Assembly: GCA_005885515.1 (NCBI GenBank)
Contig: VAWK01000024.1
Span: forward strand, 1 to 64,000
DNA length: 64,000 bases
Source: Actinomycetota bacterium
Lineage (GTDB): Bacteria; Actinomycetota; Thermoleophilia; Solirubrobacterales; Solirubrobacteraceae
Direction of reading: 5' to 3'
A program made the position numbers and the translations under genes. Positions 1 through 64,000 of the stretch are shown piece by piece. How positions within the stretch are numbered: position 1 is the stretch's first letter; each line of letters opens with the position of its first letter. A model generated the notes under the pieces. It saw only the letters and a program-made list of their open reading frames with translations, was not told the DNA's origin and did not search any database.

Positions 1-922
1 GATGAAGTTCGGGCCCGACGGCCGGCTGTACGCGATCAACCCGGAGGCGGGCTTCTTCGGCGTGGCGCCGGGCACCGGCAAGGCGACCAATCCGAACGCG
101 ATCCGCACGATCGAGCGCAACGCGATCTTCACCAACTGCGCGCGGACCGACGACGGCGACGTGTGGTGGGAGGGTCTGACCAAGGATCCGCCCGCGCACC
201 TGATCGACTGGCGCGGCGAGGATTGGACACCGGCCTCGAACACCACCGCCGCCCATCCCAACGCGCGCTTCACCGTGCCCGCCGCGCAGGACCCGGCGAT
301 CGCGCCCGAGTGGGAGGACCCAAAGGGCGTGCCGATCGACGCGATGCTGTTCGGCGGCAGGCGCTCGACCGTCGTTCCGCTGGTCACGGAGGCGCGGGAC
401 TGGACCCACGGCGTGTTCCTGGGCTCGGTGATGAGCTCGGAGAAGACCGCGGCCGCCGCGGGAACGGTCGGCGAACTGCGCTTTGACCCGTTCGCGATGC
501 TGCCGTTCTGCGGCTACAACATGGCCGACTACTTCGCCCACTGGCTCGAGATCGGCCGACGCGAGGGGGCGAGGCTGCCGAAGATCTTCTACGTCAACTG
601 GTTCCGCAAGGACGACGACGGGCGCTTTCTGTGGCCGGGCTTCGGCGAGAACTCGCGCGTGCTCGCGTGGGTGTTCGCCCGCTGCGCCGGGCGCGGCGCC
701 GCGCTACAGACCCCGATCGGGCTGCTCCCGCCAGCGGGAGAGGGAGGCATCGACACGCGCGGCCTAAACGTCTCCGAAGCCGACATGGCGGCGCTGCTGA
801 GCGTCAACCCGGAGGAGTGGAAGGCGCAGCTGCCCCAGTTCAGGGAGCACCTTGCGAAATTCGAGCGCCTGCCGGCCGAGCTGCATGAGCAGCTTCAGGC
901 CCTGGAAGAGCGCCTCGCTTAG
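1..922 (+). CDS. pckG: Phosphoenolpyruvate carboxykinase (GTP), C-terminal half (5' end off the window)
   Basis: This enzyme converts oxaloacetate and GTP to phosphoenolpyruvate, CO2 and GDP, the first committed step of gluconeogenesis. About 306 residues are visible, roughly the C-terminal half of the usual ~600. Family hallmarks are [19 protein letters not shown] near the left edge, [24 protein letters not shown], the arginine-rich [20 protein letters not shown] and [11 protein letters not shown]. These match the GTP-dependent class, not the ATP-dependent one. The reading frame enters from beyond base 1, so the true start is outside the window. It converges with the next gene across about 100 bp that hold nothing recognisable. 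Confidence 0.95.
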
Positions 923-1021
923 CGGCCTCGTCGCACGCGGATCGCGCGGCCTTGTTGCGGGCGCATGGCGCGGTCCGCGTCGCCGGCACGTGCGCCTCGC
1001 CCGCGGATCGCGCGTCGCGCG

Positions 1022-1603
1022 TCAGTCGTGCCCGTGCGGCTCGCCGGCCGCTGCCGGCGGGCGCGACTCCTCGGCCAGCGAGGTGATCGTGAGCGCTCCA
1101 CGGGCGGAGGACTCGAGCACCTCGGTGGCCTCCTCCAGCGAGCGCGCATAGAGCTCGACGAGCAGGTGCACGATGATGCGGGACTCGTCCTCGTGCTTGT
1201 GGAAGCGCACGTGCGTGAAGAACTCGCGTACGCCGTGGTCGCCGAAGGCCGCATACGAGAGCGCGTCCCCGGCCTCGGGGCCCGAGCAGCTCTCGACCTC
1301 ATCGGCGTCGACGGCCACCGTGCACGACGCCACCCAGGGTGTACCGGCGATCATCCGCTCCCAACGATCCTCGATCGGCTCCACGCGGCCGTTTGAGAAG
1401 CCGAGGTGGGGCTGGTCGTGCATGCAGTCCAGGCACTGCACGACCGCCTCCTGCAGCTCGTCGATCACCTCGGCGCGCTCGCCCGTCTGGGGATCGATCT
1501 TGTGGATCCCCTCGTAGTGCACCTGCACCTCGAGATCCTGTGACCAGCAGCGGTAGCAGCGCAGCCAGCTGCGCGCACCTGTCTCAGAGGGCGTTGCCTC
1601 CAT
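1022..1603 (-). CDS. Hypothetical protein with two N-terminal CxxC pairs
   Basis: A 193-residue soluble protein that I do not recognise. The N-terminal 60 residues carry CYRC and CLDC about 40 residues apart, the pattern of a split zinc ribbon. The middle and C-terminal parts look like a mixed alpha/beta fold and end in a His/Pro-rich tail. The ATG at 1603 lies 6 nt after TAGAAT (minus strand, 1615-1610), so the message is probably leaderless and this start is favoured over internal ones. It lies downstream of dipZ on the same strand but is separated from it by a tandem-repeat spacer. No function is assigned. Confidence 0.75.
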   Translation of the reverse strand: MEATPSETGARSWLRCYRCWSQDLEVQVHYEGIHKIDPQTGERAEVIDELQEAVVQCLDCMHDQPHLGFSNGRVEPIEDRWERMIAGTPWVASCTVAVDADEVESCSGPEAGDALSYAAFGDHGVREFFTHVRFHKHEDESRIIVHLLVELYARSLEEATEVLESSARGALTITSLAEESRPPAAAGEPHGHD

Positions 1604-1671
1604 AGGGTCATTCTATGCGCGGGCCAGTCGCTGACCGGTGCTCGCAACACACGGAACGCCGTCTCACGCAG

Positions 1672-1757
1672 CAGCGCAGCAAGCCGCAGGGCAGCAGCGC
1701 AGCAGGCCGCAGGGCACCAGCGCAGCAGGCCGCAGGGCACCAGCGCAGCGAGCCGCC
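1672..1757. repeat. 23-bp tandem repeat, 3.7 copies
   Basis: Three full 23-bp units (1672-1694, 1695-1717, 1718-1740) beginning CAGCGCAGCA, plus a 17-bp partial fourth, fill most of the 197-bp spacer between dipZ and the downstream zinc-ribbon-like gene. Units differ by one or two bases. No gene is supported here; the repeat is open in several frames only because it has no stop codons. Confidence 0.85.
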
Positions 1758-1800
1758 GGCGACGCACCTGCCGCCGTTCAGGCGAGTTGCGGCTGCTCCT

Positions 1801-3588
1801 TTACCCGAAGGTGAATGCGTAGCCGGAGATGCCCGGCGCGAAGCGCAGGCTGAGGAGGTGGCGCTCGTCCTGCCGCAGCGACACAAGCGTGTACAGGCGC
1901 TGCCGCGTGACGGTGACTGCGCCGGCGCGCGCGTCGGCGCCCGCATCGGCGGCGGAGATAGGCCGGCCGTCGAGCAGCACCCGCATCGAGCGCGGACGTT
2001 CGCCCGCCGAGCTCAGCACCACGTATACATCCTTGGCCTTGAACTCGGCGTCGATACCGGCGCTGGCGATCGCCGTGGCCGGCTGGGCTCCGATCCGCCA
2101 GGTGCCGCTGTATGCGAAGTCGTTCAGCGCCAGCGCGCCGCTCGGCGGGGAGCCGTAGTCGTGCACCCCGGCTTTGGGTTCCTCGAGCCAGCCGTGGGCG
2201 CGCGCGGTGCCGAGGTAGGTCTCGGGCGTTGCCTCTTCGCTGGGCACGATCACGTCGCGCGGGTGGCTGTGCCGGCCAACCGCGTGACCCGCTTCGGCGA
2301 GCAGCGCGCGGATCGCGGTTTCGGTCTGCGCGTAGTCGCCCTCGCCGAAGCTGGCGTCGCGAACCTCGCCGCGGGCGTCGATCAGGTAGTCCGCCGGCCA
2401 GACTTGGTTGCCGTACGCGTTCCAGGTGCCCATGTTGTTGTCCTGCACCACCGGGTAGCGCAATCCGAACTGCCTGATCGCGTTGGCGACGTTGCCGGCG
2501 TCGTGCTCGAACTGGAACTCGGGTGTGTGCACGCCGACGATCGTCAATCCGAGCGGGCGGTACGTGGCATCCCACGCCTTCAAGTAGGGCAGCGTGCGGA
2601 TGCAGTTGATGCACGTGTACGTCCAGAAGTCGATCAGCACCACGCGGCCGCGCAGCGACGCCAGCGTCAGCGGCTTGCCCCCCGGCGTGTTGAACGAGCG
2701 CTCGGTTTCGGTGAAGTCGGGCGCCGTGCCCAAGTCGCGCAGGCTGCGCGCGTCGGCCAGCAGCGTCGACTGGCTCGCGTTCGCGGGCGCCACGCGCAAG
2801 CCGCTCGACCCACTTCGGCACGCCGAGGAGCCGTTCGCGGGCGCGAACTTGGGGCGGTGGCCCGAGATCTGGTGCAGGCGGCTCGTCACCGCGCTCGAGC
2901 ACTCCAGCGAGGCGGTGAGGTTCACGTCGGGGATGTTCTGCGCCACGAACTGGTCGAAGCTCACGTCGAGCATCGTCCCGATCGCCACCGCCGTGAGCAC
3001 CATGACCACGCCCAACGCCCGCTGCAGCACGGGACCGCGTCCCGCCGTCCGCACGCGCTCGAACAGGCGCCTGCCGCCCAGTGTGAGCGCGAGCAGCACG
3101 AGCGCCGACCCGATCGCGTAGGCGATGGCGATCGCGATCGACCTGCCCGAGGCCGCGCTGACCGAGATGACCGCCGCGAGAATCGGGCTCGCGCAGGGCG
3201 TGTACACGAAGCCGAGCGCTCCGCCCACGAGCAGTCCCGAGCGGAAGCCGTCGCCGCGCGAGCGCGGGCCGAGCCGCGCCAGCCGCGACAGCGGAGCCTC
3301 GATACGCGCGGCCAGGCCTGGCAGCAGCAACGCCAGGCCGAACGCCAGCAGCACGACGATCGCCACGTCGCGCAACGGATCGCTGCCGAGGCCGACGCCG
3401 TCGACCACCTTCGCCACGCCAACGATCGTGACCGTCAAGGTCAACGACAGCCCCAGCACGATGCCCACCGGTCGCCGCCTGCCGCCCACGCCGCCGGCCG
3501 ACAGCAGCGCCGGCAGGACCGGCAGCACGCACGGCGAGAGCGCCGTACCGGCGCCCGCGAGCAGCGCGAAGCTGAGCAGGATGATCAT
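1801..3588 (-). CDS. dipZ: DipZ-like fusion: CcdA membrane domain + thioredoxin domain + C-terminal domain
   Basis: A 595-residue membrane protein that should carry reductant across the membrane to extracytoplasmic thiols (cytochrome c maturation or periplasmic redox repair). Residues 1-215 are a CcdA/DsbD-type domain with about six hydrophobic segments and the two membrane cysteines in SPCVLP and TPCASP. Residues about 285-430 are a TlpA-like thioredoxin domain with active site WTYTCINCIRT (CINC). Residues about 450-595 resemble the beta-rich C-terminal domain of mycobacterial DipZ. The order matches that family. The ATG at 3588 lies 9 nt after TAACCT (minus strand, 3603-3598), which suggests a leaderless transcript. 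The linker between the first two domains (about residues 230-285) is low-complexity and unusual. Confidence 0.88.
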   Translation of the reverse strand: MIILLSFALLAGAGTALSPCVLPVLPALLSAGGVGGRRRPVGIVLGLSLTLTVTIVGVAKVVDGVGLGSDPLRDVAIVVLLAFGLALLLPGLAARIEAPLSRLARLGPRSRGDGFRSGLLVGGALGFVYTPCASPILAAVISVSAASGRSIAIAIAYAIGSALVLLALTLGGRRLFERVRTAGRGPVLQRALGVVMVLTAVAIGTMLDVSFDQFVAQNIPDVNLTASLECSSAVTSRLHQISGHRPKFAPANGSSACRSGSSGLRVAPANASQSTLLADARSLRDLGTAPDFTETERSFNTPGGKPLTLASLRGRVVLIDFWTYTCINCIRTLPYLKAWDATYRPLGLTIVGVHTPEFQFEHDAGNVANAIRQFGLRYPVVQDNNMGTWNAYGNQVWPADYLIDARGEVRDASFGEGDYAQTETAIRALLAEAGHAVGRHSHPRDVIVPSEEATPETYLGTARAHGWLEEPKAGVHDYGSPPSGALALNDFAYSGTWRIGAQPATAIASAGIDAEFKAKDVYVVLSSAGERPRSMRVLLDGRPISAADAGADARAGAVTVTRQRLYTLVSLRQDERHLLSLRFAPGISGYAFTFG

Positions 3589-3690
3589 CGCAATCGCAGG
3601 TTAGGCGCGCGGACGTGCTCGCACGCCGGCGCCGGGGCGGATTTCATCGCCCGTTCATCACCGTCTCGGCGGGCCGCTGTGCCCGGCGAC

Positions 3691-3730
3691 GCGCCGATGG
3701 CCCCGGCGGCGCGCCGATGGGCCCGGCGGC
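3691..3730. repeat. 20-bp tandem duplication upstream of dipZ
   Basis: GCGCCGATGGCCCCGGCGGC at 3691-3710 is repeated with one change at 3711-3730, inside the 160-bp gene-free spacer between dipZ and the small membrane-protein gene. Confidence 0.6.
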
Positions 3731-3748
3731 GCGCGCGCACTCCGATCC

Positions 3749-3898
3749 TCAATGTCGCAGCATCACATACACGACGCACGCCGCCAGCGCGATCTGGCCA
3801 AACGCGAGCGCGGTGCCGAGGTTGGCGGCGCCGAGCGCCCCGGCGAGCGCGCTCGCGAGCGCGAACGCGCCCGCGATCATGAGCAGATCGCGGATCAT
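3749..3898 (-). CDS. Small hydrophobic protein, 49 residues
   Basis: A 49-codon reading frame starting at the ATG MIRDLLMIAG and consisting almost entirely of two hydrophobic stretches joined by a short AANLG turn, ending in VYVMLRH. It lies 31 bp downstream of the meaB stop on the same strand, so it would be the last gene of the ecm-meaB operon. Hydrophobicity and position support a real membrane protein; there is no recognisable family. It is small enough that a chance frame cannot be excluded. Confidence 0.6.
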   Translation of the reverse strand: MIRDLLMIAGAFALASALAGALGAANLGTALAFGQIALAACVVYVMLRH

Positions 3899-3929
3899 GC
3901 GTGCCCGCGCACGCTGCGCGCCAACGGGC

Positions 3930-4928
3930 TCAATCTGCCATCCCGGCCGCTTGCCCGCGCTTGGGGGACTGCGCCTGCTGCGCGCCATGCTCGAGCACCT
4001 CCACGAGCGCCGCCGGGTCGAGCGCCGGCTCTTGACTTTCCAGCAGGCGCTCGGCCGCGCGCCTGCCGCCGAGCGCACGCAGCCCGCGCTCGCCGTGCTC
4101 GTACGCGTAGTCGGCCAGCGCGCTGGCGCGCCGCGCGTGCAGCCGCCGCGCTGCCACATCGATGCTCGCGCGGTGCCGATCGAGCGCCGCGATCAGCTCC
4201 TCGATGCCGGCATCTGGGGGCAGTGAGGAGACGGCCAGCACCGGGGTCGAGGCGCACCCCAGCGAGCGCAGCGCGGCGGTCACGTCCCGCTTGGTGCGCG
4301 CTGCGATCGCCCCGAGGTCCGCCTTGGTGACGACCACCACGTCCGGTATCTCCATGATCCCCGCCTTGTAGAACTGCAGCACGTCGCCTCCGCCGGGCGG
4401 CACGACCACGGCCACGGTGTCGGCGACGTCGGCGACGTCGGTCTCCGCCTGGCCGACGCCGACGGTCTCGATCACGACCACCGCGAATGCGTACGCGAGC
4501 GCGTGCGCGGCCGTGCGCGTCGCCCACGCCAGCCCGCCCAGCCGCTCTCCGGCGGAGGTCGAGCGGATGAACACGTCGCGGTCGCCGGCGTCGAACTCGA
4601 TGCGCGCGCGATCGCCGAGCAGCGCTCCTCCGGATAGGCGCGAGCTGGGATCGACCGCCAGGATCGCAACGCTGCTGGCGCGTTCGCGCCAGCGCTTCAA
4701 CAGGGCCGAGAGCAGCATCGACTTCCCGGCGCCGGGGGGGCCCGTGACGCCGATCACGTGGCCGGGCGCCTCGCCGGGGCCGCCGGCGGGGGACAGCTCG
4801 CGCAGCAGCCTCATCGACTGCTGGCGGTCCGAGGGCGTGGTGCTCTCGAGCAGGTTCAGCGCCGCGGGCGCGGCACTCAGGTCGCGCTCGCGCAACCGCG
4901 CGCCGAGGGCCGCCCCGTCGGCGCTCAC
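3930..4928 (-). CDS. meaB: MeaB-type G-protein chaperone of the B12-dependent acyl-CoA mutase
   Basis: A P-loop GTPase of the MeaB/ArgK family that gates adenosylcobalamin delivery to, and protects, a coenzyme-B12 acyl-CoA mutase. It is 332 residues, the usual family length. Walker A is GPPGAGKS near residues 63-70; a Walker B-like VVVIETVGVGQ and the guanine-specificity motif TKAD follow. The start is a GTG sharing 4 nt (GTGA) with the mutase stop codon, so translation is coupled, which fixes the partner as the mutase encoded immediately upstream. The C-terminal helical region needed for dimerisation is present. Confidence 0.93.
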   Translation of the reverse strand: MSADGAALGARLRERDLSAAPAALNLLESTTPSDRQQSMRLLRELSPAGGPGEAPGHVIGVTGPPGAGKSMLLSALLKRWRERASSVAILAVDPSSRLSGGALLGDRARIEFDAGDRDVFIRSTSAGERLGGLAWATRTAAHALAYAFAVVVIETVGVGQAETDVADVADTVAVVVPPGGGDVLQFYKAGIMEIPDVVVVTKADLGAIAARTKRDVTAALRSLGCASTPVLAVSSLPPDAGIEELIAALDRHRASIDVAARRLHARRASALADYAYEHGERGLRALGGRRAAERLLESQEPALDPAALVEVLEHGAQQAQSPKRGQAAGMAD

Positions 4929-6973
4929 GCCGAGCCGTTGGCGGAGGAGCCGTTGGCTGAGGAGACCGGTGGCCGCTCCGCGCTGACGAGCTCCACGATG
5001 TCGCGCATGATGCGCGTGATGTCGAAGTCCTTGGGCGTGTACACGGCTGCGACGCCGGCCTGCCGCAGCAGCGGAACGTCCTGCTCGGGAATGATCCCAC
5101 CGACCACCACCGGCGCCGTCACGCCGGCCTCGCGCAGGGCATCGATCACGGCGGGGACCAGCTTGCGATGCGATCCGGACAGGATCGACAGGCCGATCAC
5201 ATGCACGCCCTCCTGCGCGGCCGAGGCGGCGATCTGCGCGGGCGTCAGGCGGATGCCCTCGTAGACCACGTCCATGCCCGAGTCGCGCGCGCGCACCGCG
5301 ATCTGCTCGGCGCCGTTCGAGTGGCCGTCGAGACCGGGCTTGCCGACGAGGATCTTGGGGCGGCGCCCGAGCCTCTCCTTCAGGCGCGCAACCTCCTCGC
5401 GCAGCTGGGTGAGCTCGCCGTCTGCGGCGGCGGCCACCGCCTCCCCGACGCCGGTGGGCGCCCGGTAGCTGCCGAACACGTCCCGCAGCGTCCGTGCCCA
5501 CTCGCCGGTCGTCGCGCCCGCGCGCGCCGCGGCGATCGTGGGGAGCATGAGGTTCTCCGGCTCGCTCTTCGCGGCGGCCGCCTCGGAGAGGGCGGCGAGC
5601 GCCGCGTCCACGGCGGCCTGATCGCGCTGCGCGCTCCAGCGGCGCAGGGACTCGATCTGCTCGGCCTCCGCGGCCGGGTCCACGACCAGGATGCCGCCCT
5701 GCGCATCGGCGGTGAGCGGCGAGTCCGAGGTCTCGGTGAAGCGGTTCTGGCCCACGACGACCTGCTCGCCGGACTCGATCCGCCTTATGCGCTCGCGGTG
5801 CGAGTCGACCAGCGCCGCCTTCATGTACGGGACCGCCTCCACGGCGCCCCCGTGCTCGGCGACGACGGCCATCTCCGCCCGCGCTCCCTCGAGCAGCTCG
5901 GCCACGAGGCCGTCCATCACGACCGAGCCCTCGAAGATGTCGGGGTACTCGAGCACGTCGGTCTCGTAGGCGAGCACCTGCTGGATGCGCAGGGACCACT
6001 GCTGGTCCCACGGCCGCGGCAGGCCGAGCGCCTCGTTCCATGCGGGCAGCTGGATGGCCCGCGCGCGCGCGTCGCGTCCCAGCGTGACGGCCAGCGCCTC
6101 CAGCACGATGCGCTGCACGTTGTTCTCCGGCTGGGCCTCGGTCAGTCCGAGCGAGTTCACCTGCACGCCGTAACGGAAGCGCAGGTTGCGGGGATCCTGC
6201 ACGCCGTAGCGCTCGCGCCCTAGCTGCTCCCAAAGGGTGGCCATCGCGCGCAGCTTGGCGTGCTCCTCGATGAAGCGCACGCCGGCGTTGACGAAGAACG
6301 AGATGCGCCCGAAAACCTGGTCCATGCGCTCCTCGGCCCCGCCCGGGAGACGCGCGAGGCGCTCGCGCACGGCGTCGAGCACGGCGATCGCGTTGCTCAT
6401 CGAGTAGGCGATCTCCTGCACCGGCGTCGCGCCCGCCTCCTGCAGGTGATAGGAGCAGATGTTGATCGGGTTCCACTTGGGCACGTGCTCGACCGTGTAG
6501 GCGATCATGTCCGCGATCAGGCGCATCGAGGCGGCGGGGGGAAAGGCGTAGGTGCCGCGCGCGAGGAACTCCTTGATGATGTCGTTCTGGGTCGTGCCCT
6601 GAAGCTGCTGCTGGGCGACGCCCTGTTCTTCGGCGACGACGATGTACAGGGCCAGCAGCCAGGCGGCGGTGGCGTTGATCGTCATCGAGGTGTTCATCTC
6701 ATCGAGCGGGATGCCGTGCATCAGCGCCGCCATGTCGCCGCGGTGGCAGATCGGCACGCCCACCTTGCCCACCTCGCCGCGCGCGAGCTCATCGTCCGAG
6801 TCGTACCCGGTCTGGGTGGGCAGATCGAAGGCCACCGACAGGCCCGTCTGACCCTTCTGCAGGTTGCGCCGGTAGAGCTCGTTGGAGGCGCTGGCCGTGG
6901 AGTGTCCGGCGTACGTGCGCATCCTCCAGGGCGCGTCGCGCTCGGGCAGGCGCACGGTGTGATCGCCGCTCAT
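4925..6973 (-). CDS. ecm: Ethylmalonyl-CoA mutase (B12-dependent, MeaA/Ecm type)
   Basis: This enzyme isomerises (2R)-ethylmalonyl-CoA to methylsuccinyl-CoA with adenosylcobalamin, a core step of the ethylmalonyl-CoA pathway. It is 682 residues, with the substrate barrel at about 1-520 and a C-terminal cobalamin-binding domain at about 545-665. The cobalamin motif reads GLDGHSNGAEQIA, where methylmalonyl-CoA mutases have DGHDRG; the DxHxxG histidine ligand is kept. That variant and the single-chain length identify Ecm/MeaA rather than methylmalonyl-CoA mutase. Context agrees, with ccr about 0.7 kb upstream and meaB overlapping downstream. The ATG at 6973 sits 7 nt after TACAAT, so it is probably leaderless. 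A short SSANGSSANGSA-type repeat forms the C-terminus. Confidence 0.9.
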   Translation of the reverse strand: MSGDHTVRLPERDAPWRMRTYAGHSTASASNELYRRNLQKGQTGLSVAFDLPTQTGYDSDDELARGEVGKVGVPICHRGDMAALMHGIPLDEMNTSMTINATAAWLLALYIVVAEEQGVAQQQLQGTTQNDIIKEFLARGTYAFPPAASMRLIADMIAYTVEHVPKWNPINICSYHLQEAGATPVQEIAYSMSNAIAVLDAVRERLARLPGGAEERMDQVFGRISFFVNAGVRFIEEHAKLRAMATLWEQLGRERYGVQDPRNLRFRYGVQVNSLGLTEAQPENNVQRIVLEALAVTLGRDARARAIQLPAWNEALGLPRPWDQQWSLRIQQVLAYETDVLEYPDIFEGSVVMDGLVAELLEGARAEMAVVAEHGGAVEAVPYMKAALVDSHRERIRRIESGEQVVVGQNRFTETSDSPLTADAQGGILVVDPAAEAEQIESLRRWSAQRDQAAVDAALAALSEAAAAKSEPENLMLPTIAAARAGATTGEWARTLRDVFGSYRAPTGVGEAVAAAADGELTQLREEVARLKERLGRRPKILVGKPGLDGHSNGAEQIAVRARDSGMDVVYEGIRLTPAQIAASAAQEGVHVIGLSILSGSHRKLVPAVIDALREAGVTAPVVVGGIIPEQDVPLLRQAGVAAVYTPKDFDITRIMRDIVELVSAERPPVSSANGSSANGSA

Positions 6974-6980
6974 GTGATCA

Positions 6981-7010
6981 ATTGTACGGTCGCGCAGTGC
7001 CCATTATCCT
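6981..7010. promoter_or_regulatory. Interleaved divergent promoters for ecm and clpS
   Basis: Only 44 bp separate the two start codons. Plus strand: TTGTAC (6982-6987), a 17-nt spacer, TATCCT (7005-7010), then GTG 7 nt later. Minus strand: TACAAT (6986-6981), then ATG 7 nt later. The clpS -35 box therefore overlaps the ecm -10 box. Both transcripts would be leaderless. Confidence 0.55.
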
Positions 7011-7017
7011 TGGGCGC

Positions 7018-7305
7018 GTGAGTCAGACGCTCGAGCTACCGCGTGTGGACGGACCCGGCAGCGGGCTCGGTGGAGCGTGGAAGGTGATCGTGCGCAACGA
7101 CGACCACAACACCTTCGAGCACGTCGCGCGCACGCTGGCGCGCGTGATCCCCGGCGTGACCCTGCAGCGCGGCCACGAGATCGCCAACGTCATCCACAAC
7201 GCCGGCCGCGCGCTCGTGTACTGCGGTCAGCACGAGCCGGCCGAGCACTACTGGGAGCAGCTCAAGGGCGCCGGCCTGACGATGGCGCCGCTCGAGAAGG
7301 GCTGA
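7018..7305 (+). CDS. clpS: ClpS, ATP-dependent Clp protease adaptor
   Basis: This adaptor hands N-end-rule substrates to the ClpA/ClpC unfoldase of the Clp protease. The 95-residue protein starts at the GTG at 7018, which lies 7 nt after TATCCT. Typical ClpS features are WKVIVRNDDHNTFEHV (the NDDHNT N-degron pocket) and HEIANVIHNAGRALVYCG. It is the only plus-strand gene between ccr and ecm. Its stop abuts the stop of the convergent 7306 gene. Confidence 0.93.
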   Translation: MSQTLELPRVDGPGSGLGGAWKVIVRNDDHNTFEHVARTLARVIPGVTLQRGHEIANVIHNAGRALVYCGQHEPAEHYWEQLKGAGLTMAPLEKG

Positions 7306-7677
7306 TCAGGCGCTCTCGCCCTCGACCGTGCGCGCGCCGTCGCCCCAGCCGCGGCCGTTGCCGGTCGGCGGCGGCGTCACCACCGCGCCGCCGGCGGTGA
7401 GGTCCCACCAGCCGTAGCTCACGGGCACCTGATACCAGCCCGAGTGACGCACGCGGAAGTCGATCATCTCCGGGCCTTCCCAGTAGCGCTCCCAGCCCAG
7501 GTGCTCGGCAAACGTCGCCAGCTGCTGGAACTTGTAGCGGTCATCGCGTGCGCGATACACCGCGTAGGAGCTGGCCCCGTAGCGCACCGCGGCGGCGGCG
7601 ACGCCGTTCAGCGCGCGCTCGAACGCGTCGGCGCGAAAGCCGGTCGCATACCAGGGGATGATCACGGTGCCGGTCAC
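7306..7677 (-). CDS. Unknown 123-residue protein translationally coupled to ccr
   Basis: A soluble protein of 123 residues that I cannot place in a named family. It has a compact alpha/beta N-terminal part (TGTVIIPWYATGFRAD), an aromatic-rich core (LGWERYWEGPEMIDFRV, SYGWWDL) and a Gly/Pro-rich tail. A small alpha/beta barrel of the antibiotic-biosynthesis-monooxygenase type is possible but not shown. Its GTG start shares one base with the ccr TAG stop (TAGTG), so it should be made together with Ccr. That makes a role in the ethylmalonyl-CoA pathway the simplest hypothesis. Confidence 0.78.
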   Translation of the reverse strand: MTGTVIIPWYATGFRADAFERALNGVAAAAVRYGASSYAVYRARDDRYKFQQLATFAEHLGWERYWEGPEMIDFRVRHSGWYQVPVSYGWWDLTAGGAVVTPPPTGNGRGWGDGARTVEGESA

Positions 7678-8933
7678 TAGGCGCCCACCTCCGCGTGGAT
7701 CGCGCCAGGGCCCTCGGCGGTCTTGCCCTGACCGTCCTGCTCGGCGCCGATCAGGATCGAGATCTTGCCGAGGTGCTTGTTTTCGCGCATCAGCTGGTGA
7801 GCTTCGGCGACGCCGTCGAAGCCCAGTGTGCGCCACAGCACAGGCCGGATCTGCCCGCTCTCGATCAGCTCGTTGGCCTTCGTGCACTCATACGCGTTGG
7901 CGAAGTGCGAGCCGAGGATCTCCTTCTGGCGCATCCACAGGTAGGCGACGTTGAAGTCGAGGTCGATCCCGGTCGTGCCCGCGCAGATGACCACTTTGCC
8001 GAACGTCTTGGCGGTGAACACGGAGGTCGGGAAGGTCGCTTTCCCGACATGCTCGAACACGATGTCGGGTGCGTCGCCGAGGATCTCCTTGACGCGCTTG
8101 GCGAAGGCGAGCGTTACCTTGAAGCGCGCCTTCTCCTCGTCGGGGCTCTCGCCGCCCTTGCGCATCATGCCTGCGAACTCGTTGCGGTCGATGTAGTCGA
8201 CCGCTCCGAGGCGCTTCACCAGCTCGCCCTTCTCCTCGGAGGAGACGACACCCACGCAATGGGCTCCGGAGAGGGCACACAGCTGGGTCGCGAACACGCC
8301 CAGACCGCCGGCGGCGCCCCAGATGAGCACGTTGTGGCCGGCCTGCAGCTTGCAGCGCGTGAGCAGCATGCGGTAGGCGGTGAAGTACACCAGTCCGTAA
8401 GAGGCAGCCTCCTCCCAGGTGAGCGCTGCGGGCTTGGGCAGCAGCTGCTGCGCCTGGACTTTGGTGAACTGCGCGAACGAGCCCCACGTCGTCTCATACC
8501 CCCAGATCTTCTGCGAGGGGGCAGCCAGCGGATCGAGACCGTGCACCTCGGGGTCCTCGTAGGAGGCCTGGTTGCAGTGCACGACGACCTCGTCGCCCGG
8601 CTTCCAGCGGGTGACGCCCGCGCCGACCTTCCACACCACGCCGGAGGCGTCCGAGCCGCCGATGTGGTGCCCGAACTCAGGGTGGTCTCCGTACTTCATG
8701 ACCGACACGGGCTTGCCCAGAGCGGCCCAGACGTTGTTGTAGTTGACGCCGGCGGCCATCACGCGCACGATGACCTCGAACGCGCCGGGCTCGGGGACTT
8801 CGATCTCCTCCACCTGGAACGCGTCCTTGGGCTCGCCGAAGCGCTCCTCGCGGATCACCCACGCGGCCATCGTGGCTGGCAGCTGGCCGGGCTCGGTGCT
8901 GACGTCGGATACTCGCTGCAGGTCAATCGCCAC
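7677..8933 (-). CDS. ccr: Crotonyl-CoA carboxylase/reductase
   Basis: This enzyme reductively carboxylates crotonyl-CoA with NADPH and CO2 to (2S)-ethylmalonyl-CoA, the defining reaction of the ethylmalonyl-CoA pathway. It is 418 residues of the zinc-independent medium-chain dehydrogenase/reductase fold. Visible are the N-terminal catalytic domain (MAAGVNYNNVWAALG, HHIGGSDASGVVW), the nucleotide motif WGAAGGLGVFA, and the C-terminal KTFGKVVICAGTTG and MRQKEILGSHFANAYE typical of Ccr. The GTG at 8933 (VAIDLQRV) is chosen because GAGGAAG lies about 8 nt upstream. TAGGAT (minus strand, 8979-8974) is a plausible -10 giving a ~35-nt leader, unlike the leaderless neighbours. Confidence 0.95.
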   Translation of the reverse strand: MAIDLQRVSDVSTEPGQLPATMAAWVIREERFGEPKDAFQVEEIEVPEPGAFEVIVRVMAAGVNYNNVWAALGKPVSVMKYGDHPEFGHHIGGSDASGVVWKVGAGVTRWKPGDEVVVHCNQASYEDPEVHGLDPLAAPSQKIWGYETTWGSFAQFTKVQAQQLLPKPAALTWEEAASYGLVYFTAYRMLLTRCKLQAGHNVLIWGAAGGLGVFATQLCALSGAHCVGVVSSEEKGELVKRLGAVDYIDRNEFAGMMRKGGESPDEEKARFKVTLAFAKRVKEILGDAPDIVFEHVGKATFPTSVFTAKTFGKVVICAGTTGIDLDFNVAYLWMRQKEILGSHFANAYECTKANELIESGQIRPVLWRTLGFDGVAEAHQLMRENKHLGKISILIGAEQDGQGKTAEGPGAIHAEVGA

Positions 8934-8976
8934 TGGCTCTTCCTCGCGTGTCGGGTACTGGGACGGCCTCGCAATC

Positions 8977-9414
8977 CTACCGGCGGGCCGGCCGCGCGGC
9001 CCCGCGCCGCTCCACCCGCCACACCAGGCGCAGCCCGGACCAGTGCTCATCCAGCGCCGCCACCTTCACGTCGACCAGGCCCAGCGCCAGCGCCAGCTCG
9101 CGGATGTCCTGCTCGCGGATGTCGCTGTCGCGCCCGTCGGCTCGCCGCGGCCACGCGATCCACACGGCGCCGTCGGGAAAGATCCGCTCGGCGAGCGCCG
9201 GGAGGCTCTCGCGCACACCCGCCAGCGCCGCGAAGAAGGCGACGATCGTCGCCGCGCGCGAGGTCTGCCCGGCGTGGCCGCGCTCGCGCGCGATTCTGGC
9301 CTCAGCGGGCGCGCCGGGGATGCTCCAGTCGCGCGGCGCGTCGATCAGCAGCACCTCGTTGCTCGAATCCACGCTGAGCTTGCGCCACAGCGGCCTTGCC
9401 GAGTCGCCGCTCAC
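8977..9414 (-). CDS. DUF3052 family protein
   Basis: A 145-residue protein of the actinobacterial DUF3052 family; its function is unknown. Family features are the N-terminal SGDSARPLWRKLSV, VLLIDAPRDW, AATIVAFFA, the core PDGAVWIAWPRRADG and the C-terminal VDVKVAALDEHWSGLRLV. The GTG at 9414 matches the usual N-terminus, although the GGGAGG before it has almost no spacing. It follows the MFS gene by 25 bp, and its stop overlaps the putative ccr -10 box. Confidence 0.87.
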   Translation of the reverse strand: MSGDSARPLWRKLSVDSSNEVLLIDAPRDWSIPGAPAEARIARERGHAGQTSRAATIVAFFAALAGVRESLPALAERIFPDGAVWIAWPRRADGRDSDIREQDIRELALALGLVDVKVAALDEHWSGLRLVWRVERRGAARPARR

Positions 9415-9439
9415 CTCCCGCTGGATACCAGCTGGCGCC

Positions 9440-11074
9440 TCAGGCGGGAATCGTCTCGGCCGCGGGCGCGCGCGCGGTGGACTCCGCCCCCGTCGCCGGG
9501 CCAGCTTCGGCAGCGGGTTCGGCGGTCGGCGTCGGCTGGAGCGCTGGCACCGGCTGGGACGTGGGCTGCGTCGCCGCTCGCCCAATCAGCGTCCAGGCGA
9601 GCAGCGCACCGAGCAGCGCCAGGGCGCCGATCGCGTACAGACCTTTCGTGAGCGCATACACGTAGGTCTCGTTGAGCGCGCCCTGGACATGAGCCGGGAG
9701 GCGCGTGGTGCTGGCGCCCGAGCCGAGCAAGTCCACCAGCTTTGCGCGGCTTTCCGGGCTGAGGTGTGGCAGCCGCGTGGACAGCTGACTGCGCCCGACG
9801 GTGGCGATGACCGCGCCCAGGGCGGCCACGCCGAAGGTCGAGCCGACCATGCGGGTCATGTTGAGGATCCCGGACGCCACGCCGGCCTTGGTGCGATCCA
9901 CAGCGTTCATCGCGGCGGTGCTCATCGGCGACATCACGAAGCCGATGCCGAGGCCCTGCAAAAGGAAGCTCACGACCAGAAAGCCGTAGCTCGAGTGGGT
10001 GGTGATGCCGGTCATCCAGAACATCGACGCCGACACCGCGATCAGGCCGCCCGTCATCAGCAGCCGCGGGCCGATGCGGTCTGCCAGGCGCCCGGAGATC
10101 GGGCCGGCGAACATCACCACCAGCGTCGTGGGCAGGAAGCGCAGCCCCGTCTGCAGCGGGGAGAAGTGAAGGATGTCCTGCATGTACAGCGCCAGCGAGA
10201 AGAAGGTGGCGAACATCACGAAGGACACGATGAACGCGACGACGTTGGCGCCGAAGTAGGAGCGCGAGCGGAAGAAGCTGAACTGCACCATCGGCGCGCG
10301 CCGGCGCGGCTCGATCACCACGAACGCGGCCAGCGCCAGCAGTGCGATCGCGAACAGCGCGATCACCCTGGTGGAGCCCCAGCCCCACGCGTTGCTCTTC
10401 ACGAGCGCGAGCACGAGCGCCGCAAGCCCGAGCGTGAGGCTTGCGACTCCGGGAATGTCGACCTCCCGGATCGCGGTCTCGTCGCGCGACTCGCGCGTGG
10501 CGAACAGCGTCACCCCGATCGCTGCGATCGCGACGGGGACGTTGAGGATGAAGATCGACTGCCAGCTGACGTCCTCGACGAGCAGGCCGCCCAGGACCGG
10601 CCCGATCGCCAGCGCCATGGCCGACACCCCGGCCCACGTGCCGATCGCACGGCCACGCTCGTGCACGTCGAACGTGTTGGAGATGATCGACAGGGTCGCC
10701 GGCATCATGAAGCCAGACCCGATGCCCTGCACGGCGCGAAACGCGATCAGCCAGGTGTCGCTGCGTGAGAGCGCGATCAGCAGGCTCGAGAGCCCGAACA
10801 CGACCACGCCGAACAGGAACATGCGCCGGCGCCCGAACAGGTCGCCCAGCCGCCCGCCCGTGACCAGCACCACGGCAAAGGTAAGCGTGTACGCGTTGAC
10901 GGTCCACTCGAGCGAGGACGTGCTCGCGTGCAGGCCGCGCTGAATCGACGGCAGCGCCACGTTCACGACCGTGTTGTCGAGCATGATCATGAACAGCGCG
11001 AAGCACATCGCCCCGAGCGTCCACCAGCGGCGGTTCTCCTCGGTCATCTTCAAGGCGCGGACCCTCTCGGCCAT
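9440..11074 (-). CDS. MFS multidrug efflux transporter (DHA2 / EmrB-QacA type)
   Basis: A 544-residue proton-driven exporter with about 14 hydrophobic segments. Motifs: LDNTVVNVALPSIQ at the end of segment 1, RLGDLFGRRRMF (motif A) after segment 2, and GPVLGGLLVEDVSWQSIF (motif C region). A long Pro/Ala/Thr tail (last ~45 residues) is cytoplasmic or disordered. It begins 3 bp after the MarR regulator's stop with GGAGGAG as ribosome site, so regulator and pump form one operon. The substrate cannot be read from sequence. Confidence 0.92.
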   Translation of the reverse strand: MAERVRALKMTEENRRWWTLGAMCFALFMIMLDNTVVNVALPSIQRGLHASTSSLEWTVNAYTLTFAVVLVTGGRLGDLFGRRRMFLFGVVVFGLSSLLIALSRSDTWLIAFRAVQGIGSGFMMPATLSIISNTFDVHERGRAIGTWAGVSAMALAIGPVLGGLLVEDVSWQSIFILNVPVAIAAIGVTLFATRESRDETAIREVDIPGVASLTLGLAALVLALVKSNAWGWGSTRVIALFAIALLALAAFVVIEPRRRAPMVQFSFFRSRSYFGANVVAFIVSFVMFATFFSLALYMQDILHFSPLQTGLRFLPTTLVVMFAGPISGRLADRIGPRLLMTGGLIAVSASMFWMTGITTHSSYGFLVVSFLLQGLGIGFVMSPMSTAAMNAVDRTKAGVASGILNMTRMVGSTFGVAALGAVIATVGRSQLSTRLPHLSPESRAKLVDLLGSGASTTRLPAHVQGALNETYVYALTKGLYAIGALALLGALLAWTLIGRAATQPTSQPVPALQPTPTAEPAAEAGPATGAESTARAPAAETIPA

Positions 11075-11077
11075 GGC

Positions 11078-11608
11078 TCAGCTCCTCCGGGGTCGCGCCG
11101 GCTGCGCCGGTCGCAGCTCGGCGATCTCCGGGCGGTCGTCCAGGATCGCCTCGAGCGCGCACGCCAGCGCCGCCGCCTGCGCATCGCTCAGCGAGTCGAG
11201 AAACTCCTGGATCCCGGCGAGCCGTCCCTCTGCGAGGGAGCTCGTCATCGAGCGTCCGGCCTCCGTGAGGCGCACGCGCTTCATCCTCCGGTCGACCAGA
11301 TCCTCCTGCCGATCGACGAAGCCGCGCTCGTACAGCCCGTCGATCGCGCGGCTCATGGCCGCTAGCGATACGCCCATCGACTCCGCCAGCTCCTTCACAC
11401 AGCGCTGCTCGCTGCTCTCGTCCATCGCGCACAGCGCCTTGATCTGGGTGAAGGATAGGTCGCGCTCGGCGATCGTGTTGAACGTGCGCACGTTGGACTT
11501 GCGCATCAGGTAGCTGGCCAGCGCGAACATGTCGCGGGTCAGTGCATCGCGACCGTCCGTGGCCGAAGCGCCTCGCGCCGGGGAACTGGCTCCGACAATT
11601 GCTTGCAT
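11078..11608 (-). CDS. MarR family transcriptional regulator of the adjacent efflux pump
   Basis: A winged-helix regulator of 176 residues. Residues about 45-150 hold the MarR core: LSFTQIKALCAM, VKELAESMGVSLAAMSRAIDGLYERGFV (helix-turn-helix) and RRMKRVRLTEAGR (wing). I choose the ATG at 11608 because TAAGCT (minus strand, 11621-11616) is 7 nt upstream; a GTG at 11629 is also open but would lie upstream of that box. Inverted repeats around the start suggest autoregulation. Typical members release DNA when bound by phenolic or drug ligands. Confidence 0.87.
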   Translation of the reverse strand: MQAIVGASSPARGASATDGRDALTRDMFALASYLMRKSNVRTFNTIAERDLSFTQIKALCAMDESSEQRCVKELAESMGVSLAAMSRAIDGLYERGFVDRQEDLVDRRMKRVRLTEAGRSMTSSLAEGRLAGIQEFLDSLSDAQAAALACALEAILDDRPEIAELRPAQPARPRRS

Positions 11609-11641
11609 CTGCGCAAGCTTATCTGTCACGCAATCGTTGCG
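11601..11641. promoter_or_regulatory. Two inverted repeats at the marR start: putative operators
   Basis: CGCAA-TCG-TTGCG (11629-11641) is a perfect 5+3+5 palindrome just upstream of the predicted -10. GCTTGC (11601-11606) and GCAAGC (11613-11618) form a second one spanning the -10 to the start codon. Both are placed where a MarR dimer would block transcription. Confidence 0.5.
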
Positions 11642-11707
11642 CGTGTGACGTCCATCACACTCATGGCCCCTCTGCCCAAGCGCAGCGCGTGCGCGTCGGA
11701 GCGTGCT

Positions 11708-11977
11708 CTAGGTCGGGCTACGCATCCTCGTCCAGTATCGGATGAGCCCGATGATCAGGATCACGGCTCCGAGGATGATGAGTGCCCACGCGCCGATGCG
11801 TAGTAGGTCGTAGGCCGTCTGGCTCAGACCAGTATGGACGTTGCTGAAGTCTTCAAGCGGGCAGGCTAAGCCGCCCGTGCGGCATCGACCTTCCAATTCC
11901 GGAGGGTGGCTGTGCGCCTCGATAAACGCCGCGACCCCGGCGATTACTAGGACAGCTCCCCCGAATATCTGCCGCAT
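11708..11977 (-). CDS. Small two-helix membrane protein
   Basis: An 89-residue protein with hydrophobic segments at about residues 5-20 (GGAVLVIAGVAAFIEA) and 60-82 (AWALIILGAVILIIGLI), separated by a ~38-residue exposed loop with two cysteines. The start ATG is 8 nt after TAGCTT (minus strand, 11991-11986). The family is not recognised. Confidence 0.72.
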   Translation of the reverse strand: MRQIFGGAVLVIAGVAAFIEAHSHPPELEGRCRTGGLACPLEDFSNVHTGLSQTAYDLLRIGAWALIILGAVILIIGLIRYWTRMRSPT

Positions 11978-12082
11978 AGCTTGGGAAGCTACTTGAGGCG
12001 CCCCCGCACGGGCGGTCGGCGGCCTGCAAGCCGCCGCGCGACGAGCTCGAGTCGCCCCAGCTCTACGCCTGCGTGCGCCGCG

Positions 12083-12373
12083 TCACGCGGAGACGAAGGC
12101 GTGCGCCGGATAAAGCTCGGGCGGTGCGTCGATCCCGACCTCCTGCAACAGCGGCGCGAGTACCTCGCCGAAGCGGTTGCACGCCTCTTCGGACTCCCAC
12201 ACATCGACAACGCGGAAGCCGCTCGGTCCTTGACCTGCGGCGTGAACAAGCAGGCCCTCGACCGGCCAGTCAGATGGGGATTCCATGCGATCTTTGCCGG
12301 TCATTTTGCGGACGACCTCTGCGTACCGCTGCTGGGTGAGACCGCCTCCCTGAAACACCATTACCACCGCCAT
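12083..12373 (-). CDS. Hypothetical 96-residue protein, ABM-like
   Basis: A small soluble protein with a beta-alpha-beta pattern (AVVMVFQ, TQQRYAEVVRKM, GLLVHAAG, RVVDVWESEEACNRF, LLQEVGI). This resembles the dimeric alpha/beta-barrel (antibiotic biosynthesis monooxygenase-like) fold, but no catalytic assignment is possible. GGAGGGG lies about 8 nt before the ATG. It stands alone between convergent or tandem neighbours. Confidence 0.77.
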   Translation of the reverse strand: MAVVMVFQGGGLTQQRYAEVVRKMTGKDRMESPSDWPVEGLLVHAAGQGPSGFRVVDVWESEEACNRFGEVLAPLLQEVGIDAPPELYPAHAFVSA

Positions 12374-12457
12374 CGCCTGCCCCTCCTCTCATTCGCGAAC
12401 GGGCGCAGCATACAGTCGCTCGGCTCGCGGACACCTTTAGGGCTCGTACCCGAGCTT

Positions 12458-13507
12458 TCAGCGACGCTGCGGCGTGCCGCCGGCGAACGGCAGCTCGCTG
12501 ACCCGGGCCGTTACCCCGTCCTCGCCCACGTCGAGCACGGCCCCGGGCTCGGCCTCGCGGCGCACCAGCGCCAGCGCGATCGGCCCGAGCGCAGGTGACA
12601 GCGCCACGCTGCCCAGCCGGCCCACCGGGCGGCCCGCGAGTTGGAGCTGATCGCCCGTGCACGCCGGGGCTGACAGTCGCAGCCCGCGCAGATGGCGGTT
12701 GGGCTTGCCTTTGTAATGCAGCCGCGCGACTGTCTCCTGGCCGACGTAGCAACCCTTGGTGAAGCTCACCGCGCGCGCGTTCAAGCCGGCCTCCTGCGGG
12801 ATCGTGGTGTCGTCCATGTCGACCCCGTAGCGAGGGCGTCCGCGCTCCACGCGCAGGCATTCAGCTGCCGCCACCGAGACCTCGGTGGCGCCGCGCCCGC
12901 GCAGCGCGGCGTGCAGGCGCTCGGTGTCGGCGGCGTCGCAGATCAGGTCGACCCCGTGCTCGGTGCGCACGGCGAGCGTGTGCACCCCGTCGACCTCGAG
13001 CGAGCCGTTCGCATGCTCGTCACGCGCCAGCTGCGTCGCCCCCGCGAGGCTGGCGGCGCGGGGCCCCAGCAGCGAGATCAGCCCGAGCTCCAGCGTGCGC
13101 TTGTGCAGCTCCACTTGATAGCCCACCTTGAAGCGGCGAATCATGTCGAACAGGGGCTGCAGCGCCACGCGCTCCGTGTCGAGCAGGAGCCCGCCTGGGC
13201 CGCGCGTGGAACTGGCGCCACGTGCGTGGTCGGCGGCGCGCGCGGGATCGGCGCCCACCGCGAGGATGCGCACGTCGCCGAGCATCTTTCCCTTGTGCGT
13301 GAGGAACGCTGCGTAGCGGCCTTCACCGCTCCGCAGATCGGCGAGCTCGTTTGTGACCTGCCCGTTGAGGAACTCGACTGCCCCTGCGCCGCTCAGGACC
13401 AGCTTGCCCCGCTCGGAGCGGTCGAGCGACGCGCAGCCGCGGGTGAGCGCGTGGTGCTCGGACGCGAGCACCGGCGTGGGTACGCCGGCTGTCGTCGCTG
13501 CTGCCAT
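12458..13507 (-). CDS. ygfZ: YgfZ/GcvT-like folate-binding protein
   Basis: A 349-residue relative of the glycine-cleavage T protein that supports iron-sulfur cluster enzymes and tRNA thiomodification in other bacteria. The diagnostic signature is FTKGCYVGQETVAR, with the conserved cysteine of the KGCYxGQE motif, in the C-terminal half. The N-terminal folate-binding region includes LDRSERGKLVLSG, EFLNGQVTNEL and FLTHKGKML. The ATG lies 8 nt after TATGCT (minus strand, 13521-13516), consistent with leaderless translation. It is transcribed divergently from the 13597 gene. Confidence 0.92.
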   Translation of the reverse strand: MAAATTAGVPTPVLASEHHALTRGCASLDRSERGKLVLSGAGAVEFLNGQVTNELADLRSGEGRYAAFLTHKGKMLGDVRILAVGADPARAADHARGASSTRGPGGLLLDTERVALQPLFDMIRRFKVGYQVELHKRTLELGLISLLGPRAASLAGATQLARDEHANGSLEVDGVHTLAVRTEHGVDLICDAADTERLHAALRGRGATEVSVAAAECLRVERGRPRYGVDMDDTTIPQEAGLNARAVSFTKGCYVGQETVARLHYKGKPNRHLRGLRLSAPACTGDQLQLAGRPVGRLGSVALSPALGPIALALVRREAEPGAVLDVGEDGVTARVSELPFAGGTPQRR

Positions 13508-13596
13508 GGCTTTCGAGCATAGCCCCGCGAGAGGAGCGCGACAGGAGCGTGCGTGAGGCGGGCGCGAGGGCCAATCCCGCTAGCCTCTTGCAACCG

Positions 13597-13974
13597 ATGG
13601 ACACCAAGCGCCAAGGCTTGACGGACACGTTCGAGCGCATCGTGGACTCGCTGCCCGACGACTGGACCGACCTGGAGCTCGACCTGCGCATCGCCGATGA
13701 GTCGCGTTACGTCGAAGCGGCGGTCTACATGGTGACGTGCAACGCGCAGCCCTACTCCCACCACGACTGGCACTGGCGCCTGCGCGTGGCGCACCGCTTC
13801 GGCCACGCGGCGTCCGCGCCCACGGTGCATGGAACGCTGCGGCTGCTCGATGAGGCGGGCGTCGAGGGCGAGCTCGCGGTGCGCCAGGTGCGCAGCGGAA
13901 GGGTCGAGGTGAAGCAGATGTGGGGCCGGCCGCAATCCGTGCGCGAGGAGTTCCGGCGTCTGCGGGCGCAGTAG
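13597..13974 (+). CDS. Hypothetical protein, 125 residues
   Basis: Unrecognised. The N-terminus is acidic and helical (LTDTFERIVDSLPDDWTDLE), followed by a region rich in His and Trp (YSHHDWHWRLRVAHRFGH) and a basic C-terminus. The ATG at 13597 is selected because TAGCCT (13581-13586) is 10 nt upstream; an earlier in-frame GTG/ATG would precede that box. It is 3 bp upstream of the receiver-like gene and probably co-transcribed with it. Confidence 0.75.
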   Translation: MDTKRQGLTDTFERIVDSLPDDWTDLELDLRIADESRYVEAAVYMVTCNAQPYSHHDWHWRLRVAHRFGHAASAPTVHGTLRLLDEAGVEGELAVRQVRSGRVEVKQMWGRPQSVREEFRRLRAQ

Positions 13975-13977
13975 CGC

Positions 13978-14352
13978 ATGGCGCGGGTGCTGGCGCTGGT
14001 CGCGGACCTGCTGTTCGGCTCGCGCGTGCAGGGGCAGCTGGGCGCAGCTGGCCACGACGTGGAGCTGATCGGCGACGCAGCCGGCTTGCGGCGGCGGCTC
14101 GCCGACGCGCCTGCGCCGAGAGCGGTGCTCGTCGTCGATCTCACCGATCCGCAGCTGGGAGGCGCGCGGCTGCTGGAAGAGCTCGCCCGAGAAGGGGCGC
14201 TGGCGGGAACCCGCACGCTCGGCTTCTACTCGCACGTGGACGTGCGGGCGCGCAAGCGAGCCGAACGCGCCGGCTTCGATCTACTGGTGCCGCGCTCGCG
14301 CATGGCGCGCGAAGGCGCACAGCTCGTCGCGCGCCTGTCGACGGCGCCGTGA
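13978..14352 (+). CDS. Receiver-like (CheY-fold) single-domain protein
   Basis: A 124-residue protein with the alternating beta/alpha pattern of response-regulator receivers: RVLALVADLLFGSRV, AVLVVDLTD (the Asp in the usual phosphoacceptor strand), TLGFYSHVD, and a C-terminal GFDLLVPRSRM in the beta-5 region. The N-terminal acidic pair and the beta-5 lysine of true receivers are not evident, so it may be a pseudo-receiver. It has no output domain and no kinase nearby. The start ATG is 3 bp after the preceding stop. Confidence 0.72.
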   Translation: MARVLALVADLLFGSRVQGQLGAAGHDVELIGDAAGLRRRLADAPAPRAVLVVDLTDPQLGGARLLEELAREGALAGTRTLGFYSHVDVRARKRAERAGFDLLVPRSRMAREGAQLVARLSTAP

Positions 14353-14445
14353 GGTGCGGTGCCGGGCACGGACGACGCCGTGACGTCCGACGCCCGGGCG
14401 CGGACGGCGCCGTGATACGCGACGCGCGGGCATATGGTGTCTGCG

Positions 14446-15918
14446 ATGAGCACGCCAACGCACGCCGCGGACGGGGCGCGCGCGAGCGCGGCCGCCAGCC
14501 TATGGGCTCCCGAGCGGCGCGGCCTCGTGACCGGGCTCGTGCTCACGACCACGTTCGTTGCGGTGGAGGCGCTGGCGGTGCTCACGATCATGCCCCAGGT
14601 CGCGCGCCAGCTCGGAGGCTTGAGCCTGTACGGCTGGGTGTTCAGCGCGTTCATGCTGGGAAGCCTCGTCGGAACGGTCGCCGCCGGCCGCGACGCCGAC
14701 CGAGTGGGTCCGGCGCGGGCCTACCTGGGCGGGCTGGGGCTGTTCGCAGCGGGTCTGGCCGTGGCCGGAGCGGCGCCTTCGATGGCGGTGCTCGTTGTGG
14801 GGCGCTGCCTGCAGGGAGTCGGCGCGGGGGCCGTGCCGGCGATCGCGTACGTGGTGATCGGTCGCAGCCTGCCCGAGCGGGTGCGGCCGCGGATGCTGGC
14901 GGTGCTGTCGACCGCATGGGTGGGGCCGGGACTGCTCGGCCCGGTGCTGAGCGCGGAGGTCGCGCGCGTGTTTGGATGGCGGGTGGTTTTCCTCGGCCTG
15001 ATCCCGCTCGTGGCGATCGCAGGCGCGCTGGCGCTGCCTGCGCTGCTGCGGATCGGGATACCTCCGGCCCCTGCGGCGGATGACGGCGCGCCGCACGGAC
15101 AGGTGTCCGCCGCCGAGCACCGCCTGCTCGACGCCCTGCGCACGGCCGTAGGCGCGGCGCTCGTGCTCGAGGCGCTGGCCTCGCGGACGCTGCTGCTCGA
15201 CGCGGTGCTGGCCGCCGCGGGCCTCGCCGTGGGCGTGCCGGCGCTGCGCCGGCTGTTGCCGGCGGGAACGCTCGGCGCCCGGCGCGGGCTGCCCGCGACG
15301 ATCCTCAGCAGGGGGCTGCTCACGTTCGCGTTCTTCGGCGGCGACGCGTACGTGACGCTGGCGCTCACGACGGTGCTGCACCACCGCGTCACGACGGCGG
15401 GCGTGCTCATCACGATCTCGACGCTCACTTGGGCGGCGGGCTCCTGGCTGCAAGCCCGGCTGAGCCATAGGTGGGAGGGGCGCGGCTTCATTCGCGCGGG
15501 ACTCGTTCTCATCCTGGGCGGCATCGCCGGCATGGTCATTTCCGTGCGTCAGGCCGTCCCGCTTGCGGTCCCGTTCGCGGCATGGAGCGCGGCTGGCCTG
15601 GGGATGGGGCTCGCGTATGCCCCAACGTCGCTGCTGATGCTGCGCGACGCGTCCTCTGACCGCACGGGCTGGGCGTCCGCGTCGCTGACCCTCGCCGATG
15701 TCCTCGGGACCGCGCTGGGAACGGGTATCGGCGGCGGCGCTCTGGTGCTGGCGTCCAATCAGCGCTGGTCGATATCGACCGGCGTGATGCTCGCGTTCGT
15801 GCTCGCGGGAGCGGGCGGGGTCGCGGGACTCGCGGTCAGCCGGCGGCTGCCGCTGAGGGGCGCGCAGCCGCCGCGGGTGGCACGCGAGCGAGTGAGCGAG
15901 CCGGCGCGCCTGGCGTGA
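14446..15918 (+). CDS. MFS transporter
   Basis: A 490-residue major-facilitator protein with 12-14 hydrophobic segments. Motifs: EALAVLTIMPQVARQLGG at the end of segment 1, GRDADRVGPARAY (motif A variant) and GRCLQGVGAGAVPAIAYVV (segment 4). The ATG at 14446 (MSTPTH) is 7 nt after TATGGT (14433-14438) and is preferred to the ATG at 14434, which lies inside that box. The substrate is unknown, and there is no regulator beside it. Confidence 0.88.
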   Translation: MSTPTHAADGARASAAASLWAPERRGLVTGLVLTTTFVAVEALAVLTIMPQVARQLGGLSLYGWVFSAFMLGSLVGTVAAGRDADRVGPARAYLGGLGLFAAGLAVAGAAPSMAVLVVGRCLQGVGAGAVPAIAYVVIGRSLPERVRPRMLAVLSTAWVGPGLLGPVLSAEVARVFGWRVVFLGLIPLVAIAGALALPALLRIGIPPAPAADDGAPHGQVSAAEHRLLDALRTAVGAALVLEALASRTLLLDAVLAAAGLAVGVPALRRLLPAGTLGARRGLPATILSRGLLTFAFFGGDAYVTLALTTVLHHRVTTAGVLITISTLTWAAGSWLQARLSHRWEGRGFIRAGLVLILGGIAGMVISVRQAVPLAVPFAAWSAAGLGMGLAYAPTSLLMLRDASSDRTGWASASLTLADVLGTALGTGIGGGALVLASNQRWSISTGVMLAFVLAGAGGVAGLAVSRRLPLRGAQPPRVARERVSEPARLA

Positions 15919-15923
15919 GCGGC

Positions 15924-16517
15924 TCAGCTGGGCTGCGTGGCGGCGCCGCTGCCGGGCTCGGTGCGCTCGGCACCGGCGGGATCCAGCGGCACGAGCGCGC
16001 CGTTGGGCACGCGCTCGGTGTGCGTCAGCCAGCGTCCGGCGCGCCACGACAGCGCTGCGCGGATGACCATCCCGTGGCAGATCACGAGCGCCGGCAGCTC
16101 GCCGCGCTGGATGTCAGCCAGCGCCGCACCCACCCGCTGCTGCTGGTGGGCCAGGGACTCGCCCCCTGGGAACGCGAACGCGGCGTCGCCGGCGAGGAAT
16201 GCGGCGAACGCGTCGGGTGCCTCTGACCGGACCTCGGCGAAGCTGCGGTCGGTCCAGTCGCCCGCGTCGGTCTCTGCCAGGCGCGCGTCCTCCCGCGGGC
16301 CGAGGCCCGTGACGTGGGCAACCACGTCGGCTGTTTCGCGCGCGCGCAGCAGCGGGCTGCACCAGAGCGCGGCGAAGTCGCGCGCGGCCGCGCGCTGCGC
16401 GAGCTCGAGCGCCTGCGCGCGGCCGGTGCCGTCGAGCGGCACCGGCAGGTGCCCCTGAAAGCGGCCCTCGAGGTTGTAGGCCGTCTGGCCGTGGCGCGCC
16501 AGGTAGATCGAGGCCAC
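15924..16517 (-). CDS. Histidine phosphatase (phosphoglycerate mutase-like)
   Basis: A 197-residue enzyme of the histidine phosphatase superfamily. The catalytic motif IYLARHGQTAYN is at the N-terminus, FQGHLPVPLDGTGRAQA follows, and the second histidine is in ALVICHGMVIRA. Members range from phosphoglycerate mutases to alpha-ribazole phosphatases, and the substrate cannot be chosen here. The GTG start directly abuts the aquaporin stop (TAG GTG), implying coupled translation. Confidence 0.92.
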   Translation of the reverse strand: MASIYLARHGQTAYNLEGRFQGHLPVPLDGTGRAQALELAQRAAARDFAALWCSPLLRARETADVVAHVTGLGPREDARLAETDAGDWTDRSFAEVRSEAPDAFAAFLAGDAAFAFPGGESLAHQQQRVGAALADIQRGELPALVICHGMVIRAALSWRAGRWLTHTERVPNGALVPLDPAGAERTEPGSGAATQPS

Positions 16518-17261
16518 CTACGCCGGCTCGCCGGCCCGCGGCTCGATCACCCCGGTCTCCGCGGCACCGACCGGCTCGGGCCTGGCGGGGCGCAGGTACA
16601 GCAGCTCGTACGCCGCGGCCGCAACGGCGGCGCCGAGCACTGGGCCGGCGTACCAGACCCACGCGTGCGACCAGTGGTCGCCGACGAGCTGGGGGCCGAA
16701 GGCGCGGGCGGGGTTCATGGCGGCGCCGGTGAACGGTCCGCCGAAGAGGATGTCAATCGTGATCGTGAGCCCGATCGCCAGCCCGGCGATCGATTTGAAC
16801 GTGCCGCGCGGGTCAACCGCGCTCGCGAACACCACCCAGGCCAAAAAGAAGGTGAGGATCGCCTCGAGCCCGAAGCCCGCGCTCGCGTTCACGCCGCCGC
16901 CAAGCGCCGGCACGCCGAGGTGCACGGCGTCGCTCGACGCGCGCGGGAGCAGGTCGCGCAGCAGCAGCGCCGCCAGCGCGGCGCCGCCGAACTGGGCGAG
17001 CCAGTACAGGAGCGCAAGCGCCGGCTTGATGCGGCGCGTGACGAGAAAGCCCACCGTGATCGCGGGGTTGAAATGGCCGCCTGAGATGTGGCCCACGGCG
17101 GACACCATCACGGCGATCGCCACGCCGTGCGCGATCGCCACGCCGATCAGCGAGGGGTCGTGGATCGCGTTGGCGGCGACGATGGACCCGGCGCCGATGA
17201 AGATGAGCGTGAACGTGCCGATGAACTCGGCCACGCCGCGGCGGAGCGCGTCCTCGAACAC
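16518..17261 (-). CDS. MIP family channel (aquaporin)
   Basis: A 247-residue six-helix channel with both half-helix motifs: HFNPAIT (first NPA) and AMNPARAFGP (second NPA with its following arginine). It should pass water or small solutes across the cytoplasmic membrane; water versus glycerol selectivity is not decided. The C-terminal ~25 residues are Pro/Glu-rich. The GTG start is 7 nt after TAGGTT (minus strand, 17274-17269), so it is probably leaderless. It is divergent from fbiC. Confidence 0.93.
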   Translation of the reverse strand: MFEDALRRGVAEFIGTFTLIFIGAGSIVAANAIHDPSLIGVAIAHGVAIAVMVSAVGHISGGHFNPAITVGFLVTRRIKPALALLYWLAQFGGAALAALLLRDLLPRASSDAVHLGVPALGGGVNASAGFGLEAILTFFLAWVVFASAVDPRGTFKSIAGLAIGLTITIDILFGGPFTGAAMNPARAFGPQLVGDHWSHAWVWYAGPVLGAAVAAAAYELLYLRPARPEPVGAAETGVIEPRAGEPA

Positions 17262-17268
17262 GAGGCAA

Positions 17269-17327
17269 AACCTAAGCGCCCGGCCGGACGGACCGGCGTC
17301 CGCGCAGGCGGGGCCAGCGCCTACACT
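17269..17327. promoter_or_regulatory. Divergent -10 boxes between aquaporin and fbiC
   Basis: Minus strand TAGGTT (17274-17269) is 7 nt before the aquaporin GTG. Plus strand TACACT (17322-17327) is 8 nt before the fbiC ATG. Both arrangements predict leaderless mRNAs; no convincing -35 boxes are visible. Confidence 0.45.
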
Positions 17328-17335
17328 CCTGGCTG

Positions 17336-19579
17336 ATGCGCCGACGGGTGACGTTCAGCCGCAACCTGACGCTGTCGCTGTCGCGCACCTGCCGCTGTTA
17401 CTGCAAGTACTGCTCGTTCGCCACCCACTCTGCGCACCTGTACACCCCGGAGGAGGTGCTGGCGATCCTCGACGGGGCCGCGCGGCGGCACATCAAGGAG
17501 CTGCTCGTGCTGACGGGCGAGCGCCCCGAGGTCAATCCCGAGGTGCACGCGCGGCTGCGCTGCTACGGCCATGAGGACTTCACGGCGTATGTCGCGTGGG
17601 CGTGCGAGCGGGCGCTCGAGCGGGGCCTGCTGCCGCACACCAATCTCGGCGTGCTGTCTTCAGACGAGCTGGCGCGTCTGCGCGAGGTGACGGCCTCGCA
17701 GGGGCTGATGCTCGAGTCGAGCTCCGAGCGGTTGATGGCCACCGTTCACGCGGGCTCGCCGAGCAAGCATCCGGCGCGGCGGCTGGCGACGATCCGCGCG
17801 GCGGGGCAACTCAAGATCCCGTTCACCAGCGGCATCCTGGTGGGCATCGGCGAGAGCGAGCAGGAGCGCCTGGACTCACTGGCAGCGCTCGCGGAGCTGC
17901 ACGCGGAGTACGGCCACATCCAGGAGGTGATCCTGCAGAACTTCGTTCCGCATCAGCGCTACTACGGGCGCGAGCCCGCGCACATCGCCGACGCGGCCGC
18001 GCGCGAGTACTGGCGCACGGGCGTGGCCGATGGCCGCCCCGCGTTGCCGCTGCCCGAATGGGCGTGCGCGGTCGGCATCGATGACCTCAAGCGCCTGATC
18101 GCGGAGACCCGGCGGCTGATGCCCGACGTGGGCATCCAGGTGCCGCCGAACCTCTCGGACTGGTGGGGGGAGCTCGTGGCCGCCGGCGCGACCGACCTGG
18201 GAGGGCTGTCGGCCAACGGCGATCACATCTCCCCCGAGCACCCCTTCCCGTCGCCGCACCAGGTGCGCAAGGCGCTGCAGCGCGAGGGCTACGCGCTCAC
18301 GGAGCGGCTATGCGTGTACGCCAGCTACATCGACCCGGAGTGGGTGTCGCCGGCGGTGATGGACACGATCAAGCGGCGCTACTGGAGCTTCATCCCGCGC
18401 CGCGGCTCCGGTCGCACCGAGCCACCGGCGCCGATCCGCCCGGAGCTGGTGGCGCGGGCCGCGCAGAAGGGTCGCGACGGCGTGGCACTCGACGCCGATG
18501 AGCTCACGGCGCTGTTCGCCGAGACGCGCGTCGAGGCGATCGAGGAGATCCGCCAGGCTGCCGATGAGCTGCGCCAGGAGCTGGCGGGGGACACGGTGAC
18601 GTTCGTGGTCAACCGCAACATCAACGTGTCCAACATCTGCGTGGTGGGCTGCGCGTTCTGCGGCTTCGGACAGGGCAAGCGCTCGCCCGACGCCTACGAA
18701 CACGACCGCGAGGAGTTCGTGCGCAGGGTGCTCGAGGCGGTCGACTACGGTGCCACCGAGCTGTGCATCCAGTCGGGCATCCACCCCGATTGGACGCTCG
18801 AGGACTACCTCGGCTGGCTCGCCCTGGCCAAGGAGACCGCGCCGCAGCTGCACCTGCACGCGTACAGCCCGATGGAGGTGGCGCACATGTGCGACATCTC
18901 GGGGCTGCCGGCGGCGGAGGTGTTCGCGCGCCTGCGCCACGCTGGACTGGGCTCGACCCCGGGTACGGCGGCGGAGGTGCTGCATGACGGCGTGCGCGAG
19001 CGCATCTCGCCCAACAAGCTGCCCGTGGCGCGCTGGGTGGAGATCATCGAAGCGTGTCACCGCGCGGGTGTGCGCTCGACGGCGACGGTGATGTTCGGCC
19101 ACATCGAGGAGCCGTGGGAGCTTGCCGAGCACATGCGCGTCGTGCGCGAGCTGCAGGAGCGCACGCAGGGCATCACGGAGTTCGTGCCGCTCTCCTTCAT
19201 CCCCTTCCAGACGCTGCTCGGGCGCACCCACGGCGTGCAGGAGATCTCGCGCGAGGAGAACCTCAAGCACACCGCCGTGTTCCGCCTGGCGCTCGGCCGC
19301 ACGATCACCAGCGTGCAGGCCAGCTGGGTGAAGATGGGGCTGGACGCCGCCACAGAGGCGCTGCGCTGGGGCGTGAACGACCTCGGGGGAACGCTGATGG
19401 AGGAGTCGATCAGCCGCCTGGCGGGCAGCTATCACGGCACGAGGCTCGAGCCGCACGAGTTCATCGCTGCTGCCCACCGGGCCGGGCGCCCGGCGGCCGA
19501 GCGCACGACGCTGTATGAGGTCCGCCGCCGGTACCCGCTGCGCGGCGAAGCGCACGTCGCGGCGCTGGCTGCGTCTTGA
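17336..19579 (+). CDS. fbiC: FbiC, 7,8-didemethyl-8-hydroxy-5-deazariboflavin (FO) synthase, CofG-CofH fusion
   Basis: This dual radical-SAM enzyme makes FO, the chromophore of coenzyme F420, from tyrosine and a flavin-pathway pyrimidine. It is 747 residues. The N-terminal half is CofG-like with the cluster motif CRCYCKYC (cysteines 19, 23 and 26). The C-terminal half is CofH-like with CVVGCAFCGF near residue 435. The fused order CofG-CofH is the actinobacterial form. It stands alone, about 3 kb from the other F420 genes. Confidence 0.97.
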   Translation: MRRRVTFSRNLTLSLSRTCRCYCKYCSFATHSAHLYTPEEVLAILDGAARRHIKELLVLTGERPEVNPEVHARLRCYGHEDFTAYVAWACERALERGLLPHTNLGVLSSDELARLREVTASQGLMLESSSERLMATVHAGSPSKHPARRLATIRAAGQLKIPFTSGILVGIGESEQERLDSLAALAELHAEYGHIQEVILQNFVPHQRYYGREPAHIADAAAREYWRTGVADGRPALPLPEWACAVGIDDLKRLIAETRRLMPDVGIQVPPNLSDWWGELVAAGATDLGGLSANGDHISPEHPFPSPHQVRKALQREGYALTERLCVYASYIDPEWVSPAVMDTIKRRYWSFIPRRGSGRTEPPAPIRPELVARAAQKGRDGVALDADELTALFAETRVEAIEEIRQAADELRQELAGDTVTFVVNRNINVSNICVVGCAFCGFGQGKRSPDAYEHDREEFVRRVLEAVDYGATELCIQSGIHPDWTLEDYLGWLALAKETAPQLHLHAYSPMEVAHMCDISGLPAAEVFARLRHAGLGSTPGTAAEVLHDGVRERISPNKLPVARWVEIIEACHRAGVRSTATVMFGHIEEPWELAEHMRVVRELQERTQGITEFVPLSFIPFQTLLGRTHGVQEISREENLKHTAVFRLALGRTITSVQASWVKMGLDAATEALRWGVNDLGGTLMEESISRLAGSYHGTRLEPHEFIAAAHRAGRPAAERTTLYEVRRRYPLRGEAHVAALAAS

Positions 19580-19594
19580 GGGGGAGTGCCGGAC

Positions 19595-20224
19595 CTACGT
19601 ACGCGTGCGGCGCCGTTGGCGGGCCGCGACGAGCCGCTGCGCGCGCAGCATCAGCGTAGGGATCCCGCGGTTCGGCGGTGGAAGCAGCCCGACCTGCTGG
19701 GTGAAGTCGTACAGGTCGTAGATGATCTTCCAGTGCGAGATCAGGCCATCGCGGAACTCGTACAGGTCTACGCCTTCGATGTCCACCCGCCGGCCGGTGG
19801 GCGCCCACGTCGGCGGTGCGGAGCCGTACCGCTTGCCCCAGAACGCCAACTCGCCACTGAACGTGCCGGTCCCCCGCCAGGGCAGTGCGATGCCCGCGCC
19901 CTCGAGGGCCAGGTAGGGCTCGCCTACCCCTTCGAAGCGGATGTCGGGAAACGCGCGGAAGAAGATCTCCGTGAACGCCCTGAACTCGCCGCGGCCGTGA
20001 ACGGTCTCGCCGAACATCGCGGGGTCATCCCACACGACGTCCTCGGTCACAAGCGACTCGAGCAGGTCGAGGTCGTGGGTGTTCCACGCCGTCTCCCAGC
20101 GTCCGAGGAAATCGTCCAGCTCGCCGGCGCGGGCAAGCCAGCGCTCAGAGAAGCCGTCGAGACCTCGGTTGAGCTGCTCGAGCAGCGGCTCGGCTTGTTG
20201 ACTGGTCGGTGGTGCGGTTGCCAT
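19595..20224 (-). CDS. SnoaL-like / NTF2-fold protein
   Basis: A 209-residue protein with a SnoaL-type core: ELDDFLGRWETAWNTHDLDL, LVTEDVVWDDPAMFGE, FRAFTEIFFRAFPDI, VDLYEFRDGLISHWKIIYD. Members are polyketide cyclases, hydratases or binding proteins, and no specific role can be given. The ATG at 20224 is supported by AAAGGAG about 7 nt upstream. It lies 37 bp downstream of the carotenoid oxygenase on the same strand, so it is likely co-expressed and may act on the same lipid-like substrates. Confidence 0.87.
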   Translation of the reverse strand: MATAPPTSQQAEPLLEQLNRGLDGFSERWLARAGELDDFLGRWETAWNTHDLDLLESLVTEDVVWDDPAMFGETVHGRGEFRAFTEIFFRAFPDIRFEGVGEPYLALEGAGIALPWRGTGTFSGELAFWGKRYGSAPPTWAPTGRRVDIEGVDLYEFRDGLISHWKIIYDLYDFTQQVGLLPPPNRGIPTLMLRAQRLVAARQRRRTRT

Positions 20225-20261
20225 GGAGGGCTCCTTTGCTCGTGCCTTGCCGATGTCGACG

Positions 20262-21803
20262 CTACGCGGTTCGCATGAATTGCCCGTGAAACGAGAACGG
20301 GATGTGGTGGGGGACCTGGGCGCGCGCCAGCTCGCTGAGGTCGGCGGCATCGAGCACCAGCAGCATGGAAGCGCCGGCGGCGGCGTCGAGCACCACCGAC
20401 AGCAGCACGCCGTCGTCCTCGCGCTCGGCCTCGGGCCGCGCGACGAACACGGGCTCTCCCGGATAGGAGCCGGGCTGCGACCAGGTGGCGGTCGCCCCGT
20501 CGTGGGTGTCGATCTTGACGATGCGCTCGAGCCATCCGCTTGGGCCCACGCCGTTGCCCCACACGTAGCGGTAGGGGCGCTCGTTGCAGCGGCGGTAGTT
20601 GATGCGTGGCAGCTCGATGTCGCTGTCTGCCAACCGCTCGCGGGTCACCGAGCGCTCGGCCGGGCGCAGGCGGAAACGGGTCAGGGTGGCGCTCGAGATC
20701 GGCTTGCCGGCGCGCAGGCGCTCCAGATAGAGGTCCTCGACTATGCCCGCGTCGGGGTAGGTGCAGATATCGACGATCACCTCGTCCGCGTGCTCGTAGG
20801 CGTTGACGTGGTGAAACGCAAAGCAGGCATCGGTGCGGAAGCCCTGCAGGGCCTGGCCGGTGGCGCGGTCGACGAGCGTGAAACGCGTCTCCAGGTCGGG
20901 CTTCCAGCGATAGTTCTCGATGTAGGGACGCCGGGACAGGGCCAGCGCCAGCGGATTGACGACCAGCGGAAACTCCGCCAGCACGAGCCAGCGCTCGGTG
21001 AGGCCGAAGGAGTGCATGTAGGCCGGCTCCCTGACCGGCAGCGAGGAGATCACGCGCGTCGCGGCCGGGCGGCCGGCGGGCGAGTGCGCGGGAACCTCGA
21101 AGAAGCGATAGCTGCTGCGCGACCCCAGCTTGGCGGCGTAGTTGAGCATCGCGCCGCTGGTCCGGTCGGCGTGCGGATGCGCGGTGGAGAGCTGCCCGGG
21201 GGCCTCATACGGCCGCACCCCGGCCGCCTTCAGGGTGCGCGGGTCGAACTGCACCGGAAGCGGCGTCTCGGTCATCGCGATGAAGCGCTCGCCGAGCTTG
21301 GTCACGTTGACGTTGGCGTTGTCGGTCAGTACGCCGCCGCCGCTGAACAGCGTTTGCACGCGCTTGAACAGCGAACGGCAGGGGTCGGTGGCGAACTCGC
21401 CGTAGATCATCTCGCCCTGCTCGCGTGAGGCGCGGTAGGAGCGGCTTTCGAGGAAGCGATTGCCGTAGGAAACCTCACCGTCGGAGATGCTGAAGCGGTG
21501 GAGCATCGCCAGGCCGTCAAACCAGTGGCGCATGTGCTGCTCGCCGAGCTCGAACTTGGCCGGGCCGGTGCGCAGCAGCGAGCCCGACAGCCACTTGGGG
21601 AGCGCGCCGCGCAGCTCGAGCTCCTCGGCGCTCAGCTGCTGCTCGAGCGTGCAGAAGCCGAGCCGGGCCGCGGCGCCCGGGACGGTGGCCGGCGCTCGCG
21701 TGGGTGCGCTGGCTGGGGCCGGCGCGGAGCCGGCGGCGGCGTTGGCGGGGCTCGTCAGGCGGTTTGCTTGCGACGGCGTCGTGGACGCTGTGCTGGGCGG
21801 CAT
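20262..21803 (-). CDS. Carotenoid cleavage oxygenase (RPE65/BCO family)
   Basis: A non-haem iron dioxygenase-type seven-bladed propeller of about 513 residues that cleaves carotenoids or related conjugated or stilbenoid double bonds. All four iron-ligand histidine contexts are visible: STAHPHAD, AYMHSFGLTE, CFAFHHVNAYE and PFSFHGQF at the C-terminus. The N-terminal 45 residues are an Ala/Pro-rich extension. The ATG at 21803 has GGGAG 8 nt upstream; a GTG at 21812 and an ATG at 21809 are also open. It is divergent from a PadR regulator that probably controls it. Confidence 0.93.
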   Translation of the reverse strand: MPPSTASTTPSQANRLTSPANAAAGSAPAPASAPTRAPATVPGAAARLGFCTLEQQLSAEELELRGALPKWLSGSLLRTGPAKFELGEQHMRHWFDGLAMLHRFSISDGEVSYGNRFLESRSYRASREQGEMIYGEFATDPCRSLFKRVQTLFSGGGVLTDNANVNVTKLGERFIAMTETPLPVQFDPRTLKAAGVRPYEAPGQLSTAHPHADRTSGAMLNYAAKLGSRSSYRFFEVPAHSPAGRPAATRVISSLPVREPAYMHSFGLTERWLVLAEFPLVVNPLALALSRRPYIENYRWKPDLETRFTLVDRATGQALQGFRTDACFAFHHVNAYEHADEVIVDICTYPDAGIVEDLYLERLRAGKPISSATLTRFRLRPAERSVTRERLADSDIELPRINYRRCNERPYRYVWGNGVGPSGWLERIVKIDTHDGATATWSQPGSYPGEPVFVARPEAEREDDGVLLSVVLDAAAGASMLLVLDAADLSELARAQVPHHIPFSFHGQFMRTA

Positions 21804-21822
21804 CGTCATCACTCCCTATATA

Positions 21823-21855
21823 GTTCGGATCGAACGGTGCGGAGCGTAATATAAT
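21823..21855. promoter_or_regulatory. Putative PadR operator and divergent promoters
   Basis: GTTCG-GAT-CGAAC (21823-21835) is a perfect 5+3+5 palindrome between the carotenoid oxygenase and padR. TATAAT (21850-21855) lies 9 nt before the padR ATG. CTATATAG (21816-21823), read on the minus strand, gives a -10 for the oxygenase that touches the palindrome. Confidence 0.55.
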
Positions 21856-21864
21856 CGCTCGCGG

Positions 21865-22407
21865 ATGTCAAGCCCGCGCCTGACCGAGACCTCGTACATC
21901 GTGCTGGGGCTGATCGCGCAGATCGGTCCGGCGACTCCGTATGACCTCAAGCGGCTGGCCCAGGTGAGCACGGTGAACTTCTGGAGCGTGCCGCACACGC
22001 AGCTGTACAGCGAGTGCGCGCGGCTGGCGGGGGAGGACCTGCTGAGCGAGCGGCGCGAGCAGACGGGCCGGCGCCGGCGCACGTATCGCTTGACCGAGCG
22101 CGGCCGGGAGGCGCTCGAGCGCTGGCTCTCGGAGCCCACCAGCGAGCTCGAGCAGGTGCGGGATACGGCAACGCTGAAGCTGTTCTTGGGAGGCGATCCC
22201 CAGCAGCTCGCCCCGACCCAGCTCCAGGCGCACCGCGCGCAGCTCGAGACCTACGAGCAGATCTACGGCAGCTTCGTGGGCGACGCTCCGCAAGGCTGGC
22301 GGCTGGCGCTCGAGGCGGGAATCGACCACGAGCGCGCATACATCCGCTTTTGGTCCAGGCTGGCAGGGCAACGAGCCCGGGAGGGCTCGCCAGCCCGGTC
22401 CCGCTGA
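21865..22407 (+). CDS. PadR family transcriptional regulator
   Basis: A 180-residue regulator with an N-terminal PadR winged helix (TSYIVLGLIAQIGPATPYDL, FWSVPHTQLYSECARL, RRRTYRLTERGREALERWL) and a helical C-terminal dimerisation domain (residues ~95-170). PadR proteins usually repress a neighbouring divergent gene until a small aromatic ligand binds, so the carotenoid oxygenase is the obvious target. The start ATG is 9 nt from TATAAT, so the transcript has almost no leader. Confidence 0.93.
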   Translation: MSSPRLTETSYIVLGLIAQIGPATPYDLKRLAQVSTVNFWSVPHTQLYSECARLAGEDLLSERREQTGRRRRTYRLTERGREALERWLSEPTSELEQVRDTATLKLFLGGDPQQLAPTQLQAHRAQLETYEQIYGSFVGDAPQGWRLALEAGIDHERAYIRFWSRLAGQRAREGSPARSR

Positions 22408-22471
22408 GGCTCGGTCGCGTGGCGGCCCGCGGCAAGGGCCGCCCGCCGCCGGCCGGAATACGCCCGCGGCC

Positions 22472-23227
22472 CTACAGGAACAGGTCTTCGTCCGGTGCGC
22501 GCAACAGCGCGGCCGCGCCGGGGCCGTCGGCGGCGGTGAGGTAGCGCTGCAGGCCGTCGATCAGAACGACCGGCTCACGCGAGTCCTTCGCGCGCGCGAG
22601 CTCGGCGCTGGCGGCGGCGGCATCGGCCGCGGCGAGCCAGGTCGCGCGCAGCTCCAGGCCGGCCGCGTCGGCGCGCCCGCGCCAGTCATCGAGCGGCTGC
22701 ATGCCCGCCAGGCCAATCGCCACGTCGAGCTGGCCCTGGCGCCACGCGCGGCCGAAGCTGTCGCTGATGAGCACGGCCGGCGCCTGCCCGGTCAGCTCGC
22801 GCAGGCGCGCGCGGATGCGCCGGGCGGAGGCGTCGGGGTCGGCGGGCAGCAGCACGAGCGTGTCGGGCGAGGGTGCGTTAGAGGCGTCGACGCCGGCGTT
22901 GGCGCAGACGAAGCCGTGCAGCGTGCGGCAGATGAGGACGCCGCGCTCGGCGCGCAGGAGCTGCTGGGACTGGTCGAGCACCACCTGCACCACGCGGGGG
23001 TCCTTGCCGTTCTCGGCGGCGAGCTCGCATGCCCGCCGCGACGGCGTGACCGTCGCGAGCTGCACGACCGCGTCCTCGGCCTTTGAGACGACCTTGTGGG
23101 CGATCGCCACCAGGTGCCCGCCGGACAGCTCGGCGCCGCCCAGCGCACCCACGATCAGGGCGGCCAGGTCATCGCCGGCGCTCACCTCCGGCAGGCCAGG
23201 CAAGCCACGCGCGAGCACGCTTGCCAC
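22472..23227 (-). CDS. cofE: Coenzyme F420-0:L-glutamate ligase (CofE domain only)
   Basis: This enzyme adds gamma-linked glutamates to F420-0 using GTP. It is 251 residues, with GLPEVSAGDDLAALIV, HLVAIAHKVVSKAEDAVV, RTLHGFVCANAGVDASN and LISDSFGRAWRQGQLDVAIG as CofE hallmarks. The GTG at 23227, 13 bp after the cofC stop, gives the normal CofE length. Mycobacterial FbiB carries an extra C-terminal flavin reductase domain; here the protein stops after the ligase domain. It is the last gene of npdG-cofD-cofC-cofE. Confidence 0.94.
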   Translation of the reverse strand: MASVLARGLPGLPEVSAGDDLAALIVGALGGAELSGGHLVAIAHKVVSKAEDAVVQLATVTPSRRACELAAENGKDPRVVQVVLDQSQQLLRAERGVLICRTLHGFVCANAGVDASNAPSPDTLVLLPADPDASARRIRARLRELTGQAPAVLISDSFGRAWRQGQLDVAIGLAGMQPLDDWRGRADAAGLELRATWLAAADAAAASAELARAKDSREPVVLIDGLQRYLTAADGPGAAALLRAPDEDLFL

Positions 23228-23240
23228 GAGCCGTCCAGTG

Positions 23241-23990
23241 TCAGCCGGTTGTGGATATGGAGAGGATGGGACGGCGTTCGGGCTGGCCGAGCACGGAGCG
23301 CGTGCGCGGGGCCGTCGCATCGGTTCCCGCGAGGCGCGCGCGCAGGGCGGCGAGGTCCTCGCCGGTGTCGACGTCGAGCACCAGCGACGGGGGGTGCTCG
23401 AGCCGCAAGGCCGCGCCGGCGGCCCGCGCGAGCGCGCGGTGGCGCTCGCAGCTGCCGGGGCCGAAGCTCGGCGTGATCACGTCCGGCGGCGTGAGCAGCA
23501 GGCCGTTGGTGCCGGTTCCGTGGCGGTCGGGCACGATCAGCACCTCGGCCCTGGGGCTGCCCGCAGCTTCGGGGCCGCGCTCGGACACGGGGCCGAGCAG
23601 CCGGTCGAGCTCTGCGGGCTCGAGCGCGGGGCAGTCGCCGGGAACGCACAGCACGCGCTCGAACCCCTCGGCGAGGGCGCGCGCGATGCCGATCGCTGCG
23701 GCCGCCGACTGGCCCGCTTCGGCGGCGTCCTCGAGCACGATCGCTCCCTGCGCGCGCGCCTGTGCGGCCACCGACGGCTCGCAGGTCACGACGATCGTGC
23801 GCGCGATCGCGCTGGCCTGCGCGAGGGCCCCGAGCACGTCGGAGACCATCGCCGCCGCGAGGTGCTGACGCAGGGCAGTGGCGGTGCTGGCGGCGAGGCG
23901 GCGCTTGGCGCCGGCCATGCGCTTGACGGGCAGGATCGCGGCGGTGCGTGCGAGCGGAGGTTCTGGCGACGCGTCCCGGCGGGGCGGCAC
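23241..23990 (-). CDS. cofC: CofC/FbiD, phosphoenolpyruvate or 2-phospholactate guanylyltransferase
   Basis: This enzyme activates PEP (bacterial route) or 2-phospho-L-lactate with GTP for F420 side-chain assembly. It is 249 residues with a nucleotidyltransferase fold: AAILPVKRMAGAKRRLA (the LPVK..AKxRL signature), VLCVPGDCPALEP and VLIVPDRHGTGTNGLLL. The GTG at 23990 is the first plausible start giving the usual N-terminus; the gap to cofD is 76 bp. Substrate choice cannot be read from sequence. Confidence 0.92.
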   Translation of the reverse strand: MPPRRDASPEPPLARTAAILPVKRMAGAKRRLAASTATALRQHLAAAMVSDVLGALAQASAIARTIVVTCEPSVAAQARAQGAIVLEDAAEAGQSAAAAIGIARALAEGFERVLCVPGDCPALEPAELDRLLGPVSERGPEAAGSPRAEVLIVPDRHGTGTNGLLLTPPDVITPSFGPGSCERHRALARAAGAALRLEHPPSLVLDVDTGEDLAALRARLAGTDATAPRTRSVLGQPERRPILSISTTG

Positions 23991-24066
23991 ACCCGCAGGA
24001 TAGTCCGGCGGCAGCGGCGGCCACGGCGATCCGCGGCCGTGAGCCGCGCGGCTGGCTCGCGCGCGG

Positions 24067-24984
24067 CTAGCCCTTGGCCAGCGCTTCGGCAAATCCGAGC
24101 ACGCGCTCGGCGACGCGCGCGCGGGAGGCGGCATCGTCCATGCGCGTGTCCAGCTGCAGCGTGGGCAGGCGCGCAACGTTCTCGTCGGAGACCATGCCGT
24201 CCAGCAGCTGGCCATAGAAGTCCGCCACTCCGTCCGCGCTGCAGTCCAGCGAGGCGAAGCTCATGAACGTGGCGGTGGGGCCCTTGAGCACCCCGCCTCC
24301 GACGATCGGGCTGACGGCGAGCACCGGTGCGGAGGTCATCGCAAGCGCGTCGCGGAACCCCGGCACGGCCAGGATCGGACCGATCGACGCCAGCGGATTT
24401 GAGGGCCCGATCACGACCACGCTCGCGCCCGCGATAGCCGCGATCGCCTGCTCGCCCGGCGCGGCGCGCTCGGCGCCGCGGAACTGAAGCCCCTGTACCG
24501 GCCCGGCGCCGCGCTGGCGGATCATGAACTCCTGGAAGGAGACCCAGCCAGCCGGCGTGCGCACCCACGTTCGCACCGGGTCATCGCTCATCGGCAGCAC
24601 GCGGGCGCGCACTCCGATCGACGCCTTCAGGCGCTGTAGAGCCGCCGTCGCGGAGCAGCCGGCGGCGAGCATCCTGGCGCGCTCCATGCACCAGGCGAGG
24701 TCGCGGTCGCCGAGGTTGAACCAGACATCTGAGCCCAGCGCTCGCAGCGCCTCCATGACGGCGAACGTGTCGCCGCGCAGGCCCCAGCCGCGCTCGTCGA
24801 TCTGGTCGGCCAGCCAGAAGCAAACGAGGTCGGGGTCGGGCGAGACGTGCGCGCCGTAGATCTCGATGTCATCGCCCGTGTTGGCGATCACGGCTACCCG
24901 CTCGGGCTCGCGCACGGCGGTCATCCCGCGCGCCAGCTTCGCCCCCCCGGTGCCGCCGGCGAGCACGACGATGTCTCCCTGCAT
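24067..24984 (-). CDS. cofD: CofD/FbiA, 2-phospho-L-lactate (or enolpyruvyl) transferase
   Basis: This enzyme transfers the phospholactyl or phosphoenolpyruvyl group onto FO to make F420-0 or dehydro-F420-0. It is 305 residues with VVLAGGTGGAKLARGM at the N-terminus, VIANTGDDIEIYGAHVSPD, WFNLGDRDLA and GPSNPLASIGPIL. The ATG at 24984 overlaps the npdG stop by one base (TGATG), so the two are translationally coupled. Confidence 0.96.
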   Translation of the reverse strand: MQGDIVVLAGGTGGAKLARGMTAVREPERVAVIANTGDDIEIYGAHVSPDPDLVCFWLADQIDERGWGLRGDTFAVMEALRALGSDVWFNLGDRDLAWCMERARMLAAGCSATAALQRLKASIGVRARVLPMSDDPVRTWVRTPAGWVSFQEFMIRQRGAGPVQGLQFRGAERAAPGEQAIAAIAGASVVVIGPSNPLASIGPILAVPGFRDALAMTSAPVLAVSPIVGGGVLKGPTATFMSFASLDCSADGVADFYGQLLDGMVSDENVARLPTLQLDTRMDDAASRARVAERVLGFAEALAKG

Positions 24985-25679
24985 CACTCCCACACGGGGT
25001 CGTGCAGGCCCGTGAGGCGGATGCCCGCGTGAACCTTGTAGCGGGCGTTGACGCTGATCAGCAGGGCGGTGAGCGACTCGGTGATGCGCGCCATCTCCAG
25101 GCGCCCGCAGTCCACGCAGCGCATGCCCTCGATCCGCTCGAGCAGCCCGGCGGCCCGCTTCTTGTCCTCGCGCGAGTCACCGCACAGCAGCACGTCCTGT
25201 TCGAGCGGATGCTCGAGGTCGGTCAGCGAGGCGGCGCTGACGGTGTGCAGCGCCGAGACCACGCGGACGCCCTCGGGCACCATCTCGAGCGCCTGCTCGG
25301 CGGCGGACCCCTGCCACACCCCGAGCATGCGCGTGGCCTTGCCGCTCACGGCCGCGGCCAGCGGCACGCTCGCGTCGATCAGCAGCTGGCCTGGCGACAG
25401 CGCGGGGGAGATGTTGGTGAGCGTCTCCGATTGGTTGCGAAAGGGCACGCTCAGGATGACGGTGGCCGCGCCGCGCACGGCGCCCGCGTTGTCGTGCGCC
25501 GAGAGGCGGCCGCCGGAGATCAGCGACGCGGCCCGCTCAACGGTGCGCTGTGCGCGCTTGGGGTCGCGCGACCCGATCGCGATCGGCACGCCGGCGCGCG
25601 CGAGCCTGATCGCGACACCGAACCCCAGCGCGCCTGAGGCGCCGATCACGGCGACCGGGTCGGACGGGGCGGGCGGCAC
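24984..25679 (-). CDS. npdG: NADPH-dependent F420 reductase (F420H2:NADP oxidoreductase)
   Basis: This enzyme exchanges hydride between NADP(H) and F420, supplying reduced F420. It is 231 residues with a Rossmann motif VIGASGALGFGVAIRL, NADP-selecting SRDPKRA after strand 2, VILSVPFRNQSETL, and a C-terminal FNO-type helix bundle with NARYKVHAGIRLTG. It is the first gene of the F420 operon. The GTG start is 8 nt after TATACT (minus strand, 25693-25688). Confidence 0.94.
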   Translation of the reverse strand: MPPAPSDPVAVIGASGALGFGVAIRLARAGVPIAIGSRDPKRAQRTVERAASLISGGRLSAHDNAGAVRGAATVILSVPFRNQSETLTNISPALSPGQLLIDASVPLAAAVSGKATRMLGVWQGSAAEQALEMVPEGVRVVSALHTVSAASLTDLEHPLEQDVLLCGDSREDKKRAAGLLERIEGMRCVDCGRLEMARITESLTALLISVNARYKVHAGIRLTGLHDPVWE

Positions 25680-25687
25680 GGCGGCCG

Positions 25688-25695
25688 AGTATAGG
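25688..25695. promoter_or_regulatory. Shared TATA core of two divergent -10 boxes (npdG / SDR)
   Basis: The eight bases AGTATAGG serve both directions: TATACT on the minus strand (8 nt before the npdG GTG) and TATAGG on the plus strand (9 nt before the SDR GTG). The two start codons are only 25 bp apart, so the promoters should exclude each other. Confidence 0.55.
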
Positions 25696-25704
25696 CTTCA
25701 GGGG

Positions 25705-26454
25705 GTGAGCCTCGAGGGAAAGAACGCCCTGGTAACAGGGGGCGCGTCGGGCATCGGCGCTGCCACCGCGCGCCGTCTGGCCGCGGAGGGGGCGCACGTG
25801 GCGATCGGCGACGTCAACGAGCAGGGTGCTCGCGAGGTGGCGGGTGAGCTGGACGGCTTCGCGTGCGTGCTCGACGTGGCCAGTGCGGCGTCGGTCCGGG
25901 CCGCCGTGGCCGAGGTAGTGGGTGCGCTGGGCGCGATCGACGTGCTCGTCAACAATGCTGGCACCGACCGCTTCGCGTTCTTCGTCAACACCGACGAGAG
26001 CCTGTGGGACCTCGTCCTGGGCGTGAACCTGCGCGGCGTGATCGCCGTCACGCACGCCGTCCTGCCGAGCATGCAGGAGCGCCGCACGGGCGCGATCGTG
26101 AACGTGGCCAGCGAGGCCGGGCGTGTGGGCTCGCAGGGCTCGGCCGTGTACTCGGCCGCGAAGGCCGGCGTGATCGGCTTCACGAAGGCGATAGCGCTCG
26201 AGGCGGCGCGCTATCGCGTGCGCTCCAACGCGGTCGCCCCGGGCCCGATCGAGACGCCGCTGCTGAATTCCGCGCCGGTGCAGCTGGGCGAGCTCGGCGA
26301 GCGGCTGAAGCGAGGCATGGTCAACGCCACCGCGCTGGGGCGCGCGGGTGAGCCCGAGGAGGTGGCTGCCGCGATCGCCTTCCTGGCGAGCGATGAGGCC
26401 TCCTACGTCACGGGTCAGACGCTCAACGTCAGCGGCGGCCTGTCGATGTGGTGA
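25705..26454 (+). CDS. Short-chain dehydrogenase/reductase (FabG/BadH-like)
   Basis: A 249-residue NAD(P)-dependent oxidoreductase. Classical SDR features: ALVTGGASGIGAATARRL (cofactor glycines), IGDVNEQ with Asp after strand 2 (favouring NAD), VLVNNAGTDRF, catalytic Ser in VNVASEAGRVG, YSAAKAG (YxxxK) and YVTGQTLNVSGGLSMW at the end. Similarity of pattern is closest to acyl-CoA or hydroxyacid dehydrogenases. It overlaps the following lyase gene, consistent with acyl-CoA breakdown. Confidence 0.94.
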   Translation: MSLEGKNALVTGGASGIGAATARRLAAEGAHVAIGDVNEQGAREVAGELDGFACVLDVASAASVRAAVAEVVGALGAIDVLVNNAGTDRFAFFVNTDESLWDLVLGVNLRGVIAVTHAVLPSMQERRTGAIVNVASEAGRVGSQGSAVYSAAKAGVIGFTKAIALEAARYRVRSNAVAPGPIETPLLNSAPVQLGELGERLKRGMVNATALGRAGEPEEVAAAIAFLASDEASYVTGQTLNVSGGLSMW

Positions 26455-27503
26455 GCGATGCGATGAGCGCGGTGCCCGATCGCGGCGGCCAGGAGCCCGG
26501 TGCAGGCGATCAGGAGCGGCAGCGCGGGGCCGTACCCAGCGCTGGCACCCCGGACCCGCTGCCGCGGGTGGCGCTGATCAGGGAGGTGGGTCCGCGCGAC
26601 GGGTTTCAGAACGAGCCCGAGACGCTCCCCACGGAGCGCAAGATCGAGCTGATCGACGCGCTCGTGCGCACCGGCCTGCAGCGCATCGAGGTCACGAGCT
26701 TCGTGCGCCCGGAGGTGATTCCGCAGCTGGCCGATGCGCGCGAGGTACTCACCAGCATCGACGTTCCGGCGAGCGTGAGCGTGTCCGTGCTGATCCCCAA
26801 CGAGCGCGGGCTCGACAACGCGCTGGCGCTGCGCGACTCGCTTGCTGCGGCGATGCCTGCGGGGGCGCGCCGGCCGTTCGACGAGGTCAACGTGTTCCTG
26901 TCTGCGTCAGAGACGCACAATCGCAAGAACGTCAACCGCTCGATCGCCGAGTCGCTCGCCGGGCTCGAGGCCGTGCTCGCGCGCGCGCGGGCGGCGGAGC
27001 TGCGCTGCGAGGGTGTCATCTCGACCTCCTTCGGCTGCCCCTACGAGGGCCACGTGCCGCCGGCTCGCGTGCTTGAAATCGCCACCCGGCTGCGCGAGGC
27101 CGGTGCGGAGGAGATTGCCTTTGGGGATACGACGGGCATGGCGAACCCCAACCAGGTGCGGGAGTTCTTCCGCTCGGCGCGCGACCGCCTGGGCGACGAC
27201 GTGGAGCTGACGGCCCACTTCCACAATACGCGCGGCCAGGGGCTGGCCAACGTGCTCGCGGCGCTCGAGGCGGGGGTTGCCAGCTTCGAGTCCAGCTTCG
27301 GGGAGCTGGGCGGGTGCCCGGTCCCGGCGGGCGCGACCGGCAACATCGCAACCGAGGATCTCGTCTCGATGCTGCACGAGATGGGCATCGACACCGGCAT
27401 CGACCTGCCCGCGCTGATCGAGTGCGCGCGTCGGGTGCAGCGCCTGCTCGGCCGGCCGCTGGGCAGCCACACGCTCGTGGCCGGTCCGGTCGAGTGGGGC
27501 TGA
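26451..27503 (+). CDS. Hydroxymethylglutaryl-CoA lyase-like enzyme
   Basis: A DRE-TIM metallolyase of 350 residues that would cleave HMG-CoA (or a similar 3-hydroxy-3-methylacyl-CoA) to acetyl-CoA and acetoacetate. Motifs: IREVGPRDGFQNE (the DRE-TIM Arg-Asp), IEVTSFVRPEVIPQ, STSFGCPYEG, HFHNTRGQGLANV (metal histidines) and the cysteine loop GGCPVPAGATGN; many HMG-CoA lyases have GGCPYAxGATGN. The GTG at 26451 overlaps the SDR stop (GTGA); an ATG at 26463 is the alternative. The first ~40 residues are a low-complexity extension. Confidence 0.9.
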   Translation: MSDAMSAVPDRGGQEPGAGDQERQRGAVPSAGTPDPLPRVALIREVGPRDGFQNEPETLPTERKIELIDALVRTGLQRIEVTSFVRPEVIPQLADAREVLTSIDVPASVSVSVLIPNERGLDNALALRDSLAAAMPAGARRPFDEVNVFLSASETHNRKNVNRSIAESLAGLEAVLARARAAELRCEGVISTSFGCPYEGHVPPARVLEIATRLREAGAEEIAFGDTTGMANPNQVREFFRSARDRLGDDVELTAHFHNTRGQGLANVLAALEAGVASFESSFGELGGCPVPAGATGNIATEDLVSMLHEMGIDTGIDLPALIECARRVQRLLGRPLGSHTLVAGPVEWG

Positions 27504-27546
27504 GCAGCGTCGCGGACGGCCTGCCCGCGGCGCCGAGCCGCGGCGC

Positions 27547-28395
27547 TCAGCCGCTGGCCACCTGCTCTGCGCCCGCTGGCTCGGCCGCGGCGCCCTCGGG
27601 CTCGGCCCGGGCACCGTCCGGTTGGGCGGGGCGGCTCCCGGCCTGCTCGTCTGCCCGTGCCTCCCGCGCCCGCTCGCGCGCTTCCGCCGCGCAGAACTCC
27701 TGAACGGCGACCTCCATCGCCAATGTGTGGGCAAGCGCCGGACGGGCCGAGGCGTCGATCACGTGCTTGGCGCGGCCGACCGCGGTGGCGGAGTTGGCCA
27801 GCAGTTCTCCAACGAGCTCGTCGGTCGCGTCGTGCAGCCGCTCGGGAGCGACGACACGATTGACGAGGCCGATGCGCTCGGCCTCCGCGGCCCCGATCAG
27901 CCGGGCCGTCATGATCAGCTCCTTGGCCCGGCCGAGCCCGACCACGGCGGGCAGCCGCGTGGAGCCGCCGACGTCGGGGATGATCCCGAACCGCACCTCT
28001 GGCAGCCCGAGCTGTGCGTCGCTCGACGCGATGCGCAGGTCAGCGCCCAGCGCGACCTCCAGCGCGCCTCCCACGCAGGTGCGCTGGATCGCGCAGACGA
28101 CTGGCTTGGGCATCGTTTCGCACAGGTTGGGGCACTCCAAGAACACGGTGCGAAAAGGCCGCAGCACCTCGGGCCGGCCGGCGAACGACGCCAGCTCGGC
28201 CAGGTCGACCCCGGCAGAGAAGACGGGTCCTTGACCGCGTAAGACGACGCACTGCACGCTGGCGTCGTCGGCGGCGTCGCGCAGCGCGCGTGCCAGCTCG
28301 CGCAGGAGCTCCTGGCTCATCGCGTTGCGCTTCTCGGGGCGGTTCATGACCACGTGGCGGACCGGTCCGCGGTCCTCGGTGATGACGATGCTCAT
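27547..28395 (-). CDS. Enoyl-CoA hydratase/isomerase (crotonase family)
   Basis: A 282-residue crotonase. Both catalytic glutamates are placed as in hydratases: CVGGALEVALGAD and LGLPEVRFGIIPDVGGSTRL. The oxyanion-hole regions are FSAGVDLAEL and the GGAL segment. The ATG at 28395 has GAGGAG 8 nt upstream. The C-terminal ~45 residues are an Ala/Glu/Pro-rich extension beyond the fold. It is divergent from the hydroxyacyl-CoA dehydrogenase. Confidence 0.93.
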   Translation of the reverse strand: MSIVITEDRGPVRHVVMNRPEKRNAMSQELLRELARALRDAADDASVQCVVLRGQGPVFSAGVDLAELASFAGRPEVLRPFRTVFLECPNLCETMPKPVVCAIQRTCVGGALEVALGADLRIASSDAQLGLPEVRFGIIPDVGGSTRLPAVVGLGRAKELIMTARLIGAAEAERIGLVNRVVAPERLHDATDELVGELLANSATAVGRAKHVIDASARPALAHTLAMEVAVQEFCAAEARERAREARADEQAGSRPAQPDGARAEPEGAAAEPAGAEQVASG

Positions 28396-28439
28396 CGGCG
28401 GCTCCTCACGGTGGTCGGCAGCGTCGGCTGCCGAAAGAT

Positions 28440-28452
28440 CTCTCAGCGAGAG
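28440..28452. promoter_or_regulatory. Inverted repeat upstream of enoyl-CoA hydratase
   Basis: CTCTC-AGC-GAGAG is a perfect 5+3+5 palindrome in the 202-bp divergent region between the hydratase and the hydroxyacyl-CoA dehydrogenase. It is a candidate operator; the binding protein is unknown. Confidence 0.35.
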
Positions 28453-28597
28453 GCTACTCGTGACGCGCGGCCGTCGTGTTGCGCGCTCGGCCCGGCAGTC
28501 GCCGCCGGTATGTGGCCCGTGCACCGCTCGCCACCGCGTCGACCGGGCGCGTAATAGGCTCCCCTGTCGGCAGCAGAGAACGCGAGCGGGAGGTCTC

Positions 28598-29485
28598 ATG
28601 GCGCAGCAGATCGAGAGGGTGGGCGTGCTCGGCGCCGGGTTGATGGGTCACGGCATCGCGCAGGTGGCCGCGCAGTCCGGCTATCAGGTGGTGGTGCGCG
28701 AGGTCGACGACGCGACGCTCACGAAGGGCATCGGAAAAATCGAGAAGCAGCTCGCCCGGGCGGTCGAGCGCGAGAAGCTGAGCCAGCAGGACGCCGAGGA
28801 GGTACGCGGACGGATCCGCGGCACTGTGGACTACCGCGACCTCGCCGACTGCGACCTGGTGATCGAGGCGATCACCGAGAGCCTGCCGCTGAAGCTCGAG
28901 ATGTGGCGCGAGGTCGACGAGGTCGTCAAGCCCGAGGCGGTGTTCGCCACCAACACATCCTCGCTGCCGGTGATCGACCAGGCGGCCGTGACGGGCCGTC
29001 CGGCGCAGTTCGTGGGGATGCACTACTTCAACCCCGCCCAGGTGATGAAGCTGGTCGAGGTCGTGCGCTGCGTGACGAGCAGCGATGAGGCCTTCCAGAC
29101 CGCGCTGGAGTTCGCGCGCTCGCAGGGCAAGCTCGCGATCCCGACCAAGGACAAGGCTGGGTTCATCGTCAATCGGCTCCTGGTTCCCTACATGCTGGAC
29201 GCGATTCGCGCGCACGAAGAAGGCGTGGGCTCGACTGCCGAGATCGACGAAGCGATGAAGGCCGGCGCGGGGCACCCGATGGGGCCGCTGACGCTGGCGG
29301 ACTTCGTCGGCCTCGACACGCTGGGCTCGATCTGCGACGTGCTGTTCGATGAGTTCCGCGAAAAGCGCTTTGCGCGCCCGCCGATGCTGCGCAAGATGCT
29401 GTCGGCGGGCTGGTTCGGCCGCAAGACGGGCATGGGCTTCTACGACTACTCCGGCGAGGCGGCCGTCGAGAACCCGGGTATCTGA
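28598..29485 (+). CDS. 3-hydroxybutyryl-CoA / 3-hydroxyacyl-CoA dehydrogenase
   Basis: An NAD(P)-dependent enzyme of 295 residues oxidising 3-hydroxyacyl-CoA or reducing acetoacetyl-CoA. The Rossmann motif is VGVLGAGLMGHGIAQVA; FATNTSSLPV and the catalytic GMHYFNPAQVMKLVEVV follow. The C-terminal domain has GFIVNRLLVPYMLDA and GHPMGPLTLADFVGLD. GGGAGG precedes the ATG at 28598. With Ccr and the crotonase it could supply crotonyl-CoA for the ethylmalonyl-CoA pathway (inference). Confidence 0.95.
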   Translation: MAQQIERVGVLGAGLMGHGIAQVAAQSGYQVVVREVDDATLTKGIGKIEKQLARAVEREKLSQQDAEEVRGRIRGTVDYRDLADCDLVIEAITESLPLKLEMWREVDEVVKPEAVFATNTSSLPVIDQAAVTGRPAQFVGMHYFNPAQVMKLVEVVRCVTSSDEAFQTALEFARSQGKLAIPTKDKAGFIVNRLLVPYMLDAIRAHEEGVGSTAEIDEAMKAGAGHPMGPLTLADFVGLDTLGSICDVLFDEFREKRFARPPMLRKMLSAGWFGRKTGMGFYDYSGEAAVENPGI

Positions 29486-29537
29486 GCTTGGCGGCGCGCC
29501 GTCGCGCGCACGCCGGCCAGCTAGATTAGGGCCCACC

Positions 29538-30020
29538 GTGAGCGACGCCGCCCGCATGCGTGTCTCCGACGCCGAGCGCGAGCAGGCCGCGGATGAACTG
29601 CGCGAGCACTTTGCCGCCGGACGCCTGAGCGCCGAGGAGTTCGGCGAGCGCCTGGGTGCGGTGTATGCAGCCAGCACCGTCTATGACCTGGAGCAGCTGC
29701 GACATGACCTGCCCGACGTGCCGCCCTCGCCGGCCGCGCGCCGCGCCGAGGTGCAACGGCGCCAGGCCGAGTTGCGCGGCCAGCTCCTGCAGCGCGCGGG
29801 AGGGTCGTTCACGCCGTTTGCCATCTGCACGCTGATCTGGGCGGCGAGCGGTACCAGCGGCGGATTCTGGCCGGCGTGGACGTTGATCATCCCGATCGTG
29901 TTCCTGGGGCGCAACATCTGGCGCCTGTACGGGCCGGCACCCGAGCTCGACCGCGTCCAGCGCGAGCTCGAGCATCACGGCCACCGCCACCGCCACCGCC
30001 GCCCGCCACAGCTGCCGTGA
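29538..30020 (+). CDS. DUF1707 / 2TM membrane-anchored protein
   Basis: A 160-residue protein. Residues 8-62 match the actinobacterial DUF1707 domain (RVSDAEREQAADEL, GRLSAEEFGERLGAVYAA, LEQLRHDLPDVP). A basic linker is followed by two hydrophobic segments around ICTLIWAASGTSG and FWPAWTLIIPIVFLG, and a His-rich tail. Function is unknown. The GTG at 29538 is 10 nt after TAGATT (29522-29527). Its stop overlaps the carboxyltransferase start (GTGA). Confidence 0.87.
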   Translation: MSDAARMRVSDAEREQAADELREHFAAGRLSAEEFGERLGAVYAASTVYDLEQLRHDLPDVPPSPAARRAEVQRRQAELRGQLLQRAGGSFTPFAICTLIWAASGTSGGFWPAWTLIIPIVFLGRNIWRLYGPAPELDRVQRELEHHGHRHRHRRPPQLP

Positions 30021-31543
30021 GCGACCTGCGCGCAGCGACCGCGCGCGCGCTCGCGGGCGGGCCCGAACGGCACCACAGCAAGGCGCGCGAGCAGGGCAAG
30101 CTCCCGGTTCGCGAGCGCATCGCCGCGCTCGTGGACGACGACAGCTTCGCGGAGGAGGCGCTGCTAGCCGGCTGGCAGGAGGATGGGCTCGGCGCCGAGG
30201 GGGTGGTGACCGGCGTGGGCACGCTCGATGGCCGGCCAGTCGCGCTGATGGCCAACGATCCCACGGTCAAGGCCGGCTCGTGGGGGCCGAAGACGGTGGA
30301 GAAGATCCTGCGCGTGCAGGAGCGAGCGCTGACCCTGCGCGCACCACTGGTGTACCTGGTCGACTCTGCGGGCGCGCGCATAACCGAGCAGGTGCAGATG
30401 TTCCCGGGCCGCCGCGGCGCGGGCAGAATCTTCTACAACCAGGTGCGCCTGTCGGGCGTGGTTCCGCAAGTGTGCGTGCTGTTCGGGCCCAGCGCTGCCG
30501 GCGGCGCCTACATACCGGCATTCTGCGACGTGGTGATCATGCGCGAGGGCAACGCTTCGATGTACCTGGGCTCGCCGCGCATGGCCGAGATGGTGATCGG
30601 TGAGAGGGTGAGCCTGGAGGAGATGGGCGGCGCGCGCATGCACACGGGCATCTCGGGCAGCGCACACCAGCTCGTGGCAAGCGACGAGGAGGGGATCGCG
30701 ATGGCGCGCCGCTATCTCTCATACCTGCCCAGCAGCTGGGAGAGCGCGCCGCCGGCGGCGCCGCCATCGGCGACGCGGCAGCGCCGGGGGCAGGACATCT
30801 CGGAGCTGATCCCGCCCGATGAGAACAAGCCGTTTGACATGCAGGTGCTGATCGCCGCCCTGATCGACGAGGGCTCGCTGCTCGAGATCCACGCGCGCTG
30901 GGCCAGGGAGCTGATCGTGGGCTTCGCCCGCCTGGAGGGCCGGGTGATCGGGATCGTGGCCAACCAGCCAAACCACAAGGGCGGCGTCCTGTTCAGCGAC
31001 TCGGCTGACAAGGCTGCCCGCTTCATCTGGACCTGCAACGCGTTCAATGTCCCGCTCGTGTTCCTCGCGGACGTGCCGGGCTTCATGATCGGCACGGCGG
31101 TGGAGCGCCAGGGCATCATCCGGCATGGCGCGAAGATGATCAGCGCGGTCAGCGAGGCGACCGTGCCCAAGATCTCGGTGATCGTGCGCAAGGCTTACGG
31201 CGCCGGGCTGTACGCGATGGCGGGACCGGCGTTCGAGCCTGACTGCTGCCTGGCGCTGCCGAGCGCCTCGATCGCCGTGATGGGCCCGGAGGCGGCGATC
31301 AACGCCGTGTACTACAACCAGCTGCGGGCGATCGATGACGAGCGCGAGCGCGCCCGGCGCACCGAGGAGCTGCGCCGCGAGTACGGCGAGGACATCGACA
31401 TCCTGCACCTCGCCTCCGAACTGGTGGTCGACGCCGTCGTGGAGCCTGCCGAGCTGCGCTCGGAGCTGGTGCGCCGCCTGGCCCACGCGGCGTCCAAGCG
31501 CCGTGAGTGGCCCGCGAAGCACAATCCCGTCACGCCGGTGTAG
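30017..31543 (+). CDS. Acyl-CoA carboxylase carboxyltransferase (beta) subunit
   Basis: This subunit transfers CO2 from carboxybiotin to acetyl-, propionyl- or a longer acyl-CoA. It is 508 residues with two crotonase-like halves: the first has KTVEKILRVQERAL, YLVDSAGARITEQVQMFPG and GPSAAGGAYIPAFCD; the second has RWARELIVGFARLEG, FLADVPGFMIGTAVE, IVRKAYGAGLYAMAG and the C-terminal KHNPVTPV-like end. Biotin carboxylase and carrier subunits are not in the window. The acyl-chain preference is unknown. The start GTG overlaps the preceding stop. Confidence 0.94.
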   Translation: MSDLRAATARALAGGPERHHSKAREQGKLPVRERIAALVDDDSFAEEALLAGWQEDGLGAEGVVTGVGTLDGRPVALMANDPTVKAGSWGPKTVEKILRVQERALTLRAPLVYLVDSAGARITEQVQMFPGRRGAGRIFYNQVRLSGVVPQVCVLFGPSAAGGAYIPAFCDVVIMREGNASMYLGSPRMAEMVIGERVSLEEMGGARMHTGISGSAHQLVASDEEGIAMARRYLSYLPSSWESAPPAAPPSATRQRRGQDISELIPPDENKPFDMQVLIAALIDEGSLLEIHARWARELIVGFARLEGRVIGIVANQPNHKGGVLFSDSADKAARFIWTCNAFNVPLVFLADVPGFMIGTAVERQGIIRHGAKMISAVSEATVPKISVIVRKAYGAGLYAMAGPAFEPDCCLALPSASIAVMGPEAAINAVYYNQLRAIDDERERARRTEELRREYGEDIDILHLASELVVDAVVEPAELRSELVRRLAHAASKRREWPAKHNPVTPV

Positions 31544-31598
31544 AGGGCTGCAGGCCCGGCCGGGGCGCGGGCGGGGTTGCAATAGATTTGCCCGCGAG

Positions 31599-31619
31599 AT
31601 GGACGCCCCGAGCTCGTGA
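31599..31619 (+). other. Six-codon upstream ORF overlapping the suhB start
   Basis: ATG at 31599 (10 nt after TAGATT, 31583-31588) opens the peptide MDAPSS. Its TGA at 31617-31619 overlaps the GTG of suhB at 31616 (GTGA). If the message is leaderless, ribosomes would start on this mini-ORF and re-initiate on suhB. Confidence 0.35.
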
Positions 31620-32449
31620 GCGAAGCGGTGGCCCTGCTGGCGGTCGCGGTCGAGGCCGCGCGCATGGCTGGCGGCTTGCTGGCCGAGCGGGCGCAGCAGG
31701 CGGCCGAGCGCGGCGTGGCCAGCAAGAGCACGCCAACCGATCTGGTCAGCGAGGCGGACTTCGCCTCCGAGCGGGCGATCCGCGAGCTGCTCGCGGTCCG
31801 GCGCCCCGGAGACGGTTTCGTGGGCGAGGAGGGGGGTCGCGCGCAGGAGGGGGAGAGCGGGCTGAGCTGGATAGTCGACCCGCTCGATGGCACGGTGAAT
31901 TTTCTGTTTGGCATACCCCAGTGGTGTGTGAGCGTCGCCGCTCGGGATCGGCACGGCGTCCTCGCGGGCGCGATCTATGACCCCAATCGCGATGAGCTGT
32001 TCACCGCCACGCGGGGCGGCCGGGCGCAGCTCGACGGTCCTTCGGGCCAGATTCGGCTAGCGGGCCGTGATCGCGCCGTGGTCGCTGACGCCGCGCCCGC
32101 CGGCGAGCGTGACGGCCTGGCGAGCGCGATGATCGCCACCGGCCTGTACTACGACGCCCGCGTGCGCGCGGCGCAGGCAAGGGTGCTCGAGCGGCTCGTC
32201 GGACGCGTGCGAGACATCCGCCGCTTCGGCAGCGCGGCGCTTGACCTGGCGTGGACCGCGGCCGGCCGCTACGACGCGTACTTCGAGCGCGGTGTGCAGG
32301 AGTGGGACGTTGCAGCCGGCAGCGTGATCTGCTGGGGCGCCGGGCTTGAGGTGGTGGAGCTGGCACCGCATGGTGCGCTTCCCGCGGGCATCCTCGCGGC
32401 ACCGGCGACGCTCGCGACGCGTCTGCTCGAGCTCATAAGCGAGCCGTGA
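31616..32449 (+). CDS. suhB: Inositol-1-monophosphatase family protein
   Basis: A Mg-dependent phosphatase of 277 residues in the SuhB/IMPase family. Metal-binding motifs: DGFVGEEGG (Glu), IVDPLDGTVNFLFGIP (DPLDGT) and QEWDVAAGSVI (WDxAAG). STPTDLVSEADFASE near residue 40 is the usual N-terminal substrate/metal element. The substrate may be inositol phosphate, a histidinol-phosphate-like compound or a nucleotide phosphate; sequence alone does not decide. The stop is 28 bp before the 3' end of the convergent tRNA-Leu. Confidence 0.93.
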   Translation: MSEAVALLAVAVEAARMAGGLLAERAQQAAERGVASKSTPTDLVSEADFASERAIRELLAVRRPGDGFVGEEGGRAQEGESGLSWIVDPLDGTVNFLFGIPQWCVSVAARDRHGVLAGAIYDPNRDELFTATRGGRAQLDGPSGQIRLAGRDRAVVADAAPAGERDGLASAMIATGLYYDARVRAAQARVLERLVGRVRDIRRFGSAALDLAWTAAGRYDAYFERGVQEWDVAAGSVICWGAGLEVVELAPHGALPAGILAAPATLATRLLELISEP

Positions 32450-32477
32450 AGGCCAGACGGCTGGGCTCGGCCGGCCA

Positions 32478-32560
32478 TGCGGCGGGTGGGAGTCGAACCC
32501 ACACGCCCTTGCGGACAAGGCCTTTTGAGGGCCTCGCGTCTACCGTTCCGCCACCGCCGC
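32478..32560 (-). tRNA. tRNA-Leu (anticodon CAA)
   Basis: An 83-nt class II tRNA on the minus strand. The acceptor GCGGCGG pairs with CCGCCGC, the anticodon arm is AGGCC-CTCAAAA-GGCCT (anticodon CAA), a long variable arm follows, and the T arm contains GGTTCGACTCC. Discriminator A; CCA is not encoded. Confidence 0.95.
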
Positions 32561-32669
32561 AGGGAGCCCAGTGTATGCCAGCCTCCAGCCCGCGCGGCAA
32601 CGCTCGTGTGTGGCGATCGTCCGGCGCGCCAGGCCACACGTGCACGCCGGCCGGGTGCGAGCGGGTGGC

Positions 32670-33182
32670 TCAGGCCGGGTAGGGCGGCGCCTCGCCGTAC
32701 AGCTCGGGACCCGGTTCGCGGTGCTCGAGCTCCACGTTCCACCCCTGGCTGAAGCCGCGCATCGCAAAGGCGATCAGCAGCATCTGAACGGGCACGATCA
32801 GCAGCGTGAGCAGGCCCAGCAGCCCGGCGTCGATCGAGGGCTGGGCGAAGCCGGTCTTGTCGCGCGCGAACCAGCTCGGGCCGGCCACGAGCGCGAAGAT
32901 CAGCAGCAGCACGGCCAGCACGGCGGCGACAGGCAGCACACCGCGGTTCCAGCGGGCGGCGTAGAAGGCGAGCGTCAGATACACCACTACGTAGCCGATC
33001 TCGATCGGCTTGGCGCCCCACAGCACCTTCCAGCCCCCGACCGTGACGATCAGCACGAGGCTGGCGCTCGCGAGCAGCAGCAGCACGACCGTCGCCCGCG
33101 TCGCCTGTACCACCGGCTTGTCCCGGTTGGGGTGCGTGATGGTCACGCCGGGCTCTCGCGAGCGTGCAGGTGGCGTGGACAT
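32670..33182 (-). CDS. Membrane protein of unknown function, 170 residues
   Basis: Four hydrophobic segments (about residues 31-50, 62-78, 84-102 and 120-140), including VVLLLLASASLVLIVTVGGW and LLGLLTLLIVPVQMLLIAF, between charged N- and C-terminal tails. No family is recognised. The ATG at 33182 lies 7 nt after TATCGT (minus strand, 33195-33190), a clean leaderless arrangement. It sits alone between two tRNA-Leu genes. Confidence 0.82.
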   Translation of the reverse strand: MSTPPARSREPGVTITHPNRDKPVVQATRATVVLLLLASASLVLIVTVGGWKVLWGAKPIEIGYVVVYLTLAFYAARWNRGVLPVAAVLAVLLLIFALVAGPSWFARDKTGFAQPSIDAGLLGLLTLLIVPVQMLLIAFAMRGFSQGWNVELEHREPGPELYGEAPPYPA

Positions 33183-33269
33183 GCTTGTGACGATACCGAC
33201 TTGTGGGCTGCTCGTGGTCGCTGCCCGCCGGGGATTGGACGCAAGCCGGATACGCTCTGAGCGCGCAGC

Positions 33270-33353
33270 GCGGGCGTGGTGGAATTGGTAGACACGCCGG
33301 CTTTAGGAGCCGGTGGGCGCTAGCCCTTGGAGGTTCGAGTCCTCTCGCCCGCA
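33270..33353 (+). tRNA. tRNA-Leu (anticodon TAG)
   Basis: An 84-nt class II tRNA. The acceptor GCGGGCG pairs with CGCCCGC, the anticodon loop TTTAGGA sits in a CCGGC/GCCGG stem (anticodon TAG), a long variable arm follows, and the T arm contains GGTTCGAGTCC. Discriminator A, no encoded CCA. An integrase gene begins 180 bp downstream, so this tRNA 3' end is the likely integration target. Confidence 0.96.
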
Positions 33354-33360
33354 TCGATAG

Positions 33361-33388
33361 AAAAGGCCCGGTAATCGGGCCTTTTCTT
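33361..33388 (+). terminator. Intrinsic terminator after tRNA-Leu
   Basis: AAAAGGCCCG (33361-33370), the loop GTAAT and CGGGCCTTTT (33376-33385) form a perfect 10-bp stem followed by TCTTA. It begins 8 nt after the tRNA and is nearly symmetric, so it could also act on the opposite strand. Confidence 0.88.
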
Positions 33389-33534
33389 ATTCTCACGGAC
33401 GCCGGCGGATCGGCACTGGCGCGGGTTGGGTAACACAGTTGGGTAACAATCCGCTACGATCGCTGCATGCACAAGAAAGGGCGCCCGCGCGGTCGCAGCC
33501 GCCGGGCGCATGGACATCGCCGATAGGAGCGACG

Positions 33535-34785
33535 ATGCCAAAGCTCAACCTGCCCACCTACTCGCTACAGCTCCGCGCGCAGGGCACGCGGGCCTTCTAC
33601 GAGGTCATGTTTCGCATCGACGGCCGGCAGGTCAAGCGCCGCGTCGGCCCCGCATGGGTCACGCCTGCCGGCAAGCCGCGGCGCGGGCGTCCGCGGGACG
33701 GCTGCCTCGACGTGGCCGGTGCGCACGACCGCGCCCGCGAGATCGTCGCCGAGCACGCCGTCAAGGCGGCCGACCCGCAGGCCGGGCCGACGTTCCGCGA
33801 CGTCGCCGGCGATTACCTGCGGTGGCTCGAGCGGGTCAAGGGTGCCAAGCCCTCGACGCTGGCCGACCACGGCTACGCGCTCGCCGAGGCAAACGCCACC
33901 ACGAACGGACACGTCATGCGCGCGCTCGGCGACCGACGCGCGGCCGAGGTCACGGCGCGCGAGGTCGAGGACCTGCTCGACGCGCTCGCCGGGTCGGGCG
34001 CGTCGGCGCGAACGATCAACAAGCGGCGCGCTCTGCTCGGGGCGGTGTTCACCTACGGCGTCAAGCGCGCCGGCCTGCCTACCAACCCGGTGCGCGCGAC
34101 CGACAAGCGCCGCGAACCGCAGCGAGCGGCGCTCGACACATACAGCGTCGCAGAGGTCGAGCGGCTCGCATCGGCGCTGGCCGAGGGCCGGCACCGCGAC
34201 CGTCCGGCCGCCAGCGAAGCGACCCGGGCCGAGGACGCTCAGGACGCCGAGCTAGTGCGCGTTGCGGCGTACATGGGACTGCGCCAAGGCGAGCTACGGG
34301 CGCTGCGCTGGCGCGACATCGGCGAGGACGTCATCACGGTCTCGCGCGCGCTGTCGGCCGGCGTGGAGTCCGGGACCAAGGGCGGCCGCGTCCGGCACGT
34401 CCCGCTCGTGCCGCAGGCGGCCGAGGCGCTGGAGCGCCTGCGCCGGCGGGCCGACTTCACCGCGCGCGACGAGCTGGTGTTCTGCAACTGGCGCGGACGC
34501 GCGCTTGACCCGAGCGCGCTCGTCGCGAGGTTCAAGCGCGCGCGCGACGCCGCTGGTCTGCGCCCGCTCCGCTTCCACGATCTCAGACACACCTACGGCT
34601 CGCTGCTCGCGGCTGCCGGCCTCCCAGTCACCGAGATACAGGCGGCCATGGGGCATGCGGACCTCCAAACGACAGCGCGCTACCTTCATGCCCGCCAGGC
34701 GAGTGAGCAGGTCGATCGTTTCGCGCGGGCATTCGCTGAGGGCGGCGACTCACGTCCACCACCGCTTCGACGGCCGCCCGGCTGA
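33535..34785 (+). CDS. int: Tyrosine recombinase (phage-type integrase)
   Basis: A site-specific recombinase of 416 residues that would catalyse integration at the adjacent tRNA-Leu. It has an N-terminal arm-binding region, a SAM-like core-binding domain (residues ~95-185) and a catalytic domain with all key residues: Arg in GLRQGELRALRW, Lys in GTKGGRVRHVPL, HDLRHTYGS (HxxR), and GHADLQTTARYLH (His and the nucleophile Tyr). AGGAG lies 7 nt before the ATG. Its last ~53 codons overlap the excisionase-like gene on the opposite strand, and the C-terminal ~20 residues are Arg/Pro-rich. Confidence 0.96.
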   Translation: MPKLNLPTYSLQLRAQGTRAFYEVMFRIDGRQVKRRVGPAWVTPAGKPRRGRPRDGCLDVAGAHDRAREIVAEHAVKAADPQAGPTFRDVAGDYLRWLERVKGAKPSTLADHGYALAEANATTNGHVMRALGDRRAAEVTAREVEDLLDALAGSGASARTINKRRALLGAVFTYGVKRAGLPTNPVRATDKRREPQRAALDTYSVAEVERLASALAEGRHRDRPAASEATRAEDAQDAELVRVAAYMGLRQGELRALRWRDIGEDVITVSRALSAGVESGTKGGRVRHVPLVPQAAEALERLRRRADFTARDELVFCNWRGRALDPSALVARFKRARDAAGLRPLRFHDLRHTYGSLLAAAGLPVTEIQAAMGHADLQTTARYLHARQASEQVDRFARAFAEGGDSRPPPLRRPPG

Positions 34786-34918
34786 AGCGGCGGTGTCGAC
34801 CGATTCGAACGGAGGGCAGCTCGTCGCGGGCGGCGTAGTCGTGCACCGAGCGCACGGGGATCTGCAGATAGTCGGCGACCTCGGCCGCCGTCATCACGTC
34901 GTGCTGTTCCGCACTCAC
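34628..34918 (-). CDS. Excisionase-like small helix-turn-helix protein
   Basis: A 96-residue protein with an N-terminal HTH_17/excisionase-type domain (MTAAEVADYLQIPVRSVHDY, then LPSVRIGRHRRFSRAAVEA). Such proteins bend DNA at attachment sites and steer the integrase towards excision. The GTG at 34918 overlaps the stop of the upstream small ORF (GTGA); ATG at 34894 is an alternative. The C-terminal part lies antisense to the end of int, an unusual layout because xis usually precedes int on the same strand. The last ~40 residues are low-complexity. Confidence 0.72.
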   Translation of the reverse strand: MSAEQHDVMTAAEVADYLQIPVRSVHDYAARDELPSVRIGRHRRFSRAAVEAVVDVSRRPQRMPARNDRPAHSPGGHEGSALSFGGPHAPWPPVSR

Positions 34919-35076
34919 ACCGCGACCTCTGCCTGCTCTGAACCCGGCGCTCCCGTCGTGCCGGCGCCGTCTGTGCGTTCCTTGAGGTCACGAGAGGCCG
35001 GCCGGACCCCAAGCTCGGGATCGTAGAGCTCGGCGTCTCGGCGGTAGTCGGGAAGGGCGGCGGTTCTGATGACCAT
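34915..35076 (-). CDS. Small ORF coupled to the excisionase-like gene
   Basis: 53 codons from ATG 35076 (MVIRTAALPDYRRDAELYD) to a TGA that shares 4 nt with the excisionase GTG. The polar sequence has no recognised family. The GTGA overlap is the main argument that it is translated; the opposite-strand 35069 frame overlaps its 5' end, so only one of the two starts may be used. Confidence 0.42.
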   Translation of the reverse strand: MVIRTAALPDYRRDAELYDPELGVRPASRDLKERTDGAGTTGAPGSEQAEVAV

Positions 35077-35554
35077 CACCCAGAAAGCCGAGCAACGTGC
35101 TCGCTGCGTAAGCCGATTTCCGCCGAAACGCGCGGGCATCGGCGCCATCCGTGCGCTCCTCGAAGCTAACGCGAGCATCATGAGTGAACGCCCTGACCCG
35201 TTCCTAGCACTCGACCGCTATTTCGCCGCGGCCACGATCGCGCACGAGTACCTCGCCGACCTCCACCTCGAGCTCGCCGCGCTTGGGACGGACAGTCCTC
35301 ACACACGGGCGCTGCTCGGTGAGTCAGCCGCCGTCGTCACCGAACGGATGCCGGCGCTAACGCGCGAGCTGCGCCAGCTGGGAGACGAGTGGGAGACACA
35401 GAGCCTGCTCGACCCGCCCCGCGCGAAGCGCACGCTGGAACTTGCCACGATCCGCCTCATCGAAGCCGAGCCCGAGCTATCAGCGCTGCGAGCACGCCAG
35501 GACGAGATCGTCGCGGAGATGCACGGGCTCCTCGAGCGAGCGCGAGGAAGTTAG
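35069..35554 (+). CDS. Hypothetical helical protein
   Basis: Up to 161 residues from ATG 35069; an internal ATG at 35180 (MSERPDPFLALDRYF) gives 124 residues and is more natural, as it avoids overlap with the minus-strand small ORF. The protein is almost entirely alpha-helical and charged (AHEYLADLHLELAALG, RELRQLGDEWETQSLL, ALRARQDEIVAEMHGLLER). No family is recognised. It is cargo or a maintenance gene of the island. Confidence 0.57.
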   Translation: MTITQKAEQRARCVSRFPPKRAGIGAIRALLEANASIMSERPDPFLALDRYFAAATIAHEYLADLHLELAALGTDSPHTRALLGESAAVVTERMPALTRELRQLGDEWETQSLLDPPRAKRTLELATIRLIEAEPELSALRARQDEIVAEMHGLLERARGS

Positions 35555-35557
35555 CGC

Positions 35558-35785
35558 TCAGCGAGTAGCCAGACGATCGGCCGCAGCGTCCTCATAGCGC
35601 GCGGCGAGCGCCAAGCTCGCGTCGCGGACGCCCTTGATGTCGGTCTGCTCCGCATGCATGCGCAGCTCGCGGGCCCGAGCCCGCAGCTGCTCAGGGCTTT
35701 GCGTGGTATCACGCAGCCTGTCCTCCATCGCGGCGAGCAGCCAGCGATCCTCATCGTGCAACGACGGCCAAGGCGAAGTCGACAC
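35558..35785 (-). CDS. Hypothetical small helical protein, 75 residues
   Basis: It starts at GTG 35785 (VSTSPWPSLHDEDRWLL) and is rich in Arg, Ala and Glu with predicted helices (LRARARELRMHAEQTD, LALAARYEDAAADRL). It converges with the previous gene, with 3 bp between stops. Longer in-frame starts reach 35842. No family is recognised. Confidence 0.52.
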   Translation of the reverse strand: MSTSPWPSLHDEDRWLLAAMEDRLRDTTQSPEQLRARARELRMHAEQTDIKGVRDASLALAARYEDAAADRLATR

Positions 35786-36211
35786 ACGGTGAGTGTACCG
35801 GCGCATAGGTCGAACCCTTGCGGGCGAGACGGTGAGGTTCACGGACGCGGGGCTGAAGCATCTCGAGCCGGTGCTTCTCCGATTTGACGCTCAGCGGGAG
35901 CGACGCTCACCTCCACGGAGTGGATCGCCTCAGCGAGCGACCCAACTGCCAGGAAGGGAGCGCCAGCACACGCGCCCCTCGGTGCTGCTGTCACAGTGCC
36001 TCGCTGCACGGCAAGCGTTCGCGCCATCGCCGCCAGCCATCCTCGCTACGTGACGTCCACGTGGACCGTCTTTCACTACCTCCCCGGTTTCCCTGCGCAG
36101 CCACTCGGTCCGCTACCAGCTTCCCAACGGGAACCTGCCCGTCGGCCTGGCCACGGCTAGTGCCTTGCTGTTCCCCCGTCCGTCTGCTTCCTGCTGCCCG
36201 CTCGCTCCCGC
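35786..36211. other. 426-bp stretch without a supported gene
   Basis: Short open frames exist on both strands, but none shows a ribosome site, family motif or consistent composition. The sequence is less GC-biased than the flanking genes and may be decayed DNA. Confidence 0.5.
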
Positions 36212-37564
36212 TCACCACTCTGCATCTGGCCTCGCCATAAACATCTGTGATGTGTTGGTCGAGGAAGGGGGTCCCCGGGTCGAAGCGAAGCAGAGAGGCG
36301 GGGACCCCCTTCCTCGCGCCAGGTGCAGAGCCAAATTCAGGGAGCGAGCGGGCAGCAGGGTCTTCGGATGTGTGGCCGCCTCATGAACGAAGAGCCAGAC
36401 GACCACCCAACCGAAGACCTGCCGCGGGAGGTCCGCCGATCGCACGAGTGTCTTGGGCGCGCTTTCAGCCGGTCGACGCCGTGAGACGAGCGGCTGCCAA
36501 AGCGACGGCAGGTCGTACTCGATGAAGCGTGGCCGACAGACGGCCGGGTGCTCGCGAAGCGCCGGCGGCAGGCTCGGCGTTCGTCTCATCATCCAGTCAC
36601 GGGCGAGGACGCGCTCGCGGCTACAGAACAGCACCCGCTCCCTGGCAGGGGGGTGGGTGCCTTCGCGAGGGGGCAGGTGCTCGCCTGCATACCAGGCGGA
36701 GAAGGTCTCATCCGCCGTCTCGATCAGGCGACGCAGCGGACCCTCGCGTGCCGTCAGGAAGATCACCGCCGGCGCGATGGCGTGCGCGGCGAAGGGGCCC
36801 TGTCGCCAGCCGTCGAGCAGCCAGCGGTCGTAGCGGCGCAGGCGGTCGATCTGCTTGTGGGGGCGTTCGGTGCGGTCGTACTCGATCAGCACCGCGAAGC
36901 GCCCCTGGCCCGATCCTGCGATGAGGGTGGCGTCGGGCTCCAGGTAGCCCGTGCGGCTCCCTGCCGGGTAGAGGCGCGCGTCCGGCGGCAGCTGTGCCGG
37001 CGGCGAGCGCTCGAGCTCGCCGTCCCCGTCGATCTCGATGTGCCCGTTGCGCGGACCTTGCCAGTGAAACGGCATCTGCCCGATGAGTGCCTCCTCGCCA
37101 TCAGCGGCCGCGTCTCGGGCGATGTGAAGCACGATGGATGCGAGCTGAAGGTCGTGTTCGGCGTAGCTGATGCTGGTGAGCGAGGCGCGCGTGTAGCGGT
37201 GCTCGGCCGGAACTATCTCGCGCTCTCTCAGCGCCGACCAACCAAGAGACGTGAGCCGGTAGTTCCACTCGGCGCGCCCGTACGCGTGGGCCGGGCGGAA
37301 GCGGTCGACGTACCCTGTGTCGTGCAGGCGCTTGAGGCGCATCTGCGCCGCGCGCTCGCGGGATGGGCGCCATCCGAGCGCCGCGAGTTGGCTGGTGGAC
37401 AGGTAGTTCGCGCCGTGGAGCAGCGCCATCAGGCGCAGGTCCCGGTGTGTGAGGGCGAGCCGAGGTGGCGGTTGCGGTCGCCGTCCCCATTGGATCGTTG
37501 CGGCGCTCAAGTCCTCGCCCGCGAGGAGCGCCCTGTGCGCGATGCCGAGGCCGATGTTGGTCAT
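36212..37564 (-). CDS. Replication-relaxation family protein
   Basis: About 450 residues starting at MTNIGLGIAHRALLAG. An N-terminal winged-helix region (ALTHRDLRLMALLHGANYLSTS... RAAQMRLKRLHDTGYVDRF) is followed by a nuclease-like core (SYAEHDLQLASIVLH, YLEPDATLIAG, FAVLIEYDRTERPHKQIDRLRRYDRWL). This layout fits the replication-relaxation family found on actinobacterial plasmids and integrative elements. The last ~40 codons cross a 17-bp inverted repeat and look unlike the rest, so the original C-terminus may have been replaced. It is probably a maintenance or transfer gene of the element. Confidence 0.77.
   Translation of the reverse strand: MTNIGLGIAHRALLAGEDLSAATIQWGRRPQPPPRLALTHRDLRLMALLHGANYLSTSQLAALGWRPSRERAAQMRLKRLHDTGYVDRFRPAHAYGRAEWNYRLTSLGWSALREREIVPAEHRYTRASLTSISYAEHDLQLASIVLHIARDAAADGEEALIGQMPFHWQGPRNGHIEIDGDGELERSPPAQLPPDARLYPAGSRTGYLEPDATLIAGSGQGRFAVLIEYDRTERPHKQIDRLRRYDRWLLDGWRQGPFAAHAIAPAVIFLTAREGPLRRLIETADETFSAWYAGEHLPPREGTHPPARERVLFCSRERVLARDWMMRRTPSLPPALREHPAVCRPRFIEYDLPSLWQPLVSRRRPAESAPKTLVRSADLPRQVFGWVVVWLFVHEAATHPKTLLPARSLNLALHLARGRGSPPLCFASTRGPPSSTNTSQMFMARPDAEW
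36261..36315. repeat. Perfect 17-bp inverted repeat with 21-nt loop
   Basis: GAGGAAGGGGGTCCCCG (36261-36277) and its exact complement (36299-36315) could form a very stable hairpin. It overlaps the 3' end of the replication-relaxation-type gene. Possible roles are a bidirectional terminator, a nick or origin site, or the remnant of an insertion. Confidence 0.9.
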
Positions 37565-37926
37565 GGATCCGCTGCCGCCACCCAGCGCCGGTCGGCGAGA
37601 AGGCGGACGCTGTATAAGCCGCGTCCAGCCGCACTCGCGCAAGCGAACTCGCGACCAAGGCCCGCACCCCTTCCTCAGAGCACGGCCCAGACCCGTCGTG
37701 GCGAGACGGAACGCGGCCAGTGACGCGCAACGCTCTCGTAGCCTTCGGCTCCGCTGGGCGTCAAGCTCGGCCTTCGGCCGCGCTGTGCGCGCCGCTGTCG
37801 CAGCGAGCTTGACCCAGCGAAGCCTCCGGCTAAAGGGTCTCTCAGGTCGGCTGCGCCGAGCGCTCGCTCGCGCGAGGCGGATGCCCCACCATGGTCCGGT
37901 CGTCGGCGCCGGAGTACCTTCCCAGC
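37565..37926. other. 362-bp stretch without a supported gene
   Basis: It contains several short near-repeats of GGCCTTCGGC type (about 37740-37800), possibly hairpins. No coding frame with support on either strand. Confidence 0.5.
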
Positions 37927-38256
37927 GTGGGCGTCGAGCACAGCAGCCGCCAGGAGGAAAGCGCCCGACGTCAGAAGGCGAGAGCGCTCATCGCCGACTA
38001 TCACGAGCAGCAGCTACTCGCGCTGCTCGAGCACGTTCGCGACGGGTTCACACGACTTGACCGAGGCGAGATCGACGCGTTCGAGCTCGACGACCTGATC
38101 CACCGTTACAAGCGCTCCGCACGCGAGCTCTGGAAGTTCTGCGGCCAGACCGGCAGCGACTGGGAGCGCGCCGCACGCACGCTCGAGTGGCTACGCGAGG
38201 AGGGCGACGAGCCCGATTGGTGGCAAGCCGGCGAGCCGCGCCGCCGACGATCGTAG
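37927..38256 (+). CDS. Hypothetical protein, ~109 residues
   Basis: The start is taken at GTG 37927 (VGVEHSSRQEESARR); an ATG at 37891 is possible. The helical core LIADYHEQQLLALLEHVRDG, DAFELDDLIHRYKRSARELW and KFCGQTGSDWERAARTLEWL is followed by a basic C-terminus. It is a conserved-looking acidic/basic helical protein with no family that I recognise, at the right end of the compact integrase module. Confidence 0.6.
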   Translation: MGVEHSSRQEESARRQKARALIADYHEQQLLALLEHVRDGFTRLDRGEIDAFELDDLIHRYKRSARELWKFCGQTGSDWERAARTLEWLREEGDEPDWWQAGEPRRRRS

Positions 38257-38420
38257 TGATCCCCTGCCCGCTCACCGCCCCTTTTTTGCGGGAGCGGCAG
38301 GTCCATGCCGCGTGTTTCTGATCCCACCGGAACAAGAGCGAGGGGGCGGGCGACGCGCTCGCAATCGGGGACGAAGCAGTAGCCAGCGGCGTGCCGCCGG
38401 GCGCTGCTGCTGGTCGTCCG

Positions 38421-39583
38421 AAGATGGCATGAACAGGGCCTCCCTCGGCTCAGCGCGAGACACTCGCGCGAAATGGCAACTGCCGGAACTCGAAGGAGGC
38501 CCCGAGATGACGATCGTAGCTGGCTTTGACGTGCACCGCAGGCAGATCACATTCGACGCTTTGGACACCGACACGGGCGAGCTCATGCGCGGGCGGATCG
38601 ACGCGACGCCCAGCGCGGTGGAGCGCTGGGCCGCACGCTTCGAGGATCGCGAGGTGCAGGTCGCGCTCGAGGCGTGCACGGGCTGGTTGTTCGTCTCCCG
38701 GGCGCTTGAGCGCGCCGGTGCAGTCCCCCATCTCGCGGAGCCGGTCGAGACGCACGCGCTGCGCGGGCGCAAGCGGCGCGCGAAGACCGATCGCGAGGAC
38801 GCGCGCTGGCTGCGCACGCTGCTTGCCGAGAAACGGCTGCCGGAATCCTGGATCCCGCCGGAACACGTCCGCGAGTGGCGCTCGCGGGCGCGGCTGCGCA
38901 AGACGCTGATCGACGAGCGCACGCAGTGGCTGGCGCGCATCCAGGCGACGCTGTTTCACCACGGCGTCGCCGGCGCGCCCGCCGAGCTGCGCAGCGGTCC
39001 CGGACGCGAATTCCTCGAGGAGCTGGAGCTGCCCGCCGACGCGCGCGAGCGGATCGCGATCGCGTTGGCGATGATCGACTCACTCGAGGGCCAGTTGCGC
39101 CCGCTGGAGGCGGAGCTGCGCAAGCTGGCGCGCCGGCAGACCGGCTGCCGTGCGCTGATGGCGCAGTTCGGCATGGGCGAGCTGACCTCGCTGATGACGC
39201 TCACAGAGCTGGGCGACGTTCAGCGCCTCTCGGCGTCGCGCAAGGCGGTGCGGATGGCCGGGATCGACATCGGCGTGCATCGCTCCGATCGGCGCTCACG
39301 TGTGGGCAAGCTGAACCGCCAGGGCTCGCCGCATCTGCGCTGGGCGCTCTACGAGGCCGCCCTGTCGGCGACTCGCCCGAGGAGTCCCGACCATGAGGAC
39401 TACCTCGCACTGAAGGCGCGCGGACTCTCGCACACGCGCGCGTCGCTGACGATCGCGCGCAAGCTCGCGCGACGCTCCTTCCACATCCTGCGCGAGCTCG
39501 GCCCCGCCGCGCTCGAGCCGATCACGACCACCTGAGCGCAATCCGCTCCACCGCTCCGCCACGCCCACAACTCCAAGATGGCA
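38421..39583. mobile_element. IS110 family insertion sequence (ends approximate)
   Basis: Encloses the IS110 transposase gene. Members lack classical terminal inverted repeats. A 9-bp direct repeat AAGATGGCA occurs at 38421-38429 and 39575-39583, which may mark the ends; this is weak evidence. Confidence 0.4.
38507..39535 (+). CDS. IS110 family transposase (DEDD type)
   Basis: A transposase of 342 residues. The N-terminal RuvC-like DEDD domain begins TIVAGFDVHRRQITFDALD and includes VALEACTGWLF and RRAKTDREDARWL. The C-terminal Transposase_20 domain has LMAQFGMGELTSLMTL, VRMAGIDIGVHRSD and RQGSPHLRWALYEAA with its serine. AAGGAGG is about 7 nt before the ATG. It appears full length. Confidence 0.96.
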   Translation: MTIVAGFDVHRRQITFDALDTDTGELMRGRIDATPSAVERWAARFEDREVQVALEACTGWLFVSRALERAGAVPHLAEPVETHALRGRKRRAKTDREDARWLRTLLAEKRLPESWIPPEHVREWRSRARLRKTLIDERTQWLARIQATLFHHGVAGAPAELRSGPGREFLEELELPADARERIAIALAMIDSLEGQLRPLEAELRKLARRQTGCRALMAQFGMGELTSLMTLTELGDVQRLSASRKAVRMAGIDIGVHRSDRRSRVGKLNRQGSPHLRWALYEAALSATRPRSPDHEDYLALKARGLSHTRASLTIARKLARRSFHILRELGPAALEPITTT

Positions 39584-39972
39584 CCCAAGCCTCCGACCAG
39601 CTCCCTCAGCGACTGTGGCTCCCACGTCCGCGTGGCGGCCCAACGAAGACCGAGCGGCCGGAATCGCTCCACCCGGAACGACCGATCAACCATCACGTCA
39701 CCGACCATCAGGTCGTGGACCCAGATAAGCCCGGGCATCCACGGAGCGAATCATGACCCTACCAAACACAACCACTCACCCCCAGACTCTGCCACTTGAC
39801 GGGAGGCCACAGTTCAGATAAGCAGTCGTAAGTCCGACGTCGCTGGAGGCTTCCGCTTCGATGAGATAGGAGCAGTCAGACGGGCGGCCGAGCATTCGGG
39901 TACGGTGCCGATGAGCGCGGGGTGACGCCGCCTCAGCAGCAGTGGGGTGTCTACAAAACTGGAGGAGCAACC
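39584..39972. other. 389-bp stretch without a supported gene
   Basis: Contains the 3' flank of the IS110 copy and the leader of the next gene (GGAGGAG at 39961). No coding frame stands out. Confidence 0.5.
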
Positions 39973-40251
39973 ATGCACGCAGTTCTCTTGGAGGTCGACT
40001 TGAGCGGGACCGAGCGCGAGGAGGGTCTCAAGAACCTGCGCGAGACCGTCGTTCCACGGGTCACGCAGGCGCCCGGGTTCCAGTCCGGGATCTGGCTGGC
40101 CCCGGTTGCCGGCAAGGGCCTTTCCGTCGTCGTGTTCGAGGGTGAGGAGAACGCGCAGGCAATGGCGGCAATGGTCGCGGTCGGTAGCAACCCCTCGCCC
40201 GGAGTGACCGTGGAGCGGTGCGAGGTGCGAGAGGTCGTCGCGAGCGCGTGA
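39973..40251 (+). CDS. Hypothetical 92-residue protein, ABM-like
   Basis: A small protein with a ferredoxin-like beta-alpha-beta pattern (MHAVLLEVDLSG, EEGLKNLRETVVPRVTQ, FQSGIWLAPVAG, LSVVVFEGEENAQAM), similar to single-domain antibiotic-biosynthesis-monooxygenase or stress-dimer proteins. GGAGGAG lies 5 nt upstream of the ATG. Island cargo of unknown role. Confidence 0.74.
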   Translation: MHAVLLEVDLSGTEREEGLKNLRETVVPRVTQAPGFQSGIWLAPVAGKGLSVVVFEGEENAQAMAAMVAVGSNPSPGVTVERCEVREVVASA

Positions 40252-40678
40252 CCGCCTGATCGGGACTCTGAGCACCGGCGCGCCTCGGGGTGCAGAGCGG
40301 ATCAGGGCCGCGGCCACAATCGCCAGCGCGTCCTCGACGCGGCCCCGCCTGTCGCGTCACGCGCGCTCCTCGTCCAGGGCAGGAGCGCAGGAGTTGGCGA
40401 CCGACGCGCTCGCTCGCGCGTGAAGGCGGGCGTGGTGTGATGTCCCGATTGTCGCCCCCTCATCGGGCATTTCATCGGGCGGGTGTTGCGGGACACGCGG
40501 CACCGGCTCCGCCGGGAAAGATGCCGGTATTCAGGCAAAGTGCCCGTAAGGGGTTCCCTTGGGTACGCAACATCCGCTTGGCGTGGTGGTCAACCGGCCC
40601 TCGTTGTGGCCTGACCGATGATTTTTCCGCGCCGTGCTGGTCTGTACGCCGAAAACCGACTCACGGGAGGCTGACGCC
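40252..40678. other. 427-bp stretch without a supported gene
   Basis: Arg/Pro-rich open frames only; nothing convincing until the CGGGAGG ribosome site at about 40665. Confidence 0.5.
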
Positions 40679-41242
40679 ATGCGGAAACTGACCTTTGGCA
40701 TGAACCTGACCCTGGACGGCTACATCGCCGCGCCCGGCGACGACCTCGGCTGGAGCGTGCCGAGCGACGAGCTGTTCCAGTGGTGGTCCGACCGGGTGGG
40801 GGCGACGGGCCTGGCGCTGTATGGGCGCAAACTGTGGGAGACGATGAGCTCCTACTGGCCGACCGCCGACCAGCAGCCCGGCGCCACACCGGCGGAGATC
40901 GAGTTCGCCCGCCGCTGGCAGGAAATGCCGAAGGTGGTGTTCTCCTCGACGACCAGCACGGTCGACTGGAACACCCGCCTGGTCACCGGCGACGCGGTCA
41001 CCGAGATCACCCGGCTCAAGGCCGAGGATGGCGGCCCCATTGACATCGGCGGCGCCACACTCGCCGCAGCGGCCATGCGGGCCGGGCTGATCGACGAGTA
41101 CGTGCTGGCCACCGCACCGGTCTTGGTGGGCGGCGGCACACCGTTCTTTACGGCCCTGGACAACTGGGTGAACCTGACCCTGGTGGAGACCCGGACGTTT
41201 CCCGACGGCGTGGTCCTGACCAGGTACGAGACCAGGCGCTGA
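40679..41242 (+). CDS. Dihydrofolate reductase-like (RibD C-terminal fold) protein
   Basis: An NADPH-dependent reductase-type protein of 187 residues. Family marks: KLTFGMNLTLDGYIAAPGDD, LALYGRKLWETMSSYW, PKVVFSSTTST and VLVGGGTPFFTALD. Members are mostly stand-alone, uncharacterised oxidoreductases distinct from FolA. CGGGAGG precedes the ATG. It is probably cargo of the island. Confidence 0.93.
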   Translation: MRKLTFGMNLTLDGYIAAPGDDLGWSVPSDELFQWWSDRVGATGLALYGRKLWETMSSYWPTADQQPGATPAEIEFARRWQEMPKVVFSSTTSTVDWNTRLVTGDAVTEITRLKAEDGGPIDIGGATLAAAAMRAGLIDEYVLATAPVLVGGGTPFFTALDNWVNLTLVETRTFPDGVVLTRYETRR

Positions 41243-41556
41243 GTGCCCGACCTCGGATCGGCACGGGCTTCGGGCCCATCCAAGGATCTCGTGGCGCTAT
41301 GTTCCGAGGCGATCGTGATGCCCCTGCCGGATCACAGGCCGTGTATGTAAGGGATCCCCTTACGGGACTCCGCGCCCGCTCTCCCACGGATGCGGGCGTC
41401 CCAGCCGTTCCGGCCAGGCGCTCGCTCGGGACGAACGGGAGCACTGACGCGACGAGGGCCGGACACGCCCGCATCGCCTTGCCGAAGCGAGCGTCGATGC
41501 CTCCCACTCCTCGGCGCGGTTGGCGGCGCTGGTAGAGCAACGCCAACTATCCGCTT
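41243..41556. other. 314-bp gap with a small hairpin
   Basis: No supported gene. GTAAGG-GATCC-CCTTAC (41347-41363) is a short perfect stem that may act as a terminator-like structure. A strong ribosome site GGAGGAG sits just after the gap, before the ATG at 41574. Confidence 0.45.
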
Positions 41557-42261
41557 GTGATTGGAGGAGAACCATGGCCGTCTCAACAGTGCTCGAGCCG
41601 CTCACCGGCGACGCTCCCCGCCTTTCACGCAGGGCGTGCTCCCCGCAACAAGGGAATGCTCTACCCAGCCGATCCACCGACAGTCGAGGAGATCGTCTGC
41701 GTGATGCGCCACGCAAGTGAGGACCCTCATGGCTTTCGCCTGCGCGCGATGATCGTGATGCTCTGGCGCGGTGGGCTCCGCATCCAGGAGGCGCTCGCAC
41801 TGAGCGAGCATGACCTTGACCCCCGGCGCGGCTCGGTGCTCGTGCGCCGCGGCAAGGGCGGGCACCGGCGCGAGGTCGGGATGGACGGATGGGGCTGGGA
41901 GAACCTCAGCCCCTGGGTCTCAGAGCGCCTCGAGCTCCCGGCGGGCCCACTGTTCTGCGTGATCGACGGCCCGACCCGCGGTCGACCGTGGTCGGCGGCC
42001 GCGGTCCGCACCGAGTTTCGCCGCCATGCCGCTGAGGCAGGTGTCCGGCGACGCTTCGCTCCCCACCAGCTGCGTCATGCGCACGCCGTCGAGCTCGCCC
42101 GCGAGGGTGTCTCGCTGAACGTCATCCAGCGACAGCTCGGCCACGCCAACCTCGGCACCACGAGCATCTACCTCCAAGGCATCGACATCGAGGAGATCAT
42201 CTCGACCGTGCACGCGCGCCGGGCGCCAATGATGTCCGCGACGGCCGGGCTTCAGCTCTGA
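41557..42261 (+). CDS. Short tyrosine recombinase, probably frameshifted near its start
   Basis: The catalytic domain is complete: Arg in WRGGLRIQEALAL, Lys in GKGGHRREVGM, HQLRHAHAVEL (HxxR) and GHANLGTTSIYLQ (His, Tyr). In this frame the earliest start is GTG 41557, lacking a ribosome site. The best signal (TTGGAGGAGAACC then ATG 41574) opens a different frame, MAVSTVLEPL, and after a one-base shift near 41600 would continue as SPATLPAFHAGRAPRNKGM. This suggests a single-base frameshift. ATG 41656 could serve as a downstream start. It lacks a long core-binding domain. Confidence 0.85.
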   Translation: MIGGEPWPSQQCSSRSPATLPAFHAGRAPRNKGMLYPADPPTVEEIVCVMRHASEDPHGFRLRAMIVMLWRGGLRIQEALALSEHDLDPRRGSVLVRRGKGGHRREVGMDGWGWENLSPWVSERLELPAGPLFCVIDGPTRGRPWSAAAVRTEFRRHAAEAGVRRRFAPHQLRHAHAVELAREGVSLNVIQRQLGHANLGTTSIYLQGIDIEEIISTVHARRAPMMSATAGLQL

Positions 42262-42556
42262 AGGGCCGCGAGGCCCAGAGCGCGAGCGCCGACCTCGGCG
42301 CTCGCGCCTCAGGCGCCCAAACGCAGACTGCCGCTTACCTCTACGCAAGCGAGCATTAGCTGAGGCTCCCGCCGGCACTCCCGACGCGCTCGGAGGTCGT
42401 CCTTAGCAGGTGCATGGCCAGTGCTGATGGAGACGCCCGCGTACCCGCGGAAGCGGGATCTTCGCTGTACGGGCTCCGTTGAATCCAACCATGCGAAGGG
42501 ACGGGACGCGCGTGTCGTCCCGTCCCTTCTGCAGATGCGCTGCTAGCGGTCGGGCC

Positions 42557-43189
42557 CTAGTTCGAGAGGCTGACCCCGCCGCTGATTCCGGCGCTTGTGA
42601 CTCCGGTCGTGGTGTTGCAGTCGGTCGGTTCGGGCGGCTGGAAGAGAAGCAGCCCGCTGGCCGAATCGCCGGCGAACCGGTTGGTCGCAATCGTGAACGT
42701 CGTCGGGTCGCCTTCCTGTGCATTCACGGCCGTCAGCGTCAGGCTCGGCGCGACGCTCCCCGACAGGCTCACCGCGGCGAGGGCACCGGTCGTCGAGTAC
42801 GACACGACCGTGTGGGTCCCGTCGGCCCAGGTAACGAGCGCGCTTCCGCTCGTCGTGCTGCTGCCGCAGCTCCCGCTGCCGGTGGGAATCGGCTCCTGGT
42901 AGGTCACCGTGTCGGTGGCCCCGGTTTTGGAGTTTTTGACCTGCTCGGCGAGGGCCTTTCCGGCTTCCACCGCGCCGCTTGTCGGCACGCCCGCTTCGCT
43001 CGACTGACAGCTGCTGAGGTTGCCGCCGAAGTTATATGAGAACGGCTGTGTGCTCGAGCTCAGTCCCGGCGAGAAGTTCGCCGTGCCCTGCAACTGGCAA
43101 CCGCCGACCGATGACGCGAACGCCGAAGGCGCGATCACGAACAGGGTCACCGCCAGACATCCCAGACTTCCTATCATCAACTTGCGCAA
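42557..43189 (-). CDS. Secreted protein of unknown function
   Basis: A 210-residue protein with a clear signal peptide (MRKLMIGSLGCLAVTLFVIA, cleavage probably after SAFA). The mature part is Ser/Thr/Gly-rich with paired cysteines (GGCQL, SSCQS, GSGSCGS, TDCNT) and beta-strand character, suggesting an extracellular beta-sandwich. The start is TTG, supported by AAGGAGGAG a few bases upstream. No family is recognised. Confidence 0.77.
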   Translation of the reverse strand: MRKLMIGSLGCLAVTLFVIAPSAFASSVGGCQLQGTANFSPGLSSSTQPFSYNFGGNLSSCQSSEAGVPTSGAVEAGKALAEQVKNSKTGATDTVTYQEPIPTGSGSCGSSTTSGSALVTWADGTHTVVSYSTTGALAAVSLSGSVAPSLTLTAVNAQEGDPTTFTIATNRFAGDSASGLLLFQPPEPTDCNTTTGVTSAGISGGVSLSN

Positions 43190-43847
43190 GGCTCCTCCTT
43201 TACATCAGGGGGTTTGGGTGATCCGCCTTGGCGTCGGCTCCTCTGCGGCTCGGCAGCTACCAGCTCGGCCTGAACGGCGCGCACAACATGGGTGCGCGCA
43301 CAAGAACCCGACCCATCAGGCGACCAACTGCCTTCCGGAGTCCGTTACCCCGAGCTCGGCGCGCGAAACCCAAGCTTGGCGCCGCTACGGGATCGAGCAG
43401 GCCGACCGGCAGCCCGGCGAAGACTGCGGACACGCGGTTGCTTTATACGCCCCGCTCTCCCCCGCGGCAGAGCGGGCTTGATGAATGCTGGTTGGCTCTT
43501 CGAGGCGCCCGTCATCGTCGAGGACCCGCGCAAACGCATGGAACGCCGACCGAGGCCGTCACGGTCGCAATCTCGACGAAGCAATAGCGCGTTGGCCCCT
43601 GCACGAGACAGCCGGAATGGACGACCGGGAGCTGCAGGCGTCGGTGCCGTCATCACTCCTGCTTCGCCCCGGCGTAAGCGAGCGTCTCGTGAGCCTGGGC
43701 TGCTATGAGCGCCGGTCCTCCTGAGCGGGCGGCTGCGACAGCGCGGCCTGCTGTGGCGCAACCGCGGCGATAGTGGGAGCGACGGGACGGACCGCGTCCG
43801 GAGCGAGACCAACGACGTGGACGGCAAGGCTCGAAGGAGAGCGACGC
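43190..43847. other. 658-bp stretch without a supported gene
   Basis: Several Arg/Ala-rich frames are open but none has motifs or a ribosome site. It contains one copy of the 30-bp direct repeat that also occurs upstream of the amidase gene. Confidence 0.5.
43658..43687. repeat. 30-bp direct repeat, copy 1 (amidase-flanking)
   Basis: Begins CCTGCTTCGCCCCGGCG. It matches 45420-45449 at 28 of 30 positions in the same orientation. Together the copies bracket the amidase gene. Confidence 0.75.
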
Positions 43848-45293
43848 CTAGGAAACCGGCGGCCTTCGGTCCGCCCACGGCCGCGCCCTTTCGAGCTGCG
43901 CGGCGAGCGACAACAGTGTGGTCTCGTCACCCGCGGGCGCGACGATCTGTACCGCCATCGGTAGGCCTTCCTCATCGAACCCTGCGGGCACGGCCGCCGC
44001 GGGCTGGCCGAGGTAGTTCCATATCGCCGTATAGGTCACATACGGGCCGCTGCCGTTGAACGTGCGCACCGCGCCCTTGCCTCGCCACCGCTGGACCGGC
44101 TCCGGCTGGGCCGCCGTGACCGGCGTGAGCAGGACCTCGTGGTCGGCGAAGATCGCGTTGATGCGCTCGGCGACCTTGGGCTGGCGGCGCAAAGCGCGCA
44201 GCAGCAAGCGGCCCTGCACGCGCCGTCCCACAGCCGCCATGCGACGCGTGCGCCCCTCAAGCCGCTCGGGGTGCTCGAGCTTGGCAGCGTCGTCGGCAAG
44301 GCCGGCGAGGTAAGGCGGAACGATGTCAGGAAAGAGCTGTCCGTACCTTGGGTCGCGCTCGGCGACCTCGTGTCCAAGTGAGCGCAGCAGCTCCGCGGTC
44401 TCCTCTACCGCCCGGCGCGCCGTCGACCCGGCCTTCACGCCCGGAATCGTCCCCTTGAGCGACATCGCCACCCGCAGGCGCCCGGGGTCGCGCCGCGCCG
44501 CGTCCGCAAAGCTGGTTTGCGGCTCAGGCGCCGCGTGGGCGTCGCCGGCGGCGGCACCGCGCAGGGCGTCGTCGAACAGCGCAGCGTCGAGCACACGACG
44601 AGCGAGGCCGCCAAGCACCGTCAGACCGTGCCAGCGCTCTGGGTCGGGCAGCGTGGAGATGCGCCCGCGCGTCGGCTTGAGCCCGAACAGGCCGCACAGG
44701 CCCGCGGGAACGCGGATCGAAGCGCCGCCGTCGGAGCCGAGGCCCGCGGGCGCCAGGCCCGCTGCGACGGCGGCCGCGGTTCCACCGCTCGAGCCGCCGG
44801 TCGTGCGCGCGCTGTCCCACGGGTTGCGCGTCACTCCATGCGTCTGTGATTCAGTCATATGGCCCCAGATCTCCAGCTCAGGCTGCGCGGTCTTGCCCAG
44901 CATGGGCGCGCCCTCGGCGCGCAGACGGCGCACGACCTCGGCGTCGACCGTGGCAGGCGTCTCGTTCGCGCCGGTGCCGTAGCCGGTGATCTCGCCGGCG
45001 ATGTCCACGTTGTCCTTCACGGCGACGGGGACCCCGAGCAGCGGGCCCGACTCGCCCGCGCGCAGCCGTCCGTGCGCCGCGTCGGCCTCGGCCAGGGCGG
45101 CGTCGGCCCGGACTGACACGAAGGCGTTCAGCTTCGGGTCGAGACGCTCGATGCGCGCCAGGTAGAGCTCGACCAGCTCGCGCGGCGTGACCTCGCCGGC
45201 CCGAAGCAGCTCGGACAGGCGGTCGACGCCCGCGAACGCAAGATCATCCCCGGGCGTGGACGCCCGGGCGGGTCGCTGCGACGGCGTGGACAC
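43848..45293 (-). CDS. Amidase (amidase signature family)
   Basis: A Ser-cisSer-Lys hydrolase of 481 residues acting on amide bonds; the substrate is unknown. Catalytic elements: Lys in PVAVKDNVDIAG, cis-Ser in TTGGSSGGTAAAVA and the nucleophile region GSDGGASIRVPAGLCG. The remainder follows GatA-like amidases, but the context (genomic island, no gatB/gatC) argues against tRNA-dependent amidotransferase. It is flanked by a 30-bp direct repeat, suggesting it moved as a unit. Confidence 0.94.
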   Translation of the reverse strand: MSTPSQRPARASTPGDDLAFAGVDRLSELLRAGEVTPRELVELYLARIERLDPKLNAFVSVRADAALAEADAAHGRLRAGESGPLLGVPVAVKDNVDIAGEITGYGTGANETPATVDAEVVRRLRAEGAPMLGKTAQPELEIWGHMTESQTHGVTRNPWDSARTTGGSSGGTAAAVAAGLAPAGLGSDGGASIRVPAGLCGLFGLKPTRGRISTLPDPERWHGLTVLGGLARRVLDAALFDDALRGAAAGDAHAAPEPQTSFADAARRDPGRLRVAMSLKGTIPGVKAGSTARRAVEETAELLRSLGHEVAERDPRYGQLFPDIVPPYLAGLADDAAKLEHPERLEGRTRRMAAVGRRVQGRLLLRALRRQPKVAERINAIFADHEVLLTPVTAAQPEPVQRWRGKGAVRTFNGSGPYVTYTAIWNYLGQPAAAVPAGFDEEGLPMAVQIVAPAGDETTLLSLAAQLERARPWADRRPPVS

Positions 45294-45599
45294 GTCGGAG
45301 ACCCTATAGCCCGCACACGCTCGCCACTGCTTCCGGGCGCGAGCGATACCAGCGGCGCACGCTCGGTCGCTGCTGCCTTGGACGATGCTGAGCAGCCACG
45401 ACTGAGGGCCGGCGAGACGCCTGCTTCGCCCCGGCGAAAGCGATCGTCTGCGGAGCCCTAGTCAGCGCGATCGCGGGTCGTCCAGCGCAGGAGCGTGACC
45501 GGCCTCCGCCGACGCGCTCGCATCCACGCGGTTACGACACCTTGTGGCCGCATCCTCCCGGGCCGAGGCGGTAGTCACCAGATCCGTGGCCTTGTCGTG
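45294..45599. other. 306-bp gap upstream of the amidase
   Basis: Holds the second copy of the 30-bp direct repeat (45420-45449) and otherwise no supported gene. Confidence 0.5.
45420..45449. repeat. 30-bp direct repeat, copy 2 (amidase-flanking)
   Basis: Same orientation as 43658-43687 with two mismatches. It may be a duplicated target or a recombination scar. Confidence 0.75.
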
Positions 45600-46259
45600 T
45601 CAGTCCTCAGTCTGCTCCTTGTGTCCGCGGAAGACAGCGAGCCCGTGGTCCGGCTCGATCACCGGTTCAGCGATCCCGGCGGCTGCGAGCCAACGGCGAA
45701 GGTCACGGCGGCTCGGTGGCACCGGAAAGCCCCGACGGCGGCCAATCCCGATGAGTGCCCGCTGTTGCCAGCTTCCCTCTGCGAGAAGCGACGTGCCGAC
45801 CAGCTCGCCGCCGGGCTTCAGACAGCGCGCGATCTCTGTAACGGCCCGCTCCGGATCCTCGAGCATGTGAAGGCCGTTGTAGGAAAGGAATAGATCCGCC
45901 TGTTCGTCGGCGAACGGAAGCGCCCGCATATCTGCGACGGCGAACTCGACCCGGCTCAGCGATTGCTGTGTGGCGCGTCGCCGAGCGCGGCCCAGCATCT
46001 CCTCGGATAGGTCCGCCGCGATGTAGCGCACGTCTTGATCGGGGCGAAGGGCGCGGAACGCGACGCCGCCACCGCACGGCACATCGAGAATCGTCGCGCC
46101 GTCGGTTACCCGGCCAATTACCTCCATGCTCGCGTACAAGGCCGACATGTCGATACCCCATACGGCCCGACCGACGGCGCGCATCAGCCATTCGCGCTCG
46201 ATGGAGTAGTCATAGATCAGGCCGTATGGCCCGGCGAACATGTCCGACCACTGAGACAC
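45600..46259 (-). CDS. SAM-dependent class I methyltransferase
   Basis: A methyltransferase of about 219 residues. SAM-binding motifs: ATILDVPCGGGVAFRAL (motif I), VRYIAADLSEEMLGRARRRA (acidic end of strand 2), FAVADMRALPFADEQADL (motif II/III) and ARCLKPGGELVGTSL. The acceptor is unknown. I use the GTG at 46259 (VSQWSDMFAG); the frame stays open to a TTG at 46355, 34 bp from the IS256 left end, so the IS may have removed the native upstream region. Confidence 0.88.
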   Translation of the reverse strand: MSQWSDMFAGPYGLIYDYSIEREWLMRAVGRAVWGIDMSALYASMEVIGRVTDGATILDVPCGGGVAFRALRPDQDVRYIAADLSEEMLGRARRRATQQSLSRVEFAVADMRALPFADEQADLFLSYNGLHMLEDPERAVTEIARCLKPGGELVGTSLLAEGSWQQRALIGIGRRRGFPVPPSRRDLRRWLAAAGIAEPVIEPDHGLAVFRGHKEQTED

Positions 46260-46388
46260 GCGCACATTGTCACCCAGGTCAGCTGCGGTCAGCAGAGAGC
46301 CAAACCGTGGGAGAGGAACACTCTCCGCGAGCGTGCTGCTCTCCGCCGAAAGCAAGACTTCGAGACCGCGCGGGTCGCGTCCCTTTGC

Positions 46389-47815
46389 TGCTGTAAATTC
46401 GCCGGGCGTAGGGTCCCTTTGGTGGTGAGTTTAGGCGGCTGTGACCTCCTGGAGGTTTGAGGACTCGGCCGGCTGGCATTTGAGTTGGTAGAGGTGTTGG
46501 CGGTCCAGGTCGGTGAAGGTCGCGCCGTTGGTGGCGTGGGTAATGATCAGGTCAAGGACTGCCCAGACGAGCGATAGGCAGCTGGTCTCGCCGGGGAAGC
46601 GGCCCATCACCTTGGTGCGTCGACGGACCTCCCCGAGCGACCGCTCGAGGAGGTTGGTGCTTCGCCAGCGCCGACGGTGGCGCAGCGGGTAGCGCAGGTG
46701 CACCACGAGTGCTGGGAGGTCGTCGGTGAGGCAGGCGGCCGCGGCCTCATAGCTCGCTTTGCGCAGGTCATCGATCAGTACTTGCAGGCGGCGGGTGCCG
46801 TCGGGCGGGCTGATCGCTTCGTCCAGGGCGTGCCAGTAGGCCTTCCGGATGCGATCGCGCTCTTTCTTGGGGAGCTTTGCCAGCAGGTTGCGCAAGCGGT
46901 GAACGGTGCAGTGCTGGCGATCGGCGCGCGGCCATAGCTCCTCGATCGCGCCGATCAGGCCGGGCGCGCCGTCGGCGACGATCAGCATCGGCGCTCCGAG
47001 TCCGCGCCGGGTCAGATCGCGCCCGAGCTCGAGCCAGTCCTCTTTGGACTCGCGCATCCCCAGACACACGCCAACGAGCGCTCGCTCGCCCGTTTCGGTG
47101 AACCCCCAGGCGACCAGCACGCCCTCCTTCGGACCCTCGGGGCGCGCCGGCAGGTAGATCGCGTCCAGGAACAACGTCGCCAGTGAGATCCCGTAGAGGT
47201 CGCGACGCTGGAAGGCGACGAAGCGTTCGCGCAGCTCGGCGCAGATCCGCGCAGCGCTCGACTTAGACAGCTTCCCAAGGCCCGCCTCATCACACAGCGA
47301 CTCGACGTCGCGCATCGAGAGCCCCCTCACGAACGCGCCGACGACCATCGCCTTCAACGGCTCGGTGCGCAACAACCGCCTGGTGTAGCCGCGTGGGAAC
47401 AACCTTGAGACAAACGGCTCGGCGGCCTCGCGGACCTGCGGAATCTGTACCTGCAGCTCGCCCTCGGCGGTCTGCACTCGCCGCGGACGAAAACCATTAC
47501 GCAACCCCGAGTCAAAGTTGCACAAGCCCCGCTGGTACTCCGGCCGGCGCTCATAACGCGAACGTCCCAGCCACGCGTCGAACTCATCCTCCACGGCCCG
47601 CTGGATGATCAACCTCGCGCCCAACCTCGCGAGCTCGGACAGCGTTTGCGCCGGCGCCTCGCTGACCGTCATCGAGGCCAACAACCCATCAATCTTCTGC
47701 TGTATCTCCGCCGATGGCGGTACGGTGCGTCTCACGGCGTAGGTCTCCCTTCTCGTCTTGTCAGGACTTGCGGGAACCTACGCCGTCGCCTTGACGGCCT
47801 CGGCTATTTACAGCA
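46389..47815. mobile_element. IS256 family insertion sequence
   Basis: The outer ends share TGCTGTAAAT (46389-46398, and inverted at 47806-47815). An inner block GGCGTAGGGTCCC (46405-46417) recurs inverted as GGCGTAGGTTCCC (47784-47772). The spacing between blocks differs (6 versus 21 nt). No target duplication is evident. Confidence 0.8.
46431..47735 (-). CDS. IS256 (mutator-type) transposase
   Basis: A DDE transposase of 434 residues. Catalytic residues are visible in LATLFLDAIYLPA (first Asp), MLIVADGAPGLIGAI (second Asp) and STNLLERSLGEVRRRTKVMG (Glu). DRQHCTVHRLRNLLAKLP is the typical C/H motif. It appears intact and full length, so the element may be active. Confidence 0.97.
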   Translation of the reverse strand: MRRTVPPSAEIQQKIDGLLASMTVSEAPAQTLSELARLGARLIIQRAVEDEFDAWLGRSRYERRPEYQRGLCNFDSGLRNGFRPRRVQTAEGELQVQIPQVREAAEPFVSRLFPRGYTRRLLRTEPLKAMVVGAFVRGLSMRDVESLCDEAGLGKLSKSSAARICAELRERFVAFQRRDLYGISLATLFLDAIYLPARPEGPKEGVLVAWGFTETGERALVGVCLGMRESKEDWLELGRDLTRRGLGAPMLIVADGAPGLIGAIEELWPRADRQHCTVHRLRNLLAKLPKKERDRIRKAYWHALDEAISPPDGTRRLQVLIDDLRKASYEAAAACLTDDLPALVVHLRYPLRHRRRWRSTNLLERSLGEVRRRTKVMGRFPGETSCLSLVWAVLDLIITHATNGATFTDLDRQHLYQLKCQPAESSNLQEVTAA

Positions 47816-48051
47816 CTCCTGGGACGCAACCTCGATGCTCGGCGCTCTACCGCATTGCCCGATGAGCGATCAGACGTCGCGGGACGCGTACGAGCGGCAC
47901 GGTCTCGAGGACGGAATGTTCGAGCAGCCGACGACCGCCCCGGACTATCGATTAGGAGCCGCACCAAACTGCATCGCAAACGGCATCCGGCCGCGGGCGG
48001 TCGCGTCACACGCGCCGCAACGTCGCGCACGTCCCTGGCACGCCGGTCGCG

Positions 48052-48093
48052 CTTTCAAGCCGCAGGCCGCGGGTTCGATTCCCGCCGGGCGCA
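48052..48093 (+). other. Truncated tRNA-like 3' half (possible attachment-site scar)
   Basis: From a CTTTCAA anticodon loop (TTC would be Glu) through the stem half GCCGC, a T arm GCGGG-TTCGATT-CCCGC, the acceptor half CGGGCGC and discriminator A. The 5' half is missing: the upstream bases cannot form the anticodon stem, and no GCGCCCG acceptor partner is present. This is the structure left when an element integrates into a tRNA gene. Confidence 0.6.
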
Positions 48094-48109
48094 CTTTCGC
48101 TTTCGCGAG

Positions 48110-48138
48110 TTGACATCTCGCGAGAAACGCTTTACATA
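48110..48138 (+). promoter_or_regulatory. Sigma70-type promoter with palindrome in the spacer
   Basis: TTGACA (48110-48115), exactly 17 nt, then TACATA (48133-48138). The spacer starts with the perfect palindrome TCTCGCGAGA (48116-48125). It is a much closer match to consensus than other promoters in the window, and it points into a ~300-bp region with no clear gene. Confidence 0.6.
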
Positions 48139-48257
48139 TCGGAGCAGCAAGTCGACCGCCGAGCGCCTGAAGCGCATTCGTGGCGGGCGGAATGCTAGGC
48201 CCGCGGGATACGGGCCGTGTCAAGCAGGATGCGAGACGAGGAGAGGGGCAAACAGGG

Positions 48258-48452
48258 ATGAGGGTCTTTGCGTGTGAGGAGCAAAGGATGCTCCGCGCGC
48301 TCCGCCGGTGCTGCCAGCAGCGGCGTCCAAACTGTCGCCACGACCTGCACGTCTCGGTGCAGGTGCGTTCGAGCGTGCGCCACTGTGAGCCAGCGCGCGC
48401 ACGCGCGGCCGCGCGGCCCTTCCCCCGCGGCCGCAGAGCACGGGGCGGCTAA
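48258..48452 (+). CDS. Doubtful small ORF downstream of the 48110 promoter
   Basis: 64 codons from ATG 48258 (MRVFACEEQRMLRALRRCC) with a purine-rich GAGAGGGG upstream. It is Cys- and Arg-rich and ends in a low-complexity tail. It contains a stem CCTGCAC/GTGCAGG at about 48344-48363. It may be a chance frame; an untranslated RNA is equally possible. Confidence 0.28.
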   Translation: MRVFACEEQRMLRALRRCCQQRRPNCRHDLHVSVQVRSSVRHCEPARARAAARPFPRGRRARGG

Positions 48453-48458
48453 AGGGGG

Positions 48459-49394
48459 CTACCCGGCCGTCAGCGACGTCGGCCGGGATGGAAGGAGCGG
48501 GTGGCGCTGGGGGGCGCCACCCGCCCGCATGGCGTGCCCGCCGATGGCGTCGAGCAGCTCCGGCCACAGCACCCGGGGCAGGTCGTGTCCCATGCCTTTC
48601 ACGATCATCAGCTCTGCGCCCGGGATCGCGCGCGCGGTCGCGCGGCCGCCGGAGGGCGCCACCAGCGGATCGTCGGAGCCGTGGATGACGAGCGTGGGCA
48701 CGGTTATGCGCCGCAATTCGGGGGTGCGGTCGCCGGAGGCGAGGATCGCGGCCAGCTGGCGCAGCGGCCCGCGCGGGTCGTGGTCGCGGTCGTAGCTGGC
48801 GCCGGCGATCGCGCGGATGTCCGCGGGCTCGCGCGGTAGGCGGCGTGAGCCGATCATGCCGAACAGGCTCTCTGTGTGGGCGATGTACGCCTCGCGCGCG
48901 CTCGGTGCGCGGCGCAGGAAGATCGGATAGATGCGCAGCGCGGGCTGGCCCGTCCAGCGGCCGCCCGTGCTGGACATGATCGAGACCAGCGAGCGCACCT
49001 GCTCGGGGTGGCGCGCGGCGAGCGTCTGGGCGATCATCCCGCCCATCGACGCGCCGATCACGTGCGCGGGCGCGAGCCCGAGCTGGCTCAGCAGCCCGGC
49101 GGCGTCCTGCGCCATGTCCGCGAGCGTGTACTGGGCGGCCGTGCGGCAGCGGCGCAGGATCTGCGCCATCGAGGGCGGGGCGCCCGACACATGCGTCGAG
49201 CGACCGCTGTCGCGGTTGTCGAAACGCACCACGTGCAGCCCGCGCGCGGCTAGCTCGCGGCAGAAGTCCTCCGGCCAGGCGACCATCTGCGTGCCGAGCC
49301 CCATGATCAGCAGCGCGGTGGGGTTGGACTCGTCGCCGAAGGTCTCAAAGCACAGGGTCACGCCCCGGCCCACGTCGCAGAACTGCTCGGACAT
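48459..49394 (-). CDS. Alpha/beta hydrolase
   Basis: A 311-residue alpha/beta-fold hydrolase similar in pattern to aclacinomycin methylesterase-type enzymes. Catalytic triad: nucleophile [10 protein letters not shown], acid in [12 protein letters not shown], His in [23 protein letters not shown] holds the oxyanion region and [11 protein letters not shown] the conserved loop. The ATG at 49394 is 9 nt after TACAGT (minus strand, 49409-49404). It is divergent from transketolase. Confidence 0.93.
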
Positions 49395-49436
49395 GATCGG
49401 ACGACTGTAGCGCCGCGATCGATAGCATCGGGTGCG

Positions 49437-51491
49437 ATGGCTGCCACAAGGGAAGCTGGCGCTGCCCCGGTGTGCGCGGCCGAGCAGCGCGAGATCACCA
49501 AGCTGTCGATCGACACGATCCGGGCCCTGGCCATGGACGCGGTCCAGCGGGCCAACGCCGGCCACCCCGGCACCGCGATGGCGCTGGCGCCGCTGGCGTA
49601 CACGCTGTTCATGCGCTTCCTGCGCGTCAACCCGCAGGACACGCAGTGGCCGGACCGCGACCGCTTTGTGCTGAGCGCTGGCCACGCGTGCATCCTGCAG
49701 TACGCCAGCTTGCACCTGACGGGCTACCAGCTGGCCATGGAGGACCTCAAGCAGTTCCGCCAGTGGGGCTCGCGCACGCCCGGGCACCCGGAGCGCGGGG
49801 ACACGCCCGGGGTCGAGGTCACGACCGGACCGCTGGGACAGGGCATTAGCAACGCGGTGGGCATGGCGATGGCCGAGCGCTTCCTGGCCGAGCGCTTCAA
49901 CCGCCCCGGGCTGCGCGTGGTGGACCACCACACCTACGCGATCTGCTCCGACGGCGACATGATGGAGGGCGTCAGCCAGGAGGCGGCATCGATCGCCGGC
50001 CACTTCCGCCTGGGCAAGCTGATCGTGTGCTACGACGACAACCACATCACGATCGACGGCACCACGGCGATCTCCTTCGACGGCGAGGATCACTGCGCGC
50101 GCCTGCGAGCCGACGGCTGGCACGTGCAGCAGCTCGACGACTCCGAGGACCTGCCGGCGCTCGAGCAGGCGCTCGCGGCGGCGCGGGCGGAAACGGAGCG
50201 GCCGTCGTTCATCGCGATACGCTCCCACATCGCCTACCCCGCGCCCCATGCCATCGACACCGCCAAGGCGCACGGGGCGCCGCTGGGCGAGGAGGAGGTA
50301 CGGGCCACCAAGGAAGTCCTGGGCCTGGACCCCGCTCGCAGCTTCTGGGTGGATGAGCGCGTGTACGAGCACATGTCGCTGCGCGACGCGGGCGCCCGCG
50401 CGCAGGCGCAGTGGCAGGAGCGCTTCGCGGAGTGGCGCGCGTCGCTGCCCGAGCAGGCGGCGGAGTGGGACCGCGCCTGGGCGGGCGAGCTTCAGGCGGG
50501 CTGGCGTGAGGCCCTGCCGAGCTTCACGTACGGCGATGAGATCGCGACGCGCTCGGCCGGGCAGAAGACGATGGCCGCCTTCGCCCAGTTCGCGCCCACG
50601 ATGATCGGCGGCGCCGCCGACCTGGTCGAGTCGACCAAGACCTCCTTCGACGGCGGCGCTGAGTTCTCGGCCGTGCACGCCGGACGCAACGTGCCGTTCG
50701 GGATTCGCGAGCACGCGATGGGCGCGATCGTCAACGGCGCGGCCGCCCACGGCGGGATTGTCAAGCCGTACGGGTCCACGTTTCTGATCTTCTCCGACTA
50801 CATGCGTCCCAGCGTGCGCCTTTCGGCGCTGATGGGCCTGCCGGTGGTGTGGGTGTGGACGCATGACTCGGTTGGCCTGGGCGAGGACGGTCCCACGCAC
50901 CAGCCGATCGAGCACTACGCGGCCCTGCGCGCGATTCCCCGCCTGTGGGTGATCCGGCCCGCCGACGCCAACGAAACCGCGGTGGCGTGGCGGGTGGCGC
51001 TGGAACGCGACGACGGTCCCGTCGCGCTGCTGCTAACGCGCCAGAAGGTGCCCGTGCTCGACCGCGGCCAGCTGGCGAGCGCGCAGGAGCTCGAGCGTGG
51101 AGGCTATGTGCTGTGGCAGTCCTCGCCCGGGTCGCCGCAGCTGATCGTGATCTCGACCGGCAGCGAGGTCGCGCCGAGCCTGCAGGCGGCCCAGACGCTG
51201 GCCGGGGAAGGCGTCGGCACGCGCGTGGTGGCGATGCCGTGCGTGGAGCTGTTCGAGCTCCAGTCGAGCGCCTATCGGGACTCCGTGCTGCCACCCGAGA
51301 CCACGGCGCGCCTGGCCGTGGAGCCGGGAGCCAGCATCGCCTGGTGGAAGTGGGTGGGCAGCGGCGGAGACGTGCTGGGCCTGGATCGTTTCGGCGCCTC
51401 TGCGCCGGGTACGAAGGTGCTTGAGGAGCTGGGTTTCTCCGCGCGCGGCATCGCCGAACGCGCGCGGGCTCTGCTTCAGTCGACAATGTGA
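49437..51491 (+). CDS. tkt: Transketolase
   Basis: A thiamine-diphosphate enzyme of the non-oxidative pentose phosphate pathway, 684 residues. ThDP/Mg motif [19 protein letters not shown] with CYDDN about 30 residues on; N-terminal [19 protein letters not shown]/Pyr interface [16 protein letters not shown]-terminal [19 protein letters not shown]. The ATG at 49437 is 8 nt after TAGCAT (49423-49428), so it is probably leaderless. Transaldolase follows 9 bp downstream. Confidence 0.97.
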
Positions 51492-51500
51492 GGAGCTTCG

Positions 51501-52616
51501 ATGTCTGGGATCGCAAAGTCGCCACTGCAACGCCTCTCCGCACTCGGCCAGAGCGTGTGGGTGGACTTCCTCTCGCGGGAGCTGATCCACGGGGGCGAGC
51601 TGCGGAGCCTGATCGACGATGACGCAGTTGTCGGCGCCACGTCGAACCCCACCATCTTCCAGAAGGCGATGACCGAGGGCGACGCCTACGACGAGCAGCT
51701 GCATGAGCTGGCCGCGCAGGGCAAGAGCACCGAAGCGTGCTTCTGGGCGCTGGCCGAGCAGGACATCCGGGATGCGTGCGACGTGTTCCGCCCGGTCTGG
51801 GAGCACACCTCCGGCCGCGATGGCTACGTGTCCCTGGAGGTGGACCCGCGCCTGGCCTACGACACGCTCGGCACCTTCCGCGAGGCGATGCGGCTGCACG
51901 AGGCCGTCGACCGGCGCAACCTGTTGGTGAAGATCCCCGCCACCAAGCCCGGGCTGGGGGCGATCGAGGACGTCATCGCCAAGGGGCGCTCGATCAACGT
52001 GACGCTGATCTTCTCGCTGCGCCGCTACGCGGAGGTCGCCGAGTCCTACACGCGCGGCATCGAGCGCCTGATCGCCGAGGGCGGCGATCCCCGTGCGGTG
52101 GCATCGGTGGCGAGCTTCTTCGTATCTCGCATCGACACCGAGGCCGACCGCCGCCTGGATCAGATCGGCGGGCACGACAACCTGAAGGGCAAGCTCGCGG
52201 TGGCCAACGCAAAGCTCGCCTACGAGCACTACCGCCAGACATGCATGGGCCCGCGCTGGGAGTTCCTGGCCGCCAAGGGAGCCGTGCCGCAGCGTGTGCT
52301 GTGGGCGTCGACGTCGACCAAGGACCCGGCCTACCCGGACACGAAGTACGTGGAGGAGCTGATCGGCCCCGACACCATCAACACGATGCCCGAGGACACG
52401 ATCCGGGCCTATCAGGACCACGGCGACCCGCAGCCGCGCCTGCAAGGCGGGCTAGATGAGGCGCGGCGCGTGTTCGACGAGCTGCGCGCCGCGGGCGTGG
52501 ACTACGACGACGTGACCGGCACGCTCGAGCGCGAGGGCGTGGAGAAATTCTCGGGCTCCTTCGACGAGCTGCTGGAGGCGCTGGCCGCCAAGCAGGCGTC
52601 GCTCGCCCCCGCCTGA
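51501..52616 (+). CDS. tal: Transaldolase
   Basis: A Schiff-base aldolase of the pentose phosphate pathway, 371 residues, the long actinobacterial form. Motifs: VVGATSNPTIFQKAM at the first strand, catalytic Lys in LLVKIPATKPGLGAIED, SINVTLIFSLRRYAEV, and LWASTSTKDPAYPDTKYVEEL. GGAG about 7 nt before the ATG; 9 bp after tkt, so the pair is co-transcribed. Confidence 0.97.
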   Translation: MSGIAKSPLQRLSALGQSVWVDFLSRELIHGGELRSLIDDDAVVGATSNPTIFQKAMTEGDAYDEQLHELAAQGKSTEACFWALAEQDIRDACDVFRPVWEHTSGRDGYVSLEVDPRLAYDTLGTFREAMRLHEAVDRRNLLVKIPATKPGLGAIEDVIAKGRSINVTLIFSLRRYAEVAESYTRGIERLIAEGGDPRAVASVASFFVSRIDTEADRRLDQIGGHDNLKGKLAVANAKLAYEHYRQTCMGPRWEFLAAKGAVPQRVLWASTSTKDPAYPDTKYVEELIGPDTINTMPEDTIRAYQDHGDPQPRLQGGLDEARRVFDELRAAGVDYDDVTGTLEREGVEKFSGSFDELLEALAAKQASLAPA

Positions 52617-52663
52617 TCGCGACGGACCGCATGGGCCGCTGTAGGCCGCGCGACCGCGGCACT

Positions 52664-53968
52664 CTAGGCGTAGGGGATCGGCACTAGCACCACTATGCGC
52701 AGCGGCCCCGAGGGGAACGCGCTGGCGTGCACGGTGAACACCTCGAAGCGCCGGCCCCGGTAGATGTAGGCGCCCGTTTCGGGCACGCGCCCGGGCGCGG
52801 GGCCGAGGCTGTTCTTGACCAGCGATCGGCCCATGTACATCAGCACGTACATGCCGCCCAGCCGCCGCGCCAGGCGCAGGTAGCCTTCGTCGTCCTGGAT
52901 CGACAGCACGAAGCTGCCGATCGTGCGCCCGCCCTGGCGCAGCACGCCGGTGACCGGCGCCAGCACGTAGGGACCGCCCACGTCGCGCAGCAACTGTCCG
53001 CCGACGCTCACGCGCAGGCGCACGATGTGTTCGGTGAGCAGATCGTCGATCGCCAGCCGTGTGGCTTCGGGATCGCGGGCGGCGACCGCGCGCAGCAGCG
53101 CCGGATCCTGCTGGACCCTGCGTACCTGCAACCGCGCCCGCGGGCCCGCCTCGCCGGCGTAGATCAGGCGCGCGACCGACGCGAGCGCGTTAACGAGCGT
53201 CTGGCGCGCCGTGCCGCCGCACAGCGCGCGCACGGCGGGCGCCGGCCTGAACAGGTAGATCCGCAGCGAGCCGCTGGGATAGCGCTGCGCGGCGATCGAG
53301 CTGTAGCGATAGGTCACGCCCGCCACGCGCAGCGTGCCCTTGGCGGGCAGCTCCCCCGCTGGCAGCGCCAGCGAGCCGGCGATCGTGCGCCCCCCCGCGC
53401 GCAGCACGGTGGCGCTCTGGGCGATGCCGTTGGTCTCGGCCACGATCCCCTCGTCCGACCACACGCTGGTGACGAACCGCGCGATCTTCGCTCCGCTGGC
53501 GCCGGTGATCGTGCCGCGCAGCGGCGCCACCGCCGCGCCGCCGGCGTCGGCCAGCACTTCGCCTGTACCTTCGCCGCCGCCCGCGCCGCGCAGCACACGC
53601 AGGTTGGTGATGCGGCCGGCCGCGACCAGCGACTGCGCCGCGGCCTGCGCGGCCGCGGGATCGCCCCGTTCGATCGCCATGCGCAGTGCGACCGAGCGCC
53701 TGATGACCGCCAGGCCGGCGCCGGTGCGTTCGCTCGAGACGCCCTCGTTGTAGACGTGCTTGGCGATCTGACCAAGCGTGTGCATGACCGTGCCGGGACA
53801 GGACGCGGCGGGCTGGGGAGCGGTTTCGGCGGCTTCCCGCGCGGCCTGCGCGGCGTCGGCTGTGCCGGCGGATCGGGACCCGCAGCCGGCGAGCACGGCG
53901 GTTAGCGCGAGCAGCGCGCTCGCGCGCACGGCCAGCAGCGCGGCGGCGGGGCTCCCGGGCGCGGCCAT
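52664..53968 (-). CDS. Lipoprotein with a duplicated sensor-like domain
   Basis: A 434-residue exported protein. The signal ends in ALTAVLAGCGS, a lipobox with the acylated Cys. The mature part appears to hold two related ~140-residue units: AALRMAIERGDPAAA-type helices, then strands ending GTLRVAGVTYRYSS...SLRIYLF, and later RAVAARDPEATRLAIDDLL...FEVFTVHASAFPSGPLRIVVL. The layout resembles tandem extracellular Cache-like domains, but this is inference. The ATG at 53968 is 8 nt after TAGGAT (minus strand, 53982-53977). Divergent from the transglycosylase-like gene. Confidence 0.82.
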   Translation of the reverse strand: MAAPGSPAAALLAVRASALLALTAVLAGCGSRSAGTADAAQAAREAAETAPQPAASCPGTVMHTLGQIAKHVYNEGVSSERTGAGLAVIRRSVALRMAIERGDPAAAQAAAQSLVAAGRITNLRVLRGAGGGEGTGEVLADAGGAAVAPLRGTITGASGAKIARFVTSVWSDEGIVAETNGIAQSATVLRAGGRTIAGSLALPAGELPAKGTLRVAGVTYRYSSIAAQRYPSGSLRIYLFRPAPAVRALCGGTARQTLVNALASVARLIYAGEAGPRARLQVRRVQQDPALLRAVAARDPEATRLAIDDLLTEHIVRLRVSVGGQLLRDVGGPYVLAPVTGVLRQGGRTIGSFVLSIQDDEGYLRLARRLGGMYVLMYMGRSLVKNSLGPAPGRVPETGAYIYRGRRFEVFTVHASAFPSGPLRIVVLVPIPYA

Positions 53969-54041
53969 AGCGCGCCATCCTAAGCGCTCCTCACACGAGG
54001 CTACGTAGGTGCTCGTCACACGTCGCTACCCTGCAGGGCTG

Positions 54042-55097
54042 ATGGCCCCCTCCCCCGCAGGGGCGCACGCACAGGCAGCGGCGCGCCCGCAGGCGCACGT
54101 GCCCAGCCCGCCCGACGAACGAGCGGCGTGGCTCGTCGCGATCGCGCTGGGCACGCTCGGCGCGCTGGCGCTCGTGGCGGTGCTGACCGGGCTGGTGGGG
54201 GGCAACGCGCGCCCCGCACCCGCGGCCTCGCCGCCGCCGGTGCCGCTGGCGGCCGCGCTGCCGGCGCCGGGCGGCGCGGTGTCCGCGAGCCCGCCCGGGG
54301 CCCGCCACGTGGGCGTCATCGTGGGGCGCCCCACGGCGGCGCAGCAGAGCGCCGATGCGAGGCGCTTTGAAAGCCAGCCGGCGGCGCTGATCGCCGCGCG
54401 CTGGATGGAAGGCTTCTATCCGATCTACGGAACCGCGCAGGAAACGTTCGCGGTCAACTGGCTGCTGCTGGCCTCGATCCACGAGCAGGAGTCGGCCTTC
54501 TCGACCGCGCCCGGCACCTACCGGGGTTTGAACTTCGCCCACTGCTGCGGCGGGCCGATGCAGTTCAACGTCACCAACGGCCCTCCCAGCACGTGGCAGC
54601 TGGTGAACGACTCCTACATCTACGGCCGCCGTCCGGCGGCGTACGGCCACATGACCGCCACGCATCCGTCGATCTATGACGACTTCGACTCGATCATGGC
54701 CGCTGCGCACCTGCTGTCGGCGGACGGCGCCGAATACCGCCTGGACGGCAGCGCGTGGATGGCCGCCTACGACTATTACGGCCACGACCTGACCGGCGTC
54801 ACCTACGCCGACCAGGTGCTGGCGCGGGCGATCGGCTGGTCCCAGCATGGCTTCTGCTTCGACTGCGGCGTGCGCCCCGGGCTGATGGAAGCAGTGCACG
54901 CTGCCTACGGCGCGCCGGTCATGCGGTCGCTGCTCAGCGCGGCGGCGGCGCGCTCCAACCGTCCTCGGCCGCCCGGCGCCGGCCCCACGCACGGCGTCGG
55001 CCCGACGCACGGCGCCCGCGCCACGCGCGGCGCCGGCCCCACGCACGGCGCCCGCGCCACGCGCGGCAGCTGCCGCGCGGGCGCTGCCTGCCGCTAG
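54042..55097 (+). CDS. Membrane-anchored lytic transglycosylase-like protein
   Basis: 351 residues: a cytoplasmic Pro/Ala tail, one membrane segment (WLVAIALGTLGALALVAVLT), a Pro-rich linker, then a lysozyme-like domain. The likely catalytic Glu is in LLASIHEQESAFS, with GLNFAHCCGGPMQFNV matching the G-x-MQ part of transglycosylase domains. It would cleave cell-wall glycan. The C-terminus holds five 6-residue repeats (GAGPTH/GARATR). The ATG at 54042 is 9 nt after TACCCT (54027-54032). Confidence 0.83.
   Translation: MAPSPAGAHAQAAARPQAHVPSPPDERAAWLVAIALGTLGALALVAVLTGLVGGNARPAPAASPPPVPLAAALPAPGGAVSASPPGARHVGVIVGRPTAAQQSADARRFESQPAALIAARWMEGFYPIYGTAQETFAVNWLLLASIHEQESAFSTAPGTYRGLNFAHCCGGPMQFNVTNGPPSTWQLVNDSYIYGRRPAAYGHMTATHPSIYDDFDSIMAAAHLLSADGAEYRLDGSAWMAAYDYYGHDLTGVTYADQVLARAIGWSQHGFCFDCGVRPGLMEAVHAAYGAPVMRSLLSAAAARSNRPRPPGAGPTHGVGPTHGARATRGAGPTHGARATRGSCRAGAACR
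54975..55064. repeat. 18-bp tandem repeat, 5 copies, in the transglycosylase-like gene
   Basis: Five 18-bp units starting GGCGCCGGCC or GGCGCCCGCG encode alternating GAGPTH and GARATR hexapeptides at the C-terminus. The length is likely variable between strains. Confidence 0.85.
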
Positions 55098-55101
55098 CCG
55101 C

Positions 55102-56267
55102 TCAGGCCGCCTGCGCCTGGGCCATGACCTCGCCGGCGACCCGACCTCGCCGGCGACCCGGTCGGTGGCGCCGGAGGTGCCGCCGAGCAGGCGGCGCGAG
55201 AGCTGCGCGCGGCGGAAGTACAGGGGCGCGTCGTGCTCCCAGGTGGCGCCGATGCCGCCGTGCACGGAGATCATCGTGCGCGCTGCCAGATCGAGCGCGC
55301 GGCCGGCCACCGAGCGGGCGGCGCTGGCAGCGAGCGGGAACTCGTCCGGCGCCCCGCGGCGCGCCCAGCCGGCGTAGTACAGCAGCGAGCGCCCGTTGTC
55401 GAGCTGGCGCAGCACCTCGGTGAGCGCGTGCTTGACCGCCTGGTAGGAGCCGATCGCGCGCCCGAACGTGTGCCGCTCCTTGGCGTAGGCGACCGTCACG
55501 TCGAGCGCGGTTTCGACGCTGCCGAGCGACTCGGCGGCGATCAGCGCCTGTGCCAGGTGCCAGGCCGAGGCGAGCGCCGCCGGCGGGGCGTCGAGCAGCA
55601 GGGCGGGCGCGTCAGCGAGCGCGACGTGGCCCAGCGACCGCGTGGCGTCGTAGCGTGGGGTGGCCTGCACGGTCACGCCGCTGGCGGCGGCGAGGTCGAT
55701 GGCGATCCCGGTGGGCTCGCCGTCGAGCAGCGCCACCCCGACCAGCACGTCGGCGCCGGGAGCATCGGGAACGAACGACAGCTCGCCGCTGACGAGCGCC
55801 TGGCCGGCTGCGTTGGGGTCGCGCGCCGCGCTGGGCGCGAGCGCCCGCTCGATGCCGCGGGCGGGATCGATGGTCCACTGCGTGTGCACGTCGCCGGGGG
55901 GGCACACGGGCAGGTAGGCGGCGCGGTGCTCGCCCGTGGCCAGCTGATCCAGCAGCCCCGCGCCCGCCGGCGCGTCGCCCAGGATCGCGGTGGCCGGCAG
56001 GTGGCCGAGCAGCTCCACGCTCGCCAGCACGCGCCCGCACTCGCCCATCACGAGCATCGCGTCGAACGCGTCGAGGCCGGCGCCGCCGTGCGCTTCGTCG
56101 ATCAGCAGTCCCGGCCAGCCGGCCTCGCGGGCGGTCGGCCACAGGTCGGGCAGCGCATCCTTGCCGTCGAGCGCCTCGCGCGCGGCCTCCAGCGTCTTGA
56201 AGCGCGACAGCGCGCCGCGCGCGGCCTCGCGCAGGAAGACCTGCTCGTCCGAGAGGTCCAGGTTCAT
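55102..56267 (-). pseudogene. Acyl-CoA dehydrogenase, C-terminus frameshifted by a 17-bp duplication
   Basis: An FAD-dependent acyl-CoA dehydrogenase starting at ATG 56267 (MNLDLSDEQVFLREA), overlapping the upstream dehydrogenase stop (ATGA). The core is intact: HGGAGLDAFDAMLVMGECGR, AYAKERHTFGRAIGSYQAVK, ISVHGGIGATWEHDAPLYF. Near the end a 17-bp tandem duplication (55126-55159) shifts the frame. Without it the protein would end VAGEVMAQAQAA at the TGA 55102-55104 (about 382 residues). As read, translation runs on for ~370 codons, antisense to the transglycosylase gene, to 53991. The catalytic domain may still fold, so this could be a functional variant, a pseudogene or an assembly error. Confidence 0.82.
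55126..55159. repeat. 17-bp perfect tandem duplication causing a frameshift
   Basis: GACCTCGCCGGCGACCC occurs twice back to back (55126-55142, 55143-55159). Removing one copy restores a normal acyl-CoA dehydrogenase C-terminus and stop. Confidence 0.93.
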
Positions 56268-57481
56268 ACCGGCGCGCCTTCCTTGGAGCGCAGCTCGGAG
56301 AACGGCACGCCCTTGTCCAGGCGCGGCGCCGGCGGCAGCCCCAGCACGCGCTCGCCGATCGTGTTGCGCAGGATCTCCTCGGTGCCGCCCGCCGACTTCA
56401 GGCCGGGCAGGAAGGAGATCATGTACGCCCACTCGCTGTCCTGGGCCAGCGCGTCGGGGCCGAGCACGTCGGCGATCAGGTCGCCGGCCTTGATCGCGCT
56501 CGAGACGATCGTCACCTTCGCCAGGCCGGCCTCCGGGCCGGGGATCTGCCCCCGCTGCAGCGCGGTCAGCGTGCGGTAGCCGGTGAATCGGACGGCGATC
56601 AGCTCGCTGGCCACCTCGCCGAGCTCGCGCCGCACCTCGGGGTCGCGTCGCGCGTCCTCCACCCGGGCGATCGCCCTGGCGAAGCGGCTGGAGTTGTAGC
56701 CCAGGCCCTCGCTGCCGAGGCCGATCGTGACGCGCTCGAACATGAGCGTGGTGAGCGCGGTGGCCCAGCCGTTGCCCACGCCGCCGACGACCGCCTCGGC
56801 GGCGAGCGGGACGTCGTCGAAGAACACCTCGTTGAACTCCGCCTCGCCGGAGATCTGCCGCAGGCCGCGCACCGTCACCCCGGGGGCGTCTATGGGCACG
56901 ATGAACATGGTCAGGCCCTTGTGCTTGGGCACGTCGGGATCGGTGCGCGCGAGCAGCAGCCCGAAGGCGGCGAACTGGGCGTTGGTCGTCCACACCTTCT
57001 GCCCGCTCAAGCGCCAGCTGCCATCGTCCTGCTGGCGCGCACGCGACTGCACGGCCGCGAGGTCCGAGCCGGCGGCCGGCTCGGAGAAGAGCTGGCACCA
57101 CACCTCGTCGGCGTGCAGCATCGGGCCCAGGTAGCGCGCCTTCTGCTCATCGGTGCCGTGGGCGATGATCGTCGGACCGAGCATGCCCACGCCGATCGCG
57201 TCGAGGATCCCGGGCACTCTGGCGCGGCCGATCTCCTGGTTGCAGATCACCTGCTCGATCGGGCCGAGCCCCTGGCCGCCAAACTCCTTGGGCCAGGTCA
57301 CGCCCGCGAGGCCGCCCTCGGCGAGCTTTCCCTGCCACGCACGGCGCGCGGCGATCAGCTCCTGCTCGTCGGTGATCGCTTCCGGACCCTCGAGCGCAGG
57401 GGCTTCGGAGGCGTGCTGCTCGAGCCAGCTCCTCACCTGGGAGCGGTAGGCGGCTTGCTGGGGCGTATCGTCGAGATCCAC
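56264..57481 (-). CDS. Acyl-CoA dehydrogenase
   Basis: An FAD-dependent alpha,beta-dehydrogenase of 405 residues. Features: PKEFGGQGLGPIEQVICNQE, LFSEPAAGSDLAAVQSRA (FAD/substrate strand), WTTNAQFAAFGLLLAR, SGEAEFNEVFFDDVPL and SAGGTEEILRNTIGERVLGLP at the C-terminus. The adjacent, overlapping second dehydrogenase suggests a heteromeric (alpha2beta2) enzyme like those of steroid or bulky acyl-CoA degradation. The GTG start has AAAAGGAG 5-6 nt upstream, and a palindrome lies 17 bp upstream. Confidence 0.94.
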   Translation of the reverse strand: MDLDDTPQQAAYRSQVRSWLEQHASEAPALEGPEAITDEQELIAARRAWQGKLAEGGLAGVTWPKEFGGQGLGPIEQVICNQEIGRARVPGILDAIGVGMLGPTIIAHGTDEQKARYLGPMLHADEVWCQLFSEPAAGSDLAAVQSRARQQDDGSWRLSGQKVWTTNAQFAAFGLLLARTDPDVPKHKGLTMFIVPIDAPGVTVRGLRQISGEAEFNEVFFDDVPLAAEAVVGGVGNGWATALTTLMFERVTIGLGSEGLGYNSSRFARAIARVEDARRDPEVRRELGEVASELIAVRFTGYRTLTALQRGQIPGPEAGLAKVTIVSSAIKAGDLIADVLGPDALAQDSEWAYMISFLPGLKSAGGTEEILRNTIGERVLGLPPAPRLDKGVPFSELRSKEGAPV

Positions 57482-57497
57482 GGCTTCTCCTTTTGGC

Positions 57498-57511
57498 TGA
57501 CTGGCCAGTCA
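57498..57511. promoter_or_regulatory. TGACTGGCCAGTCA palindrome: putative TetR-type operator
   Basis: A perfect 14-bp palindrome 16 bp before the start of the acyl-CoA dehydrogenase operon. A TTGACA element (minus strand, about 57524-57519) lies just upstream of it. The sequence style (TTGACTGGCCAGTCA) is typical of TetR-family lipid regulators; the regulator itself is not in the window. Confidence 0.6.
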
Positions 57512-57589
57512 ATCCATTGTGTCAAACGGTACCCCACCCGCGGGCGGAGTGTCGACCTGCTGGGCCGCGCCCGGGAGCGTGCGCCCGGC

Positions 57590-58792
57590 TCAGGCGTCGG
57601 GCGGGATGGGGGCCTCGGCCACGGGCGCCTGGTGATAGACGCGCTCGAAGCCCAGGTCGAGAAGCTGGCGCGCCTGGCTGCCGGGCGCGGAGGAGTGCAG
57701 CAGGACCACGCCCAGGCGCACGCCGTGGCGCTCGGCTGTCGCCACCAGGCATCTGCCGGAGGCGTTGGTGTAGCCCGTCTTCAGCCCGGTCAGGCCCGGG
57801 TAGCGGTAGATCAGAAGCGGGTTGTTGTTGTAAAGGTACAGCTTGCCGCCCTTGATCGGAAACGGCAGCACCGCGCTGGGGTGGCGCACGATGGCGGCCA
57901 GGCGCGGCTGCTGGAGGTCCACGTGCGCCAGCACGGCGAGGTCGGCGGGGCAGGAGAAGTTGCCTTCGTCGAAGTAGCCGGAGGGGGAGGAGAAGCGCGT
58001 GCAGCCCATCCCCAGCCGCGCGGCCTCGCGGTTCATGCGCGCGACGAACGCGCCCACGCTGCCGGCGACGCTCTGCGCGAGGGCGGTCGCGGCGTCGTTG
58101 CCGGAGGGCAGCAGCAGCCCGTACAGCATGCTCTGCAGCGCCACGTGCCGGCCGCGCGGCAGCACGCCGACCTTGGAGCCGGCCGCTTCCACCGCCTGCT
58201 TGGTCACGAGCACGCGTGCGTGCGGCGACGCCGAGCGCACCACGATGAGCGCCGTCATCATCTTGGTGAGGCTGGCGATGCGCAGGCGCAGCAACGGGTT
58301 GCGCTGCCACAGCACGAGCCCGGTGTCCAGGTTGAACAGCAGTCCCGCGCGCGCCGGGTGGTGGAAGCGGATCTGAAGTGGGTCGCGCTCGGGCGCGCCG
58401 ATGCCCGTGAGCGCAAGCGGCGGCGTCGCGAGCGCAAGCCCGGTCGGCGACCGGTCCGGCGGGGAGGCTGGCACGGTGGCGGAGCCCGGCGCGGTGGCGG
58501 AGCCCGGCGCGGTGGCGGAGCCCGGCGAGGTGGCGGAAGCAGCGTCGGGGCCAGCCGCAGCGCGGGCGCGACCCGCAGCCGAGGTGGACGCGCGCGCAGC
58601 CGAGGCGGACGCGCGCCCGGACGCGGATACGCGCGAGCCGCGCTGCCCGGTGTCGAACAGTCCGAACGCAGCGGCAAGCGCGGCAAGCGCGGCTAGCGCC
58701 AGCGCAGCCGCGATGGCCGCGAGCAGGCGCCCGCGCCGGCCGCGCGGCGGCTGACGGCCGCGGCCCGGGCCGATCAGTGGGGAGATGCTCAC
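57590..58792 (-). CDS. D-alanyl-D-alanine carboxypeptidase (serine-type, PBP5-like)
   Basis: Trims peptidoglycan stem peptides outside the membrane; 400 residues. A cytoplasmic Arg/Gly-rich start and one N-terminal membrane segment (about residues 23-44) precede an Ala/Ser/Pro linker with repeats, then the peptidase. All three active-site motifs are present: ASLTKMM (SxxK), LPSGNDAA (SxN) and LKTGYT (KTG). The GTG start (VSISPLIGPG) has no strong ribosome site. No C-terminal amphipathic anchor is evident. Confidence 0.92.
   Translation of the reverse strand: MSISPLIGPGRGRQPPRGRRGRLLAAIAAALALAALAALAAAFGLFDTGQRGSRVSASGRASASAARASTSAAGRARAAAGPDAASATSPGSATAPGSATAPGSATVPASPPDRSPTGLALATPPLALTGIGAPERDPLQIRFHHPARAGLLFNLDTGLVLWQRNPLLRLRIASLTKMMTALIVVRSASPHARVLVTKQAVEAAGSKVGVLPRGRHVALQSMLYGLLLPSGNDAATALAQSVAGSVGAFVARMNREAARLGMGCTRFSSPSGYFDEGNFSCPADLAVLAHVDLQQPRLAAIVRHPSAVLPFPIKGGKLYLYNNNPLLIYRYPGLTGLKTGYTNASGRCLVATAERHGVRLGVVLLHSSAPGSQARQLLDLGFERVYHQAPVAEAPIPPDA
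58475..58537. repeat. 18-bp tandem repeat, 3.5 copies, in the carboxypeptidase linker
   Basis: The unit GGTGGCGGAGCCCGGCGC repeats three times plus a half copy and encodes the GSATAP repeats of the linker between membrane anchor and peptidase. Confidence 0.8.
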
Positions 58793-58843
58793 GGGGTGCG
58801 CACCAGTTGCTGTGGCGGAGACGGGTTGGGCACGGGCGGAAGC

Positions 58844-59017
58844 TCAGTTGGGAGGATTGCGCAGCGCGCCCACGATGCCGATCGCGAGCAGCAGCAGGAT
58901 CAGCACCGAGAGCAGACTAGCCAGGGTAAAGCCCTGTTCGGCCACGGCGACGACGGTGAGGAAGGCAAAGCCGGCGATGAACACGAGCGCGGCGCCCAGG
59001 ACGAGCGTGCGTCTCAC
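58844..59017 (-). CDS. Small two-helix membrane protein, 57 residues
   Basis: It starts at GTG 59017 (VRRTLVLGAALVFIAGFAFL) and has two hydrophobic stretches, the second LASLLSVLILLLLAIGIVGA, ending ALRNPPN. The start overlaps the stop of a 14-codon mini-ORF that itself overlaps the rhomboid stop, so it appears coupled to the rhomboid protease. No family is recognised. Confidence 0.65.
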   Translation of the reverse strand: MRRTLVLGAALVFIAGFAFLTVVAVAEQGFTLASLLSVLILLLLAIGIVGALRNPPN

Positions 59018-59058
59018 GCGGGCGGCGCGGGGCCCGTGGGCATCGTGAGCGAGGCCAT
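59014..59058 (-). other. 14-codon linking ORF between rhomboid and small membrane protein
   Basis: The ATG shares one base with the rhomboid TGA (TGATG). The peptide is MASLTMPTGPAPPA, and its TGA overlaps the GTG of the downstream gene (GTGA). It may only carry ribosomes between the two genes. Confidence 0.35.
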
Positions 59059-59867
59059 CAGTAGACCGGGAAGCGCGGCGGTTCGGCTTTGCGATGAACG
59101 GCGAACGCGCGGATCAGCGCGAGGCCGAGCAGGAATCCGCCCACGTGGGCGAAATAGGCGACGCCCCCGCCGCCGCCGACCGGGTTGGTCAGGTTGGCGG
59201 AGCCGAAGTACAGCTGCTCGAGAAACCAGAAGCCCAGCAGGAACACCGCGGGCACCTCGATGATGGTGACGAAGAAGATGATGATCACCAGGCTGAGTAT
59301 GCGCGCGCGCGGGTACAGCACGATGTAGCCGCCGAGCACCGCCGCGATCGCGCCGGAGGCTCCCAGCGTCGGGGCGGTCGAGTTGGGGCCCACGACCACC
59401 TGCGCGCCGAGCGCGACCAGGCCGCCGAGCAGGTAGAAGACCACGTAGCGCGCGTAGCCCATCGCGTCCTCGACGTTGGGGCCGAAGATCGCCAGGAAGA
59501 TCATGTTCCCGGCGATGTGCAGGATGTTGCCGTGCAGGAACATCGCGGTGAACGCGGACAGCCAGGTGTTGACCTGGCCGGGGTAGGGGCCGTGCTTGCA
59601 TTCGGGCGTCGCTTCGACGCCGCGTTCCGTGAGCGCTTCGCTGACGGGTCTTTCGACCAGGTGCTTGACGACGGTGCAGTATTTGCCCGGGTGGGTGAAG
59701 TCGTAGGGGATGGCCGAGTCGTGCAGCACGGTCGATTCGCTCGGCCCGTTGACGATGCTGCCGCCGTGGCGGATCGACAGCAGGTAGGCGACCACGTTGA
59801 TCAGCACGAGCGCCAGCGTGATGAGCGGGAAGCGCTCGTTGGGGATGTTGTCCTTGAGCGGGATCAT
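59058..59867 (-). CDS. Rhomboid family intramembrane serine protease
   Basis: A 269-residue membrane protease with six or seven segments. Catalytic Ser in TLGASGAIAAVLGGY and His in FAHVGGFLLGLAL; the oxyanion HGNILHIAGNMIFL sits in the second segment (HxxxN). A ~60-residue extracytoplasmic loop with two cysteines follows the first segment. It cleaves single-pass membrane proteins; substrates are unknown. It is downstream of lipA after a repeat-filled spacer. Confidence 0.95.
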   Translation of the reverse strand: MIPLKDNIPNERFPLITLALVLINVVAYLLSIRHGGSIVNGPSESTVLHDSAIPYDFTHPGKYCTVVKHLVERPVSEALTERGVEATPECKHGPYPGQVNTWLSAFTAMFLHGNILHIAGNMIFLAIFGPNVEDAMGYARYVVFYLLGGLVALGAQVVVGPNSTAPTLGASGAIAAVLGGYIVLYPRARILSLVIIIFFVTIIEVPAVFLLGFWFLEQLYFGSANLTNPVGGGGGVAYFAHVGGFLLGLALIRAFAVHRKAEPPRFPVY

Positions 59868-59930
59868 GCGGGCGCGCCGCCGCGCGAGGCTGCGCAGAGC
59901 CTATCCGCGGGCGGTGGGCCTGCGGTGCTT

Positions 59931-60026
59931 GCGAGCGGGCGCGAGACCCTACGGCAGAGCGGGCGCGAGACCCTACGGCAGAGCGGGCGCCAGACCCTAC
60001 GGCAGCGCGGGCGCCCGGCCCTACGG
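59931..60026. repeat. 24-bp tandem repeat, 4 copies, at the lipA 3' end
   Basis: Units at 59931, 59955, 59979 and 60003 (GAGCGGGCGCGAGACCCTAC...) with increasing divergence towards lipA. The lipA stop lies in the last copy; the rest fills the lipA-rhomboid spacer. Confidence 0.88.
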
Positions 60027-60995
60027 CGGCGCGGGCGCTCCCGCGGCCGCGGCGGGGCGCTGCGCGGTCCAGCCGACGTGCTGGTCGGCGTGATAGGAGG
60101 AGCGCACCAGCGGGCCGGCGGCGACGTGCTCGAAGCCGAGCTGGTAGGCGTCGCGCTGCAGCGCGACGAACTCGTCGGGGTGCCAGTAGCGCACGACCGG
60201 CAGATGGCGCGCCGACGGACGCAGGTACTGGCCCAGCGTGAGCACCTGCACGCCGCTTGCGCGCAGCGCAGCCAGCGCATCGAGCACCTCCGCGCGCGTC
60301 TCGCCCAGCCCGACCATCAGGCCGGACTTGGTCACCACCTCGCCCGCGCCGAGCTCGCCGGCCAGCCGCAGCACGCGGCAGGAGCGCTCGAACTGCGAGC
60401 CGCGCCGCGCCACCGGGTACAGCCGCGGAACGACCTCGACGTTGTGGTTGAACACGTGCGGGCGCTCGGCGAGCACCTTGGCCACCAGCATCTCCTGGCC
60501 CTGGAAGTCGGGCGTCAGCACCTCGATCTTGCAGCTGGGGGCCTGGCGGCGCACCTGCCGGATTACGCCCACGAACGCGCCCGCGCCCTTGTCGGGGAGG
60601 TCGTCGCGGTCGACCGACGTGATCACCGCGTGGCGCAGGCCCATGCGCGCGATCGAGCGCGCCACCCGGGCCGGCTCCAGCGGGTCGTTCCACGTGGGCC
60701 TGCCGGTCTTCACGTTGCAGAACCCGCAGCGGCGCGTGCAGGTGTCGCCGAGGATCATGAACGTCGCCGTGCCGCGCTCCCAGCACTCGCCGACGTTGGG
60801 GCAGGCGGCCTCCTGGCAGACCGTGTGCAGCCGCTCGGAGCCGATCAGCGCGGAGATGGCGCGGTAGCGCTCGCCGCCCGGGGGCGCGACCTTCAGCCAG
60901 GGCGGCTTGCGCTCGCGCAGCGGGCGCACCTGCCCGCCGAGCACGCGCAGCACCTCGCCGCCGCCCGGGTGCGCGCGCGAGCGGGTGGCGCTCAT
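60021..60995 (-). CDS. lipA: Lipoyl synthase
   Basis: A radical-SAM enzyme inserting two sulfurs into protein-bound octanoyl groups; 324 residues. The auxiliary cluster is in CQEAACPNVGECWERG (CxxxxCxxxxxC), the radical-SAM cluster in CTRRCGFCNVKTG, and FNHNVEVVPRLYP and TKSGLMVGLGET follow. The ATG overlaps the lipB stop (ATGA). The C-terminal tail is Ala/Pro-rich next to the tandem repeat. It acts on the E2 protein encoded upstream. Confidence 0.97.
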   Translation of the reverse strand: MSATRSRAHPGGGEVLRVLGGQVRPLRERKPPWLKVAPPGGERYRAISALIGSERLHTVCQEAACPNVGECWERGTATFMILGDTCTRRCGFCNVKTGRPTWNDPLEPARVARSIARMGLRHAVITSVDRDDLPDKGAGAFVGVIRQVRRQAPSCKIEVLTPDFQGQEMLVAKVLAERPHVFNHNVEVVPRLYPVARRGSQFERSCRVLRLAGELGAGEVVTKSGLMVGLGETRAEVLDALAALRASGVQVLTLGQYLRPSARHLPVVRYWHPDEFVALQRDAYQLGFEHVAAGPLVRSSYHADQHVGWTAQRPAAAAGAPAPP

Positions 60996-61846
60996 GCCCC
61001 CGCTCCGGGGCCCGCGACCGGCAGCTCCGATGGCCCGATCGCGCTCTTTAGGGTCGCATCCGCGCGGGCCGTGATGGCGCCGCGGCGGCTGGCGCGGGGC
61101 ATCCGGCCCCGCGTCGGCGCGGGCGGTCGCGGCGCAGCTCGCGGGCCCCGCAGCGCGGAGGCCGCGACGGCGCGCGCGCGCCGGCCGTGCACAGCGCAGA
61201 AGCAGTCGGCCACGCGCTCGCGGAAGCGGGCCGGGTCCAGGCGGCGCCCGCTGGGCAGCTCGCGCTGCAGCGAGGTCATCGCCACGCCCGGCAGGCCGCA
61301 GGCGACGATGAGCGAGAACGGCTCCAGCTCGTTGTGCACGTTGATGGCAAAGCCGTGCGTGGTCACGCCGCGCGAGACGTGCACGCCGATCGAGGCGATC
61401 TTGCGCTCGCCCACCCACACGCCCGTGTAGTCGGGCCCCTCGCTACAGCGCGAGGACGCCTGCACGCCCTCCTGGAAAAGCGCGGCGATGATCGCGGCTT
61501 CCATCGCGCGCAGGTAGGCGCCGACGTCTTCGACGCGCATGATCGGATAGCCGACCAGCTGCCCGGGCCCGTGATAGGTGACGCGCCCGCCGCGGTCTGT
61601 GTCGAGCACCTCGATGCCGCGCGCTGCATAGAAGCGCTCGCCGTGCGGCAGCTCGGCCTGCGCCGCGCGCCGGCCGCGCGTGTACACGGGCGGATGCTCC
61701 AGCAGCAGCAGCGTGTCCGGCAGCTGCTCGCTGCGCCGGCGCGCCGCCACACGCTCCTGCAGCGCGAGCGCCCGGCGGTAGGGCACCAGGCCGAGCTCGC
61801 ACACCCACAGCTCCTCGCGCGCGCCGATCTGCTCAGCGATGCTCAT
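60992..61846 (-). CDS. lipB: Octanoyl-[ACP]:protein N-octanoyltransferase
   Basis: Transfers octanoate from acyl carrier protein to lipoyl domains. Motifs: TDRGGRVTYHGPGQLVGYP, the catalytic Lys in GERKIASIGVHVSRGVTTHG and Cys in SLIVACGLPGVAMTS. I start at ATG 61846 (MSIAEQIG), 11 nt after TAGGCT (minus strand, 61863-61858); the ATG at 61855 is too close to that box. The last ~60 residues are a basic low-complexity extension beyond the usual ~220. Coupled to lipA by ATGA. Confidence 0.95.
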   Translation of the reverse strand: MSIAEQIGAREELWVCELGLVPYRRALALQERVAARRRSEQLPDTLLLLEHPPVYTRGRRAAQAELPHGERFYAARGIEVLDTDRGGRVTYHGPGQLVGYPIMRVEDVGAYLRAMEAAIIAALFQEGVQASSRCSEGPDYTGVWVGERKIASIGVHVSRGVTTHGFAINVHNELEPFSLIVACGLPGVAMTSLQRELPSGRRLDPARFRERVADCFCAVHGRRARAVAASALRGPRAAPRPPAPTRGRMPRASRRGAITARADATLKSAIGPSELPVAGPGAGA

Positions 61847-61886
61847 CTCAAGCATTCAGCCTAGCGCCGCCCTGTGCAGCCGGCCG

Positions 61887-63338
61887 CTACAGCGCCAGCG
61901 CCGCCGGGCGCTCGAGCAACTCGCGGATGTGCGCCAGGAAGCGGGCGGCGTCGGCGCCGTACAGCACGCGGTGGTCGCAGGCCAGCGTGAGCGACATGGT
62001 GTGGCGCAGCGAGATGCCGCCGTCGTGCGCCACCGGCGCCTGCCGCACGGCGCCCACCGACAGGATCGCCGCCTGCGGCGGGTTGATGATCGCGGTGAAG
62101 CTCCTGACCGCGAACATGCCGAGGTTGGAAACCGTGAACGTGCCCCCCGACAGCTCCGGCGGCGTGATCGAGCCGTCGCGCACCCGCGCTGCGAGCGCGC
62201 GCGCCTCGCGTGCGATCTCCCCGAGCGCCTTTCGGTCGGCGTCGAACACGGTCGGCACCACCAGCGTGCCGCCCTGCAGCCCGTCGCCTTCGGTGGCCAC
62301 CGCCACGCCCACGTTGACGCGCCCGTGCACCGCCAGGCGCCCGTCGCGGTAGCTCGCGTTGGCGCGCGGGTGCGCCCGCAGCGCGAGCGCGCATGCCTTG
62401 ACCACCATGTCGTTGTACGTGGGGATCGGCTCGCCGGCCGGCGCCACGCCCTTGAGCTGCGCGCGCAGCGCCACGCAGTCCTCCATGTCCACCTCCGCCT
62501 CGAGCGCGAAGTGGGGGATCGTGGCCTTGGACTCGGCCATGCGCCGCGCGATCGTGTGCTGCGTGCGCGACAGCTCCACCTCGGTCGTCTCGCCCTTGGC
62601 GCTGGCTACCTCGGCGGCGCCGATGCGCGGCGCGCCGACGGCCCGCTCGGCCGCGCGCTGCGGCGCCGCCCCCTCGCGCGCCCCCTCCTCGGCGACACCG
62701 CGCGGCTGGGCTGCCTGCAACTGTGGCGCCTGCTCCTCACGCGGCGGCGCGCCCGCCGCGCCGCTCGGCTGGGCTGCCTGAACCTGTGGCGCCTGCTCCT
62801 CACGCGGCGGCGCGCCCGCCGCCCCGCGCGGCTGCGCGGCCTGCACGTCGGCTCGCACGATCCTTCCCCCCGGCCCGCTGCCCCGCAGCCCACCGAGGTC
62901 CACCCCGCGCTCTCGCGCGACGCGCCGCGCGAGCGGCGAGGCCTTCACGCGCCCGCCGCCGTCCGCTCGCTGATCGACCGCCGCCGCCGGCGCCACGGCC
63001 GCGCCCGGCGCCACGACGGCGCCCGGCGCCTGCGCGAGCGGGGGCTCGCCGGGCGCGTCCAATCCGGCCGGCCCTCCGGGGGCCGGCCCCTCCCCCTCCC
63101 CAGCAGCCGCCTCGCCCACGCGGGCGATCAGCTCGCCCACGGCCAGGGTCTGGCCCTCCTGCGCGACCGTGTGCAGGACGCCCTCGAGGTCTGACTCGTA
63201 CACCATGGTGGCCTTGTCGGTCTCGATCTCCACCAGCTCCTGCCCGCGCCGGATGTGCTCGCCGTCGCGGCCGATCCAGCGCAGGATGGTGCCCTCCTCC
63301 ATCGTGTCCGACAGGCGCGGCATGACGATCTCGGCCAT
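61887..63338 (-). CDS. Dihydrolipoamide acyltransferase (E2) of a 2-oxoacid dehydrogenase complex
   Basis: The 483-residue core of the complex. One lipoyl domain (residues 1-80) has VEIETDKATMVYESD with the lipoylated Lys. It is followed by an Ala/Pro linker, a peripheral subunit-binding domain (SPLARRVARERGVDLGGLRG), a second repeat-bearing linker, and the catalytic domain ending SLTLACDHRVLYGADAARFL (the catalytic DHRxxxG). A pyruvate or branched-chain substrate is undecided. The ATG shares one base with the E1 beta stop (TGATG). Confidence 0.95.
   Translation of the reverse strand: MAEIVMPRLSDTMEEGTILRWIGRDGEHIRRGQELVEIETDKATMVYESDLEGVLHTVAQEGQTLAVGELIARVGEAAAGEGEGPAPGGPAGLDAPGEPPLAQAPGAVVAPGAAVAPAAAVDQRADGGGRVKASPLARRVARERGVDLGGLRGSGPGGRIVRADVQAAQPRGAAGAPPREEQAPQVQAAQPSGAAGAPPREEQAPQLQAAQPRGVAEEGAREGAAPQRAAERAVGAPRIGAAEVASAKGETTEVELSRTQHTIARRMAESKATIPHFALEAEVDMEDCVALRAQLKGVAPAGEPIPTYNDMVVKACALALRAHPRANASYRDGRLAVHGRVNVGVAVATEGDGLQGGTLVVPTVFDADRKALGEIAREARALAARVRDGSITPPELSGGTFTVSNLGMFAVRSFTAIINPPQAAILSVGAVRQAPVAHDGGISLRHTMSLTLACDHRVLYGADAARFLAHIRELLERPAALAL
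62705..62830. repeat. 63-bp tandem repeat, 2 copies, in the E2 linker
   Basis: 62705-62767 and 62768-62830 differ by only a few bases and encode two near-identical 21-residue units (core GAAGAPPREEQAPQ). A third, partial unit follows. Confidence 0.85.
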
Positions 63339-64000
63339 CAGCGGGAGCCCGCCGCGCCGAGCGTCTGAAGCGCGGCGTCGACGATCTGGGGCTCGTGCGG
63401 GTAGGCGATGTCCTCGAGCGGCTTCGAGTACGGCATCGGCACGTCCGCGCCCGACACGCGCGCGACGGGCGCGTCGAGGTCGTCGAAGGCCTGCTCGCAC
63501 ACCAGCGCCGCGAGGTTCGCGCCAACGCCCCCGTGCGGCCAGCCCTCCTCGACGATCACGCAGCGGTTGGTCTTGCGCACCGAGGCGAGGATCGTGTCGA
63601 GGTCCAGCGGGCGCAGCGTGCGCGGGTCGATCACCTCGGCCTGCACTCCGTGCTCGTCGGCCAGCACCGCCGCGGCGCGCTCGGCGGTGAGCGCCATGCG
63701 CGAGACGGCCACGATCGTGACATCCGAGCCCTCGCGCGAGACGCGCGCGCGGCCGAAGTCCACGAGGTGCTCCTCCGAGTCGGGCACCTCGCCGCGCACG
63801 CCGTACAGCGACTCGTGCTCGATGAAGATCACCGGGTTGTCGTCGCGGATCGCGCTCTTCAGCAGGCCCTTGGCGTCGGCGGCGGTGGCCGGCACGGCCA
63901 CGAGCAGCCCGGGCACGTGCAAAAACAGCGCCTCCAGGCAGTGCGAGTGCGTGGGCCCGAGCTGGTGTCCGGCGCCCTGCGGCATGCGCACCACCAGCGG
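63338..64000 (-). CDS. 2-oxoacid dehydrogenase E1 beta subunit, C-terminal part (5' end off the window)
   Basis: The beta subunit of a pyruvate or branched-chain 2-oxoacid dehydrogenase. About 220 residues are visible: QLGPTHSHCLEALFLHVPGL, VPATAADAKGLLKSAIRDDNPVIFIEHESLYG, and the transketolase C-terminal domain with VIDPRTLRPLDLDTI, CVIVEEGWPHGGVGA and PVARVSGADVPMPYS. It continues past base 64000. First visible gene of the E1 beta - E2 - lipB - lipA series. Confidence 0.96.
   Translation of the reverse strand, partial: PLVVRMPQGAGHQLGPTHSHCLEALFLHVPGLLVAVPATAADAKGLLKSAIRDDNPVIFIEHESLYGVRGEVPDSEEHLVDFGRARVSREGSDVTIVAVSRMALTAERAAAVLADEHGVQAEVIDPRTLRPLDLDTILASVRKTNRCVIVEEGWPHGGVGANLAALVCEQAFDDLDAPVARVSGADVPMPYSKPLEDIAYPHEPQIVDAALQTLGAAGSR

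What the first reader, a model, noticed from the sequence alone, without database searches (positions are those of the whole stretch)
33535..38256. Compact integrative module with antisense excisionase over the integrase 3' end
Directly after tRNA-Leu and its terminator lie int (+), an excisionase-like gene (-) overlapping the last ~158 bp of int, a coupled 53-codon ORF, two helical unknowns, a replication-relaxation-type gene and another unknown. Convergent overlapping int/xis is unlike the usual xis-int order and could make the two mRNAs antagonistic. This ~4.9-kb unit is the best candidate here for an undescribed small integrative element.
Basis: partly seen in the sequence, partly recalled or inferred. 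Interest (0 to 1): 0.65.

Follow-up and report, generated by a model that had tools for sequence, protein, structure and literature searches.

The report
Mobilizable element with hairpin transfer origin
The stretch beside a tRNA-Leu gene is a piece of DNA that can probably be passed between bacteria: it carries an integrase, an excision factor, a relaxase-type nicking enzyme and an elaborate folded DNA site that is the likely starting point of transfer, and the same folded site turns up in about 20 related elements and even in two records from another phylum.

Summary
The 'replication-relaxation' gene (36212-37564, -) is a MOBC relaxase: PF13814, with a modelled winged helix plus PD-(D/E)XK nuclease. 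Its 3' end runs into a 171-nt nested-hairpin site (36190-36360) that I read as the origin of transfer (oriT). A covariance model finds this site in 16 of 399 class genomes (one order) and in two Bacillota MAG contigs. Between genera the stems are rewritten with pairing kept: 96% of cells paired, 45 of 64 pairs changed on both sides, against 44-49% paired for slid controls. Direct repeats flank it on the relaxase side. The order coupling protein, MOBC, site, leading-region genes holds in a finished Thermoleophilia contig and a Bacillota contig; the documented MOBC plasmid pAM373 has the same layout with a giant hairpin. So this is an integrative and mobilizable element (IME). Tail-to-tail int/xis recurs in six loci, but the 158-bp overlap does not. 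The tRNA-Leu site is proven in a congener (attL/attR, ~21 kb element); attR was not found in this contig, so the right end and size are unknown. No function has been shown experimentally.

The parts
33270..33353 (+). tRNA-Leu (TAG), integration target; its 3' half plus terminator is the attL region (33299-33378 is what G244 duplicates at its attR)
   Evidence: ARAGORN; G244 attR copy
33428..33447 (+). candidate arm-type integrase sites: direct repeat GGGTAACnnnnnnGGGTAAC
   Evidence: only such pair in the window (0.08 expected at up to 2 mismatches); same kind of pair beside G244 attL and attR; binding inferred
33535..34785 (+). tyrosine integrase (int)
   Evidence: Pfam PF00589 E 2.9e-29, phrog_1 E 1.8e-63; homologs at the same tRNA in G315 and G244
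34628..34918 (-). excisionase-like HTH_17 protein (xis), tail to tail with int
   Evidence: PF12728 E 2.3e-12, phrog_66 E 1e-8; side-by-side tail-to-tail order in six loci
35069..35554 (+). 161-aa protein of unknown function (the start may be internal)
   Evidence: 70% aa identity in G315
35558..35842 (-). 94-aa protein of unknown function, first gene on the leading side of the candidate oriT
   Evidence: 80% aa identity in G315 with third-position bias
36130..36189 (+). pyrimidine-rich tract on the leading side of the candidate oriT
   Evidence: 0.65 here, mean 0.70 over 22 sites, 13 of 22 at 0.70 or more
36190..36360 (+). candidate oriT core: outer stem, second stem, small hairpin and invariant central hairpin (36259-36316)
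36361..36420 (+). flanking hairpin and degenerate 12-bp direct repeats on the relaxase side (candidate relaxase bind site)
   Evidence: here 15/26 with P=0.16 on its own; clear in seven homologous sites with period 14 (P=0.005)
36212..37564 (-). MOBC-family relaxase (annotated replication-relaxation, PF13814); its C-terminal ~65 codons run through the candidate oriT
   Evidence: domain models and fold searches; conserved P-D...E-x-D...K motif

Best explanation
The locus is the integrase end of an integrative and mobilizable element (IME) sitting in the 3' end of tRNA-Leu(TAG). Int and its convergent xis move the element in and out of the tRNA. The MOBC relaxase binds direct repeats through its N-terminal winged helix and nicks the neighbouring nested-hairpin site (oriT) with its PD-(D/E)XK domain. 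A single strand then leaves, leading side first, through the type IV secretion system of a co-resident conjugative element. Shown here: gene identities, conserved order, the structure and covariation of the site, its position between relaxase and leading genes, and the attachment site in a congener. Inferred: that the site is nicked, that the repeats are the relaxase bind site, that this copy still moves, and which element helps it.
For: (1) Relaxase: PF13814, the Pfam domain listed for MobC relaxases in PMC5357655. The model has a MarR-like winged helix (Z about 9-10), and the nuclease domain searched alone is matched mostly by PD-(D/E)XK enzymes such as BstEII, the BspD6I nickase, SgrAI and FokI (top Z 7.6). 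TraX of pAD1 has this make-up (PMC12857230). (2) Site: 96.3% of cells paired, 45 of 64 pairs with changes on both sides, slid controls 44-49%; most outer stems share only short stretches between genera. (3) Position: MOBC on the repeat side transcribed toward the site in 8 of 9 elements (the window copy overlaps it); leading genes always on the other side transcribed away (window geometry). A finished contig (G258) and a Bacillota contig (L208) both read T4CP-MOBC-site-ParB. (4) Period-14 direct repeats beside the site in seven elements; TraX binds five direct repeats 70-120 bp from nic. (5) pAM373, typed MOBC, has T4CP-MOBC-giant hairpin-anti-CRISPR/SSB genes. (6) Relaxase-less islands carry the site between proven att repeats (G228, G305), as expected of IMEs that share the oriT of a helper (PMC6414798).
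Against: No nicking, transfer or excision has been shown. No attR was found in this contig, so the copy may be decayed. The direct repeats are weak in this copy (P=0.16). Several MOBC relatives (G226, G198, G224, G151) lack the modelled site. In one element (G244 C10) MOBC lies on the other side of the site. The nuclease-domain Z-scores are middling (best 7.6). The CM alignment A5 was fitted to the structure being counted. pAM373 has a second, slightly more stable window between MOBC and T4CP.
Confidence: 0.78

Rival explanations
1. [quoted passage not shown] It could also be both.
For: In G244 C1, C5 and C7, G288 C114, G246 and G258 it lies upstream of DUF3072-(X)-ParB-ArdC genes transcribed away from it. 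Frpo promoters are folded ssDNA in leading regions (PMC11541004).
Against: No sigma-70-like promoter lies in 34500-36600; the invariant hairpin is G+C rich. Several copies sit in elements where no leading operon was found (G228, G111, G087a, G087b). The flanking direct repeats fit a relaxase bind site better.
Confidence: 0.12
2. It is a structured RNA or transcript-level element (attenuator, small RNA) downstream of the relaxase gene.
For: Strong covariation; SGI1 needs a small RNA encoded beside its oriT (PMC9299015).
Against: No Rfam family hit there; no terminator-like site. The site stays with elements that have no relaxase gene, and in G244 C10 it lies upstream of the relaxase instead.
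Confidence: 0.06
3. It is a mobile repeat (MITE or REP type) that jumped into integrative elements.
For: Several copies in G244; palindromic.
Against: Outer stems are rewritten rather than copied between genera. Orientation toward MOBC and leading genes is fixed with one exception. Conserved flanks lie on both sides. No other copy in the window's own genome.
Confidence: 0.03
4. One reading: a small int/xis module whose overlapping convergent mRNAs antagonise each other.
For: The 158-nt overlap is real and is 152 nt in G315.
Against: The overlap is 59 nt in G111, 0 in G244 and a 5-nt gap in G228, and no extra constraint is seen in the overlap.
Confidence: 0.05

Closest known systems
oriT and MOBC relaxase of enterococcal plasmids pAM373 and pAD1 (TraX)
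   Same: MOBC relaxase next to the T4CP gene; a large nested hairpin between the relaxase side and leading genes in pAM373; TraX has a winged helix, a PD-(D/E)XK-type site and binds direct repeats (PMC12857230)
   Different: Different primary sequence; chromosomal element at a tRNA with its own int/xis; the G+C-rich hairpin family GGTCGAGGAAGGGGG is not seen in pAM373
IMEs with MobC relaxase in streptococci (PMC5357655)
   Same: Integrase plus PF13814 relaxase in an integrated element
   Different: The two reported streptococcal IMEs also encode their own VirD4 coupling protein (PMC5704250); none seen in this window. Different phylum; no related oriT described there
MGI/SGI-type islands carrying an oriT but no canonical relaxase
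   Same: Relaxase-less islands here (G228, G305) carry the same candidate oriT as relaxase-bearing elements
   Different: Thermoleophilia hosts; the presumed helper is a MOBC ICE (G258-like), inferred
Frpo/ssi single-stranded promoters of leading regions (PMC11541004)
   Same: Folded DNA upstream of leading-region genes in several copies
   Different: No promoter hexamers; also present in elements where no leading operon was found

Membership tests
MOBC relaxase (PF13814) | Replic_Relax domain above the curated cut-off | tested here: met
   60.0 bits against a cut-off of 25.3
MOBC relaxase (PF13814) | PD-(D/E)XK-type nuclease domain | tested here: met
   Most top structural matches of the domain alone are PD-(D/E)XK nucleases, best Z 7.6; conserved P-D...E-x-D...K. 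Middling scores, many concordant rows
MOBC relaxase (PF13814) | N-terminal winged helix as in TraX | tested here: met
   Residues 36-123 match MarR-like winged helices, Z about 9-10
MOBC relaxase (PF13814) | Site-specific nicking of its oriT | not testable with these tools
   Needs biochemistry
Integrative and mobilizable element (IME) | Encodes integrase (and excisionase) | tested here: met
Integrative and mobilizable element (IME) | Own relaxase and/or oriT but no T4SS genes | tested here: inconclusive
   Relaxase and candidate oriT present; no T4SS gene seen among the ORFs near the relaxase, but the right end is not located
Integrative and mobilizable element (IME) | Flanked by attL/attR | tested here: inconclusive
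   attL at tRNA-Leu; attR not found in the contig; attL and attR both present in congener G244
oriT of a MOBC element | Conserved cis site next to the relaxase, between it and the leading region | tested here: met
   exception G244 C10
oriT of a MOBC element | Direct repeats as relaxase bind site | tested here: inconclusive
   Clear in seven homologous sites, weak in this copy; binding not testable
oriT of a MOBC element | Mapped nic site and transfer function | not testable with these tools
   Needs experiment
Frpo/ssi ssDNA promoter | -35 and -10 elements formed in the folded strand | tested here: not met
   Simple sigma-70 scan of 34500-36600 found none; other sigma factors not tested

The most novel reading that the evidence does not exclude
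A previously undescribed oriT family defined by a folded single strand rather than by sequence: an invariant hairpin (GGTCGAGGAAGGGGG...CCCCCTTCCTCG) held inside outer stems that are rewritten freely but always pair, shared by MOBC elements of Thermoleophilia and Bacillota and used as a common transfer tag by relaxase-less defence and cargo islands.
Probability: 0.45. Interest if true: 0.75.

Novelty: new variant of a known kind. Interest (0 to 1): 0.6.

Why it matters
In the library searched I found no paper describing conjugative or mobilizable elements of Thermoleophilia. If the site is an oriT, its covariance model is a working detector for mobile islands in this group, including ones with no relaxase gene, and gives a clean case for asking whether a MOBC enzyme, for which no covalent DNA intermediate has been seen (PMC12857230), recognises folded single-stranded DNA.

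Tried and rejected
Looked for attR by exact and approximate repeats in the window and the rest of C70: none. Considered the hairpin as terminator or promoter: consensus scans empty. Rfam: only the tRNA. Viral contigs: one pattern hit with poor model support, 18.8 bits, E 0.065, phage-like contig, set aside. The MOBC protein has no match in the plasmid collection at 1e-5. MOBC relatives G226, G198, G224 and G151 lack the modelled site, and G214 could not be judged well (contig end). G288 C83 (VirB4/T4CP/MOBC) ends before any such site, so it was not used as evidence for adjacency. Blocks at 35895-36003 and 37757-37859, also conserved in G244 C10, were noted but not explained. CloDF13 nic-site similarity was considered from memory but could not be checked in the library and is not used.

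Full report
Observation. Gene order int(+), xis(-), 161-aa(+), 94-aa(-) beside tRNA-Leu(TAG) is shared with congener G315 (int 87%, xis 82% aa), and int/xis at the same tRNA with G244 (int 80%). In G244 a copy of the tRNA 3' half plus terminator lies ~21 kb downstream, followed by a chromosomal acyl-CoA-synthetase-like gene, so that element has attL and attR. Paired GGGTAAC repeats, likely integrase arm sites, lie at attL here and at both ends in G244. In many other congeners the DNA downstream of this tRNA is different.

Int and xis. In six of the fetched integrase loci (window, G315, G244, G228, G111, G081) xis lies side by side with int, tail to tail; in other loci it lies farther off or was not found. 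The overlap length varies from 158 nt to a 5-nt gap. The long overlap here and in G315 is a tail extension of xis; nothing indicates selection for the overlap itself.

Relaxase. The gene called replication-relaxation belongs to PF13814, which PMC5357655 lists as the MobC relaxase superfamily. An AlphaFold model from 14 homologs (pLDDT 76.5) has a MarR-like winged helix at residues 36-123. The nuclease part modelled alone (pLDDT 84.5) is matched mostly by PD-(D/E)XK enzymes, best Z 7.6. A P-D...E-x-D...K motif is conserved across 14 homologs. In L199, L016, L017 and L019 a coupling-protein-like sequence precedes it, and in G288 VirB4, SLT and TrwB-like genes do.

The folded site. Nested perfect inverted repeats occur at 36190-36360. 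A covariance model (R1, then R2) found it in 12 of 146 family genomes and 16 of 399 class genomes, all in one order. The exact central hairpin was found at 18 loci in the 84,980-species collection, mostly Solirubrobacteraceae, Conexibacter and Paraconexibacter records, with two Bacillota MAG contigs. R2 scores those two at 82.7 and 62.2 bits. Pair counts on A5: 96.3% paired, 45 of 64 pairs changed on both sides, slid controls 44-49%; the alignment was fitted to the structure, but independent folds of 15 sites give z from -6.9 to -18.3.

Neighbourhood. Seen in the site's own orientation, MOBC lies on the 3' (direct-repeat) side transcribed toward it in eight of nine elements that have it, the window included, where the gene's tail overlaps the site; G244 C10 is the exception. 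DUF3072, X, ParB and ArdC lie on the 5' side transcribed away. Zero-distance MOBC hits in G244 C5, G244 C7 and G288 C114 are only the translated hairpin itself. Direct repeats of period 14 (seven sites) or about 12 (genus g1, weaker) flank the 3' side, and a pyrimidine-rich tract the 5' side. Islands with att repeats but no detected MOBC also hold the site: G228 at tRNA-Gly (48-bp repeat, 10.5 kb), G305 at tRNA-Arg (44-bp repeat) and G178 at tmRNA (33-bp repeat).

Comparison. In pAM373 (typed MOBC by MOB-suite, gene annotated replication-relaxation) the order is coupling protein, relaxase, large nested hairpin around 12167-12510, then an AcrIIA9-type anti-CRISPR, PcfJ and SSB genes; that hairpin is the second most stable of 366 windows of the plasmid. 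The published bind site of the related TraX is a set of five direct repeats 70-120 bp from nic (PMC12857230). This is the basis for calling the site an oriT; nicking and transfer are inference.

Verdict. An IME of a known kind with an apparently undescribed, structure-defined oriT family. The element's right end and whether this copy is active remain open.

Noticed in passing
window 38312-39535: IS110-family transposase just right of the module (PF01548, PF02371). IS110-like genes also lie near the site in the Sulfobacillus contig (L196 1349-2602) and, judged by sequence only, in L168 (6986-8119); probably coincidence.
   Followed up: no
window 35895-36003 and 37757-37859: Two further blocks conserved with G244 C10 (84% and 88% nt identity); the second contains an inverted repeat. 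Unexplained.
   Followed up: partly
L127 (G305:C31) 3995-8647: Small island between 44-bp tRNA-Arg repeats with a SIR2-domain gene, an HTH gene, a PIN-like gene and the folded site but no detected relaxase.
   Followed up: partly
L060 (G244:C5) 817-14147: Element with integrase, ArdC, ParB, DUF3072, the folded site and a TIR-domain gene.
   Followed up: no
L059 (G244:C1) 5369-8889: An M78-peptidase gene and an 888-aa HD-domain gene between the folded site and MOBC; possible cargo or defence pair.
   Followed up: no
L109 505-610: The G315 copy of the folded site lacks exactly the central hairpin; decay, deletion or assembly loss at a palindrome.
   Followed up: no
L208 (G439:C256): Bacillota (Thermaerobacter) MAG contig with T4CP, MOBC, the folded site and ParB homologs in the order of the Thermoleophilia ICE (ParA-like ORF by eye); misbinning cannot be excluded.
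   Followed up: partly
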